Shown: positions 1 to 64,000 of the stretch, piece after piece
How the letters are laid out: every line of letters begins with the position of its first letter
Position numbering within the stretch: the stretch's first letter is position 1
NCBI GenBank assembly: GCA_016195565.1
Contig: JACPZK010000031.1
Span: 1-64,000, forward strand
Reading direction: 5' to 3'
DNA length: 64,000 nucleotides
Origin: Nitrospirota bacterium
Lineage (GTDB): Bacteria; Nitrospirota; Thermodesulfovibrionia; Thermodesulfovibrionales; UBA1546
The notes under the pieces: model-generated
Seen by the model: the letters and a program-made list of their open reading frames with translations, nothing else
The model's database searches: none
What the model was told of the DNA's origin: nothing
Program-made: the position numbers and the translations under genes

Positions 1-126
1 TGCATTCTGCCGCAGGACAAAGTATGTGATAGTAGAGATTACGGGAAGAGAGATGATATAAATAAGAATCAGCAGGAGACTGAATTGTCTTTTATGGTCC
101 AGGCTTCTAAGTTTATAAATATTCAT
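1..126 (-). CDS. N-terminus of a membrane protein, partial
   Basis: The gene is cut by the window edge, so only the first 42 residues are visible. It starts at ATG (124-126) behind an AGGGGC ribosome-binding site. A short basic stretch is followed by one strongly hydrophobic segment (residues about 15-37, LLLILIYIISLPVISTITYF), which looks like an N-terminal signal anchor. This layout resembles the start of membrane sensor proteins (for example DUF3365 c-haem sensors, chemoreceptors or kinases), but nothing seen here separates these options. It lies upstream of the rest of the same-strand cytochrome block. Confidence 0.6.
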   Translation of the reverse strand, partial: MNIYKLRSLDHKRQFSLLLILIYIISLPVISTITYFVLRQNA

Positions 127-171
127 TTAGCGCCCCTGTATGCTTATTATAACTGAAACTTATCCATATAA

Positions 172-1059
172 TTAGTAAATAAAAAGTTTCGGGTCTTTGA
201 ATGTATGGCATTTGTTGCATAAAGATTTTGCCCTCTCAATCCCAACAATCCATGAATGAGGTTTATGGCAATCAAGACAGTTTAATCCCTGTTTCATATG
301 AAGTCCATGCCGTCCTACAGAGGTCTCATTGCGATGGCACTCACTGATGCAGGTGGCAGATGTCGGATTTATTTTTCCGTGCGGTTTGTGACACTGATGA
401 CAGAGCAGGTTAGACATTGGCGCCCTCACAGAAACCCCGGTATGACATTTGACGCATCTGTCCTTCGGAATCATAGAGGGCGTCTTTTCTGAGAAAGAGT
501 GGCATTTAAGGCATGAGAAGGCTTCCATGCCTATGCCGTGAACCCCTTTATCTTTGTGGCAATTCTGGCAGGCGTTTTCGTTTGGATGGAAGTCATGCAC
601 AGTGCCTTTATGACATATCTTACATTCAGTCCCCTGCATAAACACATGCCTGGCATGGCCGTAAGATTTTTTCAGGGTTACAGAGCCCTGAGACACCTCG
701 CTCATATGGCATTTCCTGCACTCCTGCCAGGGTTTTTCCCTGCCGTGTGTCTGGGAGAACTGTTTGCTGCCGCTTTTTACCACATAAGTAACAAGCAGTT
801 GATTCTGTTCAAGAATGCTTAGATGATGACATGTCTGGCAGACGATATCGCGGTGCTTCCCTTTCTGCCATTCCAGAAATGCCTCTCTCATAAGGTGGCA
901 TGAAGCGCAGTACTGAGGGTCGTCTTGTGTGTAGCGGTAATATTTATGTCCGACAACCGCTCCAAGTACCGCAACTATGAGAACAGCAGCGAGAATAAAG
1001 CCTTTTGCTTCTTCAACGCACTTAACAAGCGAGTCTATAACATTTCTGATTTTGCGCAC
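172..1059 (-). CDS. Membrane-anchored multihaem cytochrome c (NapC/NrfH-like head)
   Basis: This is probably a periplasmic electron carrier. It has an N-terminal membrane anchor (GFILAAVLIVAVLGAVVG) and then ten CXXCH c-haem motifs, plus one CXXXCH (CISECH) that could bind an eleventh haem. The first pair, CASCH and CQTCH separated by a KGKHRD stretch, resembles the NapC/NrfH quinol-oxidising family; the later repeats are dense and low in other sequence. The open frame extends to an ATG at 1125, but that start lies inside the upstream potassium-channel gene. The GTG at 1057-1059 sits 10 bases after the channel stop with an AAGGGA upstream and is preferred. The redox partner is not evident from the neighbours. 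Confidence 0.85.
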   Translation of the reverse strand: MRKIRNVIDSLVKCVEEAKGFILAAVLIVAVLGAVVGHKYYRYTQDDPQYCASCHLMREAFLEWQKGKHRDIVCQTCHHLSILEQNQLLVTYVVKSGSKQFSQTHGREKPWQECRKCHMSEVSQGSVTLKKSYGHARHVFMQGTECKICHKGTVHDFHPNENACQNCHKDKGVHGIGMEAFSCLKCHSFSEKTPSMIPKDRCVKCHTGVSVRAPMSNLLCHQCHKPHGKINPTSATCISECHRNETSVGRHGLHMKQGLNCLDCHKPHSWIVGIERAKSLCNKCHTFKDPKLFIY

Positions 1060-1069
1060 TGTAAGAGAG

Positions 1070-2071
1070 CTATCCCTTAGCCGTTGCCATGTCTTCGAGT
1101 GTTTTAAGTTTCGGTATTTCACCAAGGGCTATCAAAGTATCGCCGGCTTTAATGGCAGTCCTGAAAGTTGGATTGAACTTCATATCGCCGCTTGCATTTT
1201 TAATCGCCACAACTATGATGCCCAAATCCCTGCCGATACCGCATTCATCAAGCGTCAGCCCTGCCAGTTTAGAGTTGTTCTGGACTGTTATTTCCTCCAT
1301 CTGAAGGTCAATGTTGCCGCTTTTTGTTGCGAATTCTATAAAATCTACAACAGCAGGCTTTAACACCGTATGCGCTATCCTGAGTCCTCCGATATGATAC
1401 GGCGAAACAACCCTGTCAGCGCCTGCCCTGAGCAATTTCTGCTCTGAGCCTTCCTCCCCTGCCCGTGCAACGACAAAGAGTTTAGGGTTTAATTCTCTGG
1501 CGCTAAGAACCACAAAAAGGTTTTCAGCGTCGGTCGGCAGAACAGATATAAGCCCCTTTGCCTTTTCTATTCCAGCCTCTTTTAAATTCTCATCCTTTGT
1601 TGCATCTCCTTTGAGTATAAGGGTCTCTTCTCCGCTTTCAAATGTGTCGGGCTCTTTTTCAATCACAACAAAATTTATGTCCTTCTCTTTCAGTTCCCTG
1701 CAGATTATCCTGCCCATTCTTCCGTAGCCGCAGACAATGTAATGGTCTTTTAATTCTTTAATTTTTTTTCCCAATCTTTTCCTCCCGAATATTTCCTGGA
1801 TTTCACCCTCTACTACAATCTTTGCGATTGTGGTAAGAGCGTAAGTCACACTGCCTACACCGCTTATTATAAGGATAATAGTAAAAATTCTTCCATTAGG
1901 CGAGAGGTCATGGATTTCCTTGTAGCCGACGCTTGCAATGGTTATAATTGTCATGTAAAGAGAATCAAGGCAGCTCCACCCTTCTATGAGCATATATCCT
2001 GCAGAACCGGCAATCACCACACAGGTTATAAATATCAGAGCGAATATCAGCCTTTTTCTAAGCCCTCTCAA
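1070..2071 (-). CDS. Potassium channel with RCK/TrkA-N and TrkA-C domains
   Basis: This is an MthK/Kch-type K+ channel of the inner membrane. Residues about 8-85 form two transmembrane helices around a pore loop with selectivity filter SVGYKE (TVGYGD-like). An RCK domain follows with a Rossmann GYGRMG motif near residue 115 and an acidic strand end, and then a C-terminal TrkA-C domain (about 255-325). The RCK domain gates the pore in response to nucleotide or Ca2+ in characterised relatives. The cytochrome gene follows 10 bases downstream on the same strand, so the two are probably co-transcribed. The Lys in place of Gly/Asp just after the filter is common among bacterial relatives and is not a defect. 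Confidence 0.9.
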   Translation of the reverse strand: MRGLRKRLIFALIFITCVVIAGSAGYMLIEGWSCLDSLYMTIITIASVGYKEIHDLSPNGRIFTIILIISGVGSVTYALTTIAKIVVEGEIQEIFGRKRLGKKIKELKDHYIVCGYGRMGRIICRELKEKDINFVVIEKEPDTFESGEETLILKGDATKDENLKEAGIEKAKGLISVLPTDAENLFVVLSARELNPKLFVVARAGEEGSEQKLLRAGADRVVSPYHIGGLRIAHTVLKPAVVDFIEFATKSGNIDLQMEEITVQNNSKLAGLTLDECGIGRDLGIIVVAIKNASGDMKFNPTFRTAIKAGDTLIALGEIPKLKTLEDMATAKG

Positions 2072-2230
2072 GGTCCGGCAGCCCTCCCTTCCGAATAATA
2101 TTTACTATTTTATCATCTAATCTTCACTTATGTGTGATTTAATGTAATTTTTTTAGGCTTAATTTTTGTTGCCGTTATTTAATTGCTGGATTTCAGGAAT
2201 CAGAATGGTAAAATATAAATAGAATGAAGA

Positions 2231-2254
2231 ACCCTGCGGCAGAGACCGCAGGGC
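2231..2254. repeat. ACCCTGCGG palindrome, copy 1
   Basis: ACCCTGCGG, loop CAGAGA, then CCGCAGGGC: a 9-base stem with one mismatch at its end. The same hairpin occurs at 61582-61605 with the loop as its exact reverse complement, so the two are inverted copies of one short dispersed element. There is no T-run, so it is not a convincing terminator. Confidence 0.75.
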
Positions 2255-2275
2255 ATCAAAATTTGAACAAATAGC

Positions 2276-2352
2276 CTGTCATTGCGAGGAAGTCGTAGAC
2301 GACTGACGAAGCAATCTCAAAGAAAGATTGCCACGCTACGCTCGCAATGACA
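2276..2352. repeat. TGTCATTGCGAG dispersed inverted-repeat element, copy 1
   Basis: It begins TGTCATTGCGAG and ends CTCGCAATGACA, with internal GAAGCAATCT and AGATTGCCACG blocks that also pair. Six elements of this design are found in the window. It is non-coding here and probably folds as one long hairpin. Confidence 0.85.
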
Positions 2353-2362
2353 CAAAAGGAGA

Positions 2363-2383
2363 CCCTGTAGCAAGACTATAGGG
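2363..2383. repeat. CCCTGTAG/CTATAGGG hairpin
   Basis: An eight-base stem with one G-T pair and loop CAAGA. A degenerate relative (AACCCTGTAGCAAG) lies at about 25838-25850, so it is likely another short dispersed repeat. There is no T-run. Confidence 0.5.
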
Positions 2384-2425
2384 AATTACAAGTTAAACCT
2401 AAATTAATAATGGGAGGTAGAAGCT

Positions 2426-2710
2426 ATGATGTCAAGCATACCGGTAGATATCGGTAAGGTTACAAAGAGCGATGTGGTTAAGGAAATACTGCGCGTGGGA
2501 ATGATAGCAGAGCTGGACGCAATCAGCCTTTACGAACAGCTTGCCGCAATGACAGACAGGGCTGATATTAAAAAGGTTTTTCTTGATATTGCACGGGAAG
2601 AAAAAACCCATGTGGGCGAATTTCAGGAATTGCTTTTGCGTGAAGACAAAGAGCAGGTTGCAGAGCTGAAAAAAGGGAAGGAAGAGGTTGAGGAGCTGAC
2701 AGGGAAGTAA
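2426..2710 (+). CDS. Encapsulin-type ferritin-like (rubrerythrin-fold) protein
   Basis: This 94-residue protein is half of a four-helix ferritin fold that would need to dimerise. Helix 1 carries AELDAISLYEQ with metal ligand Glu29; helix 2 carries AREEKTH with Glu59 and His62 (ExxH). From family knowledge, this pattern and the ending (VEELTGK) closely resemble the ferritin-like domain fused to or packaged in encapsulin nanocompartments, for example the N-terminus of the Pyrococcus furiosus shell protein. A likely role is Fe(II) oxidation or iron storage. Start: ATG after GGGAGG. No shell gene follows; the next 260 bases hold a MITE-like element instead. Confidence 0.8.
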   Translation: MMSSIPVDIGKVTKSDVVKEILRVGMIAELDAISLYEQLAAMTDRADIKKVFLDIAREEKTHVGEFQELLLREDKEQVAELKKGKEEVEELTGK

Positions 2711-2756
2711 AAACAGGGGGAATACAGTTAATAAAATGTTTGTCAGGCATGTATAA

Positions 2757-2932
2757 GGAGGCTGTGTCTGGATTAAGGCAAGATTCACGGGTCAGTCAGA
2801 ATAGGGGCTGAAGTCGCAATGAAATGGAGCGGATAGCCCCGCATAACAGATGTGAAGAACAAAATATATTGCACTAACATTTATACTTTTACAAAGGCAG
2901 TTTAATATTGCCGAAAAACAGGCACAGCCTCC
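2757..2932 (+). repeat. MITE-like element, left copy
   Basis: A 176-base element with terminal inverted repeats GGAGGCTGTG and CACAGCCTCC (perfect over 10 bases, extending to 14 with one mismatch). It contains GGGGCTGAAGTC and GGATAGCCCC blocks that form an internal hairpin. An equally long copy lies inverted at 4200-4375, so the two frame the aminotransferase gene. No clear target-site duplication and no coding capacity were seen. Confidence 0.75.
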
Positions 2933-2972
2933 CATCACATATGCATGCCGAAGATATAAAGTAAACCGCCTT

Positions 2973-4112
2973 TTACTTCATCAGCAGTTCTTCTGCCGCG
3001 GCAACGCCCGCTCCGAGTTTTACCGGATGCCCCATTCCTTTCAACACCATTTCCACGCCTGCAATCGCAGTAATCACATCAAAGGTGTCGGCATAGCCGA
3101 GATGAGCAATCCTGAATATCTTTCCCTTGACATGGTCCTGTCCGCCTGCTGCCGTTATCCCGTATTTCTCTCTTAGGTTCTTATAAATCTCCTGTCCGTC
3201 AATGCCTGCCGGAGCGCATACCGCAGTCACTGAATTGCTCGGAGATTCCTTGGGATAAAGTTCAAGTCCCAGCGCCTTAACAGCCGCCCTTGTAGCATTT
3301 GCAAGCCTTTCATGCCGCTTGAATACATTCTCAAGCCCTTCTGCCCGGAGCAGTTTAATGCTTTCGTTTAATCCTATAATCAGAGTAACCGGAGATGTAA
3401 AGTTTGTCTGGTTCTTTGCGAGATTTTCCCGCTCTTTTTTAAAATTAAAATAGAATCTCGGGCATTTTGATTTTTCCGAGAACTTCCATGCCTTTTCACT
3501 TATGCCTACGAATGCAAGCCCCGGCGGAAGCATCACGCCCTTCTGCGAGCCGCCTATCATTACATCTATCCCCCATTCGTCCATCCTGAGGTCATGGGCC
3601 ACAATTGCTGATATGGCGTCAACAATAAGGATTGTGTTTTCATATTTTTTTACAACCTTGGCAAGCGCCTCTATATCATGATAAACACCTGTTGATGTTT
3701 CTGATGCCTGTACAAACACTCCTTTGATGGACGGGTCATTTTTTAATTTTGCCTCGATAGTCTCAGGTTTTACCGCATATCCCCACTCAACAATAATCTC
3801 TTCTGCCTGAAGCCCGTATGCCTTGCATATCTTGGTCCATCGCTCGCCGAATTTACCGCCGTTTACAGTAAGAACCTTGTCTCCGGGGCTGAAAAAATTA
3901 TTAACAGCGCCTACCATGCCGCCTGTTCCTGTGGAGCATAGGATAAGCACATCGTTTTTTGTCTGGTAAAGCCACTTCAGGCCATTTTTTGCGGCATCAA
4001 GCACAGGGATGAAATCAGGCGAACGGTGATGTATAATCGGCATTGCCATGGCAAGCAATGCCTCTGAAGGCACAGGGGTAGGCCCCGGCGCTAACAGGTA
4101 ACGTTTTAACAT
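2973..4112 (-). CDS. Class V PLP-dependent aminotransferase (serine/alanine-glyoxylate type)
   Basis: A soluble PLP enzyme of 379 residues, the usual length for the family. It begins with the typical APGPTPVP stretch; the PLP-binding STGTGG loop lies near residue 60, VDAISA near 164 (the Asp contacts the pyridine nitrogen), and the Schiff-base lysine is K191 in GGSQKGVMLPPG. Relatives use serine, alanine or aspartate with glyoxylate or pyruvate, and in many anaerobes serve serine synthesis. The substrate cannot be read from sequence. The gene stands alone between two inverted MITE-like elements, and the right copy lies within its 5' leader. Confidence 0.9.
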   Translation of the reverse strand: MLKRYLLAPGPTPVPSEALLAMAMPIIHHRSPDFIPVLDAAKNGLKWLYQTKNDVLILCSTGTGGMVGAVNNFFSPGDKVLTVNGGKFGERWTKICKAYGLQAEEIIVEWGYAVKPETIEAKLKNDPSIKGVFVQASETSTGVYHDIEALAKVVKKYENTILIVDAISAIVAHDLRMDEWGIDVMIGGSQKGVMLPPGLAFVGISEKAWKFSEKSKCPRFYFNFKKERENLAKNQTNFTSPVTLIIGLNESIKLLRAEGLENVFKRHERLANATRAAVKALGLELYPKESPSNSVTAVCAPAGIDGQEIYKNLREKYGITAAGGQDHVKGKIFRIAHLGYADTFDVITAIAGVEMVLKGMGHPVKLGAGVAAAEELLMK

Positions 4113-4199
4113 GAAAAACCTCCTTAAGTTTAAGTGGATGAATAGTTTAAACTTTAAGTATTATCAGAGTCAAGAACAGTGTCGGAACACAATTTTTCA

Positions 4200-4375
4200 A
4201 GAGGCTGCGACTGTTTTTCGGCAATATTAAACTACCATTTGCAAGATTGCAGTGTTAGTACAATATAGCAAGTTTTTACACCTACATATGCGGGGCTATC
4301 CGCTCCGCTTTGCGGAGACTTCAGCCCCTATTCTGACAGATCCGTGAATCTTGCCGCAATCCAGCCCCAGCCCTC
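4200..4375 (-). repeat. MITE-like element, right copy (inverted)
   Basis: A reverse-oriented relative of 2757-2932 and also 176 bases. Shared blocks include GGCAAGATTCACGG, CAGAATAGGGGCTGAAGTC, GAGCGGATAGCCCCGCAT and TTTAATATTGCCGAAAAACA. It holds an extra TCCGC-AAA-GCGGA hairpin that is absent from the left copy. It lies directly upstream of the aminotransferase start and could form part of its transcript. Confidence 0.75.
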
Positions 4376-4420
4376 TGCTGCGTTGGATGTTATAATTAAC
4401 AAAAGCAGTACGGAGGGTTT

Positions 4421-4762
4421 ATGGAATGTATATTCTGCAAGATTATAAATAAGACAATACCCGCAAAAATAATTTACGAGGATGAGTATGTCTTAGCCTT
4501 TGAGGACATTAATCCTCAGGCGCCTGTGCATACCTTAGTCATACCGAAAAAACACATCTCAACCAATCTTGATATTAATAAGGAAGATAACGGACTATTA
4601 GGCCATTTGTTTCAGGTTGCAAATAAGCTTGCAAGGGATAAGGGCATTGCTGAAAGGGGTTTCAGGCTTGTCATGAACTGCAATCCCGAATCAGGACAGA
4701 CCGTATTTCATATCCACCTTCATATTCTCGGCGGAAGGCAGATGCGCTGGCCTCCCGGGTAA
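4421..4762 (+). CDS. Histidine triad (HIT) nucleotide-binding protein
   Basis: A 113-residue Hint-type phosphoramidase. The N-terminal CIFCKI motif and DINPQAPVH stretch are typical, and the catalytic triad HIHLH (HxHxHxx) lies near residue 97, followed by the family's C-terminal RWPPG. Hint proteins hydrolyse adenosine phosphoramidates and aminoacyl-adenylates in the cytoplasm. The start is ATG after GGAGGG (spacing 6). It is monocistronic; the downstream gene is convergent. Confidence 0.95.
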
Positions 4763-4770
4763 AAACCTTT

Positions 4771-5699
4771 TCATTTCAAAGAACTGCAAGCATCTGCTTT
4801 TTCATCGATAACACCGTAAAAGTTTACGGGTGGAGGAGAGCTTCTCTTTTCTTTTGAGAGAACACACTCGCTGTGGTGAGGTTTAGATTTTCTGTCGTGT
4901 GCAATAAGAGCCTGAACAACTTCCACTTTTATTTTGCCTTTCTCTGCCATTGCGGTTAACTCTTCACATGCTGCCCTGTTTTCGTAAGAAACATGGCGAT
5001 AGGGCCTGGGTGAAATGAGGGCGTCATAGACATCGCTCACTGCAATAATCTCAACAATCAGGTCTTCAAGCCTTATCCCGGCCGGAAACCCGATCCGTCT
5101 TTTTTTTCATGGTGATCTCTTGCCACTCTGGCAAAAAGATGCCCCGTATCTCTGAGATAATAGCTGAGCAGCACATAACCGGCGATTGAATGATGTTTCA
5201 GATTGTTTAATTCAGCTTGGGTAACAGGTTTTGTCTTTCTAAGAATATTTAGCGGGGTGCAGATTTTGCCGATGTCGTGGGTTGGCCCTGATGCAATCCC
5301 CTTGAGCCGATCCTCATGGTCGGACAGGAAATCCTTTGATATAAGCGTTGAGAGGGCGAATACCATTAAAATGTGCCGATAGGTATAGGGGTCATGCTGC
5401 TTGAAATAATCCAGAGATTGCAAGAGGGGAAGAATAAGCTTAATCTTCTCCGTGACTTTCAGGATAGCGCTAATCTCTTTTTCACCCGCAAAAATCACAT
5501 CATAAGGAGGCTCTGTTAGAAACTGGAGCATATCTTCTTTAATTGAGCCGTACCCTATGAGTGAACACTCCTGATAATCAGGGTACCTATTTGAAGAGAC
5601 AAGAGCATTTAATGTCTCTTCTGACAGCACACTGCCTGCAGGAAGCAGCAACTTATTGTCAAGGGTGTAAACAGGACAAAGAAGTTTTAAGCCAGCCAT
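4771..5699 (-). pseudogene. HD-GYP domain phosphodiesterase, frameshifted
   Basis: A predicted cyclic-di-GMP phosphodiesterase with HD motif THDIGK and the GYP-like region HHEKKDGSGF. The frame ends at a TAA just after the GYP-like region. The missing part of the domain (IRLEDLIVEIIAVSDVYDAL) continues in the next frame. Adding one T in the TTT run (plus-strand AAA, 5086-5088) would restore DGSGFPAGIRLEDL, the family consensus. It is therefore either a recently disabled gene or a homopolymer base-calling error. The preferred start is ATG 5697-5699 behind GGAGG, not the upstream ATG at 5750. The N-terminus (about 1-90) has no recognised sensor domain. Confidence 0.8.
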
Positions 5700-5895
5700 C
5701 AGTAATCCTCCGGAAACAGAATTATAGCACAATGTTGTATATTCTAACATTTTTGCGGAGACTTATCATTTACATTGCAGAGAGTGACAGACGCAGAGCT
5801 GTAAGTGGGCCGGAATCTCAAAGTGAAAAAGTGAAAAAATTGCGCAGACATATAATTCATGATATCATGTTTCTACAAGCAAGAAAGGCGGAGGC

Positions 5896-6147
5896 ATGAA
5901 CCCCCATATCAAGATTTATACCCTGAGCACCTGCGGCCACTGCAAAGCAACAAAGAGGCTTCTTGACGAATGTTCAATAAAATACGAATTTGCAGATGTT
6001 GACCTCCTGAGCGGCGTTGAGCGTCAGGCTATTATCGAAGAAGTGAAGCGTTTTAATCCTGACTGTTCTTTCCCTACGATTATCATTGGAGATAAGGTCA
6101 TAATAGGATTTAAAGAGCAGGAAATCAGGAAGGCGCTGGGACTCTGA
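5896..6147 (+). CDS. Glutaredoxin-like thiol oxidoreductase
   Basis: An 83-residue thioredoxin-fold protein with active site CGHC at residues 13-16 and the cis-proline motif CSFPTIII near residue 57, followed by a GF pair typical of glutaredoxin/NrdH proteins. The start is ATG behind a GGCGGAGG site. It ends two bases before the FTR-like gene, so the pair is almost certainly one transcript. This context suggests it is the disulfide partner of that Fe-S protein rather than a glutathione-dependent enzyme; that is inference. Confidence 0.92.
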   Translation: MNPHIKIYTLSTCGHCKATKRLLDECSIKYEFADVDLLSGVERQAIIEEVKRFNPDCSFPTIIIGDKVIIGFKEQEIRKALGL

Positions 6148-6148
6148 A

Positions 6149-6481
6149 ATGGATGCGCAGCAGCTCTATGAAATGCTGAAAAAGCTGCAGGAGCCTCTCG
6201 GTTATTTCTTCAATAAGGATAGGGAGGCAGCCTTTGACCTTCTTAAAGGCCTGCTCATAAATAAAGGCCGTTACGGCTATATGTCATGCCCTTGCAGGCT
6301 GGCATCAGGTGATTATGAAAAAGACAAAGACATCATCTGCCCGTGCGTATACCGCGAGCCTGATGTAATAGAATACGGAAGCTGTTACTGCAATCTCTAT
6401 GTTTCAAAAGACTGGAACGAAGACAATATTGCCCGCACGTATGTTCCTGAAAGAAGGCGTAAGGGGCAGGCTGTTTCTTAA
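6149..6481 (+). CDS. Ferredoxin-thioredoxin reductase catalytic-subunit-like Fe-S protein
   Basis: A 110-residue protein with the six cysteines of the FTR beta family: CPC (47-49), CPC (64-66) and CYC (79-81). In FTR these bind a [4Fe-4S] cluster next to a redox-active disulfide and reduce thioredoxin with electrons from ferredoxin. Here the third motif is CYC rather than the CHC of plant-type enzymes, and the spacings (14 and 12 residues) differ, as in anaerobe FTR-like proteins. No alpha subunit is visible. It is co-transcribed with the glutaredoxin, its probable substrate. Its 3' end overlaps the convergent rarA by four bases. Confidence 0.88.
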   Translation: MDAQQLYEMLKKLQEPLGYFFNKDREAAFDLLKGLLINKGRYGYMSCPCRLASGDYEKDKDIICPCVYREPDVIEYGSCYCNLYVSKDWNEDNIARTYVPERRRKGQAVS

Positions 6482-7716
6482 GGCTTGTAGTATTTCTTTT
6501 TCTTCTTCAGATATTCCTGCTCGATTTTGCCTTCAGGATAATCATGGGGATATTTATATCCTGTCCCATGCCCGAGTTTCTTTGCGCCGGAATAATTACT
6601 GCCTTTTAAATGGCCGGGGACTTCCATTGTCTCTTCCTCTGCGATGTCTTTCATCGCCTCCTCTATTGCCATGTAAGCGGAATTGCCTTTGGGCGCATTG
6701 GCTATGTAGATAACCGCCTCTGCCAAGGGGATGCGCGCCTCAGGCATTCCTACAAACTCAACTGCCTTTAATGCCGCTATTGCAAGAACCAATGCCATCG
6801 GATCTTTAAGCCCTACATCTTCCGCAGCGCAGATGACTACGCGCCTGGCTATAAAGCGCGGGTCTTCGCCTGCATAGAGCATCTTTGCAAGGTAATATAT
6901 CGCCGCATCAGGGTCAGAGCCTCTCATGCTTTTTATGAATGCAGATATTGTGTCATAGTGCTGGCCGCCTTTTTTGTCATACACTATCGCCTTTTTCTGG
7001 ATGGATTCCTCTGCAATCTCTTTTGTGATTATCATCTTTCCGTTTTCACCGGGCTGTGTTGTGAGGGCAGCTATCTCAAGCGCTGAGAGCGCCTTTCTTG
7101 CATCTCCGTCTGCCATTTTTGCGATATGATCGAGGCTTCCTTTCTCAGGAGAGATGTTTAAATTCCCAACGCCTCTTTCCTTATCTGTCAATGCACGGTT
7201 CAGGATTTTAAGAATATCTTCTGTTAAAAGGGGTTTCAGCTCAAACACCTGGCTCCTTGAAAGAAGGGCAGAGTTTACATAGAAGAACGGGTTTTCTACT
7301 GTTGCCGCTATGAGTGTGATATTCCCTTCTTCCACATCAGGGAGAAGCGCATCCTGCTGGAGCTTGTTGAATCTGTGAATCTCATCAAGAAAAAGTATGG
7401 TCCTTGTGCCTGCCTTTTTTTCGTCCCTTGCCTTTTTGATAACCCGTCTCAGCTCATCAAGCCCGACTGTCGCTGCATTCAGCCACTCAAATCGGGCATT
7501 TGTCTTATTGGCAATAACCTGCGCCAGAGCTGTTTTGCCTGTGCCGGGCGGGCCGTAAAGAATAAGTGATGTTATCCTGTCAGCCTCTATTGCCCTTCTC
7601 AGGAGTTTTCCCTTTCCAATGATATGCTCTTGCCCCGCGTACTCATCCAATGTCTTCGGAGCCATCCTGTATGCAAGAGGGTCTTTTATATTTTCATGTT
7701 GATTAAAGAGGCTCAT
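6478..7716 (-). CDS. rarA: Replication-associated recombination protein A (RarA/MgsA AAA+ ATPase)
   Basis: A cytoplasmic clamp-loader-like AAA+ ATPase that acts at stalled replication forks. Walker A is GPPGTGKT (residues 55-62), Walker B LFLDEIH (about 108-114), sensor-1 TVENPFF, and the C-terminal MgsA tetramerisation region holds SDPDAAIYYLAKML and GEDPRFIARR. The length of 412 residues is normal. It is monocistronic, with a dispersed palindrome in its 5' flank. Confidence 0.95.
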   Translation of the reverse strand: MSLFNQHENIKDPLAYRMAPKTLDEYAGQEHIIGKGKLLRRAIEADRITSLILYGPPGTGKTALAQVIANKTNARFEWLNAATVGLDELRRVIKKARDEKKAGTRTILFLDEIHRFNKLQQDALLPDVEEGNITLIAATVENPFFYVNSALLSRSQVFELKPLLTEDILKILNRALTDKERGVGNLNISPEKGSLDHIAKMADGDARKALSALEIAALTTQPGENGKMIITKEIAEESIQKKAIVYDKKGGQHYDTISAFIKSMRGSDPDAAIYYLAKMLYAGEDPRFIARRVVICAAEDVGLKDPMALVLAIAALKAVEFVGMPEARIPLAEAVIYIANAPKGNSAYMAIEEAMKDIAEEETMEVPGHLKGSNYSGAKKLGHGTGYKYPHDYPEGKIEQEYLKKKKKYYKP

Positions 7717-7752
7717 ATATTAAATCCTTCCATAACTTGACCCCTGAAAAAG

Positions 7753-7860
7753 TGTCATTGCGAGCGAAGCGAAGCAATCTCGCTTTTATATAAACCCGCC
7801 TCTGGCGGGTTTATCAATATGTTAGAGATTGCCACGTCGCTACCGCTCCTCGCAATGACA
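7753..7860. repeat. TGTCATTGCGAG dispersed inverted-repeat element, copy 2
   Basis: The same termini as the 2276 element (TGTCATTGCGAG to CTCGCAATGACA). The loop carries an additional perfect palindrome, AAACCCGCC-TCT-GGCGGGTTT (about 7793-7813), which looks like a second small repeat nested in the first. Confidence 0.85.
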
Positions 7861-7891
7861 TTAAAATGTGTGGTTTTTCAGCACTATCAGC

Positions 7892-8068
7892 TTAATGCTT
7901 GACGCTGATTTTTTTAATGCTCTCAATAGTCGCCTCCAGCATCTTTTTTGACTCAGGCTTGCACACAGGACAGTATGGCTCCCCCATATCCAGGAGGCAG
8001 ACATGCCCTCATTCAGGACAGCACAGGCACTTGTCTGCTGGTTCTTGGCATACGGGGCATAGTTCCAT
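7892..8068 (-). CDS. Small cysteine-rich zinc-ribbon-like protein with in-frame UGA
   Basis: The frame runs from ATG (8066-8068) to TAA (7892-7894). It encodes 58 codons and is interrupted only by a TGA at codon 20 (8009-8011). The reading is MELCPVCQEPADKCLCCPE, then TGA, then GHVC and CPVC motifs. Cysteines fall at 4, 7, 14, 16, 17, 24, 33 and 36, and the TGA lies exactly where a cysteine would complete a CPEC-GHVC knuckle. Either the TGA is a TGT/TGC point mutation that inactivates a zinc-ribbon gene, or it encodes selenocysteine. A small TATGG-GGGAG-CCATA hairpin lies about 20 bases after it. No clear ribosome-binding site is visible. Confidence 0.5.
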
Positions 8069-8219
8069 TTGTTTAATTATATCATTTAACTATCAGACAG
8101 GATATGGCGAACTATTGCTCATTCTCGTCAGGATAATCCGCCGAGTCGGATAGTATGAATCCCGCGTTCAGGAAGCGCTCCATGACTTTATATGCGAGAG
8201 GGATGTAAAACTAATGCCG

Positions 8220-8642
8220 TCAGGTTTGACTTTTAAGGTAGTCAAAGACATCTGATGTCTTCCATATTTTTATGTCCTGAAGGTTATTAAAATGCTTATC
8301 ATTCGACCAGATGCCGTCATTTTCAGTTGATAAAGCAAGGGCGACAAATGGGACATCAAAAGGATCAATACTGCCTATAATCTTATGAGCCTTTCCCGCA
8401 TATGGTTTCAACTTAGAGGCTGGAATAATTGTTACATTTTCTATAATCAAGGATAATACTATCTCAATATCTTCTTTGCTTAAGCCGCTTCGGATAGAAA
8501 TATTGTCTTTATGTCTTTCGATTTCCTCAATGGCATATTCAGGCAGCAGAAAATCTATGGCTGAGAAAAGCAGGATTTCTCTTGTCGCGGAATCTTTAAG
8601 GAGCGCTGCGATGAGAATGCCGGTGTCAATGACTAATTTCAT
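8220..8642 (-). CDS. PIN-domain toxin (VapC-like ribonuclease)
   Basis: A 140-residue PIN nuclease. The acidic residues expected at the active site are Asp6 (VIDTG), the Glu in the YAIEEIERH helix, Asp in DPFDVPFVALAL and the late Asp in SNDKHF. PIN toxins cleave tRNA or mRNA. Its ATG overlaps the antitoxin TGA by one base (TGATG), a standard translationally coupled toxin-antitoxin layout. Confidence 0.85.
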   Translation of the reverse strand: MKLVIDTGILIAALLKDSATREILLFSAIDFLLPEYAIEEIERHKDNISIRSGLSKEDIEIVLSLIIENVTIIPASKLKPYAGKAHKIIGSIDPFDVPFVALALSTENDGIWSNDKHFNNLQDIKIWKTSDVFDYLKSQT

Positions 8643-8866
8643 CAGGCATTCTGGTATTTTTTGGATAAGGCCGTCTTTATCTCGTGGTCCAGAACTTCAA
8701 CATCCTTATCCGTGAGACTGCTTTTAGATGTGATGGACTCCAGCAGTTTTATTTTTTTCGCATAATTCCAAAGCGTATCACTGATAATTTTATCCCAGTC
8801 TATCTCTGTATGCTTTGTAAGAATATCCTTAATATCGGCAGGGATTTCAAAGGCAACCTTAGGCAT
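8642..8866 (-). CDS. Antitoxin of the PIN toxin pair
   Basis: A 74-residue partner directly upstream of the PIN toxin. The N-terminus (KVAFEIPADIKDIL) has the beta-helix start of small DNA-binding antitoxins, and the rest is helical and charged. It starts at ATG behind AAAGGAGG. It should neutralise the toxin and autorepress the operon, as in related modules; a specific DNA-binding fold could not be assigned with certainty. Confidence 0.75.
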   Translation of the reverse strand: MPKVAFEIPADIKDILTKHTEIDWDKIISDTLWNYAKKIKLLESITSKSSLTDKDVEVLDHEIKTALSKKYQNA

Positions 8867-8999
8867 CTTTTCCTCCTTTTAGGTTTCTTAACGAAATTAT
8901 AACACAGTTGCAGAATCATTTCAGGAACATATTTGCTGTTTTAATTCTATGACTTTGCACTTCTAATCTTCCGCGCTTCCGGGCTATGGAACTTCCGCG

Positions 9000-9089
9000 C
9001 TATTTTTTCTGAAACACAAACAAATGCTCGTGCATGATGAGGAGGAAGTTATAGAGCTTTGATTTCTTGACCCAAAAGCCGGTTGCTTT
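9000..9089 (-). pseudogene. C-terminal fragment of a DNA-methyltransferase-like gene
   Basis: A 29-residue frame ending in TAG reads KATGFWVKKSKLYNFLLI and then MHEHLFVFQKK. This resembles the last strands of site-specific DNA methyltransferases (FLLIxHEYLFVFRK). Just upstream a KHNC stretch lies in the expected place but is separated by about 26 bases (9090-9115, rich in CTCGCCGAG) that break the frame. Nothing further of the gene is seen. It looks like debris from an old modification system in this accessory island. Confidence 0.45.
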
Positions 9090-9125
9090 GTCGTCTCAGC
9101 AACTCGCCGAGGAGAGCAGTTGTGC

Positions 9126-9362
9126 TTATATGAAAATAACTTTTCCTGTCTCCCGCGCAGCGAGGCTGTCGAATTTATAGTTTTTAAGCCATGGGGATTC
9201 ATGTTTCAAGTTTTTTAATGCGTTCTTTGCGGTTATACCTTTTGCAATTCCGATGACAACTGCATCCTCTGTGCTTTGAAATTCTTTGCCTTTCATGAGA
9301 AATTCAGTCCGGCATGATGAGCCAATTTCATAAAAGATAAAAGTTTTTAATCCTTTTTTCAT
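9126..9362 (-). CDS. Small conserved-looking hypothetical protein
   Basis: A 78-residue protein with an excellent ribosome-binding site (AAAGGAGGT, 6 bases before ATG), so it is probably expressed. Its sequence includes EDAVVIGIAKGITAKNALKN and a C-terminal SLAARETGKVIFI. I do not recognise the family. It has no membrane segment and no cysteine pair (a single Cys17). It lies alone beside the methyltransferase fragment. Confidence 0.6.
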   Translation of the reverse strand: MKKGLKTFIFYEIGSSCRTEFLMKGKEFQSTEDAVVIGIAKGITAKNALKNLKHESPWLKNYKFDSLAARETGKVIFI

Positions 9363-9438
9363 GTAACCTCCTTTTCTTAATCATTGATCAAAATGGCGGG
9401 GTTTGTCCAGAGGCTATACGTCTCACGAGAAAAAAGCT

Positions 9439-10548
9439 TTAGGTAGGGATATATTCTTTTTCTACGCCATCAATATATCTACCATTTGGCAGGTTCAAAA
9501 GGACTGCAATATTCTGTCTTCTGACAGCTCGTCTAAAAGTTCTGACTTGTTTGTCAGTCCAACCCTTGTGAATATAATATTCTTCACTTGATTGGTCTTT
9601 AGCCCGAGGTTTATAGCCATCAGTGATACTATCTAACGGTCTGAATCGACAATCGATTACTCTGACACGCCATCTCCTACAAGCCTCAAGTTTTAACCGC
9701 ATTTCTTCATACGAAAAGTTATGATTAAAAAGCATAAAGATAAAAATGTCATTAGTAGAATAGCCTGCATTTTTTAAGACCTGAATTTGTTCTTTAATTT
9801 TAGGCCAAAGACTGTATGGGCCATCCCATGCTATGCGGGGATGAAGAAAACGCGCTTTTTTTAAAAAAAAAGCAATTTCAGGGTCTTTGATAAGGAGCCT
9901 GCCATCCAATCCGCTTTGACTCTCACAATGAACTTTACTCTTATCAGGTAATTTATATTCGGCGATTTCCGAAAGAATGGTTTTGATGTGAGGGTTTGCT
10001 ATCAAGTTGTTGTCATAAAAAACAAGCCTCTTCTTTTTGATTTCATTTTTGATAGATGTTTTATAAGTGACCCATGGTTCTATTTTCCATGTGCCGCAAA
10101 AATTACATTTCCTGAAGCACCCTCGTGAAGCATGTACTATCTGATAATCAACATCTATCATATCGTAAGCTGGTTCATATTTCTCTGCTATACCGTTTCG
10201 ATAAAGCCCAACCTGTACGTCATCGCATCCAGACTGCTTGGCATGTTCAGGCATTAAAGAAGCATATATGCCACCCACTTGAATTCTTGCCTTTGGATAT
10301 AAAGTTCTGTAGAAATTAACGCTATCCCATACATGCGCTGACCAATAGGTAAACAGAGACGTAACCTTTATTTCATCAGGATATGACTTTGCTTGATAAT
10401 TGCCTCTGTGCAACTCGACTTTGTCTCCTTGTTTCCTGTGATAAGCAGCAATTTTTAAAAGGCCAATAGGTAAAAAATTGCAGTGATTCTTGCTCTTGGC
10501 TGGGATAGGGAAATTCGGCTCGACAAGAAGAATGTTGGTCTTCAACAA
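9439..10548 (-). CDS. Radical SAM protein, last gene of a putative defence-like cluster
   Basis: A 369-residue protein with a degenerate B12-binding-like N-terminus (NILLVEPNFP, LPIGLLKIAAYHRK, QVGGIYASLMPEHAK) and a radical SAM core with cluster motif CFRKCNFC (Cys144, Cys148, Cys151; CX3CX2C). Strand ends such as FYDNNL and RIAWDGP fit the partial TIM barrel. The substrate is unknown. It starts directly after the stop of the upstream gene, so it belongs to the same transcript as the two genes before it. A radical SAM enzyme beside an HSP90-like ATPase is unusual and suggests nucleotide or macromolecule modification (inference). Confidence 0.75.
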   Translation of the reverse strand: MLKTNILLVEPNFPIPAKSKNHCNFLPIGLLKIAAYHRKQGDKVELHRGNYQAKSYPDEIKVTSLFTYWSAHVWDSVNFYRTLYPKARIQVGGIYASLMPEHAKQSGCDDVQVGLYRNGIAEKYEPAYDMIDVDYQIVHASRGCFRKCNFCGTWKIEPWVTYKTSIKNEIKKKRLVFYDNNLIANPHIKTILSEIAEYKLPDKSKVHCESQSGLDGRLLIKDPEIAFFLKKARFLHPRIAWDGPYSLWPKIKEQIQVLKNAGYSTNDIFIFMLFNHNFSYEEMRLKLEACRRWRVRVIDCRFRPLDSITDGYKPRAKDQSSEEYYIHKGWTDKQVRTFRRAVRRQNIAVLLNLPNGRYIDGVEKEYIPT

Positions 10549-11553
10549 TTAGTTCCCCATCTTTTGATTTTGCCATAACGTTGCAAAATGTTTCGTGTTT
10601 TTAATTATGTCAGTAGGATCAACAGTGTTTACTGGCAGATCCTCAATTGAGGAGTTAGAATATGATATCAGCCTCTTTTTTTCTACTGTTAGAAAAGGAG
10701 TTCTTAGAAATTCTTCGGGTTTTTGTATATGGTAAGTTCTAATACTAGTGTCTAAAGCCCCAGCGATTGTGAAAGTGACAAGACGATGATCACCAGTGCC
10801 TTTGTAATAAATTGCTGGTAAAAGATAACAGGAAAAATTACAGTGCTCATAATTACGTCTTATGATGTCTAAAATGTACGACTTTAAGAACCTTATTTGC
10901 TTTTCTTCCTGTGTTAATCGCTTAATTTTATGAAAATAATCTTTTAAATATTTCGATTCTGGTTGATTTTGAAATATTTGCATTTCTTTGTCTCGGTGTG
11001 AAGCATGAACAGTTAGAAACATTATAAATTTTTTAGAGTGCGAGCTTGCTGTAATATCTCTTTGAATCTCTAATAATTTCTTTATCGCGTGAGATTTATA
11101 GACACGCTGCGTATTCCCCTTGTCATCAACAATAAGTAGCGGCGACGTTATTTCATTGCAAAAATCGAGATTATAGATTGTTACCACATCATTTTGCGAA
11201 AAAATATTGCCAGATATATCACGACCCCGCAATACTACTTCCTCTATATATCCGTCATATAGACTAAATGTTTTAATCAAACCTTTTCTTTCCAAATCCT
11301 TCAATTTATTTTCTATTGCTACAACTTTGCTTCGTGGCTGGCTGCTTGACGATGGGTTGGGATAATCTCTACATTGAAAAGCTATAATTTGATCGATATA
11401 ATCAAGCCATTCTGTAATATCAGATAAATCGACTCCAGGAAGCCCAAGGTAAAGAAGTTTATATTTTAGAGTAGAGTAGATAAATGAGACGAGTTTTTTG
11501 CCCCATTCAGTTCTTATTATGCCTTTAGCTGGATTGTCTTTATAATCTCCCAT
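10549..11553 (-). CDS. Unrecognised protein of the HSP90-like/radical SAM cluster
   Basis: A 334-residue protein that I do not recognise. Its N-terminal part holds YLGLPGVDLSDITEWLDYID. The middle has a strand ending VTIYNLDFCNEI and then PLLIVDDKGN, reminiscent of a Rossmann-type or phosphoribosyltransferase/methyltransferase fold, followed by KFIMFLTVHASH. No catalytic motif can be named. The start codon overlaps the stop of the HSP90-like gene (TAATG) and the radical SAM gene follows immediately, so the three products are probably made together. Confidence 0.65.
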   Translation of the reverse strand: MGDYKDNPAKGIIRTEWGKKLVSFIYSTLKYKLLYLGLPGVDLSDITEWLDYIDQIIAFQCRDYPNPSSSSQPRSKVVAIENKLKDLERKGLIKTFSLYDGYIEEVVLRGRDISGNIFSQNDVVTIYNLDFCNEITSPLLIVDDKGNTQRVYKSHAIKKLLEIQRDITASSHSKKFIMFLTVHASHRDKEMQIFQNQPESKYLKDYFHKIKRLTQEEKQIRFLKSYILDIIRRNYEHCNFSCYLLPAIYYKGTGDHRLVTFTIAGALDTSIRTYHIQKPEEFLRTPFLTVEKKRLISYSNSSIEDLPVNTVDPTDIIKNTKHFATLWQNQKMGN

Positions 11554-13211
11554 TATTCTTCGCTAAATAAATCCTCTATTTCTGACTGCAATTTCTTTAA
11601 ATTATCTATATAGTCTTCTTTATTTACAGAAGTTCCTTGTATATATCTTTCATCAATTAATTCAAGCACTGTTCTTAATTGATCATTCATTGGTAAGTCG
11701 AGAGATTCAAACACTTCGAGTAAATTCTCCGGTTCCTTTTCTTTGACTGATTTTCTTGTGGATGGCAGTTTTTTAATCTCATCTAACATAGCTATTTCTG
11801 GTAATTTTTTGAATTTTAATATCTTTGTTTTTTGTCTTTTCTGATTTATTAATTCCTGTATCTTCTTTTCAAGCGTCCGCGCGCTCTTAACAAAACTTTC
11901 AGCGTCGTTTATCCTATCCGACCTAATGGCTTTTCTGTTTAATCTTCCTTTAATTTGATCATAATACGTTCTTATTTCAACAATCATATCCACCAAATGC
12001 TCTGGATGTTCTGCAAAATATCCAACATTCGCATATAGTTCTTTCAGCTTTTCAATAGCGGTATCTAACTGCTCGTCGCCTTTAGTGTACTCTTGATATT
12101 CATTTGCTTTATTGTTGTAATAACTCGCCACATTGTTTAAGCCTTCGTAAAAAAGGGAGCTTAATGGAGAAATTTCAAAATCACTTCTGGCAGCATTGGG
12201 TAATAAATCACGATGTACGACGATAACTTCTCCTATATAGCGGTCAAAAAAAGTAGTTCTGCCAAAATATTTACCAACGTCTGCTCTATCACCAATTGCA
12301 AACCCCTGTTTTTTTATTAAGAAGCCCCGTAAAGCTTTCTCTCCAATTTTTTTCCTTGCTGGATTAAGACAACCCCACGTTACGCCGAAAAAAATTTCTT
12401 TATTTTTAACTTCCTTGAAAAAAGGCTCATTAGGATATCCCTTAAATTGCTCATCTGCGTACGGTCTGTATAGCTTTTCGATTCTACCATGAACCTGTAG
12501 GGTTAAATTAATTAATTTAAATTCCGCGTTATGCTGCTTACATATTGTAGTTATTCTGTCCTCAATTTTATTTGCCCATCTAAATTTATCACTATTGAAA
12601 TGAAGGGGAACAACTTGTTGAAGATAATCGGCAACCTCCTCGAATTTTGAAAGTGATTTAAAAAAAATTGGCTCAAGCCCGACCATTTCAATACGTGTTC
12701 CTATTTTTTTATAATCAGATCCCTCCAATTTAGATAGAGTGATATTATCTTGAAGTAAAGATTGTAAGTCTATCAGGTTGTCATTAGTTATTTTGCCAGC
12801 TAAACGAGCAGATTGTTGGTCGTTTAATTTATTTCTCATAGAATGAAAATCAAAAGATAAAAGAGATGGTGCTGATGAATTGTTCTTAGGTTTTGAATAA
12901 ATATCAAGTCGCTTACATAGATGAAATGAGCTGTAAATGCCAATACCCCTAAATCCGACATCTACGGAAGGATTTTTATCAGAAATACCAACTCGAATAG
13001 CCTTTTCTAAAGTTTCTTTATCCATACCAAAGCCATCATCTTCGATCGCAATGGAATCTGTTCTTATCTTTATCTCAATATTCTGAGCGTTAGCGTCAAC
13101 ACCATTTTGAATATACTCACGAAGAGCATCACGGGGGTCCGGGTATATACCTTTTGTTAGGATAGATATAACTTCTGCCCCAATATCATGTTTTGTAATT
13201 CTTAGAGCCAT
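11553..13211 (-). CDS. HSP90-like GHKL ATPase of a putative defence cluster
   Basis: A 552-residue protein. The N-terminal GHKL ATPase domain (about 1-200) shows the N-box REYIQNGVDAN (catalytic Glu32, Mg-binding Asn36), the DDGFGM motif at 58-63 and the GFRGIGIYSS lid motif at 86-95, as in HSP90, MutL and MORC proteins. A middle domain follows (VVHRDLLPNAARSDFE near 340), and the C-terminus is largely charged helix or coiled coil (400-552). Such stand-alone ATPases recur in prokaryotic conflict systems next to nucleases. Here a PLD nuclease gene lies 57 bases upstream. It is AT-richer than the housekeeping genes around it, consistent with transfer. Confidence 0.82.
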   Translation of the reverse strand: MALRITKHDIGAEVISILTKGIYPDPRDALREYIQNGVDANAQNIEIKIRTDSIAIEDDGFGMDKETLEKAIRVGISDKNPSVDVGFRGIGIYSSFHLCKRLDIYSKPKNNSSAPSLLSFDFHSMRNKLNDQQSARLAGKITNDNLIDLQSLLQDNITLSKLEGSDYKKIGTRIEMVGLEPIFFKSLSKFEEVADYLQQVVPLHFNSDKFRWANKIEDRITTICKQHNAEFKLINLTLQVHGRIEKLYRPYADEQFKGYPNEPFFKEVKNKEIFFGVTWGCLNPARKKIGEKALRGFLIKKQGFAIGDRADVGKYFGRTTFFDRYIGEVIVVHRDLLPNAARSDFEISPLSSLFYEGLNNVASYYNNKANEYQEYTKGDEQLDTAIEKLKELYANVGYFAEHPEHLVDMIVEIRTYYDQIKGRLNRKAIRSDRINDAESFVKSARTLEKKIQELINQKRQKTKILKFKKLPEIAMLDEIKKLPSTRKSVKEKEPENLLEVFESLDLPMNDQLRTVLELIDERYIQGTSVNKEDYIDNLKKLQSEIEDLFSEE

Positions 13212-13268
13212 TTTTATTCCATTCTTATAGATATTTTAAGGTTAGTAAATAATAAAGCAAATTAAATC

Positions 13269-14093
13269 TTATTTCCATAATTTTCTATAAACTCCTCTAT
13301 CTACAAACTGTAATAAGCCCAAATCCCTCAACTTCTGCAACTGTTGCCTGCTTTTCTCTTGAATCTTTGTATTGCGCGGATGCAAGGTTTTTAATCTCTC
13401 TTCATATTTATAAACTGCATTTAACCTGAAAACATCGGAATCAATCTCATTCAGCACAGTAAACACATCTTTTACCCATCCCGATAAATTGTTCTGAATG
13501 GATTCGATGCCGCCCTCATATCTATCAACTTCTATGTCTTCTTCCGTAACTTTTTTAAAAAGGTCTTTGTCTTTTAACTCAAATTTAGGTTTCTTTTCTT
13601 TCGGTACAGATTGCAGTATATTGTAAGCTTTGCTAATGATTTCAGCTGTGATTATTCCTGTTGCTTCAGTATCTTTAAAAACTTTCCTGTAATCTTCAGC
13701 TATTTTAGCTGTGAGTTCTTCATCATTGATTAAAAGACCATACTCATAATTATTGAGTAATCCCCCTGAGGTCAGATTGCCTGAGGTCACAACAGATTTT
13801 CTTTTATCGAAAATAAAGACTTTTGCATGTAACTGGTGGTAACTTTTGATAGTCGCATCTCGTTTATGAAGGATTTCCAGAGCTTCAAGGTCTGATGCTC
13901 CTCTATAAAAGTTTGAGAGCTTAAAGCTGTTCAGATAATCAATATTAACGCTTGAGTTTGCATGTTCAACAATTAATGAGGAAACACTTTTTTTGATATA
14001 AGGACTTGCGAGTTGAATACTCTTTCGCGATTCTTTTATGAGTCTGATAAAGTCAGATCGCCACGGAGATTTTAAAATTCTGATATTTTCCAG
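13269..14093 (-). CDS. PLD-superfamily nuclease with C-terminal winged-helix-like tail
   Basis: The frame is open from a TAA at 14106-14108. The best start is CTG at 14091-14093, because GGAGGG lies about 5 bases upstream; no ATG is available and the GTG at 13790 would remove the active site. The 274-residue product has one phospholipase-D HKD motif, HAKVFIFD (His89, Lys91, Asp96), followed by TSGNLTSGG. Its C-terminal KSRQQLQKLRDLGLLQFVD and VYRKLW resemble the winged helix at the end of some type II restriction enzymes. A single HKD motif implies a dimer, as in BfiI/NgoFVII-type nucleases. It is probably the effector nuclease of this cluster. Confidence 0.7.
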   Translation of the reverse strand: MENIRILKSPWRSDFIRLIKESRKSIQLASPYIKKSVSSLIVEHANSSVNIDYLNSFKLSNFYRGASDLEALEILHKRDATIKSYHQLHAKVFIFDKRKSVVTSGNLTSGGLLNNYEYGLLINDEELTAKIAEDYRKVFKDTEATGIITAEIISKAYNILQSVPKEKKPKFELKDKDLFKKVTEEDIEVDRYEGGIESIQNNLSGWVKDVFTVLNEIDSDVFRLNAVYKYEERLKTLHPRNTKIQEKSRQQLQKLRDLGLLQFVDRGVYRKLWK

Positions 14094-14180
14094 AAATCCC
14101 TCCGATTAAATTGCTATGGTATTAGATCATAAATAAGCTATTTATGTCTATATCTTGCCCCCCTCCGCCCCCCCAAAATT

Positions 14181-14255
14181 CGCCAGCAGTTGCAGATTTT
14201 GAGAGACAAAGGAATTCTAAAGTTTAAAGGGAAGGGGAGATATCAGATATTTTAA
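14181..14255 (+). pseudogene. Fragment of a restriction-enzyme-like winged-helix C-terminus
   Basis: The plus-strand frame reads RQQLQILRDKGILKFKGKGR and ends YQIF before TAA. It is strikingly like the C-terminal tail of the PLD nuclease next door (RQQLQKLRDLGLLQFVDRG) and the tail of DpnI-like enzymes. No gene body precedes it, only a C-rich stretch (14156-14175). It appears to be the stump of a second, opposite-strand restriction-like gene. Confidence 0.5.
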
Positions 14256-14545
14256 GGATGGGGTGTTACGGCTATAATGGTTATCTGTTTGTTTCCGGGA
14301 CCATAATACCAGAAGATTCTGTATGCAGAAGGAGTGGACTGTTCAGCATATGCCTCAAATATTTTTTCTCCGTTAGGGCCTTTGAGCGAAGTGAATTCGT
14401 GCGTCTTAAGCCCTGGATGTCTCGGATTTTGAGATAGAAACAGGAGTGCTTTCTTTACGGCCTTGTATCTTTTTGAAAGTCCCTTGTCAGCCTTGGGTCT
14501 GTTTAACTGCTCCCTTGCCTCATCGGTCAGAAATATATCAAACAA
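14252..14545 (-). CDS. RelE/ParE-like toxin
   Basis: A 97-residue protein of the RelE/ParE fold: an N-terminal helix pair (LTDEAREQL, RYKAVKKALLFLSQNPRHPG), a LKTHEF strand, the AYRIFWYYG core strand and a C-terminal ITIIAVTPHP strand. Relatives cleave mRNA on the ribosome or poison gyrase; which applies cannot be read here. It follows its presumed antitoxin by nine bases. Confidence 0.8.
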   Translation of the reverse strand: MFDIFLTDEAREQLNRPKADKGLSKRYKAVKKALLFLSQNPRHPGLKTHEFTSLKGPNGEKIFEAYAEQSTPSAYRIFWYYGPGNKQITIIAVTPHP

Positions 14546-14554
14546 GAGTTGACC

Positions 14555-14803
14555 CTATAACTCTTTTATATAGAGCTTTGAAATCTTGCCTTGAGCGGCT
14601 TCTTTTAATCCTTTGTGGACACTTTTGAGCGCAGCTTTATTTTTATAAAGCCATCTCTCGGAAGGCGGAATGGTTTCCAATAAGATTGCTAATCTGTTGA
14701 ACTCATCCATATCAATAACAGCAGCAACCTTATAGCCTTTTCTGTCGGTTAGGTATTGCTTTACTTTAATAAGCTCGGATTCTTGTTTCAAAGCAGTCGG
14801 CAT
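14555..14803 (-). CDS. Antitoxin partner of the RelE-like toxin
   Basis: An 82-residue protein upstream of the RelE-like gene, starting at ATG behind AAGGAG. The central AVIDMDEFNRLAILLE and the C-terminal SVHKGLKEAAQGKISKL match the toxin-binding end of Phd/YefM-type antitoxins, though the N-terminal DNA-binding half is not classical. The two genes form a type II toxin-antitoxin module at the edge of the accessory island. Confidence 0.75.
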   Translation of the reverse strand: MPTALKQESELIKVKQYLTDRKGYKVAAVIDMDEFNRLAILLETIPPSERWLYKNKAALKSVHKGLKEAAQGKISKLYIKEL

Positions 14804-14978
14804 AATGTTCTCCTTTCAAAGCTCGTTGCTTAAATTATTATACCACAATATCCAATACATCCACCCCCAAAAATCAGCTCGCCTCTTCTCCTCTGCTAAT
14901 CCGCTGAGGCGGAGGTGCGTTACTCCGTGAAAGAACGGAAGCGATGGCTTGATTCAGGTATAATAAGCCGGACAAGGT

Positions 14979-15509
14979 ATGAAAAAGCCATCTCAGAGTA
15001 AAACAAAAATCGCACCATATATTACACCTCAGGGGCAAAAGCGTTTAAGCGGGGAGCTGTCATATCTGTGGAAGGTTAAGCGTCCACAGGTTACCCGGGC
15101 TGTTGCTGAAGCTGCTGCCATGGGGGATCGTTCTGAGAATGCAGAGTATATTTATGGTAAAAAACAGTTAAGGCAGATTGATTCCCGTATCCGTTTTCTT
15201 GCAAAGAGATTGAGCGAGTTGATTGTAGTGGACAGGATACCAAAAGACACTTCAAAGGTATTTTTTGGCGCATGGGTTGAAATTGAGGATACAGACGGGA
15301 ACGTGAACCGGTATCGTATTGTAGGCCCTGATGAATTTGATCCTGAGAAGGATTTTATAAGTATTGATTCACCTATGGCCCAAGCATTGTTAAACAGGAC
15401 AGAGGGAGACGAAGTTGTTGTGAGAAGGCCTAATGGTAATGCTGTTTTTGTTGTGACATCCATACGTTACCATAGCGCCAAAAAGAGCAAAAGTTCAAAA
15501 GTGCAATAG
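14979..15509 (+). CDS. greB: Transcription elongation factor GreB
   Basis: A 176-residue GreA/GreB family protein that rescues backtracked RNA polymerase by stimulating RNA cleavage. The N-terminal coiled coil begins YITPQGQKRLSGELSYLW and holds the acidic tip (DRSENAEYIYGKK). The C-terminal FKBP-like domain holds YRIVGPDEFD and the ISIDSPMAQALLNRTEGDEV signature. The DRSENAEYIYGKK form and the basic extensions at both ends favour GreB over GreA. Confidence 0.92.
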   Translation: MKKPSQSKTKIAPYITPQGQKRLSGELSYLWKVKRPQVTRAVAEAAAMGDRSENAEYIYGKKQLRQIDSRIRFLAKRLSELIVVDRIPKDTSKVFFGAWVEIEDTDGNVNRYRIVGPDEFDPEKDFISIDSPMAQALLNRTEGDEVVVRRPNGNAVFVVTSIRYHSAKKSKSSKVQ

Positions 15510-15706
15510 CGCTGAAGGACGGTTGTTATTATCTGTTGCATTTCCTCTTGAAAAAAAAAGCCTTTTATGTTAGGCTGATACCTCGTAATACCCGTCAGAA
15601 AAATATTCTTTCTAACAGGGTAAAAACACACGCCATCAACTTTCTCCTATGTGGTCCCGTATGGGTATAGGGGAAAAGGCGGAGGAAAAACCGGAGGAGG
15701 ATAAAA
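15510..15706 (+). promoter_or_regulatory. 5' leader of the rpsB operon with hairpin
   Basis: A 197-base gap ahead of rpsB. It ends with GGAGGAGG before the start codon. A hairpin lies about 35 bases before the start: CCTAT (15646-15650) pairs with ATAGG (15667-15671), enclosing CCC-GTAT-GGG. A shorter AGCCT/AGGCT hairpin lies further up. S2 operons are often autoregulated through their leader, so this is a candidate, but it does not match a motif I can name. Confidence 0.35.
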
Positions 15707-16483
15707 ATGGTAGCAACAATGAAAGAACTTCTTGAAGCCGGTGTCCATTTCGGGCATCAGGTGAAGCGTTGGAACCCCAAGATGAAAAAATATATCTTCG
15801 GGGAGAGGAACGGCATCTACATCATTGACCTTCAGAAAACTATGAAGGGGCTTGAGGATGCGTATAATTTTGTTAAAAAGGTTGCCGCCGGCAACGGAAC
15901 CGTTCTTTTCGTCGGCACAAAGAAACAGGCGCAGGATGCTGTATACGAAGAGGCAAAGAGGGCAGGGGTTTTCTTTGTAAATCAGCGGTGGCTCGGCGGT
16001 ATGCTCACCAATTTTTTAACAATAAAAAAGAGCATAGAAAGACTAAAGCAGATAGAGGCCATGAAGGCAGACGGCACATATGATCTTCTTCCCAAGAAGG
16101 AGGTCGCTGAACTTGAAAAGGAGCGAGGCAAACTTGAAAAAAACCTCAGCGGCATAAAAGAGATGACGAGTATCCCTTCTGCCGTATTTGTTATAGACCC
16201 CAAAAAAGAGCGCATTGCCGTAGCAGAAGCGAGAAAGCTTTCCATCCCGGTAGTCGGTGTTGTTGACACAAACTGTGATCCTGATGAGATTGACCATGTT
16301 ATCCCCGGCAATGATGATGCTATCAGGGCAATAAAACTTCTATCTGCGAAAATGGCAGACGCAATGCTTGAAGGCAGGGAGACATTGTCAAAGAGCAGGG
16401 CTGAAGAAACAGAAAAAGCTGCGGTAGAGGAAAAAGTGCATCAGGAGGAGCAGGCTGAAGCAGAGGTGAAGGATACAAAATGA
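15707..16483 (+). CDS. rpsB: Small ribosomal subunit protein uS2
   Basis: A 258-residue S2 protein with the classic start [20 protein letters not shown] and the motifs [30 protein letters not shown] and [19 protein letters not shown]. The C-terminal tail is acidic and Ala/Glu-rich. Its stop overlaps the tsf start (ATGA), fitting the conserved rpsB-tsf-pyrH-frr operon. Confidence 0.98.
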
Positions 16484-17082
16484 TGACGACTATTTCAGCC
16501 GACAGGGTAAAAGAACTAAGGGAGAAAACAGGCGCAGGCATGATGGAGTGCAAAAAGGCGCTTACCGAAAGCAAGGATGATTTTGAGAAAGCAATAGATT
16601 GTCTCAGACAGAAAGGCCTTGCCACTGCTGCAAAAAAAGCTATCAGGAGCGCATCAGAAGGGCTTGTTAGTTCATATATACATATGGACAAAATAGGCGT
16701 TCTTCTGGAGGTAAACTGCGAGACGGATTTTGTTGCGAAAACAGATGATTTCAAGGGGCTTGTTAAGGATATTGCCCTGCATATAGCCGCTGCAAATCCT
16801 TCTTACCTCTCACATGAAGATGTGCCGCAGGATATCATAGAAAGAGAGAAAGATATATACAAGGCTCAGGTAGCAAACAAGCCTCCTCAGGTTGTAGCGA
16901 AGATAGTTGAGGGCAAGCTGGATAAGTTTTTCGGCGATATGTGTCTGCTTGAGCAGGCCTTTGTAAAAGACCCGGAACAGAAACTGAAGATAAAAGATAT
17001 TGTCACTGAGAAGATAGCAAAACTCGGAGAAAATATTGTGATAAGGCGGTTTGTCAGATTCCAACTTGGCGAAAAACAATAG
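16480..17082 (+). CDS. tsf: Elongation factor Ts
   Basis: A 200-residue EF-Ts, the short form seen in many bacteria. The N-terminal UBA-like domain holds [18 protein letters not shown], followed by [12 protein letters not shown], the EF-Tu contact region. It recycles EF-Tu-GDP. It is translationally coupled to rpsB by a four-base overlap, and pyrH follows six bases later. Confidence 0.98.
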
Positions 17083-18367
<1,285 letters not shown>

Positions 18368-18368
18368 G

Positions 18369-18530
18369 ATGGCTGTTAACAGCAACTTTGTGCTTAAAGT
18401 CGTTGATGCGAAATTGCCTGATATTCAGAAGGCTCTTCAACAGTCAGGGGTAAACGTGAGAAGTATTATAGAGGTTTTTAAAGAGGAAGATAAGGCTGAA
18501 ACCACAGAAAAACCGGAAGAGGTAAAATAA
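18369..18530 (+). CDS. 53-residue hypothetical protein between frr and the DksA-like gene
   Basis: ATG lies one base after the frr stop behind GGAGGTG, and the TAA overlaps the next ATG (TAATG). The product starts MAVNSNFVLKVVDAKLPDI and ends in an acidic tail (TTEKPEEVK). Its tight coupling on both sides makes it very likely real despite its size. No family is recognised; the first 35 residues look like a small alpha/beta unit. Confidence 0.7.
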   Translation: MAVNSNFVLKVVDAKLPDIQKALQQSGVNVRSIIEVFKEEDKAETTEKPEEVK

Positions 18531-19084
18531 TGGCTGCAAAAAAACGTTCAAAGAATACGGCGAAAAAGAATCTTAAAAAAACCAATAAACGGCAGAAGAA
18601 GATTTTAAAGCCTGAACAGAAAAAAACTGCAAAGAAAAAAGCGTCCAAACCATCTGCTAAGGTTAAGAAGCCTGTAAAGGCAAAGAAGGCAAGCGTGTCA
18701 TCAAAGAAGGCAGAGGCATTAAGAAAACTTCTGATTCAAAAAAGAGAGCAGATTGTTAAAGAAGCAAAGATTGAGATATCCAAATACATAAAAGGCGAAA
18801 CAAGGCAGCTTGTTGACACGGCCCTTGATGACGGCGACTGGTCTGTTGTGGACCTTTCAGAGGATATAAGCCTGAGGCAGCTCAGCAACCACAGAAAAGT
18901 AATGGTAAAGATAGATGCAGCGCTTGGAAAGCTTCAAGAGGGAACTTATGGAATCTGCGAGGACTGCGGCGGCAAGATAAGCGAAGAGAGGCTGAAGGTT
19001 CTTCCATTCTCAATTTATTGCAGGGACTGTCAGGAAAAGATAGAGCAGTTAGAGGCGATAGAGAAAGAACCGCCGATACGATAA
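18530..19084 (+). CDS. DksA/TraR zinc-finger protein with histone-H1-like N-terminal tail
   Basis: A 184-residue two-part protein. Residues 1-65 are a Lys/Ala-rich low-complexity tail (KKRSKNTAKKNLKK, AKKKASKPSAKVKKPVKAKK) like the C-terminus of histone H1 or Hc1. Residues about 70-184 are DksA/TraR-like, with coiled coil and C4 zinc finger CEDCGG...CRDC. DksA proteins bind the RNA polymerase secondary channel with ppGpp. The basic tail suggests added DNA or RNA affinity (inference). It is the last gene of the translation operon. Confidence 0.88.
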   Translation: MAAKKRSKNTAKKNLKKTNKRQKKILKPEQKKTAKKKASKPSAKVKKPVKAKKASVSSKKAEALRKLLIQKREQIVKEAKIEISKYIKGETRQLVDTALDDGDWSVVDLSEDISLRQLSNHRKVMVKIDAALGKLQEGTYGICEDCGGKISEERLKVLPFSIYCRDCQEKIEQLEAIEKEPPIR

Positions 19085-19092
19085 GGCTGTAA

Positions 19093-19133
19093 GATACACG
19101 ATGCAGGGTGAAGACTATCTTGCATTATGTATC
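19093..19133. terminator. Possible bidirectional hairpin between convergent genes
   Basis: GATACACGATGCA pairs with TGCATTATGTATC (11 of 13 positions) between the dksA-like gene and the convergent truA, overlapping the truA stop. There is no U-tract on either side, so the terminator call is tentative. Confidence 0.3.
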
Positions 19134-19901
19134 AGGATAACTTACCTTTTCAAGAAAAAGGCTGTGCGCAGGCGCTGTAGGCCCGGTTTTTTTCCTGTCT
19201 TTTAGTTTAAGCGCTTCTGATACGGAAATCAGGGTCATCTCCCCCCTGCCGATTTCAACAAGCGTTCCAACGATATTTCTGACCATATGCCTGAGAAATG
19301 CAGTTGCTTCCACTTTTATTTTTATAAAATTTCCGTTAATCTTTGCGGTCATAAAATCAATGCTGCTGATTTTTTCAATACTCAGAGAGGTTATTTCTCT
19401 TGCTGTGCTCTTTGCGCCGCATCCTGCTCCCCTGAATGCCGAAAAATCATGCCTGCCAAGAAGTGAATCGCCGGCTTTTTTCATCTCATCAAGGTCAAGA
19501 CTGTACGGCACTCTCCATGCATACCTGTAAAGAAACGCAGATGAAAAATTTGTATTCGCTATAATGTAAAAGTAGCTTTTGCCGAGAGCGTCGTATCGCG
19601 GATGAAATGTATCTTCTGCTTCTTCAGCATTAAGAATTCTTATGTCTTCAGGAAGAGTTGCATTGAGAGCCCTCTGCAGAGTCATTGGTTCAAGATGCGA
19701 GCTTGTTTTAAACGAGGCAACCTGGCCAATGGCATGAACGCCCGCATCAGTTCTTGAAGCGCTGATAAGAGCTGCATCTTCCCCTGTTATCCTGAACAGC
19801 CTGTCCTCTATTATTTCCTGCAATGTGGCGTGGCCTTTCTGCACTTGCCAGCCGTGATAATTTGTCCCGTCGTATTCTATGAGCAGTTTTATATTCTTCA
19901 C
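19125..19901 (-). CDS. truA: tRNA pseudouridine synthase A
   Basis: A 258-residue TruA that makes pseudouridine at tRNA positions 38-40. The N-terminal LIEYDGTNYHGWQVQKG and the catalytic-Asp motif SRTDAGVHAIGQV are clear, with RYAWRVPY, FRGAGC and FLRHMVRNIVGTLVEIGRG following. Length is standard. Confidence 0.97.
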   Translation of the reverse strand: MKNIKLLIEYDGTNYHGWQVQKGHATLQEIIEDRLFRITGEDAALISASRTDAGVHAIGQVASFKTSSHLEPMTLQRALNATLPEDIRILNAEEAEDTFHPRYDALGKSYFYIIANTNFSSAFLYRYAWRVPYSLDLDEMKKAGDSLLGRHDFSAFRGAGCGAKSTAREITSLSIEKISSIDFMTAKINGNFIKIKVEATAFLRHMVRNIVGTLVEIGRGEMTLISVSEALKLKDRKKTGPTAPAHSLFLEKVSYPDT

Positions 19902-19995
19902 GCCTCTAAATTTCTATGCAGGTTTATTTTTAGTTTGGAGTTGAAAAAAGCATTTGAGAGTAATTGACAGGCTGACAGATTGAAGCGTGATAATC

Positions 19996-21333
19996 TCAGT
20001 AAGCCTCTTCAAGAAATGACTCGTCAATGTTATTTACAAAAATGTCTACGAGGTTGGGATCAAACTGTGTGCCGGCATTCTTTTTAAGTTCTTCAATTGC
20101 ATGATGAAAGCCGGCAGCAGGGGAATGCTCTGCCTTGTCAAGCATTTTCCCGACATATTTATATGAATCCCTGCTGGTCATTGCGTCAAATGCTTCTGCA
20201 ATGGCAATTATCCTTGATTCAACGGGTATGGCATCGCCTATCAGTTCATTGGGGTATCCATTGCCTTCATACCGCTCGTGGTGGTGTAGAACAATGGGGG
20301 CAATATCAGCATAAAAATTTATCAGCCGCAGCATTTCATAGCCAAGCTGTGAATGTGCCTTATACTGCTCTTTTGACGTCACATCTTTTAGTTTTATTTT
20401 CAGGAAGCCGATGTCATGAAGCAGGCACGCCTTGTATAATTTTCGCTTATCATTCTCTGACATATTTAGTTCATCCGCTATTATGAGGCTGTATTTTGCA
20501 ACCCTCTTTGAGTGTCCGGCTTTTTCATGGATGTGAGTGTCCATTGTATCAACAAGAATGTCTGTGAGATGGATTTCATAATTTCTCTGGTCTTCCATAA
20601 ATTGTGTTCTGGCAATGGATATGGCAGCCTGGTCGGCAAAATACGACAGCAGCTCTTCATCTTCCTGAGTGAAGACCCCGTTCTGTTTGTTGATGAGTTC
20701 CAGTATGCCGATGGTCCCCGCCTTTACTTTCAGAGGCACACAGAGCAGAGACTTTATCCCTGAGCCTGTTATTGCATCAACCTCGGGGTCAAATCTGCTA
20801 TCATTCTTTGCGTCCTCAATCCTGACATTGCTGCCATTTTCAGCAACCCATCCTGCAATTCCCTCAGACTTTGGAATTGAAAGCCCCGTAATATTAGCGT
20901 TTATGCTGCCTTTTGCAATCTGAAATACAAGCCTGTCTTTTTCAATAAGCATAATTGAACCTGCATTCGCTCCTGTAATTTTCACTGCGTTTTCCATAAT
21001 ACTTTCAAGCAGTAAGTCCCCGTACACTATTTCCCGTATATCTTTTGTGGTGGTCAGAAGCGTATTTAATTTGTCAGTATAGTCATCTATTGTTCTAATA
21101 GCCTTGTTTGAAGCGATGTTAGCAATGTACATGCCCATGATTACGAGTCCTGCAACGATTGTCAGGATAGTCACCAGAGACGGCGTGGATATGTAATCAA
21201 GGAATAAGTACATGAATCTTACAATAAGAAATAAAAGGGCATAGACAACGAGCAGTACTATCCCATTCAGAATCTTTATCTGATGCCTTACGGCTTCTAC
21301 AACAGATTTTTTATTTTCTGTGATGCCTGTCAT
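19996..21333 (-). CDS. Membrane-bound GAF and HD-GYP sensor phosphodiesterase
   Basis: A 445-residue protein. Two N-terminal transmembrane helices (about 18-45 and 52-72) are followed by a GAF domain (about 105-250, with GSIMLIEKD and LLCVPLKVKAGTIGILELINK) and a C-terminal HD-GYP domain with HDIGFLKIK and HHERYEGNGYP. HD-GYP proteins degrade cyclic-di-GMP; the GAF domain would sense a small ligand. Unlike the gene at 4.8-5.7 kb, this one is intact. It is monocistronic. Confidence 0.92.
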   Translation of the reverse strand: MTGITENKKSVVEAVRHQIKILNGIVLLVVYALLFLIVRFMYLFLDYISTPSLVTILTIVAGLVIMGMYIANIASNKAIRTIDDYTDKLNTLLTTTKDIREIVYGDLLLESIMENAVKITGANAGSIMLIEKDRLVFQIAKGSINANITGLSIPKSEGIAGWVAENGSNVRIEDAKNDSRFDPEVDAITGSGIKSLLCVPLKVKAGTIGILELINKQNGVFTQEDEELLSYFADQAAISIARTQFMEDQRNYEIHLTDILVDTMDTHIHEKAGHSKRVAKYSLIIADELNMSENDKRKLYKACLLHDIGFLKIKLKDVTSKEQYKAHSQLGYEMLRLINFYADIAPIVLHHHERYEGNGYPNELIGDAIPVESRIIAIAEAFDAMTSRDSYKYVGKMLDKAEHSPAAGFHHAIEELKKNAGTQFDPNLVDIFVNNIDESFLEEAY

Positions 21334-21447
21334 TATTAGTTCTCATATTATACTTATTGAGAATAGATGTCAATATTTTTTATGCTGATTATAATGCACC
21401 TCTGAAAGTTCTTGAATAATCAGGAGCAAAAAGCTAAAATTATCCAC

Positions 21448-22788
21448 ATGAGAATCATAAAGAAGGCGAAGGATATCGATATATTTCTCAACATTTTGAG
21501 GAGGCGCGCTTCGGGAGGCGCTTCTGCAATAGTAAGGGTGGTGAATTCCATTCTTTCCGATGTGAAGAAGAACGGGGATGCGGCTGTTCTGCGGTACACA
21601 AGAAAATTTGATTATGCGGATGCAAATTCCCTTCTATTCAGGCCGTCTGAGATATCAAAATCCGCGGGTAAGGCTGACAGAAATATTGTTCAGGCTCTTG
21701 AATTTTCCGCCGAGAGGATACGCAGATTCCATGAGATGCAGAAGGAAGAGTCATGGATGGCCAGGGATTCAGAATACAGGAAACTTCCTATAGATAAAAA
21801 TACTAAGCCTGCTTTTTCCCAGACCCTTCTCGGCCAGATTATACGCCCGATAGAAAGAGTTGGTGTTTATGTGCCCGGTGGCAAGGCATCATATCCCTCA
21901 AGTGTTCTGATGAATGTAATACCTGCGCAGGTTGCGGGTGTAAGGGAAATTGCGGTTTGTGTGCCAACGCCGCAGGGAGAAATAAACCCGTATGTGATGG
22001 CAGCGATAGAGATGCTGGGGATTAAAGAGGCATACAGGATTGGCGGAGCGCAGGCAGTCGGGGCAATGGCTTATGGAACTCAGACAATAAAAAGAGTTGA
22101 TAAGATTGTGGGGCCGGGCAATATATATGTGGCTGCGGCAAAGAGAATGGTTTTCGGAGAGGTGGATATTGATATGATTGCAGGCCCGAGTGAGATTCTG
22201 ATAATAGCGGATGCCTCTGCAAACCCCGCATTTATTGCAGCGGATTTATTGAGTCAGGCAGAGCATGATGAGCTTGCATCCTCAGTATTGATTACAGATT
22301 CAGAGATTCTTGCAGGGGATGTCAGTGAGGAGATTGCAAGGCAGATGGCAAGGCTTAAAAGAAGAGCTATTGCAAGCAAATCTCTTAAGAATTACGGAGC
22401 CGTTATCATTGTTAGAGATATTGCCCATGCTGTAAAACTTTCAAATGATGTTGCTCCTGAACACCTTGAGATTATGACCGGAAGGCCTGCTGCTCTCCTT
22501 CCGGAGATTAAGAATGCCGGCGCAATATTTTTTGGCAGATGGACTCCGGAGACTCTCGGAGATTATTCGGCAGGGCCGAATCATACACTTCCAACCGGAG
22601 GCACCGCAAGATTTTTTTCTCCTCTTGGAGTTTACGATTTTATCAAGCGCTCAAGCCTCTTATCATTTACACGAGATGGGTTTATGAAACTCGCAAAGAC
22701 AGTGGAAACCATTGCGGATATAGAAGGGCTTCAGGCGCATGGGAATACGATAAGGGTAAGGACAGGAAAGAAGAAGATAACGAGCTGA
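21448..22788 (+). CDS. hisD: Histidinol dehydrogenase
   Basis: An NAD- and Zn-dependent enzyme that oxidises L-histidinol to histidine. Key motifs are VPGGKASYPSSVLMN, IGGAQAVGAMAYGT, KIVGPGN, DMIAGPSEILI and the Zn and catalytic regions SQAEHDE, GDYSAGPNHTLPTGG and LQAHG. The frame can begin at TTG 21412, but ATG 21448 gives the usual length (446 residues). No other his genes are nearby. An attC-like integron site overlaps its 3' end. Confidence 0.95.
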   Translation: MRIIKKAKDIDIFLNILRRRASGGASAIVRVVNSILSDVKKNGDAAVLRYTRKFDYADANSLLFRPSEISKSAGKADRNIVQALEFSAERIRRFHEMQKEESWMARDSEYRKLPIDKNTKPAFSQTLLGQIIRPIERVGVYVPGGKASYPSSVLMNVIPAQVAGVREIAVCVPTPQGEINPYVMAAIEMLGIKEAYRIGGAQAVGAMAYGTQTIKRVDKIVGPGNIYVAAAKRMVFGEVDIDMIAGPSEILIIADASANPAFIAADLLSQAEHDELASSVLITDSEILAGDVSEEIARQMARLKRRAIASKSLKNYGAVIIVRDIAHAVKLSNDVAPEHLEIMTGRPAALLPEIKNAGAIFFGRWTPETLGDYSAGPNHTLPTGGTARFFSPLGVYDFIKRSSLLSFTRDGFMKLAKTVETIADIEGLQAHGNTIRVRTGKKKITS

Positions 22789-22832
22789 ATCAGCGGTTGG
22801 CATCAGCCAGCCGCACAAGTGACTTGTTATGC
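22776..22832 (+). repeat. attC-like integron site, upstream boundary
   Basis: The stretch ends in core site GTTATGC (22826-22832). Its inner arms GCGGTTGG and CCAGCCGC nearly pair, and an ATAAC (22777-22781) pairs with the GTTAT of the core. The layout R''-L''-L'-R' is that of an attC recombination site. It overlaps the end of hisD and the mazF stop codon. Confidence 0.5.
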
Positions 22833-23165
22833 CCCTATTATCTCATTTAGACCTTCAATAACCTGTTCTATTTCTTCAGGAGAAACCCTTCCAATTATTT
22901 TTCCGATCCTCTCAACAGAGAGAGTACGAATTTGACTTATTTTTACCCATGACTGTTTTGGTAAATTTACACTTTTCAATTCAAGCGTAAGAGGATAGCC
23001 TGCTTTCTGGTGCTGACTGGTTAGAGCCACGGCGATAACCGTCCCTGAACGTTCATTAAAAATATCGTGGCTTAAAATTAAAACGGGCCGTAAGCCTGCT
23101 TGCTCATGGCCCCGAACCGGATTTAAATCAGCCCATCTAACGTCACCCCTTAGTATTCGGGCCAT
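22827..23165 (-). CDS. mazF: MazF-type endoribonuclease toxin
   Basis: A 112-residue MazF/PemK protein. RGDVRWADLNPVRGHEQAGLRPVLILS contains the conserved RGD/P and the RPVLILS strand, split here as GDVRWADLNP, GHEQAG and LRPVLILSHD; TVIAVALTSQ and QIRTLSVERIG follow. It cleaves mRNA at short motifs. It overlaps its antitoxin by 16 bases. It lies reversed within a cassette bounded by attC-like sites, a typical cargo of sedentary integrons. Confidence 0.92.
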   Translation of the reverse strand: MARILRGDVRWADLNPVRGHEQAGLRPVLILSHDIFNERSGTVIAVALTSQHQKAGYPLTLELKSVNLPKQSWVKISQIRTLSVERIGKIIGRVSPEEIEQVIEGLNEIIGA

Positions 23166-23392
23166 TGGCTCAAATCCTCGGACAATCCTTCTTCTGCTAT
23201 TGCCTTTTCAAAGGACGGGTCAAGTTTTGTGCATTCTTTTGCCAAACGGGTTCGTTTTATCCGTTCAAGTTTTTCCTCCACAGCCTCCTGAATAGCTTGA
23301 CTTCTATTCTGGAAAATATGTTTACTAACGAATCTGTCTAACTGATCAATGTATTGTTCGTCTAATGTGATTGCAATTTTTGCTTTGCCCAT
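23150..23392 (-). CDS. Ribbon-helix-helix antitoxin of the MazF pair
   Basis: An 80-residue RHH (CopG-like) protein. The N-terminal strand AKIAITLDEQYIDQLDRFV and the helix NRSQAIQEAVEEKLERI form the DNA-binding unit, and the acidic C-terminus should bind MazF. The start is ATG with GAGGTA upstream. It should autorepress the module. Confidence 0.88.
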   Translation of the reverse strand: MGKAKIAITLDEQYIDQLDRFVSKHIFQNRSQAIQEAVEEKLERIKRTRLAKECTKLDPSFEKAIAEEGLSEDLSQWPEY

Positions 23393-23448
23393 AAATACCT
23401 CAAGTATTACCTTATATCATACCAACGGTTTTGTCAATTGTTTTTGCA

Positions 23449-23508
23449 GCATAACGCATGAAATTCAGCCGCGCTGCTGGTGGCATCGGCTGAAATGTTT
23501 TGTTAGGC
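23449..23508 (+). repeat. attC integron recombination site
   Basis: A 60-base site with all attC parts: GCATAAC (23449-23455), arm AATTCAGCCG, a short central loop, arm CGGCTGAAAT, and the core GTTAGGC (23502-23508). The first box GCATAAC is the exact reverse complement of GTTATGC, the core at the other end of the mazEF segment. That relation is expected when a circular cassette is inserted by an integron integrase. No integrase gene is in the window. Confidence 0.75.
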
Positions 23509-23522
23509 CTCTTTGTATACCT

Positions 23523-23933
23523 TCATTTTATTTCCAAAGTTTGTTCTTTGTTTTTACTATTCCATAAGGTTGCTTTCCAGTTTTCAACAGCAAACAACGA
23601 AATTACCTCTTTCCCATATTTTGTAATTTGAGCCTGTAAATCAGGATGCTTCAACAAAACTTCTTCAACCAAGGGGGTGTTGAAAACTTCAATAGCTTTA
23701 CCAAAAATTCTTAGCTGTGTCCCTGCATCCTTATTGTAAAAACATAATTCCACATTGGGATTTGTTGTTAATTGCTGATAAACAGGTTTATATCTTTTTA
23801 CGTTAAAAATTACTTCTGATTCACTCACTTTTATAGCCAACATGTTTCTGACATGGGGGATATTGTTAATGCAGGTTGCAAGTGAGAATACAGGATTGCG
23901 GTTAATGAAATCGACTATTTCGGTTTTTGTCAT
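23523..23933 (-). CDS. Pyridoxamine 5'-phosphate oxidase-like FMN-binding protein
   Basis: A 136-residue split-barrel flavoprotein family member. The N-terminal VDFINRNPVFSLATCINNIPHVRNM and VYQQLTTNPNVELCFYN are typical of the family of small FMN or F420 binding proteins; the biochemical substrate is unknown. It begins 15 bases after an attC core, so it may be the next integron cassette, although a matching attC at its far end is not convincing (GTCTAAC near 23952 is only similar). Confidence 0.85.
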   Translation of the reverse strand: MTKTEIVDFINRNPVFSLATCINNIPHVRNMLAIKVSESEVIFNVKRYKPVYQQLTTNPNVELCFYNKDAGTQLRIFGKAIEVFNTPLVEEVLLKHPDLQAQITKYGKEVISLFAVENWKATLWNSKNKEQTLEIK

Positions 23934-24133
23934 ATCATTTTTCCTCAGTCTAACAATTACTATGCGAACTGTCGTATTTTTCTGAAACTGTCTAAACTAT
24001 ATCACATTCGAAGGATTTTTCAAATAGAAAAAACTCATAAAATCAAGGCAGAACATTTCCGCTGTTTCGTCTTTTGTGGTAATATGGACAAAAGCGAAAA
24101 TAGCGGGAAATGTGGTAAGGGAGTTAAAAATCT

Positions 24134-24748
24134 ATGCTCATAAAAATTAACGATAAAAATCTAAGAGATGTTCTTAAAATGGCTGTGGAAATTCTCAACA
24201 ACGGCGGTATCGTCGCCTTTCCGACAGAGACATTTTATGGCCTCGGGGTAAAGTTTGATAAAGAGGCGTCGCTCAGGAAGTTATATGATTTAAAGAAAAG
24301 GCCTGAAGAAAAACCGATGCCATTGATTATAGGAAGCAGGGCGTATCTGCCGATGATTGCTGCATCTGTGAATGAGATTGCAGAATCACTCATGGATAAG
24401 TTCTGGCCCGGGCCGTTAACGCTGCTCCTGAAGGCAAAGGAGGGTTTGTCATCATATCTTACTGCTGACACGGGCAGGGTTGCGGTCAGGATTCCCGGAG
24501 AATCAGCAGCGCTTTATCTCGTAAGAGAGGCAGGATTTCCAATAACAGCAACGAGCGCGAATCCATCAGGAATGCCGCCTGCTGAGGATGCTGATTCAGT
24601 CATAAGATATTTTGGTGGAGAAATAGATATGGTAATAGACGGAGGCAGGACTCCGGGAGGACTGCCTTCAACAATTGCGGATGTCACAGAGAAAAAGATA
24701 AAAATAGTTCGTGAAGGAGTAATACCGCGTCACCTGTTAGAAATATGA
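24134..24748 (+). CDS. tsaC: L-threonylcarbamoyladenylate synthase (Sua5/YrdC/TsaC)
   Basis: A 204-residue YrdC-fold enzyme that makes threonylcarbamoyl-AMP for tRNA t6A. Motifs are GGIVAFPTETFYGLG, KKRPEEKPMPLII, KFWPGPLTLLL, VAVRIPG, PITATSANPSG and the C-terminal STIADVT, with IVREGVI at the end. The start is ATG after GGGAG. No Sua5 C-terminal domain is present. Confidence 0.96.
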   Translation: MLIKINDKNLRDVLKMAVEILNNGGIVAFPTETFYGLGVKFDKEASLRKLYDLKKRPEEKPMPLIIGSRAYLPMIAASVNEIAESLMDKFWPGPLTLLLKAKEGLSSYLTADTGRVAVRIPGESAALYLVREAGFPITATSANPSGMPPAEDADSVIRYFGGEIDMVIDGGRTPGGLPSTIADVTEKKIKIVREGVIPRHLLEI

Positions 24749-24806
24749 AAAATCATTTGGTATAATAGTCATCAAAGTTTCAGCAATAAGTTTACAGGGG
24801 GTTCTA

Positions 24807-25583
24807 ATGAAGAAGATTACACTTCTGATATTATCATTATCTGTCATTTTAGCATTTGCAATAGGCTGCAAAAAAGCTGAGAAGCCAAAGGTGTCTGCTC
24901 CTGCGCCGGCTCAGGCTCCTGAACAGAAGCCCGCAGAAACGCCACCGCCGGCGCCGTCTCAAGAAAAGAAGAAAGTTAAGACTCCTTCCGCATCAATGCC
25001 AAAACAAAAACCAATTGAATCTCAGACTGCTGAGCCTGCTTCTGAGAAAAGAGTCAGCAGATTGGCAGCCCCTGCGCCGGAACTCACTCCTAAAAAACCA
25101 ACTGAAACAAGGGCCATAATCGAGACAAAATTCGGAAATATAGAACTCAGATTTTTCCCCGATGTTGCGCCAAACCATGTGAAGAATTTTATTGAGCTTG
25201 CTAAAAAAGGGTTTTACGACGGCACAACCTTCCACCGCGTTATTCCCGGCTTTATGATTCAGGGAGGAGACCCTAATACAAAAGACCCTGACAAATCAAA
25301 GCATGGCATGGGCGGCCCCGGATATAAAATAAAGGCCGAGTTCAACACAAAGCCTCACAAAAAGGGAACTCTTTCTGCTGCTCGGGCTTCGGACCCTGAC
25401 AGCGCAGGCTCACAGTTCTTCATCTGTGTTGCAAATACGCCATTTCTTGACGGCCAGTATACTGTGTTCGGCGAAGTAGTTTCAGGAATAGAAATCGTGG
25501 ATAAGATTGTTAACCAGCCGAGGGACGGCAGGGACCATCCCAATGATAGGATTGAGATAAAGGTAAAGATTGTGGAGAAATAA
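24807..25583 (+). CDS. Lipoprotein peptidyl-prolyl cis-trans isomerase (cyclophilin)
   Basis: A 258-residue protein with lipoprotein signal peptide (lipobox AIGC, Cys21), a Pro/Lys/Ala-rich linker (about 25-105) and a C-terminal cyclophilin domain. The domain shows FHRVIPGFMIQGGDP, GTLSAARASDPDSAGSQFFI and VFGEVVSG; the FHR Arg and the SQFFI Gln are the catalytic and binding residues. It would fold exported proteins while anchored to a membrane. Confidence 0.95.
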   Translation: MKKITLLILSLSVILAFAIGCKKAEKPKVSAPAPAQAPEQKPAETPPPAPSQEKKKVKTPSASMPKQKPIESQTAEPASEKRVSRLAAPAPELTPKKPTETRAIIETKFGNIELRFFPDVAPNHVKNFIELAKKGFYDGTTFHRVIPGFMIQGGDPNTKDPDKSKHGMGGPGYKIKAEFNTKPHKKGTLSAARASDPDSAGSQFFICVANTPFLDGQYTVFGEVVSGIEIVDKIVNQPRDGRDHPNDRIEIKVKIVEK

Positions 25584-25917
25584 TTTAAGACTGCTGTGAT
25601 TAAGCTGCGGCAGCCTCATCGTCAGCTTTAACTGTTCATTTTGCCTTGTGATGTTATTTCTTTCCAATAGTCCGGTTCTCGATGGAGATGCATCACGGCG
25701 AGGATAAAGATTTGTTCCGCATGCCAGAATCACCGGAGAGTGAAGGAGCGCCGGCGACTGAGCAAGTCAGGTTGAAGCTGTTGTTAGGATTCGGATTTCT
25801 TTGGTTGAATCGTTGTCTCTTGAACGTAAATAAGGAAACCCTGTAGCAAGTATCAAGTTTAATCAGACATTATCAGGCAGGCTTTTCATAAGACATGCGC
25901 AACAACCAAGACATTAT
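25584..25917. other. Gap between convergent genes: toxin remnant and a degenerate repeat
   Basis: There is no intact gene. The region holds a RelE/ParE C-terminal fragment (25628-25729, listed separately) and a degenerate copy of the CCCTGTAG repeat (25838-25850). A GGTTGAAGCTGTTGTTAGG stretch resembles the right half of an attC site, but no left half is present. Confidence 0.5.
25628..25729 (-). pseudogene. C-terminal fragment of a RelE/ParE-type toxin
   Basis: A 33-residue frame between two stops reads FWHAEQIFILAVMHLHREPD and YWKEITSQ. ILAVMHLHREPDYW is the hallmark C-terminal strand of ParE/RelE toxins. Neither the rest of the toxin nor an antitoxin is nearby, so this is debris of a lost module. 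Confidence 0.6.
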
Positions 25918-28053
25918 CTACTTCCCAATCAGCACGACAGTGCTTCTCGCATTGGCAAAATAGCAGTCTGAAGGTTCTATCAATATCTCCCTGCCCGCAG
26001 CGAGAAAGTCATCTCCGCTTTTAAGGCTTGTATCAATTGCCCTGTGCCATTTCTTCCCGTCATTAAGCATGGGTATTTTAACTGATTGCAGATTGAAATC
26101 AGCATTAAGGATAATAAACAACTGGTAATCGCCCATCTCTGATTTTTCTTCGCCCCCGTCAAGCTGATAGCAGATTGTGCGAAGCTCAGTGTCATCCCAT
26201 GACAGCCTGTTGAGGTCTTTCCCGAACCATGAGATATCAGGAATGTTATCCGCATCCAGATCTTTTCCAAGAAAGAATTTTCTCCTCTGAAGTATCGTAT
26301 ATTTCTTTGTGAATGCAATGACCTTCTTAAAGAAATCAAGGATGCCGGCATTTTTAATTAAATAATCCCAGTTGAACCAGCTTATATCATTGTCCTGACA
26401 GTATGCATTGTTATTGCCATTCTGAGTCCTCATGAATTCATCTCCTCCCAAAATCATAGGCGTGCCTGATGAAAAAAGAAGATGACATGCATAATTTTTT
26501 ACGAGCTGTTTCCTGAGGCTGATGATATTGCCATCTCCGCTCTCTCCTTCAACCCCGCAGTTCCATGAATTGTTGTCATTTGTGCCGTCGCAGTTGTTTT
26601 CGAGATTTGCTTCATTGTGTTTGTAATTGTATGAGACAAGGTCATACAGCGTAAATCCGTCATGGCAGGTTATAAAATTTATGCTGTTGTATGCAGACCT
26701 GCCGTCGTCTCCGTAGAGGTCGGAAGAACCTGTCAATCTCCAGCCCAAATCCCTTATCTGGCCGATATCACCCTTCCCGAATTTCCTCATTGTATCCCTG
26801 AACCTCCCGTTCCACTCACACCAGTCAACAGGAAAATTTCCTACCTGATATGTTCCGAGATCCCAGGGCTCGGCAATCAATTTTATCCTGTTTAAGACAG
26901 GGTCCTGTGATATTGCATCGAAGAAAGATGCTGATTTCTGGAACATTCCTTCTTCACGGCCGAGCACTGATGCAAGGTCAAACCTGAAACCGTCAACATG
27001 CATCTTTTCAACCCAGTACCTGAGCGAATCCATGACAAACCTTATTACATGGGTATTCGAGAGATTAAAACTATTTCCGCAGCCGGTGTAATTCATGTAA
27101 TAGCGGTAAGGATCTGATGGAGTTCCGGTCAGACAATAGTAAGTCGGGTTATCTATTCCCTTAAAGCAGATTGTCGGCCCCAACTCGTTTCCTTCGCCTG
27201 TATGGTTATAGACAACATCCATTATCACCTCGATGCCTGCCTTGTGGAGTTCGCGCACAAGTGTTTTGAATTCATTAACCTGGCAGCCCGGAAAACTATT
27301 TGTGCCGAAAGACGATTCAGGGGCAAAAAACCCTATTGTATTATATCCCCAGTAATTGGTTAATCCCCTGTTCAAAAGAAAGTCATCAACGTAAAACTCC
27401 TGAAGAGGAAGGAATTCAACAGCATTTATTCCGAAGTCTTTAAGATATGGAATTTTTTCTATAAATCCGGAATATGTGCCGGGGTTTTTAACACGGGACG
27501 ACCCGTGAGCCGTAAACCCCTTCAGATGCACTTCATAAATAATCAATTTTTCAAGCGGAATGTCAGGAGAAGTGTCACCCTGCCAGTCAAAACTGTCATC
27601 CACTATAACTGCCTTGGGTACTATACGGGTATTATCCCGCATGTCTAAAGAGAGGTCTTTATATGGAGAGTTCGGATCATATGACAAAAGCAGGTTATCA
27701 ATATCCCTGATCTTCCCTGTCAATGCCTTCGCATAGGGATCTATCAGGAGTTTGCTTTCATTAAATCTCATGCCGTACGAAGGATTGAAATCACCTTTAA
27801 TTTTATATCCATACAACTGCCCGGCCTTCAGCCCATGAACGAATGCATACCATACATACTTCGTGCGGTTTTCAAGCCTTATAATATCTGTCGGCTCTCC
27901 ATCAGGCCTGTCGAAGAGAAGAAGAAACACTTCACTTGCGTGTTGAGAATAGATTGCGAAATTGATACCACTGTTATATAAGGTTGCGCCGAGCGGAAAA
28001 TGTTTACCGGAAGAGATTTCTTTATCTGTCTTCGGCGTCAATCTTGATTCCAT
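25918..28053 (-). CDS. glgX: Glycogen debranching enzyme (isoamylase type)
   Basis: A 711-residue GH13 enzyme that cleaves alpha-1,6 branches. An N-terminal CBM48 domain (about 15-110) is followed by the (beta/alpha)8 barrel: DVVYNHTGEG, nucleophile Asp359 in GFRFDLAS, acid/base Glu395 in AEPWD, and TCHDGFTLYDLVSYN with the transition-state Asp. SYNYKHNEANLENNCDGTNDN is split here as KHNEANLE and NCDGTNDN. It is probably cytoplasmic, degrading glycogen or maltodextrin. ccdA lies 14 bases upstream on the same strand, but the functional link is weak. Confidence 0.95.
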   Translation of the reverse strand: MESRLTPKTDKEISSGKHFPLGATLYNSGINFAIYSQHASEVFLLLFDRPDGEPTDIIRLENRTKYVWYAFVHGLKAGQLYGYKIKGDFNPSYGMRFNESKLLIDPYAKALTGKIRDIDNLLLSYDPNSPYKDLSLDMRDNTRIVPKAVIVDDSFDWQGDTSPDIPLEKLIIYEVHLKGFTAHGSSRVKNPGTYSGFIEKIPYLKDFGINAVEFLPLQEFYVDDFLLNRGLTNYWGYNTIGFFAPESSFGTNSFPGCQVNEFKTLVRELHKAGIEVIMDVVYNHTGEGNELGPTICFKGIDNPTYYCLTGTPSDPYRYYMNYTGCGNSFNLSNTHVIRFVMDSLRYWVEKMHVDGFRFDLASVLGREEGMFQKSASFFDAISQDPVLNRIKLIAEPWDLGTYQVGNFPVDWCEWNGRFRDTMRKFGKGDIGQIRDLGWRLTGSSDLYGDDGRSAYNSINFITCHDGFTLYDLVSYNYKHNEANLENNCDGTNDNNSWNCGVEGESGDGNIISLRKQLVKNYACHLLFSSGTPMILGGDEFMRTQNGNNNAYCQDNDISWFNWDYLIKNAGILDFFKKVIAFTKKYTILQRRKFFLGKDLDADNIPDISWFGKDLNRLSWDDTELRTICYQLDGGEEKSEMGDYQLFIILNADFNLQSVKIPMLNDGKKWHRAIDTSLKSGDDFLAAGREILIEPSDCYFANARSTVVLIGK

Positions 28054-28067
28054 CCCTCAAAACCTGC

Positions 28068-28790
28068 TTAGAATTTTATCCCGAAGTCGGGGAAAAGCCC
28101 TGCAATATCCTTCAGCCTGTTAGTGAGCATTATTATGCCGAAGGCAATCAGCAGTATGCCGCTGATGATCATTATTGCCCGCATGTACTTCTGGAATTTT
28201 TTGGAATAACTTAAGAAACTGTTTATGGCAAGTGACGAGATAAAGAAAGGCACTGCAAGTCCGAGCGAATATACGGAAAGGAGTTTGATTCCATAGACAG
28301 CAGAGCCTTTTGCGCTAGCAAAAAGAAGGATTGAGCCGAGGATAGGGCCTATGCACGGAGTCCATCCTGCGGCAAATGTCATGCCGATAGCAAAGGTCCC
28401 GATGTATCCGGCAGGTTTGCCGCCAAGATGCAGCTTTCTTTCCCGCATCAAAAAATCGAGCTTAAGAAAACCTGCTATGAAAAGGCCGAAGATTATAATG
28501 AGTATTCCCCCGATAATCCTTATCCACTCCTGATACTGGAATAGAATCCGGCCTGCCGCAGATGATGATGCCCCCAGAGCAATGAATACAGCGGAGAATC
28601 CCGCTATAAATACAAGGGAGTTTGTGATTGTAAGGTTCCGCACTCTCTTCCTGTCTGCGCTTCCTGTCAGGTCCTCAAAGGACATGCCTGTTATAAACGA
28701 GACATAAGAAGGAACGAGCGGCAGGACGCAAGGCGAAAGAAAAGATAACACTCCTGCCATGAATGCCAAAGGAAAAGACACATCGTTCAT
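28068..28790 (-). CDS. ccdA: CcdA-type thiol-disulfide transporter
   Basis: A 240-residue six-helix membrane protein of the DsbD-beta/CcdA family that passes reducing power to the periplasm for cytochrome c maturation. The paired redox cysteines are in LSPCVLPLVPSYVSF (TM1) and AGWTPCIGP (TM4). This fits the multihaem cytochrome elsewhere in the window. Confidence 0.93.
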   Translation of the reverse strand: MNDVSFPLAFMAGVLSFLSPCVLPLVPSYVSFITGMSFEDLTGSADRKRVRNLTITNSLVFIAGFSAVFIALGASSSAAGRILFQYQEWIRIIGGILIIIFGLFIAGFLKLDFLMRERKLHLGGKPAGYIGTFAIGMTFAAGWTPCIGPILGSILLFASAKGSAVYGIKLLSVYSLGLAVPFFISSLAINSFLSYSKKFQKYMRAIMIISGILLIAFGIIMLTNRLKDIAGLFPDFGIKF

Positions 28791-28798
28791 AAGCAGTT

Positions 28799-28869
28799 AT
28801 AAGTTAATAGTTTAAAGTTAATAGTTAAAAATCCACAACTTTTCACTCTTAACTCTTCACTTTTAACTT
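28799..28869. repeat. Heptanucleotide tract between ccdA and mogA
   Basis: An imperfect tandem of 7-base units of the AGTTAAT / AACTCTT type. The same unit family recurs at 29356-29458 and inside several coding regions. Confidence 0.7.
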
Positions 28870-29355
28870 TCATTTGTTTGCACATTCTTTTGTATCTCCT
28901 TTTATTTTCTCAATTGCATGAGGGATTATATCAATTATAACTTCAAGATTCTCTTTTACAGCCTTTGGACTGCCAGGAAGATTTATTATCAATGTCCTGC
29001 TCCTCACACCAGCCACGGCCCTTGAAAGCATAGCCCTCTTTGTTTTCTTCAAACCCTCAATTCTGACTGCCTCGGCAATGCCGGGTATTTCCCTCTCGAT
29101 TACTTCAAGCGTTGCCTCCGGCGTAACATCCCTTGGTGAAAGACCTGTGCCGCCTGTTGTAAGTATCAGGTCAACTTTGCCGGAATATTCAATAAGCTTT
29201 TCTTTTATCATACTCTTTTCATCGGGCAGAATATCATAATGAGCAACCACCGCGTCTATGCTTTTTAGTATGTCTGCAATAGCAGCGCCGCTCAAGTCCT
29301 CTCTCTCTCCTCTTGAACCCTTGTCGCTTAATGTTAGTATCGCAACAGTTATCAT
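28870..29355 (-). CDS. Molybdenum cofactor biosynthesis protein MogA/MoaB type
   Basis: A 161-residue molybdopterin adenylyltransferase-fold protein. Motifs are TLSDKGSRGEREDLSG, the GGTGLSPRDVTPEAT signature and INLPGSPKAVKENL. It activates molybdopterin with ATP before metal insertion. It is followed by a heptad tract and co-oriented with the MOSC gene upstream, a functional pair. Confidence 0.93.
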   Translation of the reverse strand: MITVAILTLSDKGSRGEREDLSGAAIADILKSIDAVVAHYDILPDEKSMIKEKLIEYSGKVDLILTTGGTGLSPRDVTPEATLEVIEREIPGIAEAVRIEGLKKTKRAMLSRAVAGVRSRTLIINLPGSPKAVKENLEVIIDIIPHAIEKIKGDTKECANK

Positions 29356-29458
29356 GATAAAAAGTTAAGAATTAAAAGTTAAGAGTTAAAAGTTAAGATA
29401 AAACAAAACACATTAATTCTAACTTTCAACTTTCAACTTTTCACTTTCAACTCTAATT
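29356..29458. repeat. Heptanucleotide tract reaching into the MOSC gene
   Basis: Repeated AGTTAAA/AACTTTT-type units fill the mogA-MOSC gap. They run into the MOSC coding end, where they are translated as VESEKLKVES. Confidence 0.7.
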
Positions 29459-29901
29459 TTGTCTCCTTCTTTGATTTTTCCGCCTTTACTTACTTTTACA
29501 AATATGCCTTGCTTTGGCATAACGCAGTCACCTGCCTGATAATATATGGCGCAGCGCGTATGACACTCCTTGCCTATCTGACTTACCTCCAGTTCAACCT
29601 CGCCGATTTTCATTTTTGTGCCTATGGGAAGTTCAGGGAGATTGATGCCTTCGGTTGTTATGTTTTCTGCAAAATCACCGGGTTTTACATCCAAGCCAAG
29701 CGCCTGCATTTTTTTTATGCTTTCAAGCGCCAGAAGGCTTACCTGCCTGTGCCATTCAGATGAGGCATGAGCATCGCCCTCAATACCGTAATTTGTTTTT
29801 ATTACAGCCTCTTTAATTGTTTTTTTACGCATGCCTTTTTTGTCACTCGTGTTAATTGCCACAACCTTCCCTGTCATTTTAGAAACCATCCTTCCTGTCA
29901 T
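29419..29901 (-). CDS. MOSC domain protein
   Basis: A 160-residue stand-alone MOSC domain (sulfur carrier and Mo-cofactor related). It has GIEGDAHASSEWHRQVSLL, PGDFAENITTEGI and the conserved cysteine region GKECHTRCAIY. The last ten residues (VESEKLKVES) derive from a heptad repeat, so the original stop was probably earlier. Its start overlaps the stop of the upstream membrane protein (ATGA). Confidence 0.88.
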   Translation of the reverse strand: MTGRMVSKMTGKVVAINTSDKKGMRKKTIKEAVIKTNYGIEGDAHASSEWHRQVSLLALESIKKMQALGLDVKPGDFAENITTEGINLPELPIGTKMKIGEVELEVSQIGKECHTRCAIYYQAGDCVMPKQGIFVKVSKGGKIKEGDKIRVESEKLKVES

Positions 29902-30797
29902 GTTTTTAGCCTTAAATATTCAAAAAGTCCGACAAGCCCTCCGGATGCAGTGGATAAGAACCATGCAAACGACATCGCTGTTGCCATTTCAGGTTTAACG
30001 CCTGCCATGCCGAATAAAAGGACAAAGGCCCCTTCCCTTAATCCGATTCCTGAGATAGAAATCGGCAGAGTAGAGATTGTTACTATTATAGGGAAAAAGA
30101 TAAAAAAATATGAAAGGTAAATATGCGGTCCAAGTCCCCGTGCAATTATATACATGGATAAGATTGCCATTACCTGAATAGCACATGAGAGCATCAGTGT
30201 TTTTATGAGCACCATCTTCTGACTGCGGTATTCGCTAAAATAACCGTAAAACTCCGAAAGCGCTTTTATTCCTTTGCCGAGGCGGAGCCTGAATATTGCA
30301 AGGCTTCCGATAAGAAAGGAAAAGACTATTGTTGGCAGGAGCCATTCAATCAAAGACCCCTTTACATATTTAAATCCTGCTGCAAAAGATATAAGCGCTA
30401 TAGTCATCAGCGAGATAAAGCCTATATATCTGTCCATGAAGACAGAGGCAAAACTGAGACTGCCTTTATTTGTCTCCTTGTAAAGATAATAGGTCTTCAC
30501 GGCATCTCCGCCGATAATGCCCGGAAGAAATGTGTTAAAAAATGAGCCTATCAAGTAAAAAGAAAAGAGTCTTTTTCCTTTAAATTCCTCCGGCAGCAGA
30601 AGCCTCCACCGTATTGATGACACATACAGCGAAAAAATGTAAATAAATATTACGCTGATAAAAGCAAAGGGATTTATGGTTTTAATGATTGCAAATACCT
30701 TTTCCACCCCTGCCTTTGACAGGACCAAATAAAGCAGGCTTGAGCTTACAACAAGCTTTAGGACGAGCAGGAGTATTTTATTCAGTTTCCGCGCCAA
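29898..30797 (-). CDS. Flippase-like integral membrane protein (UPF0104 / LPG synthase TM family)
   Basis: A 299-residue protein with about eight transmembrane helices and the family motifs RWRLLLP, FLPGIIGGDAVKTYYLYKE and ISISGIGLREGAFVLLF. Relatives include AglD and the MprF membrane domain, and act in lipid or lipid-linked sugar handling. It overlaps the glycosyltransferase gene upstream by 20 bases, so the two probably act on one lipid substrate. Confidence 0.88.
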   Translation of the reverse strand: MARKLNKILLLVLKLVVSSSLLYLVLSKAGVEKVFAIIKTINPFAFISVIFIYIFSLYVSSIRWRLLLPEEFKGKRLFSFYLIGSFFNTFLPGIIGGDAVKTYYLYKETNKGSLSFASVFMDRYIGFISLMTIALISFAAGFKYVKGSLIEWLLPTIVFSFLIGSLAIFRLRLGKGIKALSEFYGYFSEYRSQKMVLIKTLMLSCAIQVMAILSMYIIARGLGPHIYLSYFFIFFPIIVTISTLPISISGIGLREGAFVLLFGMAGVKPEMATAMSFAWFLSTASGGLVGLFEYLRLKT

Positions 30798-31725
30798 TGA
30801 TTTTCTTGATGACGTAAATAGGTTTTCTCTGGCTTTCGTGGTATACCCTCACGAGCATTTCACCCAATAGCCCCATGCCGATTAACTGTATCCCTACGAT
30901 TATCAATAAAATTCCCAAAAGGAGCAGAGGCCTTCCTCCTATTGGTTTTCCGATAAATATTTTTTCTATGCTGAGGTAAAGTGATATAAAAACCCCTGCC
31001 GCGCTGCTGAATAATCCGATAGGGCCGAAGAACTGCAGAGGCTTTGTTGAGAAACTCTGAAGGAATTTTACGGTTATAAGGTCCAGGATTACTTTCATGG
31101 TCCGAGACAGCCCGTATTTAGACTTCCCTCTGAGCCTCGGATAATGAGTTGTCTCTACCTCTGCAATGCGGACTCCGTACCAGCTTGCAACTGCAGGTAT
31201 GAATCTGTGCATCTCACCATATAATTTCAAATTCTTGATAACTTCTCTCCTGTAGGCCTTGAGAGAGCAGCCGTAGTCGTGCAGTTTAACACCGGTTACC
31301 TTGCTTATTATCCAGTTTGCAAGTATTGAAGGCAGACGTCTTGTAATGAAGGCGTCCTTTCTTTTTTTCCGCCATCCGCTGACCAGGTCATTGTCTTTTA
31401 TCAAGTCAAGAAGCTTAGGAATGTCCACAGGGTCATTCTGGAGGTCTCCGTCCATTGTGATTACTATATCTCCTCTTGCGAAATCAAAGCCTGCTGCGAA
31501 GGCTGCTGTCTGCCCGAAATTTCTTCTCAGGCTGAGCACAACGACTTTCTTATCTTCTGCCTGAATTCCTTCAAGTCCTGCTAATGTTCTGTCAGTACTT
31601 CCATCGTCAATATAGATTATTTCATAGTCGCATCCAAGACGGTCAAGCGTCTCCTTAAGCCTCTGGTGCAGGATGGCTATGTTTTCCTCTTCGTTATATA
31701 GAGGTATTACAACAGAAACTTTCAT
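30778..31725 (-). CDS. Polyprenyl-phosphate glycosyltransferase (GT2, DPM1/ArnC-like)
   Basis: A 315-residue GT-A enzyme: VVIPLYNEEENI, IYIDDGSTDRT, RRNFGQTAAFAAG, the catalytic DGDLQNDP, and the DYGCSLKAYRREV motif. Two C-terminal transmembrane helices follow (about 230-300). It likely loads a sugar onto undecaprenyl phosphate, feeding the GT39 enzyme encoded next. The three genes from 33998 to 29898 overlap or abut. Confidence 0.93.
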   Translation of the reverse strand: MKVSVVIPLYNEEENIAILHQRLKETLDRLGCDYEIIYIDDGSTDRTLAGLEGIQAEDKKVVVLSLRRNFGQTAAFAAGFDFARGDIVITMDGDLQNDPVDIPKLLDLIKDNDLVSGWRKKRKDAFITRRLPSILANWIISKVTGVKLHDYGCSLKAYRREVIKNLKLYGEMHRFIPAVASWYGVRIAEVETTHYPRLRGKSKYGLSRTMKVILDLITVKFLQSFSTKPLQFFGPIGLFSSAAGVFISLYLSIEKIFIGKPIGGRPLLLLGILLIIVGIQLIGMGLLGEMLVRVYHESQRKPIYVIKKIIGAETE

Positions 31726-33998
31726 CAGTAGCTATTTATCCCTTTTTGAAGCATCCCCTTAAAGTTGTAGCATGTGAATATAGAATAGTCTCTTAGTTTT
31801 TTATCTTTGCTAAAAGCAGTAAAGAACCGCTTTTCACACCTGTCAAATGCCGATCCGACTGCTTCTGGCATTTGCACATCGTCTATTGTAACAAAAACAG
31901 CATTAAAATTGACGAGAGTATCAAAACCGGGCCAGAGGTCATACTGGTTCATCCTTCTTCCAAGATTAACGCAGTATGTGACAGGCTGTCCCTTTACATA
32001 GAAGGCAAGCTCGCTTGATACCTGATATTTGTCGGAAATGATAAAGAAAGGCCCCTTTTTTGAGAGCCTATCAGATACTCGGCTTACCTCTACGCCGAGT
32101 TCTTCCCATCCCCTGGTCCTGGCTGTCGGATCCAACTTAGTCGGGTCTATTTTAGGAAGCAGTTGCAGGATGGCAGGATAGTGGGCTATTGCGATGGGTA
32201 TCAGTTTAAGAGGCAGCGCAGGATAATATGCAGTTGCAGTGATTGTCAATGAGATGAAAATACCGGTGATTACTGCCCATTTGATCCATTTTTTTATGCT
32301 TTCCCATCTGCTGATGAACACCGCAGAAAATGCGATAAAACCGGCTGCATAAGCAGGCAGCGCCCAGTTCGCCTGCACCTTGCCCTGAAAACTCTTCAGC
32401 AGGAAGAAGACAATTATGGGGATAGAAAACCAGAACAGAAAATTCCCGCTGTATTCATCTGACAATCCACTTAACCTGTCATTCCGAGCGTAGCGAGGAA
32501 TCTCGTCTTTAGAGATTGCTTCGTCGCTACCGCTCCTCGCAATGACATTTTCATTCTCCTTTGTATCTCTTTGTGGCATGATTGTTTTATTTTTAAGTTT
32601 AAATAACGAATACATTATAAGTACAAAAATTATTGGTGTAATGACCCCGATCTGCGAGCCTAAGAATTCAGAGAAGTTTTTTAACCAGTGATCACTAACC
32701 ACTGACCACTGACCACTGATATGCGCCTGTCCTGCTGTATGTTTTAAAGTGACCCAGTCATGCCCGGCGTTCCAGATAATAACAGGGCTGAAGATGATAA
32801 GACTTAAAGCAAGGCTTATATAAGGCTCTTTTGTAAGGAGAATCCTTCTGCGCTGCTTTGAGGCGAGGAGGAAGAGTAACGCGCAGATGTAAAAGAATGC
32901 CATTGTGTATTTTGTGAGAAGGCCAAACCCAATGGAAATGCCGAGGAGAAGCCAAGTTTTAAGTTCGGAGTTCGGAGTTCGGAGTTCGGAGTTAGAATTC
33001 TGCATTCCGCATTCCGAATTCCACATTTCAGGATTTATAGCTCTCCAAAACAAATAGAGAGACAATACCCAGAAAAATATAAATGGCGAATCTATTGTAA
33101 AAAGCACTCCGTATGCAGAATAAAGCGGTACAATCTGCATCAATACTGCGGCTGCTAATCCTGCCCGCTCGTCAAAAAGTTTTTTGCCGAGCAGATACAT
33201 AAAGATGCTGCTCAGCGCGGAGAATACGACAGCCATTATCCGTATACCAAATACATTGTCTCCGAATATGGCTGTGCCGAATGCTATGAGGTAAGCAATC
33301 ATCGGGCCCTTTGAGTAGTAGCTTAAATCAAGCCTTCTTGCCCATTCCCAGTAATGCGCCTCGTCAGGACTTAAGTCAATAACGCCGTATGTGATGTAGT
33401 AAATGCGGAAAAGACTCAGTCCCAGCAGAGAGATTAGAAGCATGGTGGTATAGGGTTTAAACTTGTATCTGACAGACGCCCATTCATAAAACTTGATTAC
33501 AAGGACAGAAACTGCAATGCCTGTCAATGCCCCGACAAGCACATCAGACGGATAATGAACACCGACATATACCCTTGAGAAGCCTACGAGTAAAGCCACT
33601 GTCAGCGCCGTCCATCGCATCCATTTCCCTGATATGTAGGATACGGCAAGTATAATTGCGAATGAATTCGCGGCATGATTTGAAGGCATGGAAAAAGAAT
33701 TAGTGCAGCCTACAAGCATCCTTGCACCTTCTAACGCATGGCAGGGGCGTATTCTCCCGATGAGATGCTTTAATATATTTGCCGTCCAGTCAGAGAGCGC
33801 AACAGATATGATTGTCAGGACTATCGGGATTAGAGCCTTTTTTTTATTTTTTATTATGAGCCATGCCATTAAAATCAGAATGATGAAATAGTACCTGTTT
33901 GTAATAATCGGCATAGAGACGTCAAAGATAATGTTCTGCAGGTGTCTGTTTATCAGATAAAACAGCGATACATCAATTTCACGAAGAGTTTCCAACAT
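31725..33998 (-). CDS. Fusion of PAP2 phosphatase and GT39 (ArnT/PMT-like) glycosyltransferase
   Basis: A 757-residue membrane protein. Residues 1-175 are a PAP2 lipid phosphatase with the KHLIGRIRP, PSNHAANS (His108) and SRVYVGVHYPSD motifs. Residues about 185-740 are a GT39-type transferase with catalytic acidic motif PDEAHYWEW (211-219), many helices and a periplasmic tail. The fusion could transfer a sugar from a lipid carrier and dephosphorylate the spent carrier. Three repeat-derived inserts are translated in frame: NSECGMQNSNSELRTPNSEL (about 327-346), SGQWSVVSDHW, and the dispersed-element peptide around ARSGSDEAISKDEIPRYARN. Confidence 0.88.
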   Translation of the reverse strand: MLETLREIDVSLFYLINRHLQNIIFDVSMPIITNRYYFIILILMAWLIIKNKKKALIPIVLTIISVALSDWTANILKHLIGRIRPCHALEGARMLVGCTNSFSMPSNHAANSFAIILAVSYISGKWMRWTALTVALLVGFSRVYVGVHYPSDVLVGALTGIAVSVLVIKFYEWASVRYKFKPYTTMLLISLLGLSLFRIYYITYGVIDLSPDEAHYWEWARRLDLSYYSKGPMIAYLIAFGTAIFGDNVFGIRIMAVVFSALSSIFMYLLGKKLFDERAGLAAAVLMQIVPLYSAYGVLFTIDSPFIFFWVLSLYLFWRAINPEMWNSECGMQNSNSELRTPNSELKTWLLLGISIGFGLLTKYTMAFFYICALLFLLASKQRRRILLTKEPYISLALSLIIFSPVIIWNAGHDWVTLKHTAGQAHISGQWSVVSDHWLKNFSEFLGSQIGVITPIIFVLIMYSLFKLKNKTIMPQRDTKENENVIARSGSDEAISKDEIPRYARNDRLSGLSDEYSGNFLFWFSIPIIVFFLLKSFQGKVQANWALPAYAAGFIAFSAVFISRWESIKKWIKWAVITGIFISLTITATAYYPALPLKLIPIAIAHYPAILQLLPKIDPTKLDPTARTRGWEELGVEVSRVSDRLSKKGPFFIISDKYQVSSELAFYVKGQPVTYCVNLGRRMNQYDLWPGFDTLVNFNAVFVTIDDVQMPEAVGSAFDRCEKRFFTAFSKDKKLRDYSIFTCYNFKGMLQKGINSY
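32477..32547. repeat. TGTCATT-family dispersed element inside coding sequence, copy 3
   Basis: TGTCATTCCGAG to CTCGCAATGACA within the PAP2-GT39 gene. It is translated in frame without a stop, as a loop between membrane helices. Confidence 0.85.
32968..33027. repeat. Heptanucleotide (GGAGTTC)n tract inside the PAP2-GT39 gene
   Basis: Four to five perfect GGAGTTC units followed by ATTCCGC-type units. It is translated as the Asn/Ser/Glu/Leu-rich insert near residue 335. A related GACCACT tract lies at about 32692-32720. Confidence 0.85.
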
Positions 33999-34068
33999 GA
34001 TGTTATATTATAAATGTAATATCTTTTTTTATTCCAGAGAGAAGAGGCAAAATCCCGATTTAGAAAGT

Positions 34069-34146
34069 TGTCATTGCGAGTGAAACGAAGCAATCCCGTC
34101 TCTTGAAATGAGATTGCCACGCACCCTTCAGGTGCTCGCAATGACA
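34069..34146. repeat. TGTCATTGCGAG dispersed inverted-repeat element, copy 4
   Basis: TGTCATTGCGAG to CTCGCAATGACA with the internal AGATTGCCACG block. Non-coding. Confidence 0.85.
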
Positions 34147-34249
34147 GGCAAGGTAGGGCGTTAAAGAGTCTAAATTGGGATTTGGAATGGGACAATTCTT
34201 GACATACCGGCACAGATAAATTAATAATAATGAATAAATTAGATGTATC

Positions 34250-34342
34250 TGTCATTCCTGCGGAAGCAGGAATCCAGACGGCGTTGCTGAGCAGAAAGTT
34301 ATTGACTGAAGTACTGGATTCCCGCTCATGCGGGAATGACGG
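34250..34342. repeat. TGTCATTCCTGCGG dispersed repeat (second family)
   Basis: It runs from TGTCATTCCTGCGGAAGCAG to ATGCGGGAATGACGG. The ends pair, and CAGGAATCCAG pairs with CTGGATTCCCG. It is a separate family from the TGTCATTGCGAG elements, with the GGAAGCAGGAATCCAG core found widely in bacteria. Confidence 0.75.
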
Positions 34343-34362
34343 CACGGAACATGGAGGCTGGA

Positions 34363-35343
34363 TTGGACAGAGTTCTCAGCGGTATGCAGGCGAGCGGCAG
34401 GCTTCATCTCGGCAATCTCATTGGAGCGCTCCAGAACTGGGTGAGGCTTCAGGAGAAATACGACTGTTTTTATTTCATTGCAGATTGGCACGGACTTACC
34501 ACGGGATATGAAAAGCCCTCTGTGATTAAGGAATCAACAAACGACCTTCTGATTAATTTCCTTGCAGCCGGGCTGGACCCTGATAAGTGCACAATATTCC
34601 TTCAGTCAAAGCTTCTTCAGCACGCTGAACTGCATCTTTTGCTTTCTATGATTACGCCGCTTGGATGGCTTGAGAGGGTTCCCACATATAAAGAAAAACA
34701 GCAGGAACTGAAAGACAGGGATTTATCCACCTATGGTTTTTTGGGATACCCCCTGCTTCAGACGGCGGACATCATCATTTACAAGGCTAAGTATGTGCCT
34801 GTGGGAGTTGACCAGGTTCCTCACCTTGAGATTTCAAGAGAGATTGCCAGGAGGTTTAACTATCTTTACAAAGAGGTTTTCCCTGAACCGAAGGCGCTGC
34901 TCACAAAGTTTCCAAAGGTTCCCGGCCTTGACGGAAGAAAGATGTCAAAGAGTTATGATAATGCGATATACCTGTCAGACTCGCCTGAAGCGGCTGAACA
35001 GAAACTCAGGACCATGATGACTGACCCTGCGAGGAAAAGAAGGACGGACAAAGGCGCTCCTGAACTTTCGCCTGTTTTTCATCTGCATAAGATTTTTTCC
35101 TCAAAAGAAGAGCAGGAGGAGGTTGCCGAAGGCTGCAGGACTGCTCGGATAGGGTGCATTGATTGCAAAAAGATACTTATAAAGAATATTTTTAAGGCGC
35201 TTGAGCCGATATGGCAGAAGCGCGCTGAACTCATTGCAAACCCAAAGGCTGTGAGGGAGATAATAGAGAAGGGGACTGAAAAGGCAAGGAAGGCGGCTGA
35301 GGAGACGATGGTTAGCGTGCGCGAGGCAATGGGGCTTGGTTAG
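34363..35343 (+). CDS. trpS: Tryptophanyl-tRNA synthetase
   Basis: A class I synthetase of about 326 residues. Motifs are VLSGMQASGRLHLGN (HIGH region), YPLLQTADI, VGVDQVPHLE and KMSKS (about 193-197). The preferred start is TTG 34363-34365, which has GGAGG five bases upstream; the ATGs at 34336 and 34351 fall in or beside the dispersed repeat. Near residues 258-268 a CRTARIGCIDC motif (CX6CX2C) matches three of the four cysteines of the Fe-S site known in Thermotoga TrpRS; the first position appears to be Ser. Confidence 0.95.
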   Translation: MDRVLSGMQASGRLHLGNLIGALQNWVRLQEKYDCFYFIADWHGLTTGYEKPSVIKESTNDLLINFLAAGLDPDKCTIFLQSKLLQHAELHLLLSMITPLGWLERVPTYKEKQQELKDRDLSTYGFLGYPLLQTADIIIYKAKYVPVGVDQVPHLEISREIARRFNYLYKEVFPEPKALLTKFPKVPGLDGRKMSKSYDNAIYLSDSPEAAEQKLRTMMTDPARKRRTDKGAPELSPVFHLHKIFSSKEEQEEVAEGCRTARIGCIDCKKILIKNIFKALEPIWQKRAELIANPKAVREIIEKGTEKARKAAEETMVSVREAMGLG

Positions 35344-35391
35344 AGGAAGGTTTTAAAAATGACTGCTTTTCGCTTGCTACGATATTTTTCG

Positions 35392-35483
35392 ACAGTTCTA
35401 AGCTCGCTCCGCTATATCCTTGAAACTCACCCTTCGGGCTCAGACAGTCAAGGCTATGGCCGCTTCACTTCGCTAAGAACTGT
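35392..35483. repeat. Imperfect palindrome ACAGTTCT...AGAACTGT
   Basis: Arms ACAGTTCTAAGC and GCTAAGAACTGT continue inward with ATATCCTTGA and TCAAGGCTAT. It lies between trpS and the DUF1460 gene and adds 47 codons of apparent coding frame upstream of the real start. Confidence 0.7.
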
Positions 35484-35499
35484 TACCAAAAAATCTCTG

Positions 35500-36315
35500 A
35501 TGCCGCTCAAAACAATCATTTTTAATGTGCTATTTGTTTTTATATTACTCTCTCATATCCCTGTCCATTCCTTCATGTCTGACAGCGAGATTGCTGTCTT
35601 TCAGAAAGAAATCGCCAATAAGCCGGTTGGCGAGCGAATTGCGCTCTGGGCAGAAAAGTTTGTCGGCACTCCTTACGACCCCGATCCCCTCGGAGAATAT
35701 GTTACCAGGAAAGTGATTGTTGCTGATGAGAGTGTGGACTGCATGTATCTGAGTTTCAGGGCCGTTGAGCTTGCATTGAGTCTGACGCCTGAAAAGGCAA
35801 TAGACATTGCCCTTGATAAAAGATTCATAACAAAGGGAAGGCTTGACAGCAAGGGAAATGTAATTAATTATGCAGACAGGTTTCAATACGGCGAAGATAT
35901 GCTTGACAGCGGCAGATGGGGGAAGGAGATAACAGAACAACTGGGCAAGGTTACAGAGATAAAAGGGGGCAAAAAAGGGGGAAAAGAGAAGGTAAAGATT
36001 ATTTCAAAGAAGGAACTGCTGGAGCTATTAAATAAAAAAGGAGGTTCATTACCTCTGAAAAGCGGGGATATTATATTTTTTATAAAGGCTGTTGAAAAAA
36101 GAAAGGCCGGCGAGATAGTTGGGCATATAGGGATAGTAAAGACAGAGGTCAGCAGTCAGCGGTCAGCAGTCAGCAAAAATGAAGAGCAAAAAGAAATATA
36201 TCTAATCCATGCCGGCGGATTTAAGAAAAAAGGCGGAGAAGTTAAGAAGGTAAGGCTCTATGACTACATAAACTCCATGCCGTTCATAGGCGTGAGGGTG
36301 AGCAGGTTCCATTAA
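35500..36315 (+). CDS. DUF1460-type NlpC/P60-like amidase, exported
   Basis: About 271 residues from ATG 35500 (the frame is open from 35359, but that part is a palindromic repeat). A signal peptide (FNVLFVFILLSHIPVHSF) is followed by the domain features GTPYDPDPLGEY, VDCMYLSF (likely catalytic Cys) and GHIGIV (likely catalytic His). Relatives are N-acetylmuramoyl-alanine amidases, so a periplasmic peptidoglycan role is likely. A heptad repeat (GTCAGCA units, 36148-36177) is translated as VSSQRSAVS near the GHIG motif. Confidence 0.8.
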   Translation: MPLKTIIFNVLFVFILLSHIPVHSFMSDSEIAVFQKEIANKPVGERIALWAEKFVGTPYDPDPLGEYVTRKVIVADESVDCMYLSFRAVELALSLTPEKAIDIALDKRFITKGRLDSKGNVINYADRFQYGEDMLDSGRWGKEITEQLGKVTEIKGGKKGGKEKVKIISKKELLELLNKKGGSLPLKSGDIIFFIKAVEKRKAGEIVGHIGIVKTEVSSQRSAVSKNEEQKEIYLIHAGGFKKKGGEVKKVRLYDYINSMPFIGVRVSRFH

Positions 36316-36398
36316 CCCTTCAGTTTTTTTTGTCGTCTCAGTAAACTGCCTTTTAAATTCAGGATAACCCCTTAAGGCCGGCTCTTTAATTATCGCCT

Positions 36399-36497
36399 CT
36401 ATTTATTAGCTCTTCTCTGATGTTTTGTCTTCTTGAGAAGTTTTTTATGCTTGTGCTTGCTCATCTTTTTTTTGCGCCACTTAACAACACTACCCAC
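36399..36497 (-). CDS. bS22-like / AURKAIP1-COX24 domain micro-protein
   Basis: A 32-residue, very basic peptide: MGSVVKWRKKKMSKHKHKK, then LLKKTKHQRRANK. It starts at GTG (36495-36497) behind a perfect AGGAGGTGA. It matches the AURKAIP1/COX24 domain found in mitochondrial mS38 and in mycobacterial ribosomal protein bS22, so it is probably a small-subunit ribosomal protein. Its ribosome-binding site lies on the last codons of the preceding gene. Confidence 0.8.
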   Translation of the reverse strand: MGSVVKWRKKKMSKHKHKKLLKKTKHQRRANK

Positions 36498-36501
36498 TAA
36501 A

Positions 36502-39500
36502 TCACCTCCTCATTAAATTTTCTTTTGCCTGATGCATAAATGCCTCAAGCTGTATCTCTGTTGTCGGAGATTCAGTCCCGTCATACGGGATGCTTATACA
36601 AGGAATTCCGTACTTTCTGTTCAGCCCCTGCATCAGCGCAGTTACTATTGTGCCGGGCATGCATCCAAAGGGCATTGCATTTACAATGCCTGAGGCGCCT
36701 CTCTCTATGAGGTCCACCGCCTTGCCTATGCTCAGTATGGCCTCTCCTTCAAAAGAACTGTGCAGATATGGAGACGCCTTTTTTATTATTTCCTTTGTTT
36801 CCGGTTCTTTCAGTGTTTTAAGGAAACCTGAAAAGTATCCTGCGTATTTATGCTCTACCCTTTTTTGAAAGAAAGTCTTTAAAAGAGTACTCATAATATC
36901 AGACCATTCTTTTTTTAGCAAGGCTTTTTGAGCAGCCGTGTGATTGACATAATATATCCATTCCTCAACAGGCGCAAGCCATGCCTCACCGCCGTGAGTC
37001 TCTATTTTCCTTACAATATCTTCATTTGAGAACTTGTTGCTTCTTACAAATATCTCGCCTATGATTCCTATCAGAGGTTTCCTGTCTTTTTGTCCCGAGC
37101 TGCCCGGGAGCAGATTTTGAAAATCCCTCCGCATATTTTTCAGAAGGCCTTCAACTTTCCCGTTGGTTCCTCTCAGCGAGGAATATATCTTTCCGAGATA
37201 TTCCCTGTAAATGAAGCCTGCAGAGCCGTCTTCTTTTTCATAGGGCCTGGTCTCATGCAGGCATTTTGTCAGCAGTTCAATGGCAATTATCCCCTGCCAT
37301 GACCTGAGAGCGAAATCCTTGCCGACTATGCCGAGGTCTCTGTAAAATTCAACATCCTGATTTGGCGCGAATATCGGCACATCAGGATAACCGAGTTCTT
37401 CAAGCGCCATTCTGTGAAATACATTATACTGCCCGAACCTGCACGGGCCTGAGCCTGAAGGCATGAAAAAAGCAGATTCGGCTGGTTTGAAATCAGAAGA
37501 AAGAACCCGTTTGAGCATATCGCCTGTTGTTACAGCGCACGGGTAGCATTCTTTTCCTGAAACATGCTTCCTGCCAATGTCGGTGCTTTCTTTGTCTGAT
37601 TCAGGCAATACCTCTGCAGGCACACCGCAGCGTTCAAATGCAGCGGCAAGCGCATAAGCATGGTCAGACATCATGGGAATGTAAACAGTGCGCTTTCTTA
37701 AGTTTGGAGTTTGGGGTTTGGAGTCTGAAGTTTTTTTATCTCTTAACTCATAACTCATAACTCTTAACTCTTCACTTTGTTTGATGCTGTCAAGAAATGC
37801 CTCGCATCTTGTTATTGCCCCTGCGTCAGCGCTGTGCTCGTCTATCTCAATGTGAAGAAAAGGTTTGCCCTGCAGTTCCCTCTTAAAATATTTCAATATG
37901 AATGAGTCAGGCCCGCATGAAAAATTTCCTATATAAATCGGGTAGAGACGGGGGTTCTCTCTTATAGCCATCGCAGCCTTCAGTATCCTCTGTCCTGACC
38001 TCCAGTACATATTCGGCCACTCAGAGTCAATTGAATGATCATTCAGCGGGAGGAAATCCATCGGAATAGATAGGACATTCAGGTCCGCGAGTTTTTTCGG
38101 TATTTCAAGGTTCATCCCTCTGTCAAATGAATTGTAGTCGCGTCCTACAATTACAATAGTCTTATCTTTTATAGATGATAAAACTTCAGCGCCCTTTTCC
38201 CGTATGGACCTGAGAAATGCATTCTGTGCTTCTTCTGCAAGGGGTAAAGCCTCTTTTATCCGTACACTTTTTACCCCGAAAGGTTTAAATGTCTTTGAGA
38301 GTTCATTCAGCATGAATTTCCTGCCGCGCTTCAGATTCACCACAGGAGAAACTATATCTGCATCAGGAAATGCAACCCGTGCGGAGTAAGGTATTGTCTG
38401 TGTATAGGGACAGGCAAACCCTCTTTCAAGTGATTCCTCCTCTGTGTTCAGGTTTATGAAGCTTGGAATTAATAATGCATCAGCGCCTTCATTTAAGAGA
38501 TGTTTTATGTGGCCGTATGCAACCTTCACAGGGAAGCACGTCTCTGAAAGTATGGATTCAAGCCCGAGGCTTACTATCTGCCTGTTCGTTTTTGGTGACA
38601 CAAGGACATCAAACCCAAGTTCCCATAACAAAGTTGTCCAGAATGGCAGATATTCATGAAAATAGAAAATGTAAGGGATACCGATCTTGTGTTTTGAATT
38701 TTGAATTTTGAATTTTGAATCTCCTCCCTTATCATTTAACTCTAAACTCTTAACTCTTAACTCTTCACTATATCGCAGGTGTTCTTTCCACAATATCTCA
38801 TCCCTGAATCCAAAGATGTCAGGAATCTCCGAGGATGTTTTCTTTTTTCTTACGTCATACTTTTCGCACCTGCCTCCATAAAACAGGTAACCGTCTTCGC
38901 CTTCGATCTTTATCCTGTTTATTTCGCAGACATTAGGACAGCCCTTGCATTCAAAGGATGAAACCGAATATGGACGCTTTGACAGTTCAAAGCCCTTGAA
39001 ACTGGTTGGAGCAGTAGCGCAGTAGCTCAGTAGCGCAGCAGTGGCCTCTTGCTGCCCTATTGCTCTGCTGCTCTGTTGCTCTGCTGCTCTATTCATGTAG
39101 TCTCTCGCAATTAGCGCCATGCCGATTGCGCCTGTAACGTCATGATTCGGAGGGACAGTTATTTTCCTGTTAAGGTATTTTTCAAATGCGGCAACAACGG
39201 ATTTGTTGAATGCCACTCCTCCCTGAAAGAATATGTTTTCGCCGATTGGCTTTCCTGCAACGACCCTGTTTATGTAATTCTGAACGATTGAGTATGCAAG
39301 GCCTGCCAGCAGGTTATTTTTGTCTGCGCCTCTCTGCAGGTTTGACATGAGAGAATTCTCCATAAAAACCGTGCATCTTTCGCCGAGGCGGCATGGATTT
39401 TCCGCGGAAAAGGCAAGAGATGCAAAGTCATCCTTTACTGAGATGCTGAGTTTTTCAGCCTGTTCCTCAAGAAACGAACCTGTGCCTGCAGCGCATGCCT

Positions 39501-40872
39501 TGTTCATTTCAAAATCAACTATGACGCCGTCCCTGAGCGATATATATTTTGAATCCTGCCCTCCTATCTCAAATATCGTATCTACATTCCTGTCAATGAA
39601 TGCGGCTGCTGTTGCCTGCGCAGTAATCTCGTTTTTTACAATATCAGCGCCAACGTAATCGGCAATCATATACCTGCCTGAACCTGTTGTGCCCACACAA
39701 ATTATCTCAACCTTATCTCCGACCTCTTCTCCTATCTCTTTCAGCCCCTGCTTTACCGCTTCTATCGGCTGTCCGGCAGTCATAAGATAACGCTTTGAGA
39801 GGAGGTTGCAGTTTTCATCTATGACAGCAAGGTTTGTGCTTATGGAGCCGATGTCAATGCCGAGATAAGCCGGTATTACTTCGGAGTTTTGAATTTTGAA
39901 TTTTGAATTTTCCCCTCTATCTCCTAACTCATAACTCATAACTCTTAACTCTTCACTGTCTTTCAGATGTCTTTCAAAAAAGTCATCATCTTTTAATATC
40001 AGAGGCGTATATCCTGTCTCTAAAGATTTCTCGGATTTTATGAAGTCTTCAAGCCTCTTAATGTCAAATAAGTTTATCCTGTTGTCATTCATGTCTTTTA
40101 AGGCAGCGCCTAATGCGCCTATCAGGTTGAAATCAGGAGGGACAAAAAGCTCATCAAGTTCAAACACCTCTTTAAACGCCCTTATCATGCCTTTATTTGC
40201 CGCAACGCCGCCCTGAAAAGAAATAGGCTTTTCAATTTTCCTGCCGCGCAAAACAGAGCCTTTAAAATTCCTGGCAACAGCAAAGCATAAACCGGCAACG
40301 ATGTCCTCCATGGGAGTTGCTATCTGCTGGAGATGGATCATGTCTGATTTTGCAAATACGCTGCATCTTCCTGCAATCCTCGGAGGTTTCTTTGATTTGA
40401 GGCTGAGTTCGCTGAACTCTTCAATCGTAAGGCGGAGCCTTTCAGCCTGCTGGTCAAGGAACGAGCCGGTTCCTGCGGCGCATACAGAATTCATAGAGAA
40501 TTCTTTTACGCCGTTTTCTCCTAACATGATAAGTTTTGAGTCCTCGCCGCCGAGTTCTATGATGGTCCTGACATGAGGGGAAAGTTTACGGGTTGCATAA
40601 GCCTGCGCAACAAGCTCGTTGACAGGCTCAATGCCTAATACAGAGGCGATAAGCCTGCCCGCGGAGCCGGTGATGGAGAGGGAAAAAACAGCGTTTAGCT
40701 CATAGCTATTAGCTGTCAGCTCTTTGCCGACTGCTGATTTAAGCAGTTCAAGCGCGACTTTGAGTGGATGCCCTTTGTGTCTTACATAGCTGCTGCTGAG
40801 CTTGTTGCCGTTTTCATCAAGGACCACATATTTCACACTCACAGAGCCTGCGTCAAGACCTATAAATCTCAT
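36502..40872 (-). CDS. Acyl-CoA dehydratase activase, two ATPase domains plus DUF2229/HgdB-like regions
   Basis: A 1456-residue protein of the BadF/HgdC superfamily. The first ASKHA ATPase (about 1-285) has FIGLDAGSVSVKY and NSVCAAGTGSF; the second (about 335-600) has YLGIDIGSISTN and KACAAGTGSFLEEQ, each with the cysteines that hold a [4Fe-4S] cluster between monomers. A Cys-rich segment (ECKGCPNVCEI), a DUF2229 region and an HgdB-like C-terminus follow. Archetypes inject electrons into 2-hydroxyacyl-CoA dehydratases or benzoyl-CoA reductase; the role of these giant forms is not settled. ATG 40870-40872 is preferred over 40932. At least five linker segments are translated repeats. Confidence 0.9.
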   Translation of the reverse strand: MRFIGLDAGSVSVKYVVLDENGNKLSSSYVRHKGHPLKVALELLKSAVGKELTANSYELNAVFSLSITGSAGRLIASVLGIEPVNELVAQAYATRKLSPHVRTIIELGGEDSKLIMLGENGVKEFSMNSVCAAGTGSFLDQQAERLRLTIEEFSELSLKSKKPPRIAGRCSVFAKSDMIHLQQIATPMEDIVAGLCFAVARNFKGSVLRGRKIEKPISFQGGVAANKGMIRAFKEVFELDELFVPPDFNLIGALGAALKDMNDNRINLFDIKRLEDFIKSEKSLETGYTPLILKDDDFFERHLKDSEELRVMSYELGDRGENSKFKIQNSEVIPAYLGIDIGSISTNLAVIDENCNLLSKRYLMTAGQPIEAVKQGLKEIGEEVGDKVEIICVGTTGSGRYMIADYVGADIVKNEITAQATAAAFIDRNVDTIFEIGGQDSKYISLRDGVIVDFEMNKACAAGTGSFLEEQAEKLSISVKDDFASLAFSAENPCRLGERCTVFMENSLMSNLQRGADKNNLLAGLAYSIVQNYINRVVAGKPIGENIFFQGGVAFNKSVVAAFEKYLNRKITVPPNHDVTGAIGMALIARDYMNRAAEQQSSRAIGQQEATAALLSYCATAPTSFKGFELSKRPYSVSSFECKGCPNVCEINRIKIEGEDGYLFYGGRCEKYDVRKKKTSSEIPDIFGFRDEILWKEHLRYSEELRVKSLELNDKGGDSKFKIQNSKHKIGIPYIFYFHEYLPFWTTLLWELGFDVLVSPKTNRQIVSLGLESILSETCFPVKVAYGHIKHLLNEGADALLIPSFINLNTEEESLERGFACPYTQTIPYSARVAFPDADIVSPVVNLKRGRKFMLNELSKTFKPFGVKSVRIKEALPLAEEAQNAFLRSIREKGAEVLSSIKDKTIVIVGRDYNSFDRGMNLEIPKKLADLNVLSIPMDFLPLNDHSIDSEWPNMYWRSGQRILKAAMAIRENPRLYPIYIGNFSCGPDSFILKYFKRELQGKPFLHIEIDEHSADAGAITRCEAFLDSIKQSEELRVMSYELRDKKTSDSKPQTPNLRKRTVYIPMMSDHAYALAAAFERCGVPAEVLPESDKESTDIGRKHVSGKECYPCAVTTGDMLKRVLSSDFKPAESAFFMPSGSGPCRFGQYNVFHRMALEELGYPDVPIFAPNQDVEFYRDLGIVGKDFALRSWQGIIAIELLTKCLHETRPYEKEDGSAGFIYREYLGKIYSSLRGTNGKVEGLLKNMRRDFQNLLPGSSGQKDRKPLIGIIGEIFVRSNKFSNEDIVRKIETHGGEAWLAPVEEWIYYVNHTAAQKALLKKEWSDIMSTLLKTFFQKRVEHKYAGYFSGFLKTLKEPETKEIIKKASPYLHSSFEGEAILSIGKAVDLIERGASGIVNAMPFGCMPGTIVTALMQGLNRKYGIPCISIPYDGTESPTTEIQLEAFMHQAKENLMRR
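37707..37783. repeat. Heptanucleotide tract in the activase gene (third linker)
   Basis: GTTTGGA/GTTTGGG and AACTCAT/AACTCTT units, in frame, encoding SEELRVMSYELRDKK and SKPQTPNLRK. Confidence 0.8.
38692..38770. repeat. Heptanucleotide tract in the activase gene (second linker)
   Basis: TTTGAAT units followed by AACTCTT units, translated as SEELRVKSLEL and SKFKIQNSKHK. Confidence 0.8.
39005..39100. repeat. GTAGCGCA/CAGTAGC-type tract in the activase gene
   Basis: Seven-base units on the CAGTAGC, CTGCTCT theme, translated as AAEQQSSRAIGQQEATAALL. A closely related tract sits in the TMTC-like gene at about 43968-44035. Confidence 0.8.
39884..39960. repeat. Heptanucleotide tract in the activase gene (between ATPase domains)
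   Basis: TTTGAAT units, then AACTCAT and AACTCTT units, translated as SEELRVMSYELGDRG and NSKFKIQNSE exactly at the junction of the two ATPase domains. Confidence 0.8.
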
Positions 40873-40958
40873 GAAAAAATCCCCGCCTTTGACATAAGAG
40901 GTTTTATGTGTAATAATTTTAGCATAATTCACTAATTTTGAAGAAACGGAGGTGTTAG

Positions 40959-41522
40959 ATGACCACGGCGCTGTTAGAAAAAGAGCAGACTAAAAAACAA
41001 TATACCTACGAAGACTATGAAAAACTGCCGGAAGGTGCGCCCTATCAACTAATAGGAGGAGAATTAATTATGACGCCCTCACCTGTACCTTATCACCAGA
41101 TTATATTAAGAAAAATTGGATACGAGTTGGTCAAATTCGTAGAGGACAAAAAACTTGGCGAGGTGCTTTATGCCCCACTGGACGTCTATCTCTCAGAGAC
41201 CGAGACCTATCAGCCTGATATAATCTTTATCTCAAAGGACAGGCTCAATATCATAGGTGAAAAAAAGATAGAGGCCGCCCCTGACCTGGTGATAGAGATA
41301 CTGTCCCCATCAACCGCATATTATGATTTAAAACACAAAAAGCGCATATACGAAAAATCAGGGGTAAAGGAATACTGGATAGTTGACCCTATGGAAAAGG
41401 GCCTTGAGGTCTATGAGAATGTCAATGGAGAATTCAAACTCTTTAGTCAGGCACGGGAGAAAGATAGAGTAAAGTCAAAACTCCTTGATGGGTTCGGGGT
41501 AGAGTTGGAGAAGGCCTTCTAA
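40959..41522 (+). CDS. Uma2-family (DUF820) PD-(D/E)XK nuclease-like protein
   Basis: A 187-residue protein of the Uma2 family. It has TYEDYEKLPEGAPYQLIGGE, the motif YQPDIIFIS, PDLVIEILSPST (D-x-E catalytic pair) and YWIVDP. The fold is restriction-endonuclease-like, but the cellular role of Uma2 proteins is unknown. It starts behind ACGGAGG. Confidence 0.88.
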   Translation: MTTALLEKEQTKKQYTYEDYEKLPEGAPYQLIGGELIMTPSPVPYHQIILRKIGYELVKFVEDKKLGEVLYAPLDVYLSETETYQPDIIFISKDRLNIIGEKKIEAAPDLVIEILSPSTAYYDLKHKKRIYEKSGVKEYWIVDPMEKGLEVYENVNGEFKLFSQAREKDRVKSKLLDGFGVELEKAF

Positions 41523-41630
41523 TTGCCATTATACGGCTTTTGCCTGACAAGTTTTGTCAGTTATTTTGAAAGCAGATACATGATTTCATTTTATCTGCCT
41601 GATGTTACTGAATATTTTAAGCGCTTGAAG

Positions 41631-41647
41631 TGGCATGAAAACTGCTT
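41631..41647 (+). promoter_or_regulatory. Sigma-54-type promoter candidate for the pilin genes
   Basis: TGGCATGAAAACTGCTT matches the -24/-12 pattern (TGGCAY-N5-TTGCW): GG and GC lie exactly ten bases apart. Pilin genes are classically driven by sigma-54 with PilR. The pilin start is about 300 bases downstream, an unusually long leader that now contains a dispersed repeat. Confidence 0.5.
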
Positions 41648-41711
41648 ATAGTAAATGAAATGGTTGTTATAGCGAAAAATAGAGATAGAACTATAAACGC
41701 TTTGAATTGCC

Positions 41712-41790
41712 TGTCATTGCGAGAACCCGAAGAGTTCGTGGCAATCTCGCTGGAAAATTGAGATTGCTTCGGCTCCGCCTCGCAATGACA
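41712..41790. repeat. TGTCATTGCGAG dispersed inverted-repeat element, copy 5
   Basis: TGTCATTGCGAG to CTCGCAATGACA, placed between the promoter candidate and the first pilin, where its hairpin would lie in the mRNA leader. Confidence 0.85.
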
Positions 41791-41857
41791 ACAAAGAATA
41801 TCTCAATTTAGGTGCAAATATATGCGAATTAAAGGAGGTAAGGAGGTGAGGGAAAAG

Positions 41858-41935
41858 ATAGCAGGCAGTAGACAGTAGGTAGTAGATTGCAGGTAGTAGA
41901 CAGGTAGAAATGGTGGTCGTTGACCACTGACACTA
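41858..41935. repeat. CAGTAGA/GGTAGTA tract in pilin leader
   Basis: Imperfect short units (GCAGGCAGTAGACAGTAG and so on) followed by a small GTGGTCGTTGACCACTGAC palindrome. It is related to the other heptad tracts. Confidence 0.6.
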
Positions 41936-41948
41936 AAAAGGAGGAAAC

Positions 41949-42575
41949 ATGTATAAAGCAATAAACAATATAAAGGAGCAGAAGGGTTTTACCCTTATTG
42001 AGCTTCTGATTGTTGTGGCAATCATCGGTATCCTTGCCGCAGTCGCAATCCCCGGTTACATTGGTATGCAGGAAAGGGGAAGAAAAGGCGCGGTTATTCG
42101 TGTTGCAGAGGCGTCTGTGCCGGAGCTTCAGGCCTGGATGAACTCTGCTAAAAAGGGAGGCGGTCCCCAGGGCGGCTTTTTTGAGATAGACACAAACGGC
42201 GATGGCACAATAAGCAGCAGTTCCGATGTATCGAATGATAATCTAAACACGAACCTTTTTCTACAAGTTGATGGAACTGCAATTACCGCTACCCAAGCTG
42301 ATTGGACTTCTTTACAGAATGCTGCGGCGCCTGCAAAAAATCAGAAGTCGCCATGGTCAGGCTCAACAGGACTTTGGCATACGGTTGTTGCAAATACGGC
42401 AACAGAACAAGGCTGTGTAGATGCTGCACTAGCAGGTCAGATAAATATTTGCTATACCCCTGCGGCTAATGGAACAATTAGAACCCTGTTCGTGGTAGTA
42501 AGGGACATGACAGATGGCACACTTGGTACTGTAAGTGGTGTGCCTATCTACAGAAAAACAATAAGTTCGGATTAG
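41949..42575 (+). CDS. Type IV pilin-like protein with EF-hand-like loop, paralogue 1
   Basis: A 208-residue prepilin with a 13-residue leader ending KEQKG, cleaved before FTLIELLIVVAIIGILAA; the mature Glu5 is present. The globular domain holds the loop DTNGDGTISSSSD, which fits a Ca2+-binding EF-hand loop (D1, N3, D5, G6, I8, D12). Two late cysteines (GCVDAA, NICYTP) could form a disulfide. It has a strong ribosome-binding site (AAAGGAGG). A paralogue follows after a terminator. Confidence 0.92.
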   Translation: MYKAINNIKEQKGFTLIELLIVVAIIGILAAVAIPGYIGMQERGRKGAVIRVAEASVPELQAWMNSAKKGGGPQGGFFEIDTNGDGTISSSSDVSNDNLNTNLFLQVDGTAITATQADWTSLQNAAAPAKNQKSPWSGSTGLWHTVVANTATEQGCVDAALAGQINICYTPAANGTIRTLFVVVRDMTDGTLGTVSGVPIYRKTISSD

Positions 42576-42590
42576 TTTTGTGAAGGCTGA

Positions 42591-42625
42591 AAAGGGAGAT
42601 GTCATTTATGACATCTCCCTTTTTT
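42591..42625 (+). terminator. Rho-independent terminator between pilin paralogues
   Basis: AAAGGGAGATGTCA, loop TTTA, TGACATCTCCCTTT, then a T-run: a perfect 14-base stem. It should end or attenuate transcription after the first pilin, giving it higher expression than the second. Confidence 0.9.
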
Positions 42626-42646
42626 ATCGCAAGGATCTATTTGATA

Positions 42647-43219
42647 ATGCTTAAAAAAAATATTGGTTTTACATTAATTGAACTCTTAATAGTCGTGGCA
42701 ATTATCGGTATTCTTGCCGCAATAGCGATTCCGGGTTACATTGGTATGCAGGAAAGGGGAAGAAAAGGCGCTGCTATTCGTGTTGCCGAGGCGTCTGTCC
42801 CGGAACTTCAGGCATGGATAAACTCTGCCAAAAAGGCGGGAAGCGTGCAGGGTGCTTTTAATGAAATAGATACGAACGGCGATGGTGTAATAAGCAGCGC
42901 TGATGCTAATAATAATACCTTTGGCACTACAGCCAATGGTTTTATACAAGATTATTGGATATCTCTGCAAAATAATATTAAAAATCAGGTGTCTCCCTGG
43001 GCAGGTGGAACGCCGCTCTGGTTTGACGGCGACAGCAGGGCTGATATGACAGCATGTCAATCTGCTGCAAGAGCAGGTCAGATAACTGTTTGCTATACCC
43101 CTGCGGCTAATTCAACGATTCAGCGGTTATTTGTTGTTGCAAGGAATTTAATGGACTCAGCAGCCGGTACGGTTGGCGGGGGTAGTGTTGTTTACGAAAA
43201 GGTTATAAGCGCTGATTAA
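42647..43219 (+). CDS. Type IV pilin-like protein with EF-hand-like loop, paralogue 2
   Basis: A 190-residue prepilin from ATG 42647 (AAGGAT upstream). The open frame begins at 42599, but that ATG lies inside the terminator hairpin. The short leader MLKKNIG precedes FTLIELLIVVAIIGILAA. It is highly similar to the first pilin through YIGMQERGRKG and RVAEASVPELQAW, and keeps the Ca2+-loop pattern DTNGDGVISSAD and the cysteine pair. The central region has diverged strongly. Confidence 0.92.
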   Translation: MLKKNIGFTLIELLIVVAIIGILAAIAIPGYIGMQERGRKGAAIRVAEASVPELQAWINSAKKAGSVQGAFNEIDTNGDGVISSADANNNTFGTTANGFIQDYWISLQNNIKNQVSPWAGGTPLWFDGDSRADMTACQSAARAGQITVCYTPAANSTIQRLFVVARNLMDSAAGTVGGGSVVYEKVISAD

Positions 43220-43239
43220 TACAAACGCATTAAATAATG

Positions 43240-43323
43240 TGTCATTGCGAGGAGCAACGTGACGAAGCAATCTTTTATTGAAAGGCGAGATTGCCACGCT
43301 CCTTTCGGTCTCTCGCAATGACA
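43240..43323. repeat. TGTCATTGCGAG dispersed inverted-repeat element, copy 6
   Basis: TGTCATTGCGAG to CTCGCAATGACA between the second pilin and the TMTC-like gene. A GTGAAGAAAT tandem follows at about 43345-43384 and supplies the start region of the next gene. Confidence 0.85.
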
Positions 43324-43364
43324 AGTGTATAAGAAAAGATAAGAAATGAAGAAAGTGAAGAAAT

Positions 43365-45311
43365 GTGAAGAAATGTGAAGAAATGGGGACGGTTCTATTT
43401 TCAGAGAAAAAAAGTAAGAAGCTTATTCTTTTAGGGCTGATAGGAATCATTTTACTCGGAGCAGTTCTTTACTCAAACATCCTCCATGCTCCTTTTGTTT
43501 TTGATGACCATAGCTCTATCAAAGAGAATGATTCAATAAGGAGCATTGCAGAATCATTTAAAAAAATATCAAGTAACAGGTATCTTACGTCGCTTAGTTT
43601 TGCTGTTAATTATGCGGCCGGGGGCTTGAATCCTTTCAGCTATCACCTTATAAATAATTCTATCCATATTTTAAATGCGCTATTGGTTTATTATCTTGTT
43701 GTCCTTACTTTTAAAACGCCTTACTTTTCAGATAAAACGCCTTACTTTTCAGAAATTATACAAACCTTTGAAAAATCCCCCCATCCCCCCTTTAGTAAAG
43801 GGGGGCGAGGGGGGATTAATTTAGTTGCCTTTGCGTCGGCCTTTATTTTCATTGCCCATCCGATACAGACACAGGCAGTGACATATATAGCTCAGAGAGC
43901 TGCCTCAATGGCAGCAATGTTTTATCTGCTTTCGCTGGTCATATATATCAAGTGGAGGCTGAGTGCAGAGCAGCAGACCAGTAGAGCAGCAGAGCAACAG
44001 AGCAGAAGTAAAACAACTACTGCGCTACTGCTCTACTGCGCCAGTCTCATTTCCGCCATTCTTGCAATGAAATCAAAGGAGACAGCGTTCACTTTGCCTG
44101 TTGTAATAGTCCTTTATGAATTCTCATTTTTCAATAAAACCTCAGCTTCGCAATATGCGACTTCCAACTTAAGAAGATTTCTTTACCTTTTGCCAATCTT
44201 GTTTACACTTCTGATAATTCCCCTTAGTATGCTGAATTTCACAGCTCCGGTGGAAACCATTACGCAGGATATAAACATCCAGTCAAGAGAAACAGTCAAT
44301 ATTACCAGAACAGACTATCTCCTGACTCAGTTCAGGATTATCGTGACATATCTTAGGCTATTGGTTTTACCTATAACCCAGAACTTTGATTATGATTACC
44401 CAATCTACAATTCCTTCTTTGAACCGAATGTATTTCTATCCTTCCTGCTTCTTTTATCCATTTTTGGCATTGGGGTTTATCTCTTTCATCGTTCACGGCT
44501 CACAGTTCACAGTTCACAGGCTCTTAACTCCGAACTCCTTACTCCGAACTTCCGACTAATTGCTTTCGGCATCTTCTGGTTTTTCATAACCCTATCTGTT
44601 GAGTCATCCATTATCCCGATAAGAGATGTTATAGTTGAGCACCGTTTATATCTTCCTTCTATAGGGTTTTTTATTGCTGCTGTGCTGTCTGTGGATTATC
44701 TTTTTTCTAATATGCGTCTCAAAACTGCTTTAATGGCTGTCATTGTGCTGGCATTATCCGTAGGCGCTTATAACAGAAATACAGTCTGGAAAGACCCTCA
44801 AACACTATGGGAGGATGTTATTGCAAAGGCGCCAAATAACGCAAGGGCGTACAATAATCTTGGGGTAGAATTAAAAAACAAGGGGGAATTTGATAAGGCA
44901 ATTGAGCAATTTGAAAAATCACTGAAGGCAGACAAGAACTATACATCTGTTTTTTTTAATCTCGGCGATGTTCAATACAGGCTTGGGAATTATGAAGATG
45001 CAGTTGTTTATCTAAAAAAGGCATTAACCTTAAAATTAAACCAACAACTGCACTTAGATGTTCTCAATAAACTTGGAAGGACATACAGTGCAATGGGACA
45101 GGCCGAAAATGCAATTGATGCATTTAAAGAAGCAATAAAGGTTTACCCTACGGCGGTTGCTCCTTATAATAACCTTGGGGTTCAGTATATTAAGACCGGC
45201 AGATTTGACCTTGCAATTGAAACGCTGGAGAAGGCGTTAAAAATCAGAGAGGAGCCATATATTCGTGCCAATCTTTCAATTGCATATGCAAAGAAAATCG
45301 AAAAAACTTAA
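43365..45311 (+). CDS. TMTC-like membrane protein with C-terminal TPR repeats
   Basis: A 648-residue protein. About eleven transmembrane helices (25-455) carry the FVFDDHSSI motif near the start, the DD motif of the GT-C-type TMTC/PMT-like family, and then HPIQTQAVTYIAQRAASMAA and EHRLYLPSIGF. Residues about 470-640 are four to five TPRs (NNARAYNNLGVELKNKGEF). Members beside pilin genes may glycosylate pilins; this is inference. Repeat-derived inserts are translated at FEKSPHPPFSKGGRGGI, at AEQQTSRAAEQQSRSK and at SRLTVHSSQALNSELLTPN. KTPYFSD also occurs as a tandem duplicate. Confidence 0.85.
   Translation: MKKCEEMGTVLFSEKKSKKLILLGLIGIILLGAVLYSNILHAPFVFDDHSSIKENDSIRSIAESFKKISSNRYLTSLSFAVNYAAGGLNPFSYHLINNSIHILNALLVYYLVVLTFKTPYFSDKTPYFSEIIQTFEKSPHPPFSKGGRGGINLVAFASAFIFIAHPIQTQAVTYIAQRAASMAAMFYLLSLVIYIKWRLSAEQQTSRAAEQQSRSKTTTALLLYCASLISAILAMKSKETAFTLPVVIVLYEFSFFNKTSASQYATSNLRRFLYLLPILFTLLIIPLSMLNFTAPVETITQDINIQSRETVNITRTDYLLTQFRIIVTYLRLLVLPITQNFDYDYPIYNSFFEPNVFLSFLLLLSIFGIGVYLFHRSRLTVHSSQALNSELLTPNFRLIAFGIFWFFITLSVESSIIPIRDVIVEHRLYLPSIGFFIAAVLSVDYLFSNMRLKTALMAVIVLALSVGAYNRNTVWKDPQTLWEDVIAKAPNNARAYNNLGVELKNKGEFDKAIEQFEKSLKADKNYTSVFFNLGDVQYRLGNYEDAVVYLKKALTLKLNQQLHLDVLNKLGRTYSAMGQAENAIDAFKEAIKVYPTAVAPYNNLGVQYIKTGRFDLAIETLEKALKIREEPYIRANLSIAYAKKIEKT
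43774..43817. repeat. PPFSKGGRGG-type palindrome inside coding sequence
   Basis: AATCCCCCCATCCCCCC, TTTAGTAAA, GGGGGGCGAGGGGGGATT: a long C/G palindrome known as a dispersed element in several phyla, here translated in frame between membrane helices. Confidence 0.85.
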
Positions 45312-45373
45312 GGTAAAGATGCAAAAAACAATTAATTTGTCTATAATCAAAATAAAGTTAGCAGGAGGTTAGC

Positions 45374-45862
45374 ATGAAAAATAAAGGTTTTACTCTTATT
45401 GAGCTTTTGATTGTGGTAGCTATTATTGGCATCCTTGCAATGATAGCAATCCCAACCTATACCGGCCAGCAGCTAAGGGCCGCAAGGACAGAGGCATATA
45501 CAAACCTTGAGACGTTGAGACTGCTTGAAGAGCAGTTTTATGCTGAGAATGGGGTATACACAGCGAATCTCGGAGGTCCTGGAAGCACTGCTGCTATTCG
45601 AGATGCTAACCTTGCTTTAATTCAGGATACAGCAAATGATGCAGATATTGATGAGCTGCGAGGTTTTCGTCCTGGAACAGGGACAAATTTTAGCTATAGA
45701 ATAATACAAAATGTAGCGCTTGTCCCTCCTGTGGCTGTCCCGTATACTGGGGTTACGGCTGCTCTAACCCCTTGCTTTGTTGCCGTTGCCACAGGCGTTG
45801 ATGGCACAAGGGTAGCAGGTGATGTGTTTGCTATAGACTGTAATAACAACAGGAACTTCTAA
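45374..45862 (+). CDS. Type IV pilin-like protein (PilE-type)
   Basis: A 162-residue prepilin with leader MKNKG and FTLIELLIVVAIIGILAMIAIP. The helix continues as RAARTEAYTNLETLRLLEEQFYAENGVY, a typical minor pilin or PilE-like pattern. The C-terminal cysteines (PCFVAV, DCNNN) may form a D-loop disulfide. It lacks the EF-hand-like loop of the two upstream pilins. Confidence 0.92.
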   Translation: MKNKGFTLIELLIVVAIIGILAMIAIPTYTGQQLRAARTEAYTNLETLRLLEEQFYAENGVYTANLGGPGSTAAIRDANLALIQDTANDADIDELRGFRPGTGTNFSYRIIQNVALVPPVAVPYTGVTAALTPCFVAVATGVDGTRVAGDVFAIDCNNNRNF

Positions 45863-45916
45863 TCCTTAAGCCCGTTTAAAAATTCCCTGTTTTTTAGATG
45901 GAGATTTCAAGAATAC

Positions 45917-46948
45917 ATGGTCATGGATTCATTAATCTCAGTAATAATTCTTAATTATAATGGAAAAGATTACATAGAAGAATGCCTCGATTCTGTTCTT
46001 GCTCAGACCTATGAGCCTCTGGAGATTATCGTTGTTGACAATGCATCCAACGACAGTTCTCTGGAAATATTAAAAGAAAAATATTCATCGAAGATTAAGC
46101 TCATTGAAAGTAATACCAACCTTGGTTTTGCCGGAGGGAATAATTTGGCATTAGATTATGCGAAAGGAGAGTTTATTGCACTTCTTAACAATGATGCTGT
46201 TGCGGACAGGAGATGGATAGAGGAATTTATGTCTGCGGTTAGCAGGTGCGATGGGACCTTCGGCATGTGGGCCAGCAAGATACTTTTTTATGATGACCGT
46301 GAGATTATAGATACAGCCGGCCATCTTATATATCCTGATGGCCTGAACAGGGGGCGCGGCAAGGGAGAAAAGGATAAAGGACAATATGATAAGGAAGAGG
46401 AAGTTTTTTTCCCGAGTGGCTGCGCGGCCATATATCGCAAAGAGATGCTGGATATTATCGGTTTTTTTGACCCTGATTTTTTTGCATATGGAGACGATAC
46501 TGATTTAGGGATGAAAGCAAGGATTGCAGGCTGGAAGTGCATTTATGTGCCGAAGTCCGTCGTCTGCCACCATTCATCTGCTGCAAGCGGAAAATATTCA
46601 CCATTGAAGGCATATCTCGTAGAAAGAAACAGATTGTGGGTCTTAATAAAATATTTCCCGTTGAGATATATACTGCTTAGTCCTTTTTATACGGTATTAA
46701 GATTGATACTGCAGCTCTATGGCGCACTGACCGGAAAGGGAGCAGCAGGAAGGTTTACCGAGGAGTATTCATTTTTAATGCTTGCCGGTGTTTTTATAAA
46801 AGCGTATTTTGATGCAGTGCTGGGATTGCCTGGGATGATAAGGAAAAGACTGAGAATGAACAGGATTAAACATGCCGGCGCCAAAGAATTTGCTTTATGG
46901 CTAAAAAAGTTCAGGATAAGCGCTGCGGAGATTGCGTTAAAGGAATGA
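45917..46948 (+). CDS. Glycosyltransferase family 2 (rhamnosyltransferase-like)
   Basis: A 343-residue GT-A enzyme: VIILNYNGKDYIEECLDSV, VDNASNDSS, NTNLGFAGGNN, ALLNNDAV (metal-binding site) and FFAYGDDTDLGMKARIAGW. This set is typical of WbbL-like transferases that add a sugar to a growing surface glycan. The C-terminal 100 residues include an amphipathic or membrane-associated segment. It is the first gene of the polysaccharide region. Confidence 0.9.
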   Translation: MVMDSLISVIILNYNGKDYIEECLDSVLAQTYEPLEIIVVDNASNDSSLEILKEKYSSKIKLIESNTNLGFAGGNNLALDYAKGEFIALLNNDAVADRRWIEEFMSAVSRCDGTFGMWASKILFYDDREIIDTAGHLIYPDGLNRGRGKGEKDKGQYDKEEEVFFPSGCAAIYRKEMLDIIGFFDPDFFAYGDDTDLGMKARIAGWKCIYVPKSVVCHHSSAASGKYSPLKAYLVERNRLWVLIKYFPLRYILLSPFYTVLRLILQLYGALTGKGAAGRFTEEYSFLMLAGVFIKAYFDAVLGLPGMIRKRLRMNRIKHAGAKEFALWLKKFRISAAEIALKE

Positions 46949-46958
46949 TGGTATATTT

Positions 46959-48356
46959 ATGAAGGTTCTTCTTATACAGCCTCCAGCCAGACATATTGCC
47001 AGGGAAGATATTGTTGTTCCTCCACTGGGCATAGCGTATCTCGCGGCTGTGCTGGAAAGAAAGGGACACAAGGTTTGTGTTCTGGATGCCTTTGCCGAGA
47101 TGCTTGATTTTAATTCTCTTGAAGAAAGAGTAAAGTTACTCTCTCCAGATGCTGTTGCTATTACAGGCATGACGCCTGTAATAGATAGTGCATACAGGGT
47201 TGCAAAAATAGCAAGAAGATATGCGCGTTACGTAATAATAGGCGGCCCTCACGTATCTGTTGCTGGCGCTAAGGTATTTGAGCAATGTCCTGATTTAGAT
47301 TACGCGGTACAAGGCGAAGGTGAAATCAGTTTCCCGCTTCTGGTAGAAGCGTTGGAACGCAATAAGGATATAAGCAATGTCCCCGGGGTTATTACCAGAG
47401 ACTTCAGCAATCCGCCTTCTCCCTTAATAGGCGAGCTTGACAGCCTGCCTTTTCCTGCAAGGCATTTGCTGCCGAATGAGAGATACAGATATATATTGTC
47501 ATCAGGAAAAGTTACAACAATGTTTACATCAAGAGGATGCCCGTACCATTGTGTGTTCTGTGATAAGGCTGTTTTCGGCTCTAAGTGGAGGGCGAGGAGC
47601 GCGGCAAATGTCCTTGACGAAATAGAACTTGTGAGAAGAGATTACGGAATTGACTCAATAATCTTTTATGACGATTTATTCACTCTTGATAAGAAAAGAG
47701 TTCTGGAAATATGCCGGGGAATTATTGACAGGGAACTTAAGATTGAATGGAAGTGCGAGGGCAGGGTAAATCTGGCAGATAAAGAGGCTCTCGCATGGAT
47801 GAAGAAAGCAGGCTGTTCGATGATAGCCTATGGGGTTGAGAGCGGGAATCAGAAAGGGCTTGATTACCTGAATAAGGGCACAACAGTTGAACAGATAAGA
47901 AATGCATTTGAGTTGACAAAAAGGGCTGGCATAAGGCCTATGGCATATTTTGTTTTAGGGATTCCCGTTGAGACGTATGACGATGAGCTGAGGACAATAG
48001 GCTTTGCAAAGGAAATAAAACCTGCGTATGCGCAGTTCAGTGTTCTGTCACCTGTGCTGGGCACAAAACTCTATGATGATGCTGTTAGAATGGGGTGGTA
48101 TAAAGAAGTTGAGGCAAAAAACCCTATGGACAAGGACGTTAACAGGCCGGCTATAATAAATGAAAACTGGGATGAGGAAAAATTAGTCCGCATCCTGAGG
48201 GAGGCGCACAGAAGGTTTTACATGAGTCCATGGTATATAATGGAGAGAATTAAAGAAGCAACAAGTTTGAAAGATTTCATCAGAAAGGCAATGGCAGGAT
48301 TTAAGCTCTTCATGTGGTATTTGAGAAGTAAGACAGGCAAGAGGCAAGAGGATTAA
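46959..48356 (+). CDS. B12-binding radical SAM protein
   Basis: A 465-residue protein. The N-terminal cobalamin-binding domain (1-140) shows VLLIQPPARH, VPPLGIAYLAAVLERKGH and IIGGPHVSV. The radical SAM core follows with FTSRGCPYHCVFCDKAVFG (CX3CX2C) and SIIFYDDLFTLD, and a helical C-terminus. Class B members methylate or rearrange lipids and sugars; in polysaccharide loci the substrate is usually unknown. It is coupled to the upstream GT2 gene (10-base gap). Confidence 0.9.
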   Translation: MKVLLIQPPARHIAREDIVVPPLGIAYLAAVLERKGHKVCVLDAFAEMLDFNSLEERVKLLSPDAVAITGMTPVIDSAYRVAKIARRYARYVIIGGPHVSVAGAKVFEQCPDLDYAVQGEGEISFPLLVEALERNKDISNVPGVITRDFSNPPSPLIGELDSLPFPARHLLPNERYRYILSSGKVTTMFTSRGCPYHCVFCDKAVFGSKWRARSAANVLDEIELVRRDYGIDSIIFYDDLFTLDKKRVLEICRGIIDRELKIEWKCEGRVNLADKEALAWMKKAGCSMIAYGVESGNQKGLDYLNKGTTVEQIRNAFELTKRAGIRPMAYFVLGIPVETYDDELRTIGFAKEIKPAYAQFSVLSPVLGTKLYDDAVRMGWYKEVEAKNPMDKDVNRPAIINENWDEEKLVRILREAHRRFYMSPWYIMERIKEATSLKDFIRKAMAGFKLFMWYLRSKTGKRQED

Positions 48357-48495
48357 ATGTTTTTAAATAAGGCAACTGCCCGAATTATGCGCGTTAAGAA
48401 TTGATTATGGCATGTCAAAGGTGTTGTCCGATTAGCCGATTAGAACTGCAAAAGACTTTTCAGTCTCCTATACCCCTTTCAACTGCATTTTCTTA

Positions 48496-48523
48496 TTGAC
48501 AGAACAGATGTCTGTGTGATAAG
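48496..48523 (+). promoter_or_regulatory. Promoter with palindromic operator, near-leaderless
   Basis: TTGACA (48496-48501), 16-base spacer, GATAAG (48518-48523). The spacer holds a perfect inverted repeat ACAGA-TG-TCTGT (48504-48515), well placed for repression. The expected transcription start is about two bases from the ATG at 48532, and no ribosome-binding site is seen, so the mRNA may be leaderless. Confidence 0.5.
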
Positions 48524-48531
48524 TTCAGATT

Positions 48532-49197
48532 ATGAACGTTCAGGATTTGAACGGCAGGAATAGCGAAACTCCTGATACTTATAAGTCACTCCTGCTCCTT
48601 GATGAAATCTCAAAATGGGAGCCCATGTCGCAGCGTGACCTTAGCAAGAAACTCAACGTAGCCCTCGGTCTTGTAAATTCATATATAAAAAATCTTGTTT
48701 CAAAGGGCTATATAACCATAAAGACGATACCTTCAAAAAGATATGCTTACTATCTCACATCGAAAGGTTTTGCAGAAAAAACGCGGTTAACATATCACCA
48801 TTTACAGAACTTCACAAATCTCTACAGGGAAGCCAGAAGAGATTTTAAGGAGTTATTCAGCAACCTGTATAAAGAGGGCGTGAAGAGCGTTGTTTTTGCA
48901 GGCGCAGACGAGTCTGCAGAGATAGCATATCTTTCCTTGCAGGAGTTTGATATAAGGTTTGCAGGGATTGTTGACATAGAGCGCGCGGGCAAAGATTTCT
49001 TCAAATACAAAATAATGCCGCTTGAAAAGATAAAGGAGATCGATGCTGATTTTGTGATTGTGAGTTCATTTATGAAGAGAGATGAGGTTTATAGGAAGCT
49101 TATAGAAGAAGGTATCTATCCGGAAAAAGTGAAGTGCATATTCACGCTGACGTATAAAAGCCCTAATGCCTTGAATAATGAATCCGGGAGAAAATAA
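48532..49197 (+). CDS. Winged-helix regulator with Rossmann-like C-terminal domain
   Basis: A 221-residue protein. Residues about 18-80 are a winged helix (MSQRDLSKKLNVALGLVNSYIKNLVSKGYI, quoted here in parts: SQRDLSKKLNVALG and VNSYIKNLVSKGYI; the wing ends YYLTSKGF). Residues about 115-205 form a nucleotide-binding-like domain (SVVFAGADESAEIAYL, FAGIVDIER, DADFVIVSS) like the tail of polysaccharide-locus regulators. It is the first gene of the exopolysaccharide control unit and overlaps or abuts the NusG paralogue. It probably binds the palindrome in its own promoter. Confidence 0.82.
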   Translation: MNVQDLNGRNSETPDTYKSLLLLDEISKWEPMSQRDLSKKLNVALGLVNSYIKNLVSKGYITIKTIPSKRYAYYLTSKGFAEKTRLTYHHLQNFTNLYREARRDFKELFSNLYKEGVKSVVFAGADESAEIAYLSLQEFDIRFAGIVDIERAGKDFFKYKIMPLEKIKEIDADFVIVSSFMKRDEVYRKLIEEGIYPEKVKCIFTLTYKSPNALNNESGRK

Positions 49198-49198
49198 A

Positions 49199-49687
49199 AT
49201 GCAGTGGTATGCTGTATATACAAAGCCAAAGAGAGAGGATGTTGTGGCAGGTTCTCTTGAGAATGCAGGCATTGAGGTCTTTAATCCAAGATTAAAACAG
49301 AAAAAATACGTGCAAGGCGCTTATAGAAATAAAATCAGCCCGCTTTTCCCCTGTTATATATTTGTAAAATTTGAACCCGAAACTACTTCACACATGATTA
49401 AGTATACGCGGGGAGTCAAGAGGGTTGTCGGTGGAGATTTGCCATGGCCTGTTTCAGATGAGATTGTTGACGTAATAAGGGATCAAGAGGAAGACGGGAT
49501 TGTTACCATAAAACCCCCACAACTCAAATACGGCGACAGTGTGTCCATAAACGACGGGCCTCTGTCAGGGCTGAGAGGGATATTTGAAAAAGAGTTGAAC
49601 GGACAAGAGCGTGTGGTTTTGTTGCTGAGCGCAGTTGAGTATCAGGCAAGGGCTGTTGTAGATAAGACGTTTCTTGTCATGGCTTAA
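49199..49687 (+). CDS. NusG-family specific antiterminator (RfaH/UpxY/LoaP type)
   Basis: A 162-residue NusG paralogue: QWYAVYTKPKRED, the RNAP-binding FPCYIFVKFE, TRGVKRVVGG and a C-terminal KOW domain (YGDSVSINDGPLSGLRGIFE). The start is ATG 49199 with GGGAG eight bases upstream, one base after the regulator stop. Family members travel with RNA polymerase and prevent termination in long surface-glycan operons. An ops-like site lies 78 bases after its stop. Confidence 0.92.
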   Translation: MQWYAVYTKPKREDVVAGSLENAGIEVFNPRLKQKKYVQGAYRNKISPLFPCYIFVKFEPETTSHMIKYTRGVKRVVGGDLPWPVSDEIVDVIRDQEEDGIVTIKPPQLKYGDSVSINDGPLSGLRGIFEKELNGQERVVLLLSAVEYQARAVVDKTFLVMA

Positions 49688-49764
49688 AGACGGCATCAGT
49701 TGTGTGTAGCCGATGAACAATCAGTATGTATTTTTTTCTGACGGAAGGGAATGTCCCCCTGAAT

Positions 49765-49777
49765 GGCGGTAGCCTGC
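49765..49777 (+). promoter_or_regulatory. ops-like antiterminator recruitment element
   Basis: GGCGGTAGCCTGC matches the enterobacterial ops element (GGCGGTAGCGTGC) at 12 of 13 positions. It lies between a NusG-family gene and the first gene of the polysaccharide operon, where an RfaH-like factor would load. A short GGGA-ATG-TCCC hairpin precedes it (about 49747-49757). Confidence 0.6.
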
Positions 49778-49833
49778 AAAGATAAAGATGTCAATGAAGA
49801 ATTTTAGAATAAGGACTTTTTAAAGGGAAATCA

Positions 49834-50988
49834 ATGAGAAAAAAGTTTTTAGTATTTGGAAGTCCAATGATAGAACAGCCAGAAATAGACGAGGTGGTTG
49901 CCTCTTTGAAGTCTGGTTGGATCGGTACAGGACCGAAAGTTCACAAGTTTGAAGGAATGTTCAAGGAGTATAAGGGGAGGAGATTTGCCATAGCATTAAA
50001 CTCTTGTACATCTGCATTACACCTTTCTATGCTCGTCATAGGAATAAAACCCGGGGATGAAGTTATTGTTCCAGCAATGACATTTGCAGCAACAGCCAAC
50101 GCAGTTATACATACAGGCGGAATTCCTATTTTTGCTGACTGCGAAAAAGATACGATGAACATTGATCCAGAAGATATCGAGCGAAAGATTACTTCAAAAA
50201 CAAAGGCTATAATTCCAGTTCATTTTGCAGGTCGGGCAGGTAATATGGATGCCATAATGAATATTGCTAAAAGGCATAATATGAGAGTAATAGAAGATTG
50301 CGCACATGCTATAGAATCAGAGTATAAAGGTAAAACGACAGGTACTTTTGGAGAATTGGGTTGTTTTAGCTTTTATGTCACAAAAAATATTGTGACTGGG
50401 GAAGGGGGAATGGTTATTACAGATAATGAAGATTACGCTAATAAAATTAAGATATTGGCGCTTCACGGAATGAGTAAAGACGCATGGAGGAGATTCAGTG
50501 ATGAGGGATACAAACATTATCAAGTGGTTTATTCAGGATTTAAATATAACATGATGGATATTCAGGCAGCGATTGGAATTCACCAATTGCCCAGGATAGA
50601 GAAATATTGGAAACGGAGGCAGAAAATATGGAACAGATACAATGAAGCCTTTAAGGATTTACCAGTTTTTACCCCTGCACCAGTAGAACCAAATACTCGT
50701 CACGCTTATCATTTATATACTCTACTGCTTGATATAGACAACTTAAAAATTACCAGAGATAAATTTTTAGATGAAATGACAAAACAAAATATTGGGATTG
50801 GCGTGCACTATATTGCTTTGCACTTGCATCCTTATTATCAAAATACTTACGGTTATAAAAGAGGTGATTTTCCAAATGCAGAATGGATTTCAGACAGGAC
50901 AGTCTCTCTCCCTATTTCAGCAAAGCTGACAGATGAGGATGTGGAGGATGTGATAGAGGCAGTAAGTGCTATCATTGTAAATCTATAA
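49834..50988 (+). CDS. DegT/DnrJ/EryC1/StrS sugar aminotransferase
   Basis: A 384-residue PLP enzyme that transaminates nucleotide keto-sugars. Motifs are SGWIGTGPKVHKFE, NSCTSALHLSML, TFAATANAV, VIEDCAHAI (Asp155) and the PLP lysine Lys184 in FYVTKNIVTGEGG. It should make an amino sugar for the surface glycan. It is the first structural gene after the ops-like element. Confidence 0.94.
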   Translation: MRKKFLVFGSPMIEQPEIDEVVASLKSGWIGTGPKVHKFEGMFKEYKGRRFAIALNSCTSALHLSMLVIGIKPGDEVIVPAMTFAATANAVIHTGGIPIFADCEKDTMNIDPEDIERKITSKTKAIIPVHFAGRAGNMDAIMNIAKRHNMRVIEDCAHAIESEYKGKTTGTFGELGCFSFYVTKNIVTGEGGMVITDNEDYANKIKILALHGMSKDAWRRFSDEGYKHYQVVYSGFKYNMMDIQAAIGIHQLPRIEKYWKRRQKIWNRYNEAFKDLPVFTPAPVEPNTRHAYHLYTLLLDIDNLKITRDKFLDEMTKQNIGIGVHYIALHLHPYYQNTYGYKRGDFPNAEWISDRTVSLPISAKLTDEDVEDVIEAVSAIIVNL

Positions 50989-50989
50989 A

Positions 50990-52282
50990 ATGAACCTCGC
51001 AAAAGAGAGTTTCTATACACTTGTATTTCAGATTTCAGGCTTTATATGCGCAACTGTTGCAGGGATAATTATAGCAAGAGCATTAGGACCTTCTAATAAA
51101 GGAATAGTCGCTATAGCACTTCTTTATCCATCGTTTTTTTTTACTATATTCAATCTCACTTTTGGACTGAGCATAATGCACCACATGGGCAAAATGGAAT
51201 ATGGTGTAAAGACCTTCTCTGGCAGTGCACTGATTATTTTAATCGCGATGAGTGTTTTATCTATGTCTGTTTTCTTTGTTACTGTTGGCCTTTTCAGAGA
51301 AACTCTTTACAAGGGAATAGAGATAAAGTATCTAACAATTACAGGTATTTCAGTCCCTTTTTATCTAATGCTTTATTACTTTTCTTCGATACTTCAAGGA
51401 AGTATGGACATTAAAGGATATAACATATCTAATCAGCTTTCATCATTCTCGAATCTTTTTTTTATATTAATATTTATTTTTTTGTGGAGATTTACAGCAT
51501 TGGAGGCAGTAATTGCCGGAATAAGTGGAATCGTGTTAGGGGGGGTATTTTCTCTCTGTAAGGCAATTAAAAGAGCAGGAGGAATTTCTTTTAATAAAAA
51601 ACTTGCTGGTGTCCTTATAAAAGACGGAGCAAAGATTCACTTAGGCGCAATAGCTACTTTTATATTTAATCAGGCCAGTTTTTTTATACTCAATTATTAT
51701 GCGGTACCATCTGAAGTTGGTTATTACTCTGTTGCATTTAGCCTTGCAAATATCATTTTTTTCTTTTCCATATCTCTGGAAATAGGGCTTTATCCAAAAA
51801 TGGCACATGCTACCATGGAAGAAGCAGTTGAGCTTATTCAAGTAGCAACAAGACAAATACTTCTTATAACAGCTTTAGCCGCTCTGATTATGGCGGCTTT
51901 TTCAAAATACATAGTTTTGATTTATGGCGGAGAAGCGTTTCTTCCATCTGTAACCCCTCTAATTTTACTTCTGCCAGGAGTGGTGATGTTTGTAATCCCT
52001 AAGATACTTTCAACCCTCTGGGTACGTAAGGGATGGTTTTTACCGCTCACATTTATTGCAACAGGTATGGCTGTTTTAAGTCTTATACTAAATCTTTTAC
52101 TTATATCAGGATTTGGAGCAAAAGGTGCAGCTATTGCAACGACCATGACGTATGCACTGTCAAGTTTTATCGGACTGCTCTTGTACTGGAAATATATAAG
52201 CAGAGACATATCGAGTCTTTTTATTCCTAAACGTGCAGACTTTACGATTTATCGAGAAATATTAGCTGTATTTAAAAGATGA
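50990..52282 (+). CDS. Wzx-type polysaccharide flippase (MATE/MOP superfamily)
   Basis: A 430-residue integral membrane protein with about twelve helices. It shows the family start FQISGFICATVAGIIIARALGP, which is split here as FQISGFICATVAG and ARALGPSNKG, and a late ILSTLWVRKGWFLPLTFIA. It would flip undecaprenyl-linked repeat units. Its start lies one base after the aminotransferase stop. Confidence 0.92.
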   Translation: MNLAKESFYTLVFQISGFICATVAGIIIARALGPSNKGIVAIALLYPSFFFTIFNLTFGLSIMHHMGKMEYGVKTFSGSALIILIAMSVLSMSVFFVTVGLFRETLYKGIEIKYLTITGISVPFYLMLYYFSSILQGSMDIKGYNISNQLSSFSNLFFILIFIFLWRFTALEAVIAGISGIVLGGVFSLCKAIKRAGGISFNKKLAGVLIKDGAKIHLGAIATFIFNQASFFILNYYAVPSEVGYYSVAFSLANIIFFFSISLEIGLYPKMAHATMEEAVELIQVATRQILLITALAALIMAAFSKYIVLIYGGEAFLPSVTPLILLLPGVVMFVIPKILSTLWVRKGWFLPLTFIATGMAVLSLILNLLLISGFGAKGAAIATTMTYALSSFIGLLLYWKYISRDISSLFIPKRADFTIYREILAVFKR

Positions 52283-53223
52283 AAATAAAAATGCTATCTA
52301 AAGAAGAATGGTTAGAGATATTGGAGAAGTGTCCTGATGCGACTTTTTTTGCAACGCCTGAGTGGGCAGAGGTTGTTGAAAAAACCTATGACTATAAGAA
52401 CGTTACAAAACTATTTGTATTTGAGGATGGGCAGAAAGTGCTATGCCCTCTTGTGAGGACTAATAAAGTGTATGGTATTTTTTCTCAACATCTCTCTGTG
52501 CCGTTTCATAATTATGGAGGTTTTTTTTCAAATGAAGAAATTTCAGAGATAAAAGTGGAAAAAATAATAAAATACCTTACAAACGGCCTCACAATGGGCG
52601 TGACTATTTGTCCCCATCCACTTTCGCGAGTTAAGTATCCAGCGGAATACATCGCGGATAAGTATTCAACACATATTTTAGATCTCATTCAGGGCTTTGA
52701 GTACATATGGTTTGAGTATGAAGATAAGGATCAGGCAAGGAAGGCAAGGAAGGAAGGAGTGACAATCAGGTTAGGAGAAACTATTAATGACTTCAGAATA
52801 TACGATGAAATGTATTCTGATTCTGCTAAGCGTTGGGGTTTGAAAGAATGTCAACCTCTTAAGCTTTATGAAAATCTCTATAATTTAGGAAGCAACAGGA
52901 TAAATCTCTGGCTTGCAAGGCATAATGAAAAGGATATAGCAGGTATAATACTTGGATATTTTAATGAGATAGTTGTTTACTGGGGAGGAGCCTTTTTGTA
53001 CGAATATGGGAGGCTCAGACCAAATAACCTTCTTATGATTGAAGCGATAAAGGATGCATGTGAAAAAGGGTATAGATATTTTGATTTCCTTCCAAGTGCA
53101 GGAATTGAAGGGGTGGAGAAGTTTAAGGAGAATTTTGGGGCAGAAAAACATGAATATTTTGCTTATAACTTTCAAGGAAAATTATTAAATATGCTAAGGA
53201 AGTTTAAAGGATTACAGTCTTAA
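52279..53223 (+). CDS. FemAB/GNAT-like acyltransferase
   Basis: A 314-residue protein with FATPEWAEVVEKTYDY near the start, LARHNEKDIAGIILGYFN in the second GNAT repeat and YFDFLPSAGIEGVEKFKENFGA, the signature of the FemAB-related (BioF2-like) GNAT family found in exopolysaccharide loci. It probably adds an acyl or aminoacyl group to a sugar. It overlaps the flippase by four bases (ATGA). Confidence 0.82.
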   Translation: MKIKMLSKEEWLEILEKCPDATFFATPEWAEVVEKTYDYKNVTKLFVFEDGQKVLCPLVRTNKVYGIFSQHLSVPFHNYGGFFSNEEISEIKVEKIIKYLTNGLTMGVTICPHPLSRVKYPAEYIADKYSTHILDLIQGFEYIWFEYEDKDQARKARKEGVTIRLGETINDFRIYDEMYSDSAKRWGLKECQPLKLYENLYNLGSNRINLWLARHNEKDIAGIILGYFNEIVVYWGGAFLYEYGRLRPNNLLMIEAIKDACEKGYRYFDFLPSAGIEGVEKFKENFGAEKHEYFAYNFQGKLLNMLRKFKGLQS

Positions 53224-53249
53224 GAAAAAAGTAAACAAAAGAGGAAGTA

Positions 53250-54311
53250 ATGGTTTTAAAATTCAAAAAGTATATTACATATCAAGCAAATAAATTTAGA
53301 AAAGACACTATGCAAATAATTCGTGAAAAATTATTAATTAATGTTACTCCTGAATATCCTTCTGAGGTTTATATTGAGATAACGAACAATTGTAACCTAA
53401 ATTGTGTCATGTGCCCACGACGCCATTTAAATCGTAAACTCGGGGATATGAACTTTGATCTCTTCAAAAAATGCATTGATGAAATCAGTCAGTTCAATCC
53501 CCAACCATCAGTCTTGTTGACATTTCTTGGAGAGCCATTGATGCATAAGAAAGTTCTGGATATGGTTAGATACTCAAAGGGGAAGGGATTAAATGCAAGC
53601 TTAATATCAAATGGCTGCCTTCTGAATAAGGAGATTGCGGATGCACTTATTGAGATGCAACTCGACCGTATTACCTTTAGCATAGATGCTGTTACTCAAG
53701 GGACTTACGACAAAATAAGAATAAATTCAGATTTCAATCGTGTTCAGGAAAATATTAACTACTTGATTGATAAAAAGAAAAAGTTGAACGCTCAATTTCC
53801 GATAATTCAAACATCAATGGTTATACAGGAAGAAAATCAGAGTGAATATGAAGATTTTATTGATACATGGATTGACAAAGTGGACCAAGTCTATTTTCAA
53901 AGGGTATTTGAAGACAGAGAAGGCGGAATTGGAAGACAGATATCCGCAAGAGATGCGTTTCAACTGGATAAAGGAAAAAAGAAGCCTTGCTATTATCTAT
54001 GGCAATTGATGGTTGTATATTGTGACGGGCAGGTGACTACATGTCCGCCGGACGACTTTGGAATATTGACGATGGGTGATGTTACAACGCAATCTTTATA
54101 TGATATTTGGCACTCTGAACAATATAACAGGCTTCGCCGTAAACATATAAGAAATGATATAAAAGATAAAAAACCCTGTTTAGGATGTGATTACTGGCGT
54201 GGATATGTTCTTAAAAGCGAAAAAGTAAATTTCAGGGGCCGGAGTCTCGTGAAAAGTGAGAATTCCCTGTGTATTGCCTACACAAAGAGAAAGAGATCAT
54301 ATGGAATTTGA
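53250..54311 (+). CDS. Radical SAM protein with SPASM-like C-terminus
   Basis: A 353-residue protein. The cluster motif is NNCNLNCVMCPRR (CX3CX2C), followed by FLGEPLMHKK, SLISNGCLLN and FSIDAVTQGTYDKIR. A SPASM-like C-terminus carries YCDGQVTTCPPDDFG and KPCLGCDYW. Relatives in glycan loci modify sugars or small peptides; the substrate is unknown. The downstream methyltransferase start overlaps its end by 11 bases. Confidence 0.88.
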   Translation: MVLKFKKYITYQANKFRKDTMQIIREKLLINVTPEYPSEVYIEITNNCNLNCVMCPRRHLNRKLGDMNFDLFKKCIDEISQFNPQPSVLLTFLGEPLMHKKVLDMVRYSKGKGLNASLISNGCLLNKEIADALIEMQLDRITFSIDAVTQGTYDKIRINSDFNRVQENINYLIDKKKKLNAQFPIIQTSMVIQEENQSEYEDFIDTWIDKVDQVYFQRVFEDREGGIGRQISARDAFQLDKGKKKPCYYLWQLMVVYCDGQVTTCPPDDFGILTMGDVTTQSLYDIWHSEQYNRLRRKHIRNDIKDKKPCLGCDYWRGYVLKSEKVNFRGRSLVKSENSLCIAYTKRKRSYGI

Positions 54312-55266
54312 TGCAGAAACGAATTGTAATTTATGTAACAACAATAATTATACAAAGCTATACAGCAAGGAATATAAAGGAGATGTGTTCTTTTTAGTGG
54401 AATGTAACAATTGTCATCTGAAATACATCAACCCGCAGCCAACTGGTGAAAGTTTGAAATATTTTAATGACTTTATCCTAAACTCGCGAGAATGGCTATC
54501 TCAATTCCCCTCTTCTTTAAATGCCAATTATTATGAGTTTCGAACCGAGGCTGGGCTCGCTGGCTATAGAACATACATGGAACATGTTGAAATGTTTGTT
54601 AAGGGTGGAAATTTGCTTGATGTTGGTTGTGGCGACGGCCCTTTATTCAGGTTGGCTGACCATAGCAAGTGGAAAATGTACGGGTTGGATGTTTCTGCAA
54701 AGGCTTACAAATACCATAAGAAAAATCCTTTAGTTCACTTTCATTATGGGACGATAGAGTCTGCTCCTTACGAAGATAGTTTTTTTGATGCAGTATTCTC
54801 TTTTGATGCAATTGAACATGTAAAAGATCCTATGTCCTTTCTCAAGTCTATTGCCATGGTGACAAAAACTAATGGCATATTATGTCTTAACACGGTAAAC
54901 ATTGATAACAGGATTGCAAAAAAGGAGAAAGAAAAATGGGTCCAATTTACCCCACCGGGACATCTTTATTATTTTTCACCTAAAACCATGAAGATGTATC
55001 TTGAGAGCTCAGGGTTTAAGGTTCTGAAATTTGATATGAGGATACCGCTTTTTGCACCAATGGATTATGGCACTCTGGTGAAATACAATAATTCTAAAAT
55101 GCCCAACAGGCAATCAGTTGAAACATCAATTAGGATAAAAGATTTTGTCATTAAAATTCTCAGACCCCTTAAGCCTATTTTGATTCCAATATACGATTTC
55201 TTATGCCAGATAAAAGGCCGAATAATCGGTAAGCATGATATAACTGTATATGCCCGCAAGGCTTAA
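54301..55266 (+). CDS. SAM-dependent methyltransferase with N-terminal zinc-binding motif
   Basis: A 321-residue class I methyltransferase from ATG 54301; an upstream start at 54256 would overlap the radical SAM gene more and has no ribosome-binding site. An N-terminal zinc module (CNLCNNN, CNNCHLKYINPQP) precedes the SAM motif LLDVGCGDGPLF, then FDAVFSFDAIEHVKDP and TPPGHLYYFSPKT. It probably methylates a sugar. Confidence 0.9.
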   Translation: MEFDAETNCNLCNNNNYTKLYSKEYKGDVFFLVECNNCHLKYINPQPTGESLKYFNDFILNSREWLSQFPSSLNANYYEFRTEAGLAGYRTYMEHVEMFVKGGNLLDVGCGDGPLFRLADHSKWKMYGLDVSAKAYKYHKKNPLVHFHYGTIESAPYEDSFFDAVFSFDAIEHVKDPMSFLKSIAMVTKTNGILCLNTVNIDNRIAKKEKEKWVQFTPPGHLYYFSPKTMKMYLESSGFKVLKFDMRIPLFAPMDYGTLVKYNNSKMPNRQSVETSIRIKDFVIKILRPLKPILIPIYDFLCQIKGRIIGKHDITVYARKA

Positions 55267-55935
55267 ATGATAAGAAGGTTATTAGAAAAGATTATCGAAT
55301 ATCCTTCCTCCTATTATGACCATATGCTGAAAAAAGAAAAAATGATTTTTTTTAAAAAATGGCGATGATACAAGACTTTTAGACTTAGGCGCCGGTACCC
55401 AAAAACTTCACAAAAGAGCAGTTTGTTTTGATATTAAGACCTTTACCAATGTTAACGTGATCGGAGATGCTCATTTTCTTCCATTCAAAGATAATTCTTT
55501 TGATGGAGTAGTTTCATTTGGAGTACTGGAGCATACCCATAGGCCATGGTATATTATTAAAGAAATATACCGAGTAATTAAAAAAGAGGGAATGGTTTTT
55601 ATTGGCGTACCATTTATCCAAGGCTACCATCCAGCACCAGGTACAAAAATGGATATGTATCGGTTTACAACCACAGGATTAGATTATCTCTGCGAGTCGG
55701 TAGGAGGATTTACCAAAATAGAATCTGGCATAGGAGGAGGCCCTGCATCAGCTGCTGCATGGATTGTTAGGGAATTTTTGTTATCTTTTATTCCCAATTT
55801 CTGAGTTTTAAAGACATTTTTTATTTTGTTTTTGGTTGGTTGATTTTTTGGATAAAATACTTTGATTATTTTCTTGTGAAGGATTCTCAGAATTATAAAA
55901 TACCTTCAGTTGTTTATTTTATAGGTAAAAAGTAA
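55267..55935 (+). pseudogene. SAM-dependent methyltransferase, two frameshifts
   Basis: The gene starts at ATG 55267 (MIRRLLEKIIEYPSSYYDHM). The frame shifts at a T8/A6 run (about 55347-55361); the next frame then gives NGDDTRLLDLGAGTQK (SAM motif) and DAHFLPFKDNSFDGVVSFGV. It shifts again near 55796-55802, after which LSFKDIFYFVFGWLIFWIKY and the tail YKIPSVVYFIGKK lead to a TAA directly before the next ATG (55936). The full-length family product is therefore interrupted twice. An apparent intact ORF, 55457-55804, is only its middle part. It is either decayed or mis-called at homopolymers. Confidence 0.75.
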
Positions 55936-57222
55936 ATGTTAAATAATCAAAAGATAAAAATCCTTCTTTTCTGTAGCTCCTTAAACATCGGTGGCACTGA
56001 AAGGAATATTGTTAAAATAGCAAAGCATGTAGACAAAACAAGATTCGATGTAGAGATTTTCTGCCTTTTTGGTAGCGGCCCATTGGAAGATGAGTTGAAG
56101 GATGCTGGTATTCGTTACTCCTTTGGGAATTTTGGACGGATATTTGATTTCAGAGTTTACTGGAGGGCTTTGAAAGCGCTTAAAAAAAATGATTTTGATA
56201 TAGTGCATTGTTTTGGATACCCCACTACATATTTTGGCGTTTTACTTGGGCGGTTAGTTGGAATTCCAAATATCATAGTTGCTATACAGGCATTGGACAC
56301 ATGGAAAGGCAAAGAGCATATTTTATTAGACAGACTAATCAGGCCATTTGTTACTCTTTATATCGCAGATAGCGAGGGCGCTCGAAGCTTTGCTATGGTT
56401 CAACAGGGGATTATTCCAGATAATATTATAACTATTTACGATGGGGTAGATATATTATCTTTAAAACCTTCAAAAGATATCCATCAATTGAGAAAAGAGC
56501 TTGGCATATTAAATAATTTTCCTATTGTCGGTGTTGTTGCAAGATTACAGGATGAACACAAAGGGCAGTCCTATTTTATAAAGGCGATTCCTTTAATCCT
56601 TAAAGAATTTCCTGATACGAATTTTCTGATAGTTGGAGATGGGGCTGACAGGGTGTATCTGAAAAGTTTGGCTGAAGAGATTGGTGTAAGAAATAAGGTT
56701 GTCTTTGCTGGCTTCAGAACAGATTTAGCAAATATTTTTTCAATAATTGATATTCTTGTTATTCCTTCTGTTCAATGGGAGAGCATTACCAAAACCATGC
56801 TGGAAGCAATGGCTATGGCACGACCTATTGTAGCTACTAATGTGGGTGATATATGTGAAATATTTAAAGGTGGAGAAACAGGAATCCTTATTCTACCAGG
56901 AGATTCACCAGAAATAGCTAACTCAGTAAACTACCTATTGAATAACCCTGATTATGCTATGAGGATTGGGAATGAAGGATTGAAAGAAATTCAAAAGTGC
57001 GGATTAATATTGGAAAAGAGTATCAAAAGTTTGGAAGATATTTATATGTACCAGATATCCATGAGGCCAAAGTACAGCTTTATAAAAAAGGTGTTAAGAA
57101 AATTATATTTTTATGGAGTCTTTATTTTTATATCATTAGGATTCTTTATCTATAAATTTATAGAGGGTGTTTACATTAGAGTTGTTATTTATAAAAAAGG
57201 ATTGTTAAAGAGATACCTATGA
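55936..57222 (+). CDS. Glycosyltransferase family 4
   Basis: A 428-residue GT-B enzyme. The N-terminal domain has LNIGGTERNIVKIAKH and HCFGYPTTYFG. The C-terminal domain has GVVARLQDEHKGQSYFIKAI, FLIVGDGADR and the EX7E-type motif TKTMLEAMAMARPIVATNVGD. A C-terminal transmembrane segment (about 390-412) may hold it at the membrane. It adds a sugar to the surface glycan. Confidence 0.92.
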   Translation: MLNNQKIKILLFCSSLNIGGTERNIVKIAKHVDKTRFDVEIFCLFGSGPLEDELKDAGIRYSFGNFGRIFDFRVYWRALKALKKNDFDIVHCFGYPTTYFGVLLGRLVGIPNIIVAIQALDTWKGKEHILLDRLIRPFVTLYIADSEGARSFAMVQQGIIPDNIITIYDGVDILSLKPSKDIHQLRKELGILNNFPIVGVVARLQDEHKGQSYFIKAIPLILKEFPDTNFLIVGDGADRVYLKSLAEEIGVRNKVVFAGFRTDLANIFSIIDILVIPSVQWESITKTMLEAMAMARPIVATNVGDICEIFKGGETGILILPGDSPEIANSVNYLLNNPDYAMRIGNEGLKEIQKCGLILEKSIKSLEDIYMYQISMRPKYSFIKKVLRKLYFYGVFIFISLGFFIYKFIEGVYIRVVIYKKGLLKRYL

Positions 57223-58172
57223 AAAAAAGACTTTTAGATATTCTTGCATGTCCACAATGCAAACAAAAAATAGAGTTACAGGATGCTGTTATTGTAAAAG
57301 AGGAAATACAAGAAGGCAATCTGGAATGTAAAACATGTAATTTAGCATTCCCTATTAAAGGTTTTATTCCAAGATTTGTCGACACTGATAAGTATGTGGA
57401 CAGTTTCAGCTTTGAGTGGAACAAGTTCTACGATGTGCAGATGGATATTCTTAACAATACCGATGAATCAGAGAAGACTTTTTTATGGAAAACGGGGTGG
57501 AAGCCTGAAGACCTGAAGGGGAAACTCGTTCTTGATGTCGGTGTCGGAGCAGGAAGGTTTGCCGACATTGCCTCTCGCTGGGGCGCGGAGGTGATAGGCA
57601 TTGATTTGAGTTTTGCTGTGGATGCGGCATATAAGAACATCGGGGAAAGAGAAAATGTTCATATCATACAGGCGGATATTTTCAATCTGCCATTCAAGCC
57701 GGGGACATTCGACCATATGTATTCCATTGGCGTGCTTCATCATACCCCCGACACGAAAAAGGCATTTCACTCTGTCGTTCCTTTGTTAAAAAAGGGAGGA
57801 GAGTTTGCCGTATTCATTTATGCCTACGGACATTATCATTATTTCAGCGATATATGGCGTAGGATTACCACCAAATTCCCGATAAAGCTTATGTACTATC
57901 TCTCATCCATTGCGGTACCTCTCTACTATTTGCATAAGATCCCTTTTTTCGGAAAGGCTGCCCAGTTCCTCTTTCCTACAGCAAACTGGCCTAACCGCAG
58001 ATGGAGATGGCTGGATACCTTTGACTGGTATACGCCGAAATACCAATGGAAACATACCTGCCCCGAAGTGTTTCAATGGTATAAGGAAGAAGATTTTACC
58101 GATATTGAGCTTTTCCATCTGGAAAAAGAAAGCAGCCTTGCCCAAATATGTATGCGGGGGAAAAAGAATTGA
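57219..58172 (+). CDS. Methyltransferase with Trm112-like zinc ribbon
   Basis: A 317-residue protein. Residues 1-55 are a Trm112/UPF0434-like module (LLDILACPQCKQKIE, ECKTCNLAFPIKGFIPRFV), and then a class I methyltransferase with LVLDVGVGAGRFADIA, FDHMYSIGVLHHTPDTKKAF and a long C-terminal part. It overlaps the GT4 gene by four bases (ATGA). GC content appears higher than in the genes just before it. Confidence 0.9.
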   Translation: MKKRLLDILACPQCKQKIELQDAVIVKEEIQEGNLECKTCNLAFPIKGFIPRFVDTDKYVDSFSFEWNKFYDVQMDILNNTDESEKTFLWKTGWKPEDLKGKLVLDVGVGAGRFADIASRWGAEVIGIDLSFAVDAAYKNIGERENVHIIQADIFNLPFKPGTFDHMYSIGVLHHTPDTKKAFHSVVPLLKKGGEFAVFIYAYGHYHYFSDIWRRITTKFPIKLMYYLSSIAVPLYYLHKIPFFGKAAQFLFPTANWPNRRWRWLDTFDWYTPKYQWKHTCPEVFQWYKEEDFTDIELFHLEKESSLAQICMRGKKN

Positions 58173-59311
58173 AAAAAATATTGTTTGTAATCCCGACACT
58201 TTCAGGGGGAGGGTCTGAAAGAGTTATGGTTCATCTAATAAGGAATATAGATAGGAGTAAATTCAATCCTTGCTTAGTATTGTTTGAGAAGAAAGGCCAG
58301 TATCTGGAAGATTTACCGTCAAATATTCAGATTTTTGAATTGAAAAAGGGAGGATATAAATATGGTTTTCAATGGCTTATTTTGTTTAAGCTAAGAAAAC
58401 TAATAGAAAAACAGAAGCCAGATATTATTCTGAGTTTTATGTGGTATACAAATCTTATTGCTTTGATAGCAAGGTCTTTAAGTAAAAGTAAGTGCAGGAT
58501 TGCTGTAAGTGAAAGATATGGTCTGTTAATTTCGCATGAAGGGTGGTTAATAGAACTTTTACGGCGGCAGGTTATTAGGTTTTTTTATCCTAAGGCTAAC
58601 TTAATTATAGTAAATGCAAAAGAAATGGGTATTCAGTTAAGAAAGATGCTTAATATCTCTGAGAATAAGATTGCAGTAATCTACAATCCGGTTGATTTAA
58701 AGAAAATAAATCAACTGTGCATAAAAGACGCTCATCACCTTTGGTATAAAGAACAAATCCCAATAATTACTGCTGTTGGAAGATTAACATTACAGAAGGG
58801 CTTTACGTACCTTCTGAAAGCTGTTCGTATATTATTATTATCAGAAGGGATACAATGCAGATTAGTTATTCTTGGAAGAGGACCAGAGCAAGAAAGGCTC
58901 GAAAAGTTAGCGGTAGAATTAGGGATTAATACAAATGTGGAATTTTTTGGATTTCAGACAAATCCTTACAAATATCTTGCTCGCTCAACAGTTTTTGTCC
59001 TTTCCTCCCTGTATGAGGGATTCCCTAATGTCCTTCTTGAAGCTATGGCACTGGGGATTCCATCTGTTGCTACACGATGTCCAACTGGCCCGGATGAGAT
59101 AATAACCGAAGGAGTTGATGGTATTCTTGTTCCGTCGGCAGACGAAAAGGCCATTGCTGACGCCATAAAGAAATTACTGCTGGATGATGACCTGAGAAAA
59201 AGATTAAGTGAGGCAGGAAAGAGGAGAATTCAAGATTTTGCAGTTGAAAAAATTGTGAAACAATATGAGGATGCTATAGAGAGTGTATGTGCGGAATCTG
59301 CGGAGGGATAA
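58169..59311 (+). CDS. Glycosyltransferase family 4
   Basis: A 380-residue GT-B enzyme. TTG 58169 is preferred (TTGA overlap with the methyltransferase stop) and gives the standard start KKILFVIPTLSGGGSERVM. The C-terminal domain has AVGRLTLQKGFTYLLKA, LVILGRGPEQ, FVLSSLYEGFPNVLLEAMAL and PTGPDEIITEG, like N-acetylgalactosaminyl transferases of the PglA/PglJ type. The last codons coincide with a copy of the asnB 5' end. Confidence 0.92.
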   Translation: MKKILFVIPTLSGGGSERVMVHLIRNIDRSKFNPCLVLFEKKGQYLEDLPSNIQIFELKKGGYKYGFQWLILFKLRKLIEKQKPDIILSFMWYTNLIALIARSLSKSKCRIAVSERYGLLISHEGWLIELLRRQVIRFFYPKANLIIVNAKEMGIQLRKMLNISENKIAVIYNPVDLKKINQLCIKDAHHLWYKEQIPIITAVGRLTLQKGFTYLLKAVRILLLSEGIQCRLVILGRGPEQERLEKLAVELGINTNVEFFGFQTNPYKYLARSTVFVLSSLYEGFPNVLLEAMALGIPSVATRCPTGPDEIITEGVDGILVPSADEKAIADAIKKLLLDDDLRKRLSEAGKRRIQDFAVEKIVKQYEDAIESVCAESAEG

Positions 59312-59316
59312 ATTTT
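59287..59316. repeat. Copy of the asnB 5' end (A)
   Basis: Thirty bases beginning ATGTGCGGAATCTGCGGA match asnB 61643-61672 with two mismatches. It overlaps the end of the GT4 gene in another frame and runs into the start of the following methyltransferase. Confidence 0.85.
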
Positions 59317-60082
59317 GAAGTTGAAAAAAAGCGATATAGTCTCCGGTCATATCCCCAAAATGTTTTTGCAAATAGCTTCTAAACTTTCACCACTGCCTAA
59401 TGAGGCGGTCATTCTTGAGTTGGGATGTGGTAAGGGACAAATGGTCCAGGAACTCAGGCGAGAAGGGTATGCAGCATTTGGCTGCGATTTTATAGATACA
59501 AAAGGTGTGTCTGATTTTACTCGCGATATTCGGAAGCAGTTTGACGACGGTATTCTTCGACCTATAAAGATTTTGCCATACAGGTTGCCTTTTGAGGATA
59601 ATACCTTTGATTATATTTTTGGTTCGCAGGTTTTTGAGCATGTTATGGATTATGATATCACTTTAAAAGAGATACATCGCATACTCAAACCGGGTGGCCT
59701 TAGCCTCAATATTTTTCCGGGAAGATATATTTTTATTGAACCCCATATATTTGTACCCATAGCCTCTGTTGTACGCAATAAAGTATGGCTGCTATTTTGG
59801 GCGTATTTAGGTATTAGAAACAGCTTTCAGAAGGGCAAGAGTGCAATGGAAGTATCAACCTTGAATTATAATTATCTTAATGCGCATACAAATTACTTAA
59901 CCAAAAAACAGATATTGAATTATGCTAAGAGATATTTTGACGTTTCATTCCGGGAAGATTTGTTGTTCGAAGTAGGGACATCAAGAAAGGCAAAACTTGC
60001 TAAATTGATTTTAAAGTTATTCCCATCGCTGCTTGCCTTTTTTAGTGCGTTGCACACTCGTGTTTTGGTGCTTAGGAAGTGA
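59315..60082 (+). CDS. SAM-dependent methyltransferase
   Basis: A 255-residue class I methyltransferase with SAM motif VILELGCGKGQMV, IKILPYRLPFEDNTFDYIFG, QVFEHVMDY and IHRILKPGGLSLNIFPG. It starts at TTG, with GGAGGG about 8 bases upstream. It is flanked on both sides by copies of the asnB 5' end, suggesting that it was inserted in front of asnB. Confidence 0.88.
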   Translation: MKLKKSDIVSGHIPKMFLQIASKLSPLPNEAVILELGCGKGQMVQELRREGYAAFGCDFIDTKGVSDFTRDIRKQFDDGILRPIKILPYRLPFEDNTFDYIFGSQVFEHVMDYDITLKEIHRILKPGGLSLNIFPGRYIFIEPHIFVPIASVVRNKVWLLFWAYLGIRNSFQKGKSAMEVSTLNYNYLNAHTNYLTKKQILNYAKRYFDVSFREDLLFEVGTSRKAKLAKLILKLFPSLLAFFSALHTRVLVLRK

Positions 60083-60242
60083 TTTTGGTTTCAATCTAAT
60101 CACCGTTAAGTGAAATTGCAACCACGGGGCGGTTTTGGTATCAAATCAAGGTGTAATATTTCAAAAACATGATGGCGGAACCCTGTTTTTTATTCGGTTT
60201 AAAATTTCTCAAACAGTAAAGGCTTTGCTCTAAATATTTTTT

Positions 60243-60268
60243 ATGTGCGGAATCTGCGGAAAGATAAA
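60243..60268. repeat. Copy of the asnB 5' end (B)
   Basis: ATGTGCGGAATCTGCGGAAA and the next six bases are identical to the asnB start (MCGICGK), after which the match ends. It lies in non-coding sequence ahead of the AAA ATPase gene. Confidence 0.85.
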
Positions 60269-60297
60269 ATGGTATTTTTTGTGTAACAAAGGCTTAC

Positions 60298-60326
60298 TTG
60301 ACATAGTGGCAAAATGCCATTATAGT
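60298..60326 (+). promoter_or_regulatory. Sigma-70 promoter with operator palindrome
   Basis: TTGACA (60298-60303), exactly 17 bases, TATAGT (60321-60326). The spacer holds the perfect palindrome TGGCA-AAA-TGCCA (60307-60319). It drives the AAA/DUF4143 gene starting at 60337 and looks repressible. Confidence 0.8.
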
Positions 60327-60336
60327 ATGAGATATT

Positions 60337-61557
60337 ATGACAATGAAATATTTCAGGCGTGAAATAGGAAGCCAGATACATAATGCATTAAATGAAATGC
60401 CTGTTGTTGTTATTACCGGTATGAGACAGACGGGGAAGAGCACTTTTTTGCAGAGACAGCCTGAGCTTAAGAATAGAAGATATATCACCTTTGATGACTT
60501 TGCATACCTTGAGGCAGCGAAAAGTGATCCTGAGGGATTTCTTGACACTGACGAGCCTATTACAGTCGATGAGGCGCAAAAGTGTCCCGAGGTACTGACG
60601 GCTATAAAGAGAAAAGTGGATAAAAAGAGAGTGGCAGGGCAATTTTTACTGTCCGGCTCTGCTAATTTTTCCCTCCTCAGAGGCGTCTCAGAAAGTCTTG
60701 CAGGCCGAGCGGTTTATTTTAACATGCAGCCTTTTACACGCCGCGAGATTAGGGGCAATATTGATGAAAAACCATTTCTTCAAAAGTTTATGGATAAACA
60801 GGTAATTTCCGGAGATGCAGCTATCCCTTCTGTCGCAGCATCTGAAATTCTTACTGGTGGAATGCCGTCGGTTTGTCTGGGGGAAGTGAAAGACAGGTTA
60901 TTGTGGTTTAAGGGTTACGAGCAGACCTATATTGAAAGAGACGTAAGGGATCTGAGCCAGATCGGGAATATGGTCTCATTCAGGCATCTTCTTCATTTAG
61001 CAGCCCACAGAACAGGACAACTTTTAAGTCCAAGTCAGCTTGGAAGAGATGCAAAATTAAATACGGCAACCACATCAAGATATCTTTCATTGCTTGAAAT
61101 GTCATTTATTATTCACCGCATGAGCCCATATCTTAGAAATAAAGCCAGCAGGCTGATAAAATCCTCTAAACTATATATAAGCGACTCTGGCCTTGCCTGT
61201 TATCTTGCAGGAATCAAGAAACTTGAATCGGAAATGCTCAGGGGCTCAATGTTCGAGACTTTCGTTTCTCAGAATCTCTTGGGAATAATTGATTCAAGCT
61301 GGCCGCAGGCAGCGCTTCATTTCTGGAATGTTCAGGGCAGATATGAAGTGGACTTTGTGATAGAAGAAGGCAGCAAGTGTATCGCAATTGAAGTTAAGGC
61401 GTCGTCAAGATGGCACGAAAAAGATCTTTCCGGCATTAAGGCATTTCTTTCTTATACGCCCCATTGTGTTGCAGCAATACTTGCCTATAATGGGGAAAGA
61501 GCTGTAAAACTCGGCGAACGATTGTGGGCATTGCCATTGAGTCTTATACTTTCATAA
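60337..61557 (+). CDS. AAA_14/DUF4143 family ATPase
   Basis: A 406-residue protein with Walker A GMRQTGKST, Walker B-like PITVDEAQKCPE, the LSGSANFSLL sensor strand, YIERDVRDLSQIGN and a C-terminal DUF4143 domain with a PD-(D/E)XK-like motif (YEVDFVIEEGSKCIAIEVK). The family is widespread, often transferred, and of unknown function. Its own strong promoter and position between asnB-end copies mark it as an insertion in the polysaccharide operon. Confidence 0.9.
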   Translation: MTMKYFRREIGSQIHNALNEMPVVVITGMRQTGKSTFLQRQPELKNRRYITFDDFAYLEAAKSDPEGFLDTDEPITVDEAQKCPEVLTAIKRKVDKKRVAGQFLLSGSANFSLLRGVSESLAGRAVYFNMQPFTRREIRGNIDEKPFLQKFMDKQVISGDAAIPSVAASEILTGGMPSVCLGEVKDRLLWFKGYEQTYIERDVRDLSQIGNMVSFRHLLHLAAHRTGQLLSPSQLGRDAKLNTATTSRYLSLLEMSFIIHRMSPYLRNKASRLIKSSKLYISDSGLACYLAGIKKLESEMLRGSMFETFVSQNLLGIIDSSWPQAALHFWNVQGRYEVDFVIEEGSKCIAIEVKASSRWHEKDLSGIKAFLSYTPHCVAAILAYNGERAVKLGERLWALPLSLILS

Positions 61558-61581
61558 TTAAAATGGTTTAATAAATATTAC

Positions 61582-61605
61582 ACCCTGCGGTCTCTGCCGC
61601 AGGGT
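61582..61605. repeat. ACCCTGCGG palindrome, copy 2 (inverted)
   Basis: ACCCTGCGG, loop TCTCTG, CCGCAGGGT: a perfect nine-base stem. It is the inverted copy of the element at 2231-2254. It lies between the AAA ATPase gene and asnB. Confidence 0.8.
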
Positions 61606-61642
61606 ATTCACGTTTTACCTGTCAAGGATGGAGGACAATCAC

Positions 61643-63556
61643 ATGTGCGGAATCTGCGGAAAGATAAATTTTAACAGCGAGCCTGTCAACGAAGACCTCC
61701 TTAGACGGATGACCTCCTGTCTCTCTCACCGCGGGCCTGACGATGAGGGGATATATCTTAAAGACAACGTTGGGCTTGGTCACAGGCGGCTCTCAATTAT
61801 TGACCTCTCTCCTTCTGCTCATCAGCCGATGTCCAATGAGGACGGGACGATATGGATTGTCTTCAATGGAGAGATTTACAACTTTCCTGAACTCAGAGAG
61901 AACCTAATAAAAAAAGGCCACACTTTTCGCTCAAAGAGCGATACCGAGACTATCATTCATTTATATGAGGAATATGGAGTTGACTGTTTAAAGTATTTGA
62001 GTGGGATGTTTGCATTTGCGATATGGGATAAAAGGAATAAATCTATTTTTCTTGCAAGAGACAGGGTGGGGAAAAAACCACTCTATTACTGGCATACGAA
62101 AGATACCTTTGTGTTCGCTTCGGAGATAAAATCAATCCTTCAGGACAGCGGTTACGCTCGGAAGCCTGATTACACTGCCATTCACCATTATCTTACATAC
62201 CAGGCTGTCCCATCTCCCTGGACTGCTTTTGAAGAGATTAAAAAATTGCCTCCTGCACATTATTTAGTCCTGAAGAATGGATGTGTTGAGTTAAAGAGAT
62301 ACTGGAAGCTTTCATACTTACCCAAACATAAGATGGATGTGGGAGATTTGAAGAAAGAAATATTTGAAAGACTGCAAGAGTCAGTAAAGATACGGTTACT
62401 TAGTGATGTACCGCTTGGCGCTTTTCTGAGCGGTGGAATTGATTCAAGCGCAGTGGTTGCAATAATGTCGGGACTAATGAAGGAACCGGTTAAAACATTT
62501 TCCATCGGTTTTAAGGAGGAAGCATACAATGAACTCCGATACGCGAAGATGGTTGCTGAGAGATTTAAAGCTGACCACACTGAATTTATAGTAGAACCAA
62601 AAGCAATGGAGGTTATTGAAAAGCTTGTATGGCATTACAATGAGCCATTCGCAGATTCATCAGCGATTCCTACTTACTATGTCTCTAAACTTGCAAGAGA
62701 ACACGTCACTGTTATACTGAACGGCGACGGCGGTGACGAAAATTTTGCAGGCTATGGCAGATATGCTGCAAATGAATTTTCTAAAGAGATGCACAGATAT
62801 TTTCCTGCTTCAATTGCAAGGCTATTACTCCCCCTTGTTATGATGCTGCCTCATGGCAGTAATCCGACTAATTTTTTCTGGAGGCTGAAAAGATTCCTTC
62901 AGGAATATACAAAGTCCCCGGAGATGATGAATGCTCACTGGCTCTGCCATTTTTCAACAGAAATGAAGAATGAGATATATACAGATGATTTTTCGACGCT
63001 TGTTTCAGCTACCGACTCCTTTGTCCTTCTTTTTGAAAAATATCGGGAAGCGGAGGCAGATAATTTTCTTGACAAGGCACTTTATGCAGATGTAATGATG
63101 TATCTGCCTGATGACCTTCTTGTGAAAGTTGATGTTGCCTCAATGGCAAATTCCCTTGAAGCGCGTTCTCCATTTCTTGACCACGAATTTATGGAGTTTG
63201 CTGCAAGGATCCCGTCAGGATTAAAGCTAAAAGGCAGGGAGACAAAATCTATCCTTAAGAAGACATTGAAAGGCATCCTGCCCGACGAGGTTCTTTACAG
63301 AGAAAAAATGGGCTTTGGTGTACCTATTGACCACTGGTTCAGGAATGAATTAAAGGATATGGCGTATGATGTAATATTGAGTGAGAGAGCCATTGCAAGG
63401 GGTTATTTCAAAAAAGAGGCTATAAAAAAAATCCTTGATGAGCATACATCAGGTAAATGGAACTGGCAGAACCATATCTGGAATCTTTTAATGCTTGAAC
63501 TCTGGCATAGGATGTTTATTGATGAAGCTCATATAGGTTCTATGAGCCATGAGTAA
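61643..63556 (+). CDS. asnB: Asparagine synthase (glutamine-hydrolysing)-like amidotransferase
   Basis: A 637-residue protein from ATG 61643, so that Cys2 (MCGICGK) becomes the N-terminal glutaminase nucleophile; GGAGG lies upstream. The class II glutaminase domain shows LSHRGPDDEG, GHRRLSIIDLS and FNGEIYNFPELR. The synthetase domain shows SGGIDSSAVVAI (PP-loop), GDGGDENFAGY and SLEARSPFLDHEFMEF. In glycan loci such proteins often amidate a uronic acid rather than make asparagine. Confidence 0.95.
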   Translation: MCGICGKINFNSEPVNEDLLRRMTSCLSHRGPDDEGIYLKDNVGLGHRRLSIIDLSPSAHQPMSNEDGTIWIVFNGEIYNFPELRENLIKKGHTFRSKSDTETIIHLYEEYGVDCLKYLSGMFAFAIWDKRNKSIFLARDRVGKKPLYYWHTKDTFVFASEIKSILQDSGYARKPDYTAIHHYLTYQAVPSPWTAFEEIKKLPPAHYLVLKNGCVELKRYWKLSYLPKHKMDVGDLKKEIFERLQESVKIRLLSDVPLGAFLSGGIDSSAVVAIMSGLMKEPVKTFSIGFKEEAYNELRYAKMVAERFKADHTEFIVEPKAMEVIEKLVWHYNEPFADSSAIPTYYVSKLAREHVTVILNGDGGDENFAGYGRYAANEFSKEMHRYFPASIARLLLPLVMMLPHGSNPTNFFWRLKRFLQEYTKSPEMMNAHWLCHFSTEMKNEIYTDDFSTLVSATDSFVLLFEKYREAEADNFLDKALYADVMMYLPDDLLVKVDVASMANSLEARSPFLDHEFMEFAARIPSGLKLKGRETKSILKKTLKGILPDEVLYREKMGFGVPIDHWFRNELKDMAYDVILSERAIARGYFKKEAIKKILDEHTSGKWNWQNHIWNLLMLELWHRMFIDEAHIGSMSHE

Positions 63557-64000
63557 TTTAAGGCTTTGCATGGTTTCTCCTCTCTATCACCCTGAGCTGG
63601 GAGGGGTTGGAAGGCAGGCAGTCGCTTTGACAGAATATCTGCATAAAATAGGGATAGATGTTTTTGTTATGTGCAGAAAAATAAATGGAATGCCTGAATG
63701 GAAACCTGCGACAGGATTAAGGATTATGCAGATTAATACCCTCGGCTCAAGTAAGTATGACCTTGAGGCTAAGTCAATAATGAATCTTCTGATTTCTCTA
63801 AGTTTTTGTTTTAATCTTATGCTTGTCTTTATAAAAAATAGAAAAAAATATGATATTGTGCATTTTCATGGGTCAAGCCTGCAGCTTATCTTTAATGTGA
63901 TTCCTCTTAAATTAATGGGAAAAAAGATTGTAGCAAAGGTGGCAGGGGCAAAGATGGATGTGGAGGCAGGCTCTTTTAGGGGCAAATATTTCTTGCTCGG
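63549..64000 (+). CDS. Glycosyltransferase family 4, N-terminal part
   Basis: The gene runs off the window. The first 150 residues show a GT-B N-terminal domain: LRLCMVSPLYHPELGGVGRQ, a hydrophobic segment, and YDIVHFHGSS. ATG 63549 overlaps the asnB stop by eight bases, so it continues the same operon. Confidence 0.85.
   Translation, partial: MSNLRLCMVSPLYHPELGGVGRQAVALTEYLHKIGIDVFVMCRKINGMPEWKPATGLRIMQINTLGSSKYDLEAKSIMNLLISLSFCFNLMLVFIKNRKKYDIVHFHGSSLQLIFNVIPLKLMGKKIVAKVAGAKMDVEAGSFRGKYFLL

What the first reader, a model, noticed from the sequence alone, without database searches (positions are those of the whole stretch)
2757..4375. Aminotransferase gene framed by two inverted 176-base MITE-like elements
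Both elements are 176 bases, carry terminal inverted repeats (GGAGGCTGTG/CACAGCCTCC in the left copy) and share long internal blocks. Their opposed orientation makes the segment 2757-4375 a composite-transposon-like unit and a potential invertible segment. An internal GGGGCT/AGCCCC hairpin may be structured RNA.
Basis: seen in the sequence. Interest (0 to 1): 0.65.

Follow-up and report, generated by a model that had tools for sequence, protein, structure and literature searches.

The report
Dispersed folded intergenic repeat family
The two 176-base elements beside the aminotransferase gene are two unrelated insertions of a small repeat, unknown to Rfam, that is scattered between genes in one order of Nitrospirota bacteria and whose conserved feature is not its letters but the shape its single strand can fold into.

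Summary
In detail: 2757-2932 (+) and 4200-4375 (-) are two copies of one element, 80% identical, with imperfect terminal inverted repeats. The composite-transposon and invertible-segment reading fails. The ferritin-like gene, aminotransferase and HIT gene stand in the same order in six related species without intact elements, and the two copies are no closer to each other than to random family members. The host genome holds 16 near-full copies plus partial ones. About 55 independent loci were found in 12 genomes, between genes, in any orientation to neighbours. Several sites are empty in relatives, and some intergenic regions were hit twice, in opposite orientations. Covariance models find diverged members in five families of the same order and none elsewhere in 296 genomes of the phylum. 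Across these families almost every pair of the stems has changed on both sides, while short unpaired motifs (UCACGGGU, GGCUGAAG, UAGUUUA) stay fixed. G-U pairs exceed A-C mismatches about fourfold in the terminal stem, so one strand is selected to fold. Best reading: a non-autonomous mobile element recognised as a folded single strand (RNA or ssDNA), moved by an unidentified enzyme. No Rfam family matches. Reverse transcriptase, TnpB, IS110 and Y1 transposase genes are each missing from copy-rich genomes.

The parts
2757..2932 (+). copy 1 of the element (176 bases), between a rubrerythrin/ferritin-like gene and the 3' end of the aminotransferase gene
   Evidence: CM bits 192; closest relative G001:C1:2836-3011, 97%
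4200..4375 (-). copy 2 of the element, upstream of the aminotransferase gene, opposite orientation
   Evidence: CM bits 174
2757..2781 (+). 5' arm of terminal stem P1 (2757-2774) and inner stem P1b GGCAA (2777-2781), copy 1
   Evidence: covariation
2908..2932 (+). 3' arm: P1b TTGCC (2908-2912) and P1 (2915-2932), copy 1
   Evidence: covariation
2782..2803 (+). conserved unpaired region GATTCACGGGTC...; UCACGGGU is kept in diverged families
2804..2840 (+). P2/P3 hairpin, GGGGCT(...)AGCCCC with inner stem 2815-2820/2824-2829
2848..2896 (+). P4 region, weaker covarying hairpin (approximate limits in copy 1)
   Evidence: 66-78% of cells paired
2897..2907 (+). conserved unpaired motif region GCAGTTTAATA (UAGUUUA in most members)
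4292..4328 (-). P2/P3 hairpin of copy 2; inner stem here is CTCCGC/GCGGAG, a compensatory change against other copies
2741..2756 (+). left half of a GGCAGGCA..TGCCTGCC-type palindrome (TGTCAGGCATGTATAA) into which copy 1 appears to have inserted; the right half lies at about 2933-2950
   Evidence: G007 has the intact palindrome ATGGCAGGCACACATGCCTGCCAT at this site
2973..4112 (-). class-V aminotransferase gene (neighbour, not part of the element)
   Evidence: Pfam PF00266; syntenic without intact elements in relatives

Best explanation
The element is a non-autonomous small mobile repeat (about 165-190 nt) whose functional form is a folded single strand: a long terminal stem (P1, P1b), a hairpin P2/P3, a weaker hairpin P4 and three short unpaired motifs. 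An enzyme supplied in trans recognises that fold, as RNA or as single-stranded DNA, rather than a fixed end sequence, and inserts copies between genes, sometimes into other palindromes. Shown: dispersal, presence or absence at orthologous sites, intergenic location, conserved fold of one strand, limitation to one order in the genomes sampled. Inferred: that movement needs the fold, and that the enzyme acts in trans. Not known: the enzyme, and RNA versus ssDNA. The aminotransferase gene merely received two independent insertions.
For: Copies: 16 near-full plus partial ones in the host genome; up to 20 in same-genus genomes; about 55 independent loci; intergenic with neighbour orientations 18/12/11/10. 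Mobility: element-free orthologous sites for both window copies and for copies 1, 4 and 9; a 97% identical copy at a different locus in another species; five or six intergenic regions occupied in opposite orientations by copies that are mostly not each other's nearest kin. Fold: A2, 79 genus- and family-level sequences, 26 pairs with changes on both sides, 133 such cells against 54 in shuffles and 36-57 in slid controls; A5, 38 sequences from five families, 40 of 44 pairs with changes on both sides, 325 cells against 90, P1 cells 95% paired with mostly 4-6 pair types per position (alignment fitted to the model). Strand: P1 has G-U 121 against A-C 30 cells (96 against 29 by distinct locus, p about 1e-9), while unpaired columns show balanced transitions. 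Distribution: all 21 positive genomes among 296 of the phylum are in the host's order. No Rfam match.
Against: No mobilising enzyme identified: RVT_1 absent from G000, G001, G007, G054, G072, G094; TnpB-type PF07282 absent from all ten genomes tested; IS110 PF01548 absent from G000, G001, G005, G054, G072, G094; Y1_Tnp absent from G001, G072, G081, G116 though present in many others. No target-site duplication seen. Pairing is partly maintained between orthologous copies after insertion (43 double changes keep the pair against 19 that do not), which a purely parasitic dead copy would not need. Transcription was not tested.
Confidence: 0.55

Rival explanations
1. A multi-copy structured RNA with a cellular role (independent small RNA gene or RNA-binding platform) that happens to be duplicated and dispersed; each copy is selected at its locus.
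For: Compensatory changes between orthologous copies, e.g. copy 5 versus 50 at 5% divergence has two double changes kept, three single changes kept and none broken; riboswitch-like pattern of variable stems and fixed loops across families.
Against: Copy number 1 to at least 20 with frequent gain and loss; patchy (14 of 135 genera); random orientation to neighbours; core replaced in several copies; no promoter or terminator above the number in shuffled sequence was seen by a simple scan of the window locus.
Confidence: 0.2
2. A classical MITE: a deletion derivative of a DDE-transposase insertion sequence recognised by its end sequence.
For: Size, terminal inverted repeats, intergenic dispersal, genus-level similarity of the ends GGAGGCTGTG.
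Against: No target-site duplication; end sequence varies with compensation within the genus and completely between families; no longer element with the same ends seen in loci read.
Confidence: 0.1
3. Inert palindromic repeats whose arms are kept complementary by template switching at replication forks (quasi-palindrome correction), not by selection on a folded strand.
For: Concerted changes of one arm to match the other; nested palindromes at the same sites.
Against: Would leave G-T and A-C mismatches equally often, but G-U exceeds A-C about fourfold in P1 and 24 to 2 in P3; does not explain fixed unpaired motifs across families.
Confidence: 0.1
4. Composite transposon or invertible cassette carrying the aminotransferase gene.
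For: Two inverted copies flank the gene.
Against: Same gene order without intact copies in six relatives; copies not closely related; a similar inverted pair in G001 flanks different genes.
Confidence: 0.02

Closest known systems
bcr1 and related BCR repeats of the Bacillus cereus group (PMC6542083)
   Same: Small (100-400 bp) dispersed repeats with mobile-DNA features, restricted to one bacterial group, up to 130 copies per genome, mechanism of movement unresolved
   Different: bcr mobility is linked to a TTTAT motif; here no target repeat was found, stems are rewritten by compensation, and the range is a whole order. That bcr1 has a conserved fold is from my own knowledge
Enterobacterial RU/ERIC small mobile sequences (PMC2759123, PMC2229807)
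   Same: 127-168 bp intergenic repeats likened to MITEs
   Different: Different sequence and hosts; cross-family rewriting of stems was not tested there by me
REP/BIME palindromes with RAYT (Y1) transposases (PMC2817692, PMC3733652)
   Same: Intergenic palindromic repeats; that they move as folded single strands is from my own knowledge
   Different: REPs are 20-40 bp palindromes; this element is 176 nt with several helices and is abundant in genomes without any detected Y1 gene
Insertion sequences that target REP palindromes, e.g. IS1397, ISKpn1, ISPpu9 (PMC1525189)
   Same: Insertion into palindromic repeats, as copy 1 seems to show
   Different: Those carry a transposase; this element carries none, and only part of its copies lie in palindromes
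IS110 bridge RNA (PMC11208160)
   Same: A structured RNA of similar length tied to mobility (length from my own knowledge)
   Different: No IS110 transposase in most copy-rich genomes; the element is not attached to a coding gene

Membership tests
MITE (non-autonomous DDE element) | Terminal inverted repeats | tested here: met
   (pair I3)
MITE (non-autonomous DDE element) | Target-site duplication | tested here: not met
   No consistent shared flank of 2-10 bases in 60 copies; none at the empty sites, where spacers are often too diverged to be exact
MITE (non-autonomous DDE element) | Autonomous element with the same ends | tested here: inconclusive
   Only short or truncated copies found in G000 and relatives; ends with weak similarity would be missed
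Composite transposon | Enclosed segment moves as a unit between related flanking copies | tested here: not met
Known RNA family (Rfam 15) | Match to a covariance model | tested here: not met
   (genus-level and diverged members)
cis-regulatory RNA / riboswitch | Sense-strand position upstream of genes of one pathway | tested here: not met
   Neighbour orientations 18/12/11/10, unrelated genes
Structured noncoding RNA | Covariation supporting helices | tested here: met
   with shuffle and slide controls; no phylogeny-aware test
Structured noncoding RNA | Transcription | not testable with these tools
   no expression data
REP/BIME with RAYT | Y1 transposase in the genome and repeats beside its gene | tested here: not met
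   None in G001 (100% complete, about 16 copies) or G072 (at least 9 copies); no element within 1.5 kb of the 20 Y1 loci read
Retroelement / retron | Reverse transcriptase in copy-rich genomes | tested here: not met
TnpB omega RNA or IS110 bridge RNA | TnpB or IS110 gene | tested here: not met

The most novel reading that the evidence does not exclude
A new class of genomic parasite whose transposition signal is the fold of a 176-nt RNA or ssDNA, with freely changing end sequence, moved by an enzyme that is none of reverse transcriptase, IS110, TnpB-linked or obligatory Y1 transposases.
Probability: 0.25. Interest if true: 0.85.

Novelty: new variant of a known kind. Interest (0 to 1): 0.58.

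Why it matters
Small intergenic repeats are usually read as dead MITEs defined by end sequence. Here the ends are rewritten freely while the pairing and a few unpaired motifs are kept across an order, which points to recognition of a folded strand. The family is well sampled, so the question of what moves such elements, and whether they are transcribed, becomes directly testable. It also supplies a covariance model for annotating these repeats.

Tried and rejected
Composite transposon and invertible segment: rejected by synteny and copy kinship. In-place flipping of the element: opposite-orientation copies in one intergenic region mostly rank 11-76 of 78 in similarity, with one exception at murA (rank 2), so independent insertions are more likely. 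Riboswitch: rejected by orientation. Reverse transcriptase, TnpB, IS110, Y1 association: rejected or not general. Replication-strand bias of insertion: weak and not convincing after correction for gene direction, 29 of 45, p 0.07. Viral or plasmid carriage: none with the exact core in IMG/VR, none by blastn in phages or plasmids; 45 hits of a loose gapped pattern are not members by covariance model. Clustering of copies in inverted pairs: two pairs within 1.8 kb in G000 against 0.33 expected, P about 0.04, not pursued. RNAalifold alone missed P2-P4 in the consensus. Alignment A4 mixed sense and antisense matches and was discarded.

Full report
What was checked. They are 176 bases long, inverted with respect to each other and 80% identical. 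The left copy has a perfect 10-base terminal inverted repeat inside an imperfect 29-base one; the right copy's repeat is imperfect. Both fold far better than shuffled sequence (z about -5).

How many and where. The host genome (2.30 Mb, 33 contigs) has 16 near-full copies and several fragments. Seven same-genus genomes have 2 to 20 each, and genomes of two other genera of the same family 1 to 3. I collected 103 full or partial copies from 13 genomes (G046, a distant one, included) and grouped them by flanking sequence into about 55 independent loci. With a simple ORF caller nearly all lie between genes, with the flanking genes in all four arrangements (18, 12, 11 and 10 loci). This excludes a general cis-regulatory role.

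The window locus. In G001, G002, G004, G005, G006 and G007 the ferritin-like gene and the aminotransferase gene, and where the contig reaches it the HIT gene, have the same order and orientation with no intact element. At the copy-1 site G001 and G002 have an ordinary hairpin (ACAGCGTCCCGATAAAATCGGGACGCTGT); G007 has an intact GGCAGGCA..TGCCTGCC palindrome; G006 has that palindrome opened by another insert; G004 has a truncated left end of the same element. In the host, copy 1 lies between two half-sites resembling that palindrome, so insertion into the palindrome is likely (inference). At the copy-2 site G001, G004, G005 and G007 have a short spacer, and G006 carries an unrelated repeat. The two window copies are not close kin (rank 53 of 78), while copy 1 is 97% identical to a copy at murA in G001. 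So the aminotransferase gene was not carried; two insertions happened beside it.

Mobility. Element-free orthologous sites were also found for copies 1, 4 and 9 (numbering). Five or six intergenic regions carry elements in opposite orientation in different species; most of these opposite copies are not each other's nearest relatives, so separate insertions are the simpler reading. No target duplication was detected in 60 copies. Several copies (3, 6, 10 in the host, 40 in G003) keep one or both outer arms but have a different central hairpin made of AGCAGTAGAGCAG-like repeats; in one orthologous set (6 against 44, 49, 76) the classic centre is present in the sister species, so the centre was probably replaced in place.

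Fold. An alignment of 79 copies supports P1, P1b, P2/P3 and P4: 88% of cells paired, 133 cells changed on both sides against 54 in shuffles and 36-57 in slid controls. A covariance model from it found members in other families of the order with the same unpaired motifs and rewritten stems. On 38 sequences spanning five families, 40 of 44 pairs show changes on both sides and the P1 cells are 95% paired. That alignment was made with the model and leans towards it, but slid controls fall to 39-47% paired. Bases fixed in both near and distant sets are essentially UCACGGGU, GGCUG.AG.C, GC..A.AG.C and UAGUUUA.

Which strand. If the DNA ends were read as duplex, G-T and A-C mismatches should be equally common. 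In P1 there are 121 G-U and 30 A-C cells (96 and 29 counted once per locus), in P3 24 and 2, in P4 111 and 56, while changes in unpaired columns are balanced between the two strands. The strand of copy 1 as written is therefore the one that folds. Sequence cannot tell RNA from ssDNA. Cells are not independent, so the p-values are indicative.

Selection after insertion. Between orthologous copies, 43 double changes keep the P1 pair and 19 do not; 72 single changes keep it and 67 do not. I have no exact neutral expectation; the excess of kept double changes suggests either selection at resident copies or arm-to-arm correction. This is the main evidence for the functional-RNA rival.

Range. A model rebuilt from the wider alignment hit 21 of 296 genomes sampled across the phylum, all in the host's order, with nine or more copies (the scoring limit) in G054, G072 and G094. 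No Rfam family matches genus-level or diverged members. None in phage or plasmid collections.

Who moves it. Not found. Reverse transcriptase, TnpB and IS110 genes are absent from most or all copy-rich genomes tested. Y1 transposases are present in many genomes, the host included, but absent from G001 and G072, and the element is not found beside the Y1 genes read.

Verdict. Observation confirmed; interpretation partly supported. It works like a small non-autonomous mobile repeat, but it fails two usual MITE tests (target duplication, fixed end sequence), so I do not file it as a MITE. I found no earlier report in the held literature, which is not proof of absence.

Noticed in passing
2277-2352 and about 7755-7861: Another dispersed palindromic repeat, GTCATTGCGAGG...CTCGCAATGACA, occurs twice in the first 8 kb of the window.
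   Followed up: no
2741-2756 and 2933-2950; G007:C28 (L242), G006:C170 (L246): A GGCAGGCATATGCCTGCC palindrome family and a CTTTACGGCAGCACC/GCTGCTTCGTAAAG family recur next to copies of the element, giving nested palindromes at intergenic sites.
   Followed up: partly
G000:C17:25418-25606, G000:C2:88509-88687, G000:C27:25768, G003:C78:11229-11409: Element arms with a different central hairpin built of AGAGCAGTAGAGCAGCAG-type repeats; at the pdxA locus sister species have the classic centre.
   Followed up: partly
G000:C6:106794 (L134), G003:C13:1732 (L171), G003:C80:391 (L209): Three non-orthologous copies share the variant GTCCGAGCTG(A/C)TCGGGAAGTC in place of CAGAATAGGGGCTGAAGTC, removing the 5' side of P2.
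   Followed up: no
G054 (L334-L340): Copies in G054 share longer flanks (AGTAAACAAC before and after), suggesting a larger unit or a direct repeat there; two copies lie about 240 bases apart in L336.
   Followed up: no
G046:C53:34379-34545 (L328), G026:C1:421258-421426 (L344): A divergent subfamily with different unpaired motifs (GTCTGGGTTCTC, GGACTAATTC); the L328 copy has a near-perfect terminal inverted repeat of about 30 bases.
   Followed up: no

Follow-up and report, generated by a model that had tools for sequence, protein, structure and literature searches.

Dpd (7-deazaguanine DNA) systems contain a DpdB-like protein, the SNF2 helicase DpdE and PLD proteins. Radical SAM enzymes include viperins, which have an antiviral role, MiaB, a nucleic-acid-base-modifying enzyme that acts on tRNA, and CysS, a methylase of the B12-dependent radical SAM type. 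PbeABCD acts only in conjunction with a DNA mark and, given that 320 of the 553 PbeAC pairs occur without dnd genes, another marking enzyme has already been proposed for these pairs (PMC6459918). In the description of the MORC/paraMORC restriction-modification operons, the GHKL ATPase, for which DNA looping is proposed, adjoins a nuclease, sometimes of the HKD/PLD type, along with SF2 helicases and methylases (Iyer 2008, PMC2292703).

We analysed a 64,000-nucleotide stretch of Nitrospirota DNA (the window), in which an original prediction had singled out four adjacent genes as a candidate undescribed defence system. We give about an even chance to the explanation that these genes form a mobile restriction-type anti-phage cassette, representing a variant of an apparently undescribed modular radical SAM–GHKL family, with an enzyme that marks DNA; a role in phage defence is likely. 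The claim that no named system has this gene set agrees with our search of the open literature, in which no published radical SAM–GHKL system was found in open-access full text (subscription papers were outside the scope).

Organization and transfer of the cassette

Open reading frames and domain searches confirm four genes at positions 9439–14093, all on the minus strand. From upstream to downstream, these encode a PLD–DpnI_C nuclease (13269–14093; 274 aa, with a CTG start codon behind GGAGG), a GHKL ATPase (11553–13211; 552 aa), a protein denoted P3 (10549–11553; 334 aa) and a radical SAM enzyme (9439–10548; 369 aa, TTG start). The PLD and GHKL genes, in this order, are 57 nt apart, and the last three genes are, as noticed originally, tightly packed: those for GHKL and P3 overlap by 1 nt, and those for P3 and the radical SAM enzyme abut. 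The AT-rich island that had been noticed is real (33–39% GC vs ~43% in the surroundings), as is the methylase debris, which consists of what is left of an N4/N6 DNA methyltransferase C-terminus (8997–9092, minus strand; 75% identity, one internal stop) and a second C-terminal methyltransferase fragment (8142–8261, minus strand; 50% identity, two internal stops). Of the two toxin–antitoxin pairs thought to flank the genes, the one at 8220–8866 encodes a clear PIN_2 toxin (2e-26), whereas the one at 14252–14803 yields only a sub-threshold match to RelB.

Alignment with a genome of another genus (locus L003) delimits the conserved cassette to positions 9380–14185, beyond which the flanks are unrelated. 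This 4.8-kb block shows 94.3% DNA identity at an unrelated locus, as opposed to only 77% for the rpsB–tsf–pyrH housekeeping DNA of the same two genomes, which indicates that the cassette moves as a unit and that the gene grouping is not due to chance. The edges of the block fall outside the PLD gene, all four genes being included, and the computation thus shows that they were jointly transferred between genera. In a sister genome (G001), synteny with the window ends just upstream of rpsB. Within the phylum, presence is patchy (2 of 296 genomes). Weak HMM matches to HpnR, BchE and PhpK might suggest a non-defence housekeeping role, for instance, lipid or cofactor methylation, but the patchy presence and recent transfer, the flanking toxin–antitoxin genes and restriction-gene neighbours, and the relatives on plasmids and in phages make this highly improbable.

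The four proteins

The PLD protein combines a PLDc_2 domain (2e-14), in which a single HKD motif, HAKVFIFD...SGN, can be read directly, with a C-terminal DpnI_C/Dam-replacing winged-helix (wHTH) domain (DpnI_C, 4e-23), and is predicted to be the cleaving effector equipped with a DNA-reading domain. The orthologue in the second genome (L003:8597–9421) is 92% identical, is also 274 aa long and has a TTG start at the same residue, which supports the CTG start. No PLD homologues were detected in plasmids or in 150 related genomes. Identity with DrmC of Class I DISARM was considered and rejected: the DISARM_DrmC_I model scores 45.7 bits against a cut-off of 133, over the PLD part only, and no cassette protein matches DrmA or DrmB.

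The two domains, PLDc_2 and DpnI_C, might belong to a type II (PLD type) restriction enzyme, and a candidate cognate N4/N6 methyltransferase is intact next to the cassette in the other genome (L003:3822–4580), with only remnants in the window. One could envisage two adjacent units, namely, a conventional restriction endonuclease whose N4/N6 methyltransferase has been lost here and a separate GHKL–P3–radical SAM system of the modular family. Such an arrangement would fit the origin of DpnI_C as a restriction-enzyme domain, the position of the type II-like methyltransferase just past the cassette in the other genome, the 57-nt gap that sets the PLD gene apart from the three abutting genes and the failure to find PLD in other radical SAM loci or related genomes. 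Nevertheless, it appears rather unlikely, because all four genes belong to one 94%-identical block that extends beyond the PLD gene and in which the methyltransferase was not kept, and because the other well-populated variants of the family all have a nuclease or helicase module beside the pair.

The GHKL protein, an ATPase of the Hsp90/MutL/MORC-like kind, matches HATPase_c_3 (2.5e-17), and its best PDB sequence match is the N-domain of Hsp90/HtpG. The Bergerat-fold ATP-binding residues are invariant in the alignment (A2), as expected of MORC/paraMORC-like GHKL ATPases. A phylogenetic tree built from 122 GHKLs groups the window protein with the P3-paired class; the partner class of a protein is shared by its nearest neighbour in 81/81 cases for GHKLs that follow the radical SAM gene, 25/25 for those that follow PIN and 5/5 for those that follow the f14 gene. 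The phylogeny of the ATPase hence tracks the partner gene, with partner-specific clades. The proposal that the ATPase licenses the nuclease appears reasonable by analogy to GHKL proteins in known restriction systems of the MORC/paraMORC and Shedu types.

For the 334-residue P3, fold prediction, which had been suggested as a check, points to a class I (Rossmann) methyltransferase fold, in which motif I has the unusual sequence LGLPG and 'NLDF' occupies the position of motif IV. The AlphaFold model (pLDDT 64, pTM 0.72), built on six sequences, is of moderate confidence and the cofactor motif is degenerate; methyltransferases make up most of the top Foldseek matches (E values from 2e-5 upwards). 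A profile made without the window sequence retrieves P3 as its sole match in the window (E 1.1e-6). The NF047698 model of the PP_RS20740 family matches P3 weakly (29.7 bits, E 3.8e-7; curated cut-off 200 bits), as well as three of the four distant P3 relatives tested, also weakly, so that on sequence grounds the two probably belong to the same superfamily rather than the same family. P3 was not found in plasmids or viral contigs. DUF5131 genes occur near three P3 loci (L049, L063 and L073), an observation that had suggested a relationship with TcmP; this candidate was discarded given an hhalign probability of 0.1% (from shallow alignments) and the lack of a TIGR04474 match to P3, the match in its own genome being elsewhere on the contig.

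The radical SAM protein yields only sub-threshold Pfam-type matches (Radical_SAM, 0.002; B12-binding, PF02310, 3e-4), but the assignment is confirmed by a match to PHROG_9298 (1.8e-35), the CxxxCxxC motif present in 101/101 relatives and the predicted fold (AlphaFold pLDDT 88.5), for which Foldseek retrieves MiaB (1.9e-9), as well as MtaB and CysS. An N-terminal B12-binding-like Rossmann domain precedes the radical SAM core and, in the alignment, has no conserved cysteines that could bind a second cluster of the MiaB type. The protein is accordingly modelled as a B12-type, putatively nucleic-acid-modifying enzyme. Viperins being antiviral radical SAM enzymes, the original prediction had drawn a parallel with them, and production of a small antiviral nucleotide, or maturation of a cofactor or peptide, with the ATPase and nuclease merely co-located, could be imagined. 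The viperin (pVip) parallel is not supported: the protein matches no PADLOC family at E<=1, and the B12-type N-domain, the MiaB/CysS-like fold and the tight overlap of radical SAM and GHKL genes across phyla leave this scenario with very little probability. PADLOC has no model for either P3 or the radical SAM protein.

A modular family of related loci

Full-length radical SAM relatives were required for the collection of 100 related loci, which span Proteobacteria, Acidobacteria, Verrucomicrobia, Planctomycetes and others. A GHKL gene lies directly downstream in 78 of these loci, with a 4-nt overlap in 45, and within 9 kb in 86; a GHKL relative is also present on each of the 12 plasmids that carry a radical SAM relative. 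The GHKL–P3 pair is found beside the radical SAM gene in five unrelated loci (L032, L035, L049, L063 and L073), and the gene order in L035, GHKL–P3–radical SAM, is that of the window. Thus, the radical SAM–GHKL and GHKL–P3 pairs are conserved, and the former would be the constant element of the large modular family. The expectation that all four genes stay together in unrelated genomes was borne out for these three, but not for the PLD gene, which among radical SAM loci is confined to this genome and the one 94%-identical copy; its membership in the system rests on two close copies. The neighbourhoods of the relatives are rich in restriction and defence genes, in line with the predicted defence-island setting, and the family is widespread and, apparently, undescribed.

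The pair is surrounded by exchangeable modules, including a SNF2 helicase with ParB-like proteins, PIN–GHKL, DndB-like, PbeA–PbeC and DndH-like proteins, and in every other well-populated variant a nuclease or helicase module adjoins it. The exchangeable neighbours (PbeA, E 5e-224; PbeC, 2.5e-118; DndH-like HerA, 4e-49; DndB/DpdB-like, 1e-16; SNF2 helicase; PIN) are related to proteins known from modification-dependent restriction. In the window variant, neither the usual downstream GHKL nor the DndB/ParB-like proteins are present. Phages encode orphan relatives of the radical SAM enzyme, one of them 48% identical to the window protein, in replication, methylase and terminase regions, where primase, terminase and DNA methylase genes adjoin them.

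An alternative is that the enzyme modifies RNA, either tRNA or phage mRNA, as does its fold relative MiaB, in an RNA-directed or abortive system; the best structural matches, MiaB and MtaB, and the PIN-type module (often an RNase), which is paired with its own GHKL in ~27 loci, are compatible with such a target. We nonetheless hold it to be improbable: most partner modules are relatives of DNA-directed proteins (PbeA/PbeC, DndH, DndB, SNF2, ParB-like and PLD–wHTH), the phage orphans keep company with DNA methylases, terminase and primase, and the cysteines of the MiaB-type second cluster are missing.

Proposed mechanism and comparison with known systems

Under the preferred reading, that of a DNA-marking restriction cassette, the B12-type radical SAM enzyme would modify DNA, the substrate suggested by the neighbourhood and fold only, in an unusual way, attaching a methyl group or another carbon substituent to an unreactive base position. 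The GHKL ATPase would serve as an ATP-driven clamp, and the methyltransferase-fold P3 would be its dedicated partner, a sensing or, as we infer, specificity subunit. DNA entering without the proper mark would be read by the DpnI-type domain of the PLD–winged-helix nuclease, the putative cleaving effector, which the GHKL–P3 complex would license to cut; attack on unmodified rather than modified DNA is the presumed mode. The usual set may require genes absent from the window, such as the methyltransferase that is intact in the other genome.

More speculatively, and with less than even probability, the family could distinguish self from non-self by a new class of mark: a carbon-centred DNA modification written by the B12-type radical SAM enzyme and enforced by GHKLs that have each evolved together with a particular nuclease or reader module (PLD–wHTH plus P3, PIN, helicase–ParB, PbeAC or HerA), with phages carrying the writer as genome camouflage. 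If so, a radical-chemistry DNA mark would join methylation, phosphorothioation and deazaguanine as a basis of bacterial restriction, the PbeAC pairs with no known marking enzyme nearby might find an explanation, the phage radical SAM family PHROG_9298 would acquire a testable role and GHKL ATPases would emerge as plug-in adaptors for different nucleases. Because cultured strains carry the system, among them Novosphingobium aromaticivorans (plasmid pNL1) and Rhizobium leguminosarum WSM1325 (plasmid pR132505), the modification can be sought directly.

Each of the closest described systems shares some of these features. The phage PHROG_9298 proteins belong to the same family as the window enzyme, but occur singly, surrounded by genes for replication, methylases or packaging. 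DpnI_C wHTH and PLD nuclease domains are both known in restriction enzymes of the DpnI/NgoFVII type, whereas here they are fused in one protein, whose gene shares an operon with those for the GHKL ATPase, P3 and the radical SAM enzyme. In Shedu with a GHKL domain (VcSduA), a GHKL clamp is likewise thought to control the nuclease, but within one fused protein that contains a PD-(D/E)XK nuclease, without radical SAM or P3 (PMC12137116). The MORC/paraMORC operons resemble the present loci in the association of a GHKL ATPase with a nuclease, SF2 helicases and methylases, and differ in that radical SAM is nowhere mentioned in that description, and no P3-like protein was noticed in the passages considered (PMC2292703). 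Components shared with Dpd systems include a DndB/DpdB-like protein, a DpdE-like SNF2 helicase and PLD proteins; by contrast, the recurrent families include no TGT (DpdA), and the B12-type radical SAM is the enzyme that stays constant. With the phosphorothioate-linked restriction system DndCDEA–PbeABCD, finally, the family has in common DndB-like proteins and the combination of a mark with an exchangeable restriction half. The four window proteins match no Pbe or Dnd models, Pbe relatives being restricted to loci L012 and L057, in neither of which a Dnd modification set was recognised. In L057, the genes for PbeA and PbeC, together with a third, small gene, immediately adjoin the radical SAM gene, and in L012 they belong to one gene run with it. 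Instead of the sulphur machinery, the family has a radical SAM enzyme and GHKL ATPases.

Organization and recent transfer of the cassette

All four minus-strand genes predicted at 9439–14093 are present as open reading frames, and the AT-rich island in which they were placed is borne out by a GC content of 33%–39% across the cassette versus ~43% around it. Transcribed first is a PLD-family nuclease that carries a DpnI_C winged helix at its C-terminus (13269–14093; CTG start behind GGAGG), followed after 57 nt by a GHKL ATPase (11553–13211), then by P3, a 334-aa protein whose gene overlaps that of the ATPase by one base (10549–11553), and lastly by a radical SAM protein encoded by an abutting gene (9439–10548). 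Domain searches gave strong matches to PLDc_2, DpnI_C and HATPase_c_3, and weak Pfam radical SAM and B12-binding matches for the radical SAM protein, which belongs to the phage protein family PHROG_9298 (1.8e-35). PADLOC models matched neither P3 nor the radical SAM protein, and the PADLOC matches of the PLD and GHKL proteins are generic nuclease or ATPase similarities. The supposed flanking toxin-antitoxin pairs fared unevenly: the pair at 8220–8866 includes a clear PIN_2 toxin, and the pair at 14252–14803 gave just a sub-threshold RelB-like match. A second AT-rich stretch of the window (49834–60082, 34%–40% GC) resembles a surface-polysaccharide locus, with an aminotransferase, a flippase-like protein, glycosyltransferases, methyltransferases and a separate radical SAM protein.

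P3 was found in one further genome only, G010, both among 61 relatives and among 296 genomes of the phylum. G010 represents another genus of the same family and carries all four cassette genes in identical order. Window 9380–14185 is 94.3% identical to G010 DNA, the flanks are unrelated and rpsB-tsf-pyrH of the two genomes is 77% identical; hence the block was recently transferred as a single piece. The methylase debris of the original prediction is real, because C-terminal pieces (8142–8261 and 8997–9092) remain as the sole traces of an N4/N6 DNA methyltransferase gene that in G010 lies intact after the radical SAM gene. In locus L003 of G010 (C79; L003 positions 278–4580), the 3′ end of this gene recurs as five degenerate copies spaced ~0.8–1.0 kb apart. 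Toxin-antitoxin-like genes separate them, and the final copy is the intact gene; such remnants flank the window cassette too. The arrangement suggests that insertions occurred repeatedly at a single gene's 3′ end, yielding a small array of defence cassettes.

A modular radical SAM-GHKL family

Scanning 84,980 species genomes and viral contigs with a radical SAM alignment yielded 99 loci, analysed by gene calling, clustering and profile assignment. Where the radical SAM gene is full-length (100 loci), a GHKL gene lies directly downstream on the same strand in 78 (with a 4-nt overlap in 45 of these) and within 9 kb in 86. By tblastn, all 12 plasmid records with a radical SAM relative also contain a GHKL relative, within a few kb of it in the inspected loci. 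By their record titles, the hosts span Alpha- and Gammaproteobacteria, Acidobacteria, Verrucomicrobia, Planctomycetes and Magnetococcales, among others.

The modules around this pair are exchangeable: a ParB-like protein, a ~139-aa protein, an SNF2 helicase and a second ParB-like protein (~50 loci); a PIN_8 protein with its own GHKL (27 loci); DndB/DpdB-like DGQHR proteins (small in 42 loci, large in 15); two unknown proteins with a GHKL; PbeA-PbeC with a small protein (L012 and L057); P3-GHKL, accompanied in several loci (L032, L063 and L073) by a DndH-like HerA ATPase; and the window type. The ~139-aa protein of the first module (e.g. L047, 5060–8977) has no Pfam or PADLOC match, and this conserved four-gene module would merit study of its own as a defence module. 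The PbeA-PbeC sets adjoin the radical SAM gene (L012, 1615–10368; L057, 3964–11929); L012 encodes two further proteins, one of them ParB_N and the other matching an HD domain below threshold.

A P3 profile built from relatives, with the window sequence left out, matched exactly one window ORF, P3 itself (E 1.1e-6), and gave a fifth distant relative, in L032. P3 adjoins a GHKL gene in all five distant loci, and the two form a genuine pair. When 122 GHKL proteins are placed in a tree, each one's closest neighbour belongs to the same partner class in 81/81 cases after radical SAM, 25/25 after PIN and 5/5 after the partner family f14, so that these ATPases look like adaptors co-evolving with their own partners. 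The window GHKL groups with the P3-paired ones; the window variant keeps the P3-type adaptor and lacks the usual radical-SAM-adjacent GHKL. Of the four genes, those for GHKL, P3 and radical SAM stay together in unrelated genomes, in the window's order in L035, where the usual second GHKL follows; the PLD gene was seen only in the window and in G010. Proteins of the DUF5131 (phage Gp37/Gp68) type, which have a three-cysteine motif, lie near P3 in L049 (1552–2328), L063 (8722–9633) and L073 (16456–17334), and close to the radical SAM gene in phage locus L092 (5852–6625).

Predicted folds and the putative substrate

The model of the radical SAM protein is good (pLDDT 88.5); among solved structures it best matches RNA-bound MiaB, MtaB and CysS, a B12-dependent methylase. 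CxxxCxxC is found in 101/101 relatives, and weak HMM matches were obtained to HpnR, BchE and PhpK, each of them an enzyme of the B12 type. For P3, the fold prediction suggested with the cassette gave a moderate model (pLDDT 64, pTM 0.72) whose leading matches are nearly all class I methyltransferases; its glycine loop is altered and 'NLDF' occupies the motif IV position. A profile comparison on shallow alignments gave no sign of a relationship to TcmP.

Marking their own DNA benefits phages, and phage PHROG_9298 proteins (L091, L092, L093, L105 and L131–L136) reside in replication, methylase and packaging regions. Among orphan phage relatives, that of L091, which is 48% identical to the window protein, adjoins the terminase large subunit, that of L092 a primase, that of L093 a ParB-methylase and terminase, and that of L105 a phage methylase; relatives in annotated phages lie near DNA methylases, SSB, SNF2 helicases and a Holliday junction resolvase. 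These proteins are candidate phage DNA modification enzymes. Family modules moreover contain relatives of the DNA-mark-associated proteins PbeA, PbeC, DndH and DndB/DpdB. PbeABCD requires a DNA mark, and since most PbeAC pairs occur without dnd genes, a different marking enzyme has already been suggested (PMC6459918); neither L012 nor L057 showed a recognisable Dnd modification set. DNA marking by the radical SAM enzyme is tentatively suggested from its neighbourhoods and the relatives of mark-linked proteins, although the resemblance of its fold to MiaB makes an RNA substrate possible.

Proposed mechanism and relation to known systems

We consider it likely that the cassette is a defence system. 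The radical SAM enzyme would mark host DNA, the GHKL clamp and P3 would sample DNA, and unmarked DNA would trigger ATP-driven licensing of the PLD-winged-helix nuclease. Attack on marked DNA instead is possible by analogy, because DpnI itself cleaves methylated DNA. Only two near-identical copies of the PLD gene are known, so the main rival to a single four-gene system is an ordinary PLD-DpnI_C restriction enzyme beside a separate GHKL-P3-radical SAM system.

No description of a radical SAM-GHKL system was found in full-text searches of an open-access library, which includes extensive surveys of Dnd and BREX (PMC10853773; PMC12839542). GHKL ATPases are described in restriction systems by PMC2292703 and PMC12137116. 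We file the cassette with mark-linked restriction, among which, if DNA modification is shown, it would represent a new kind of mark.
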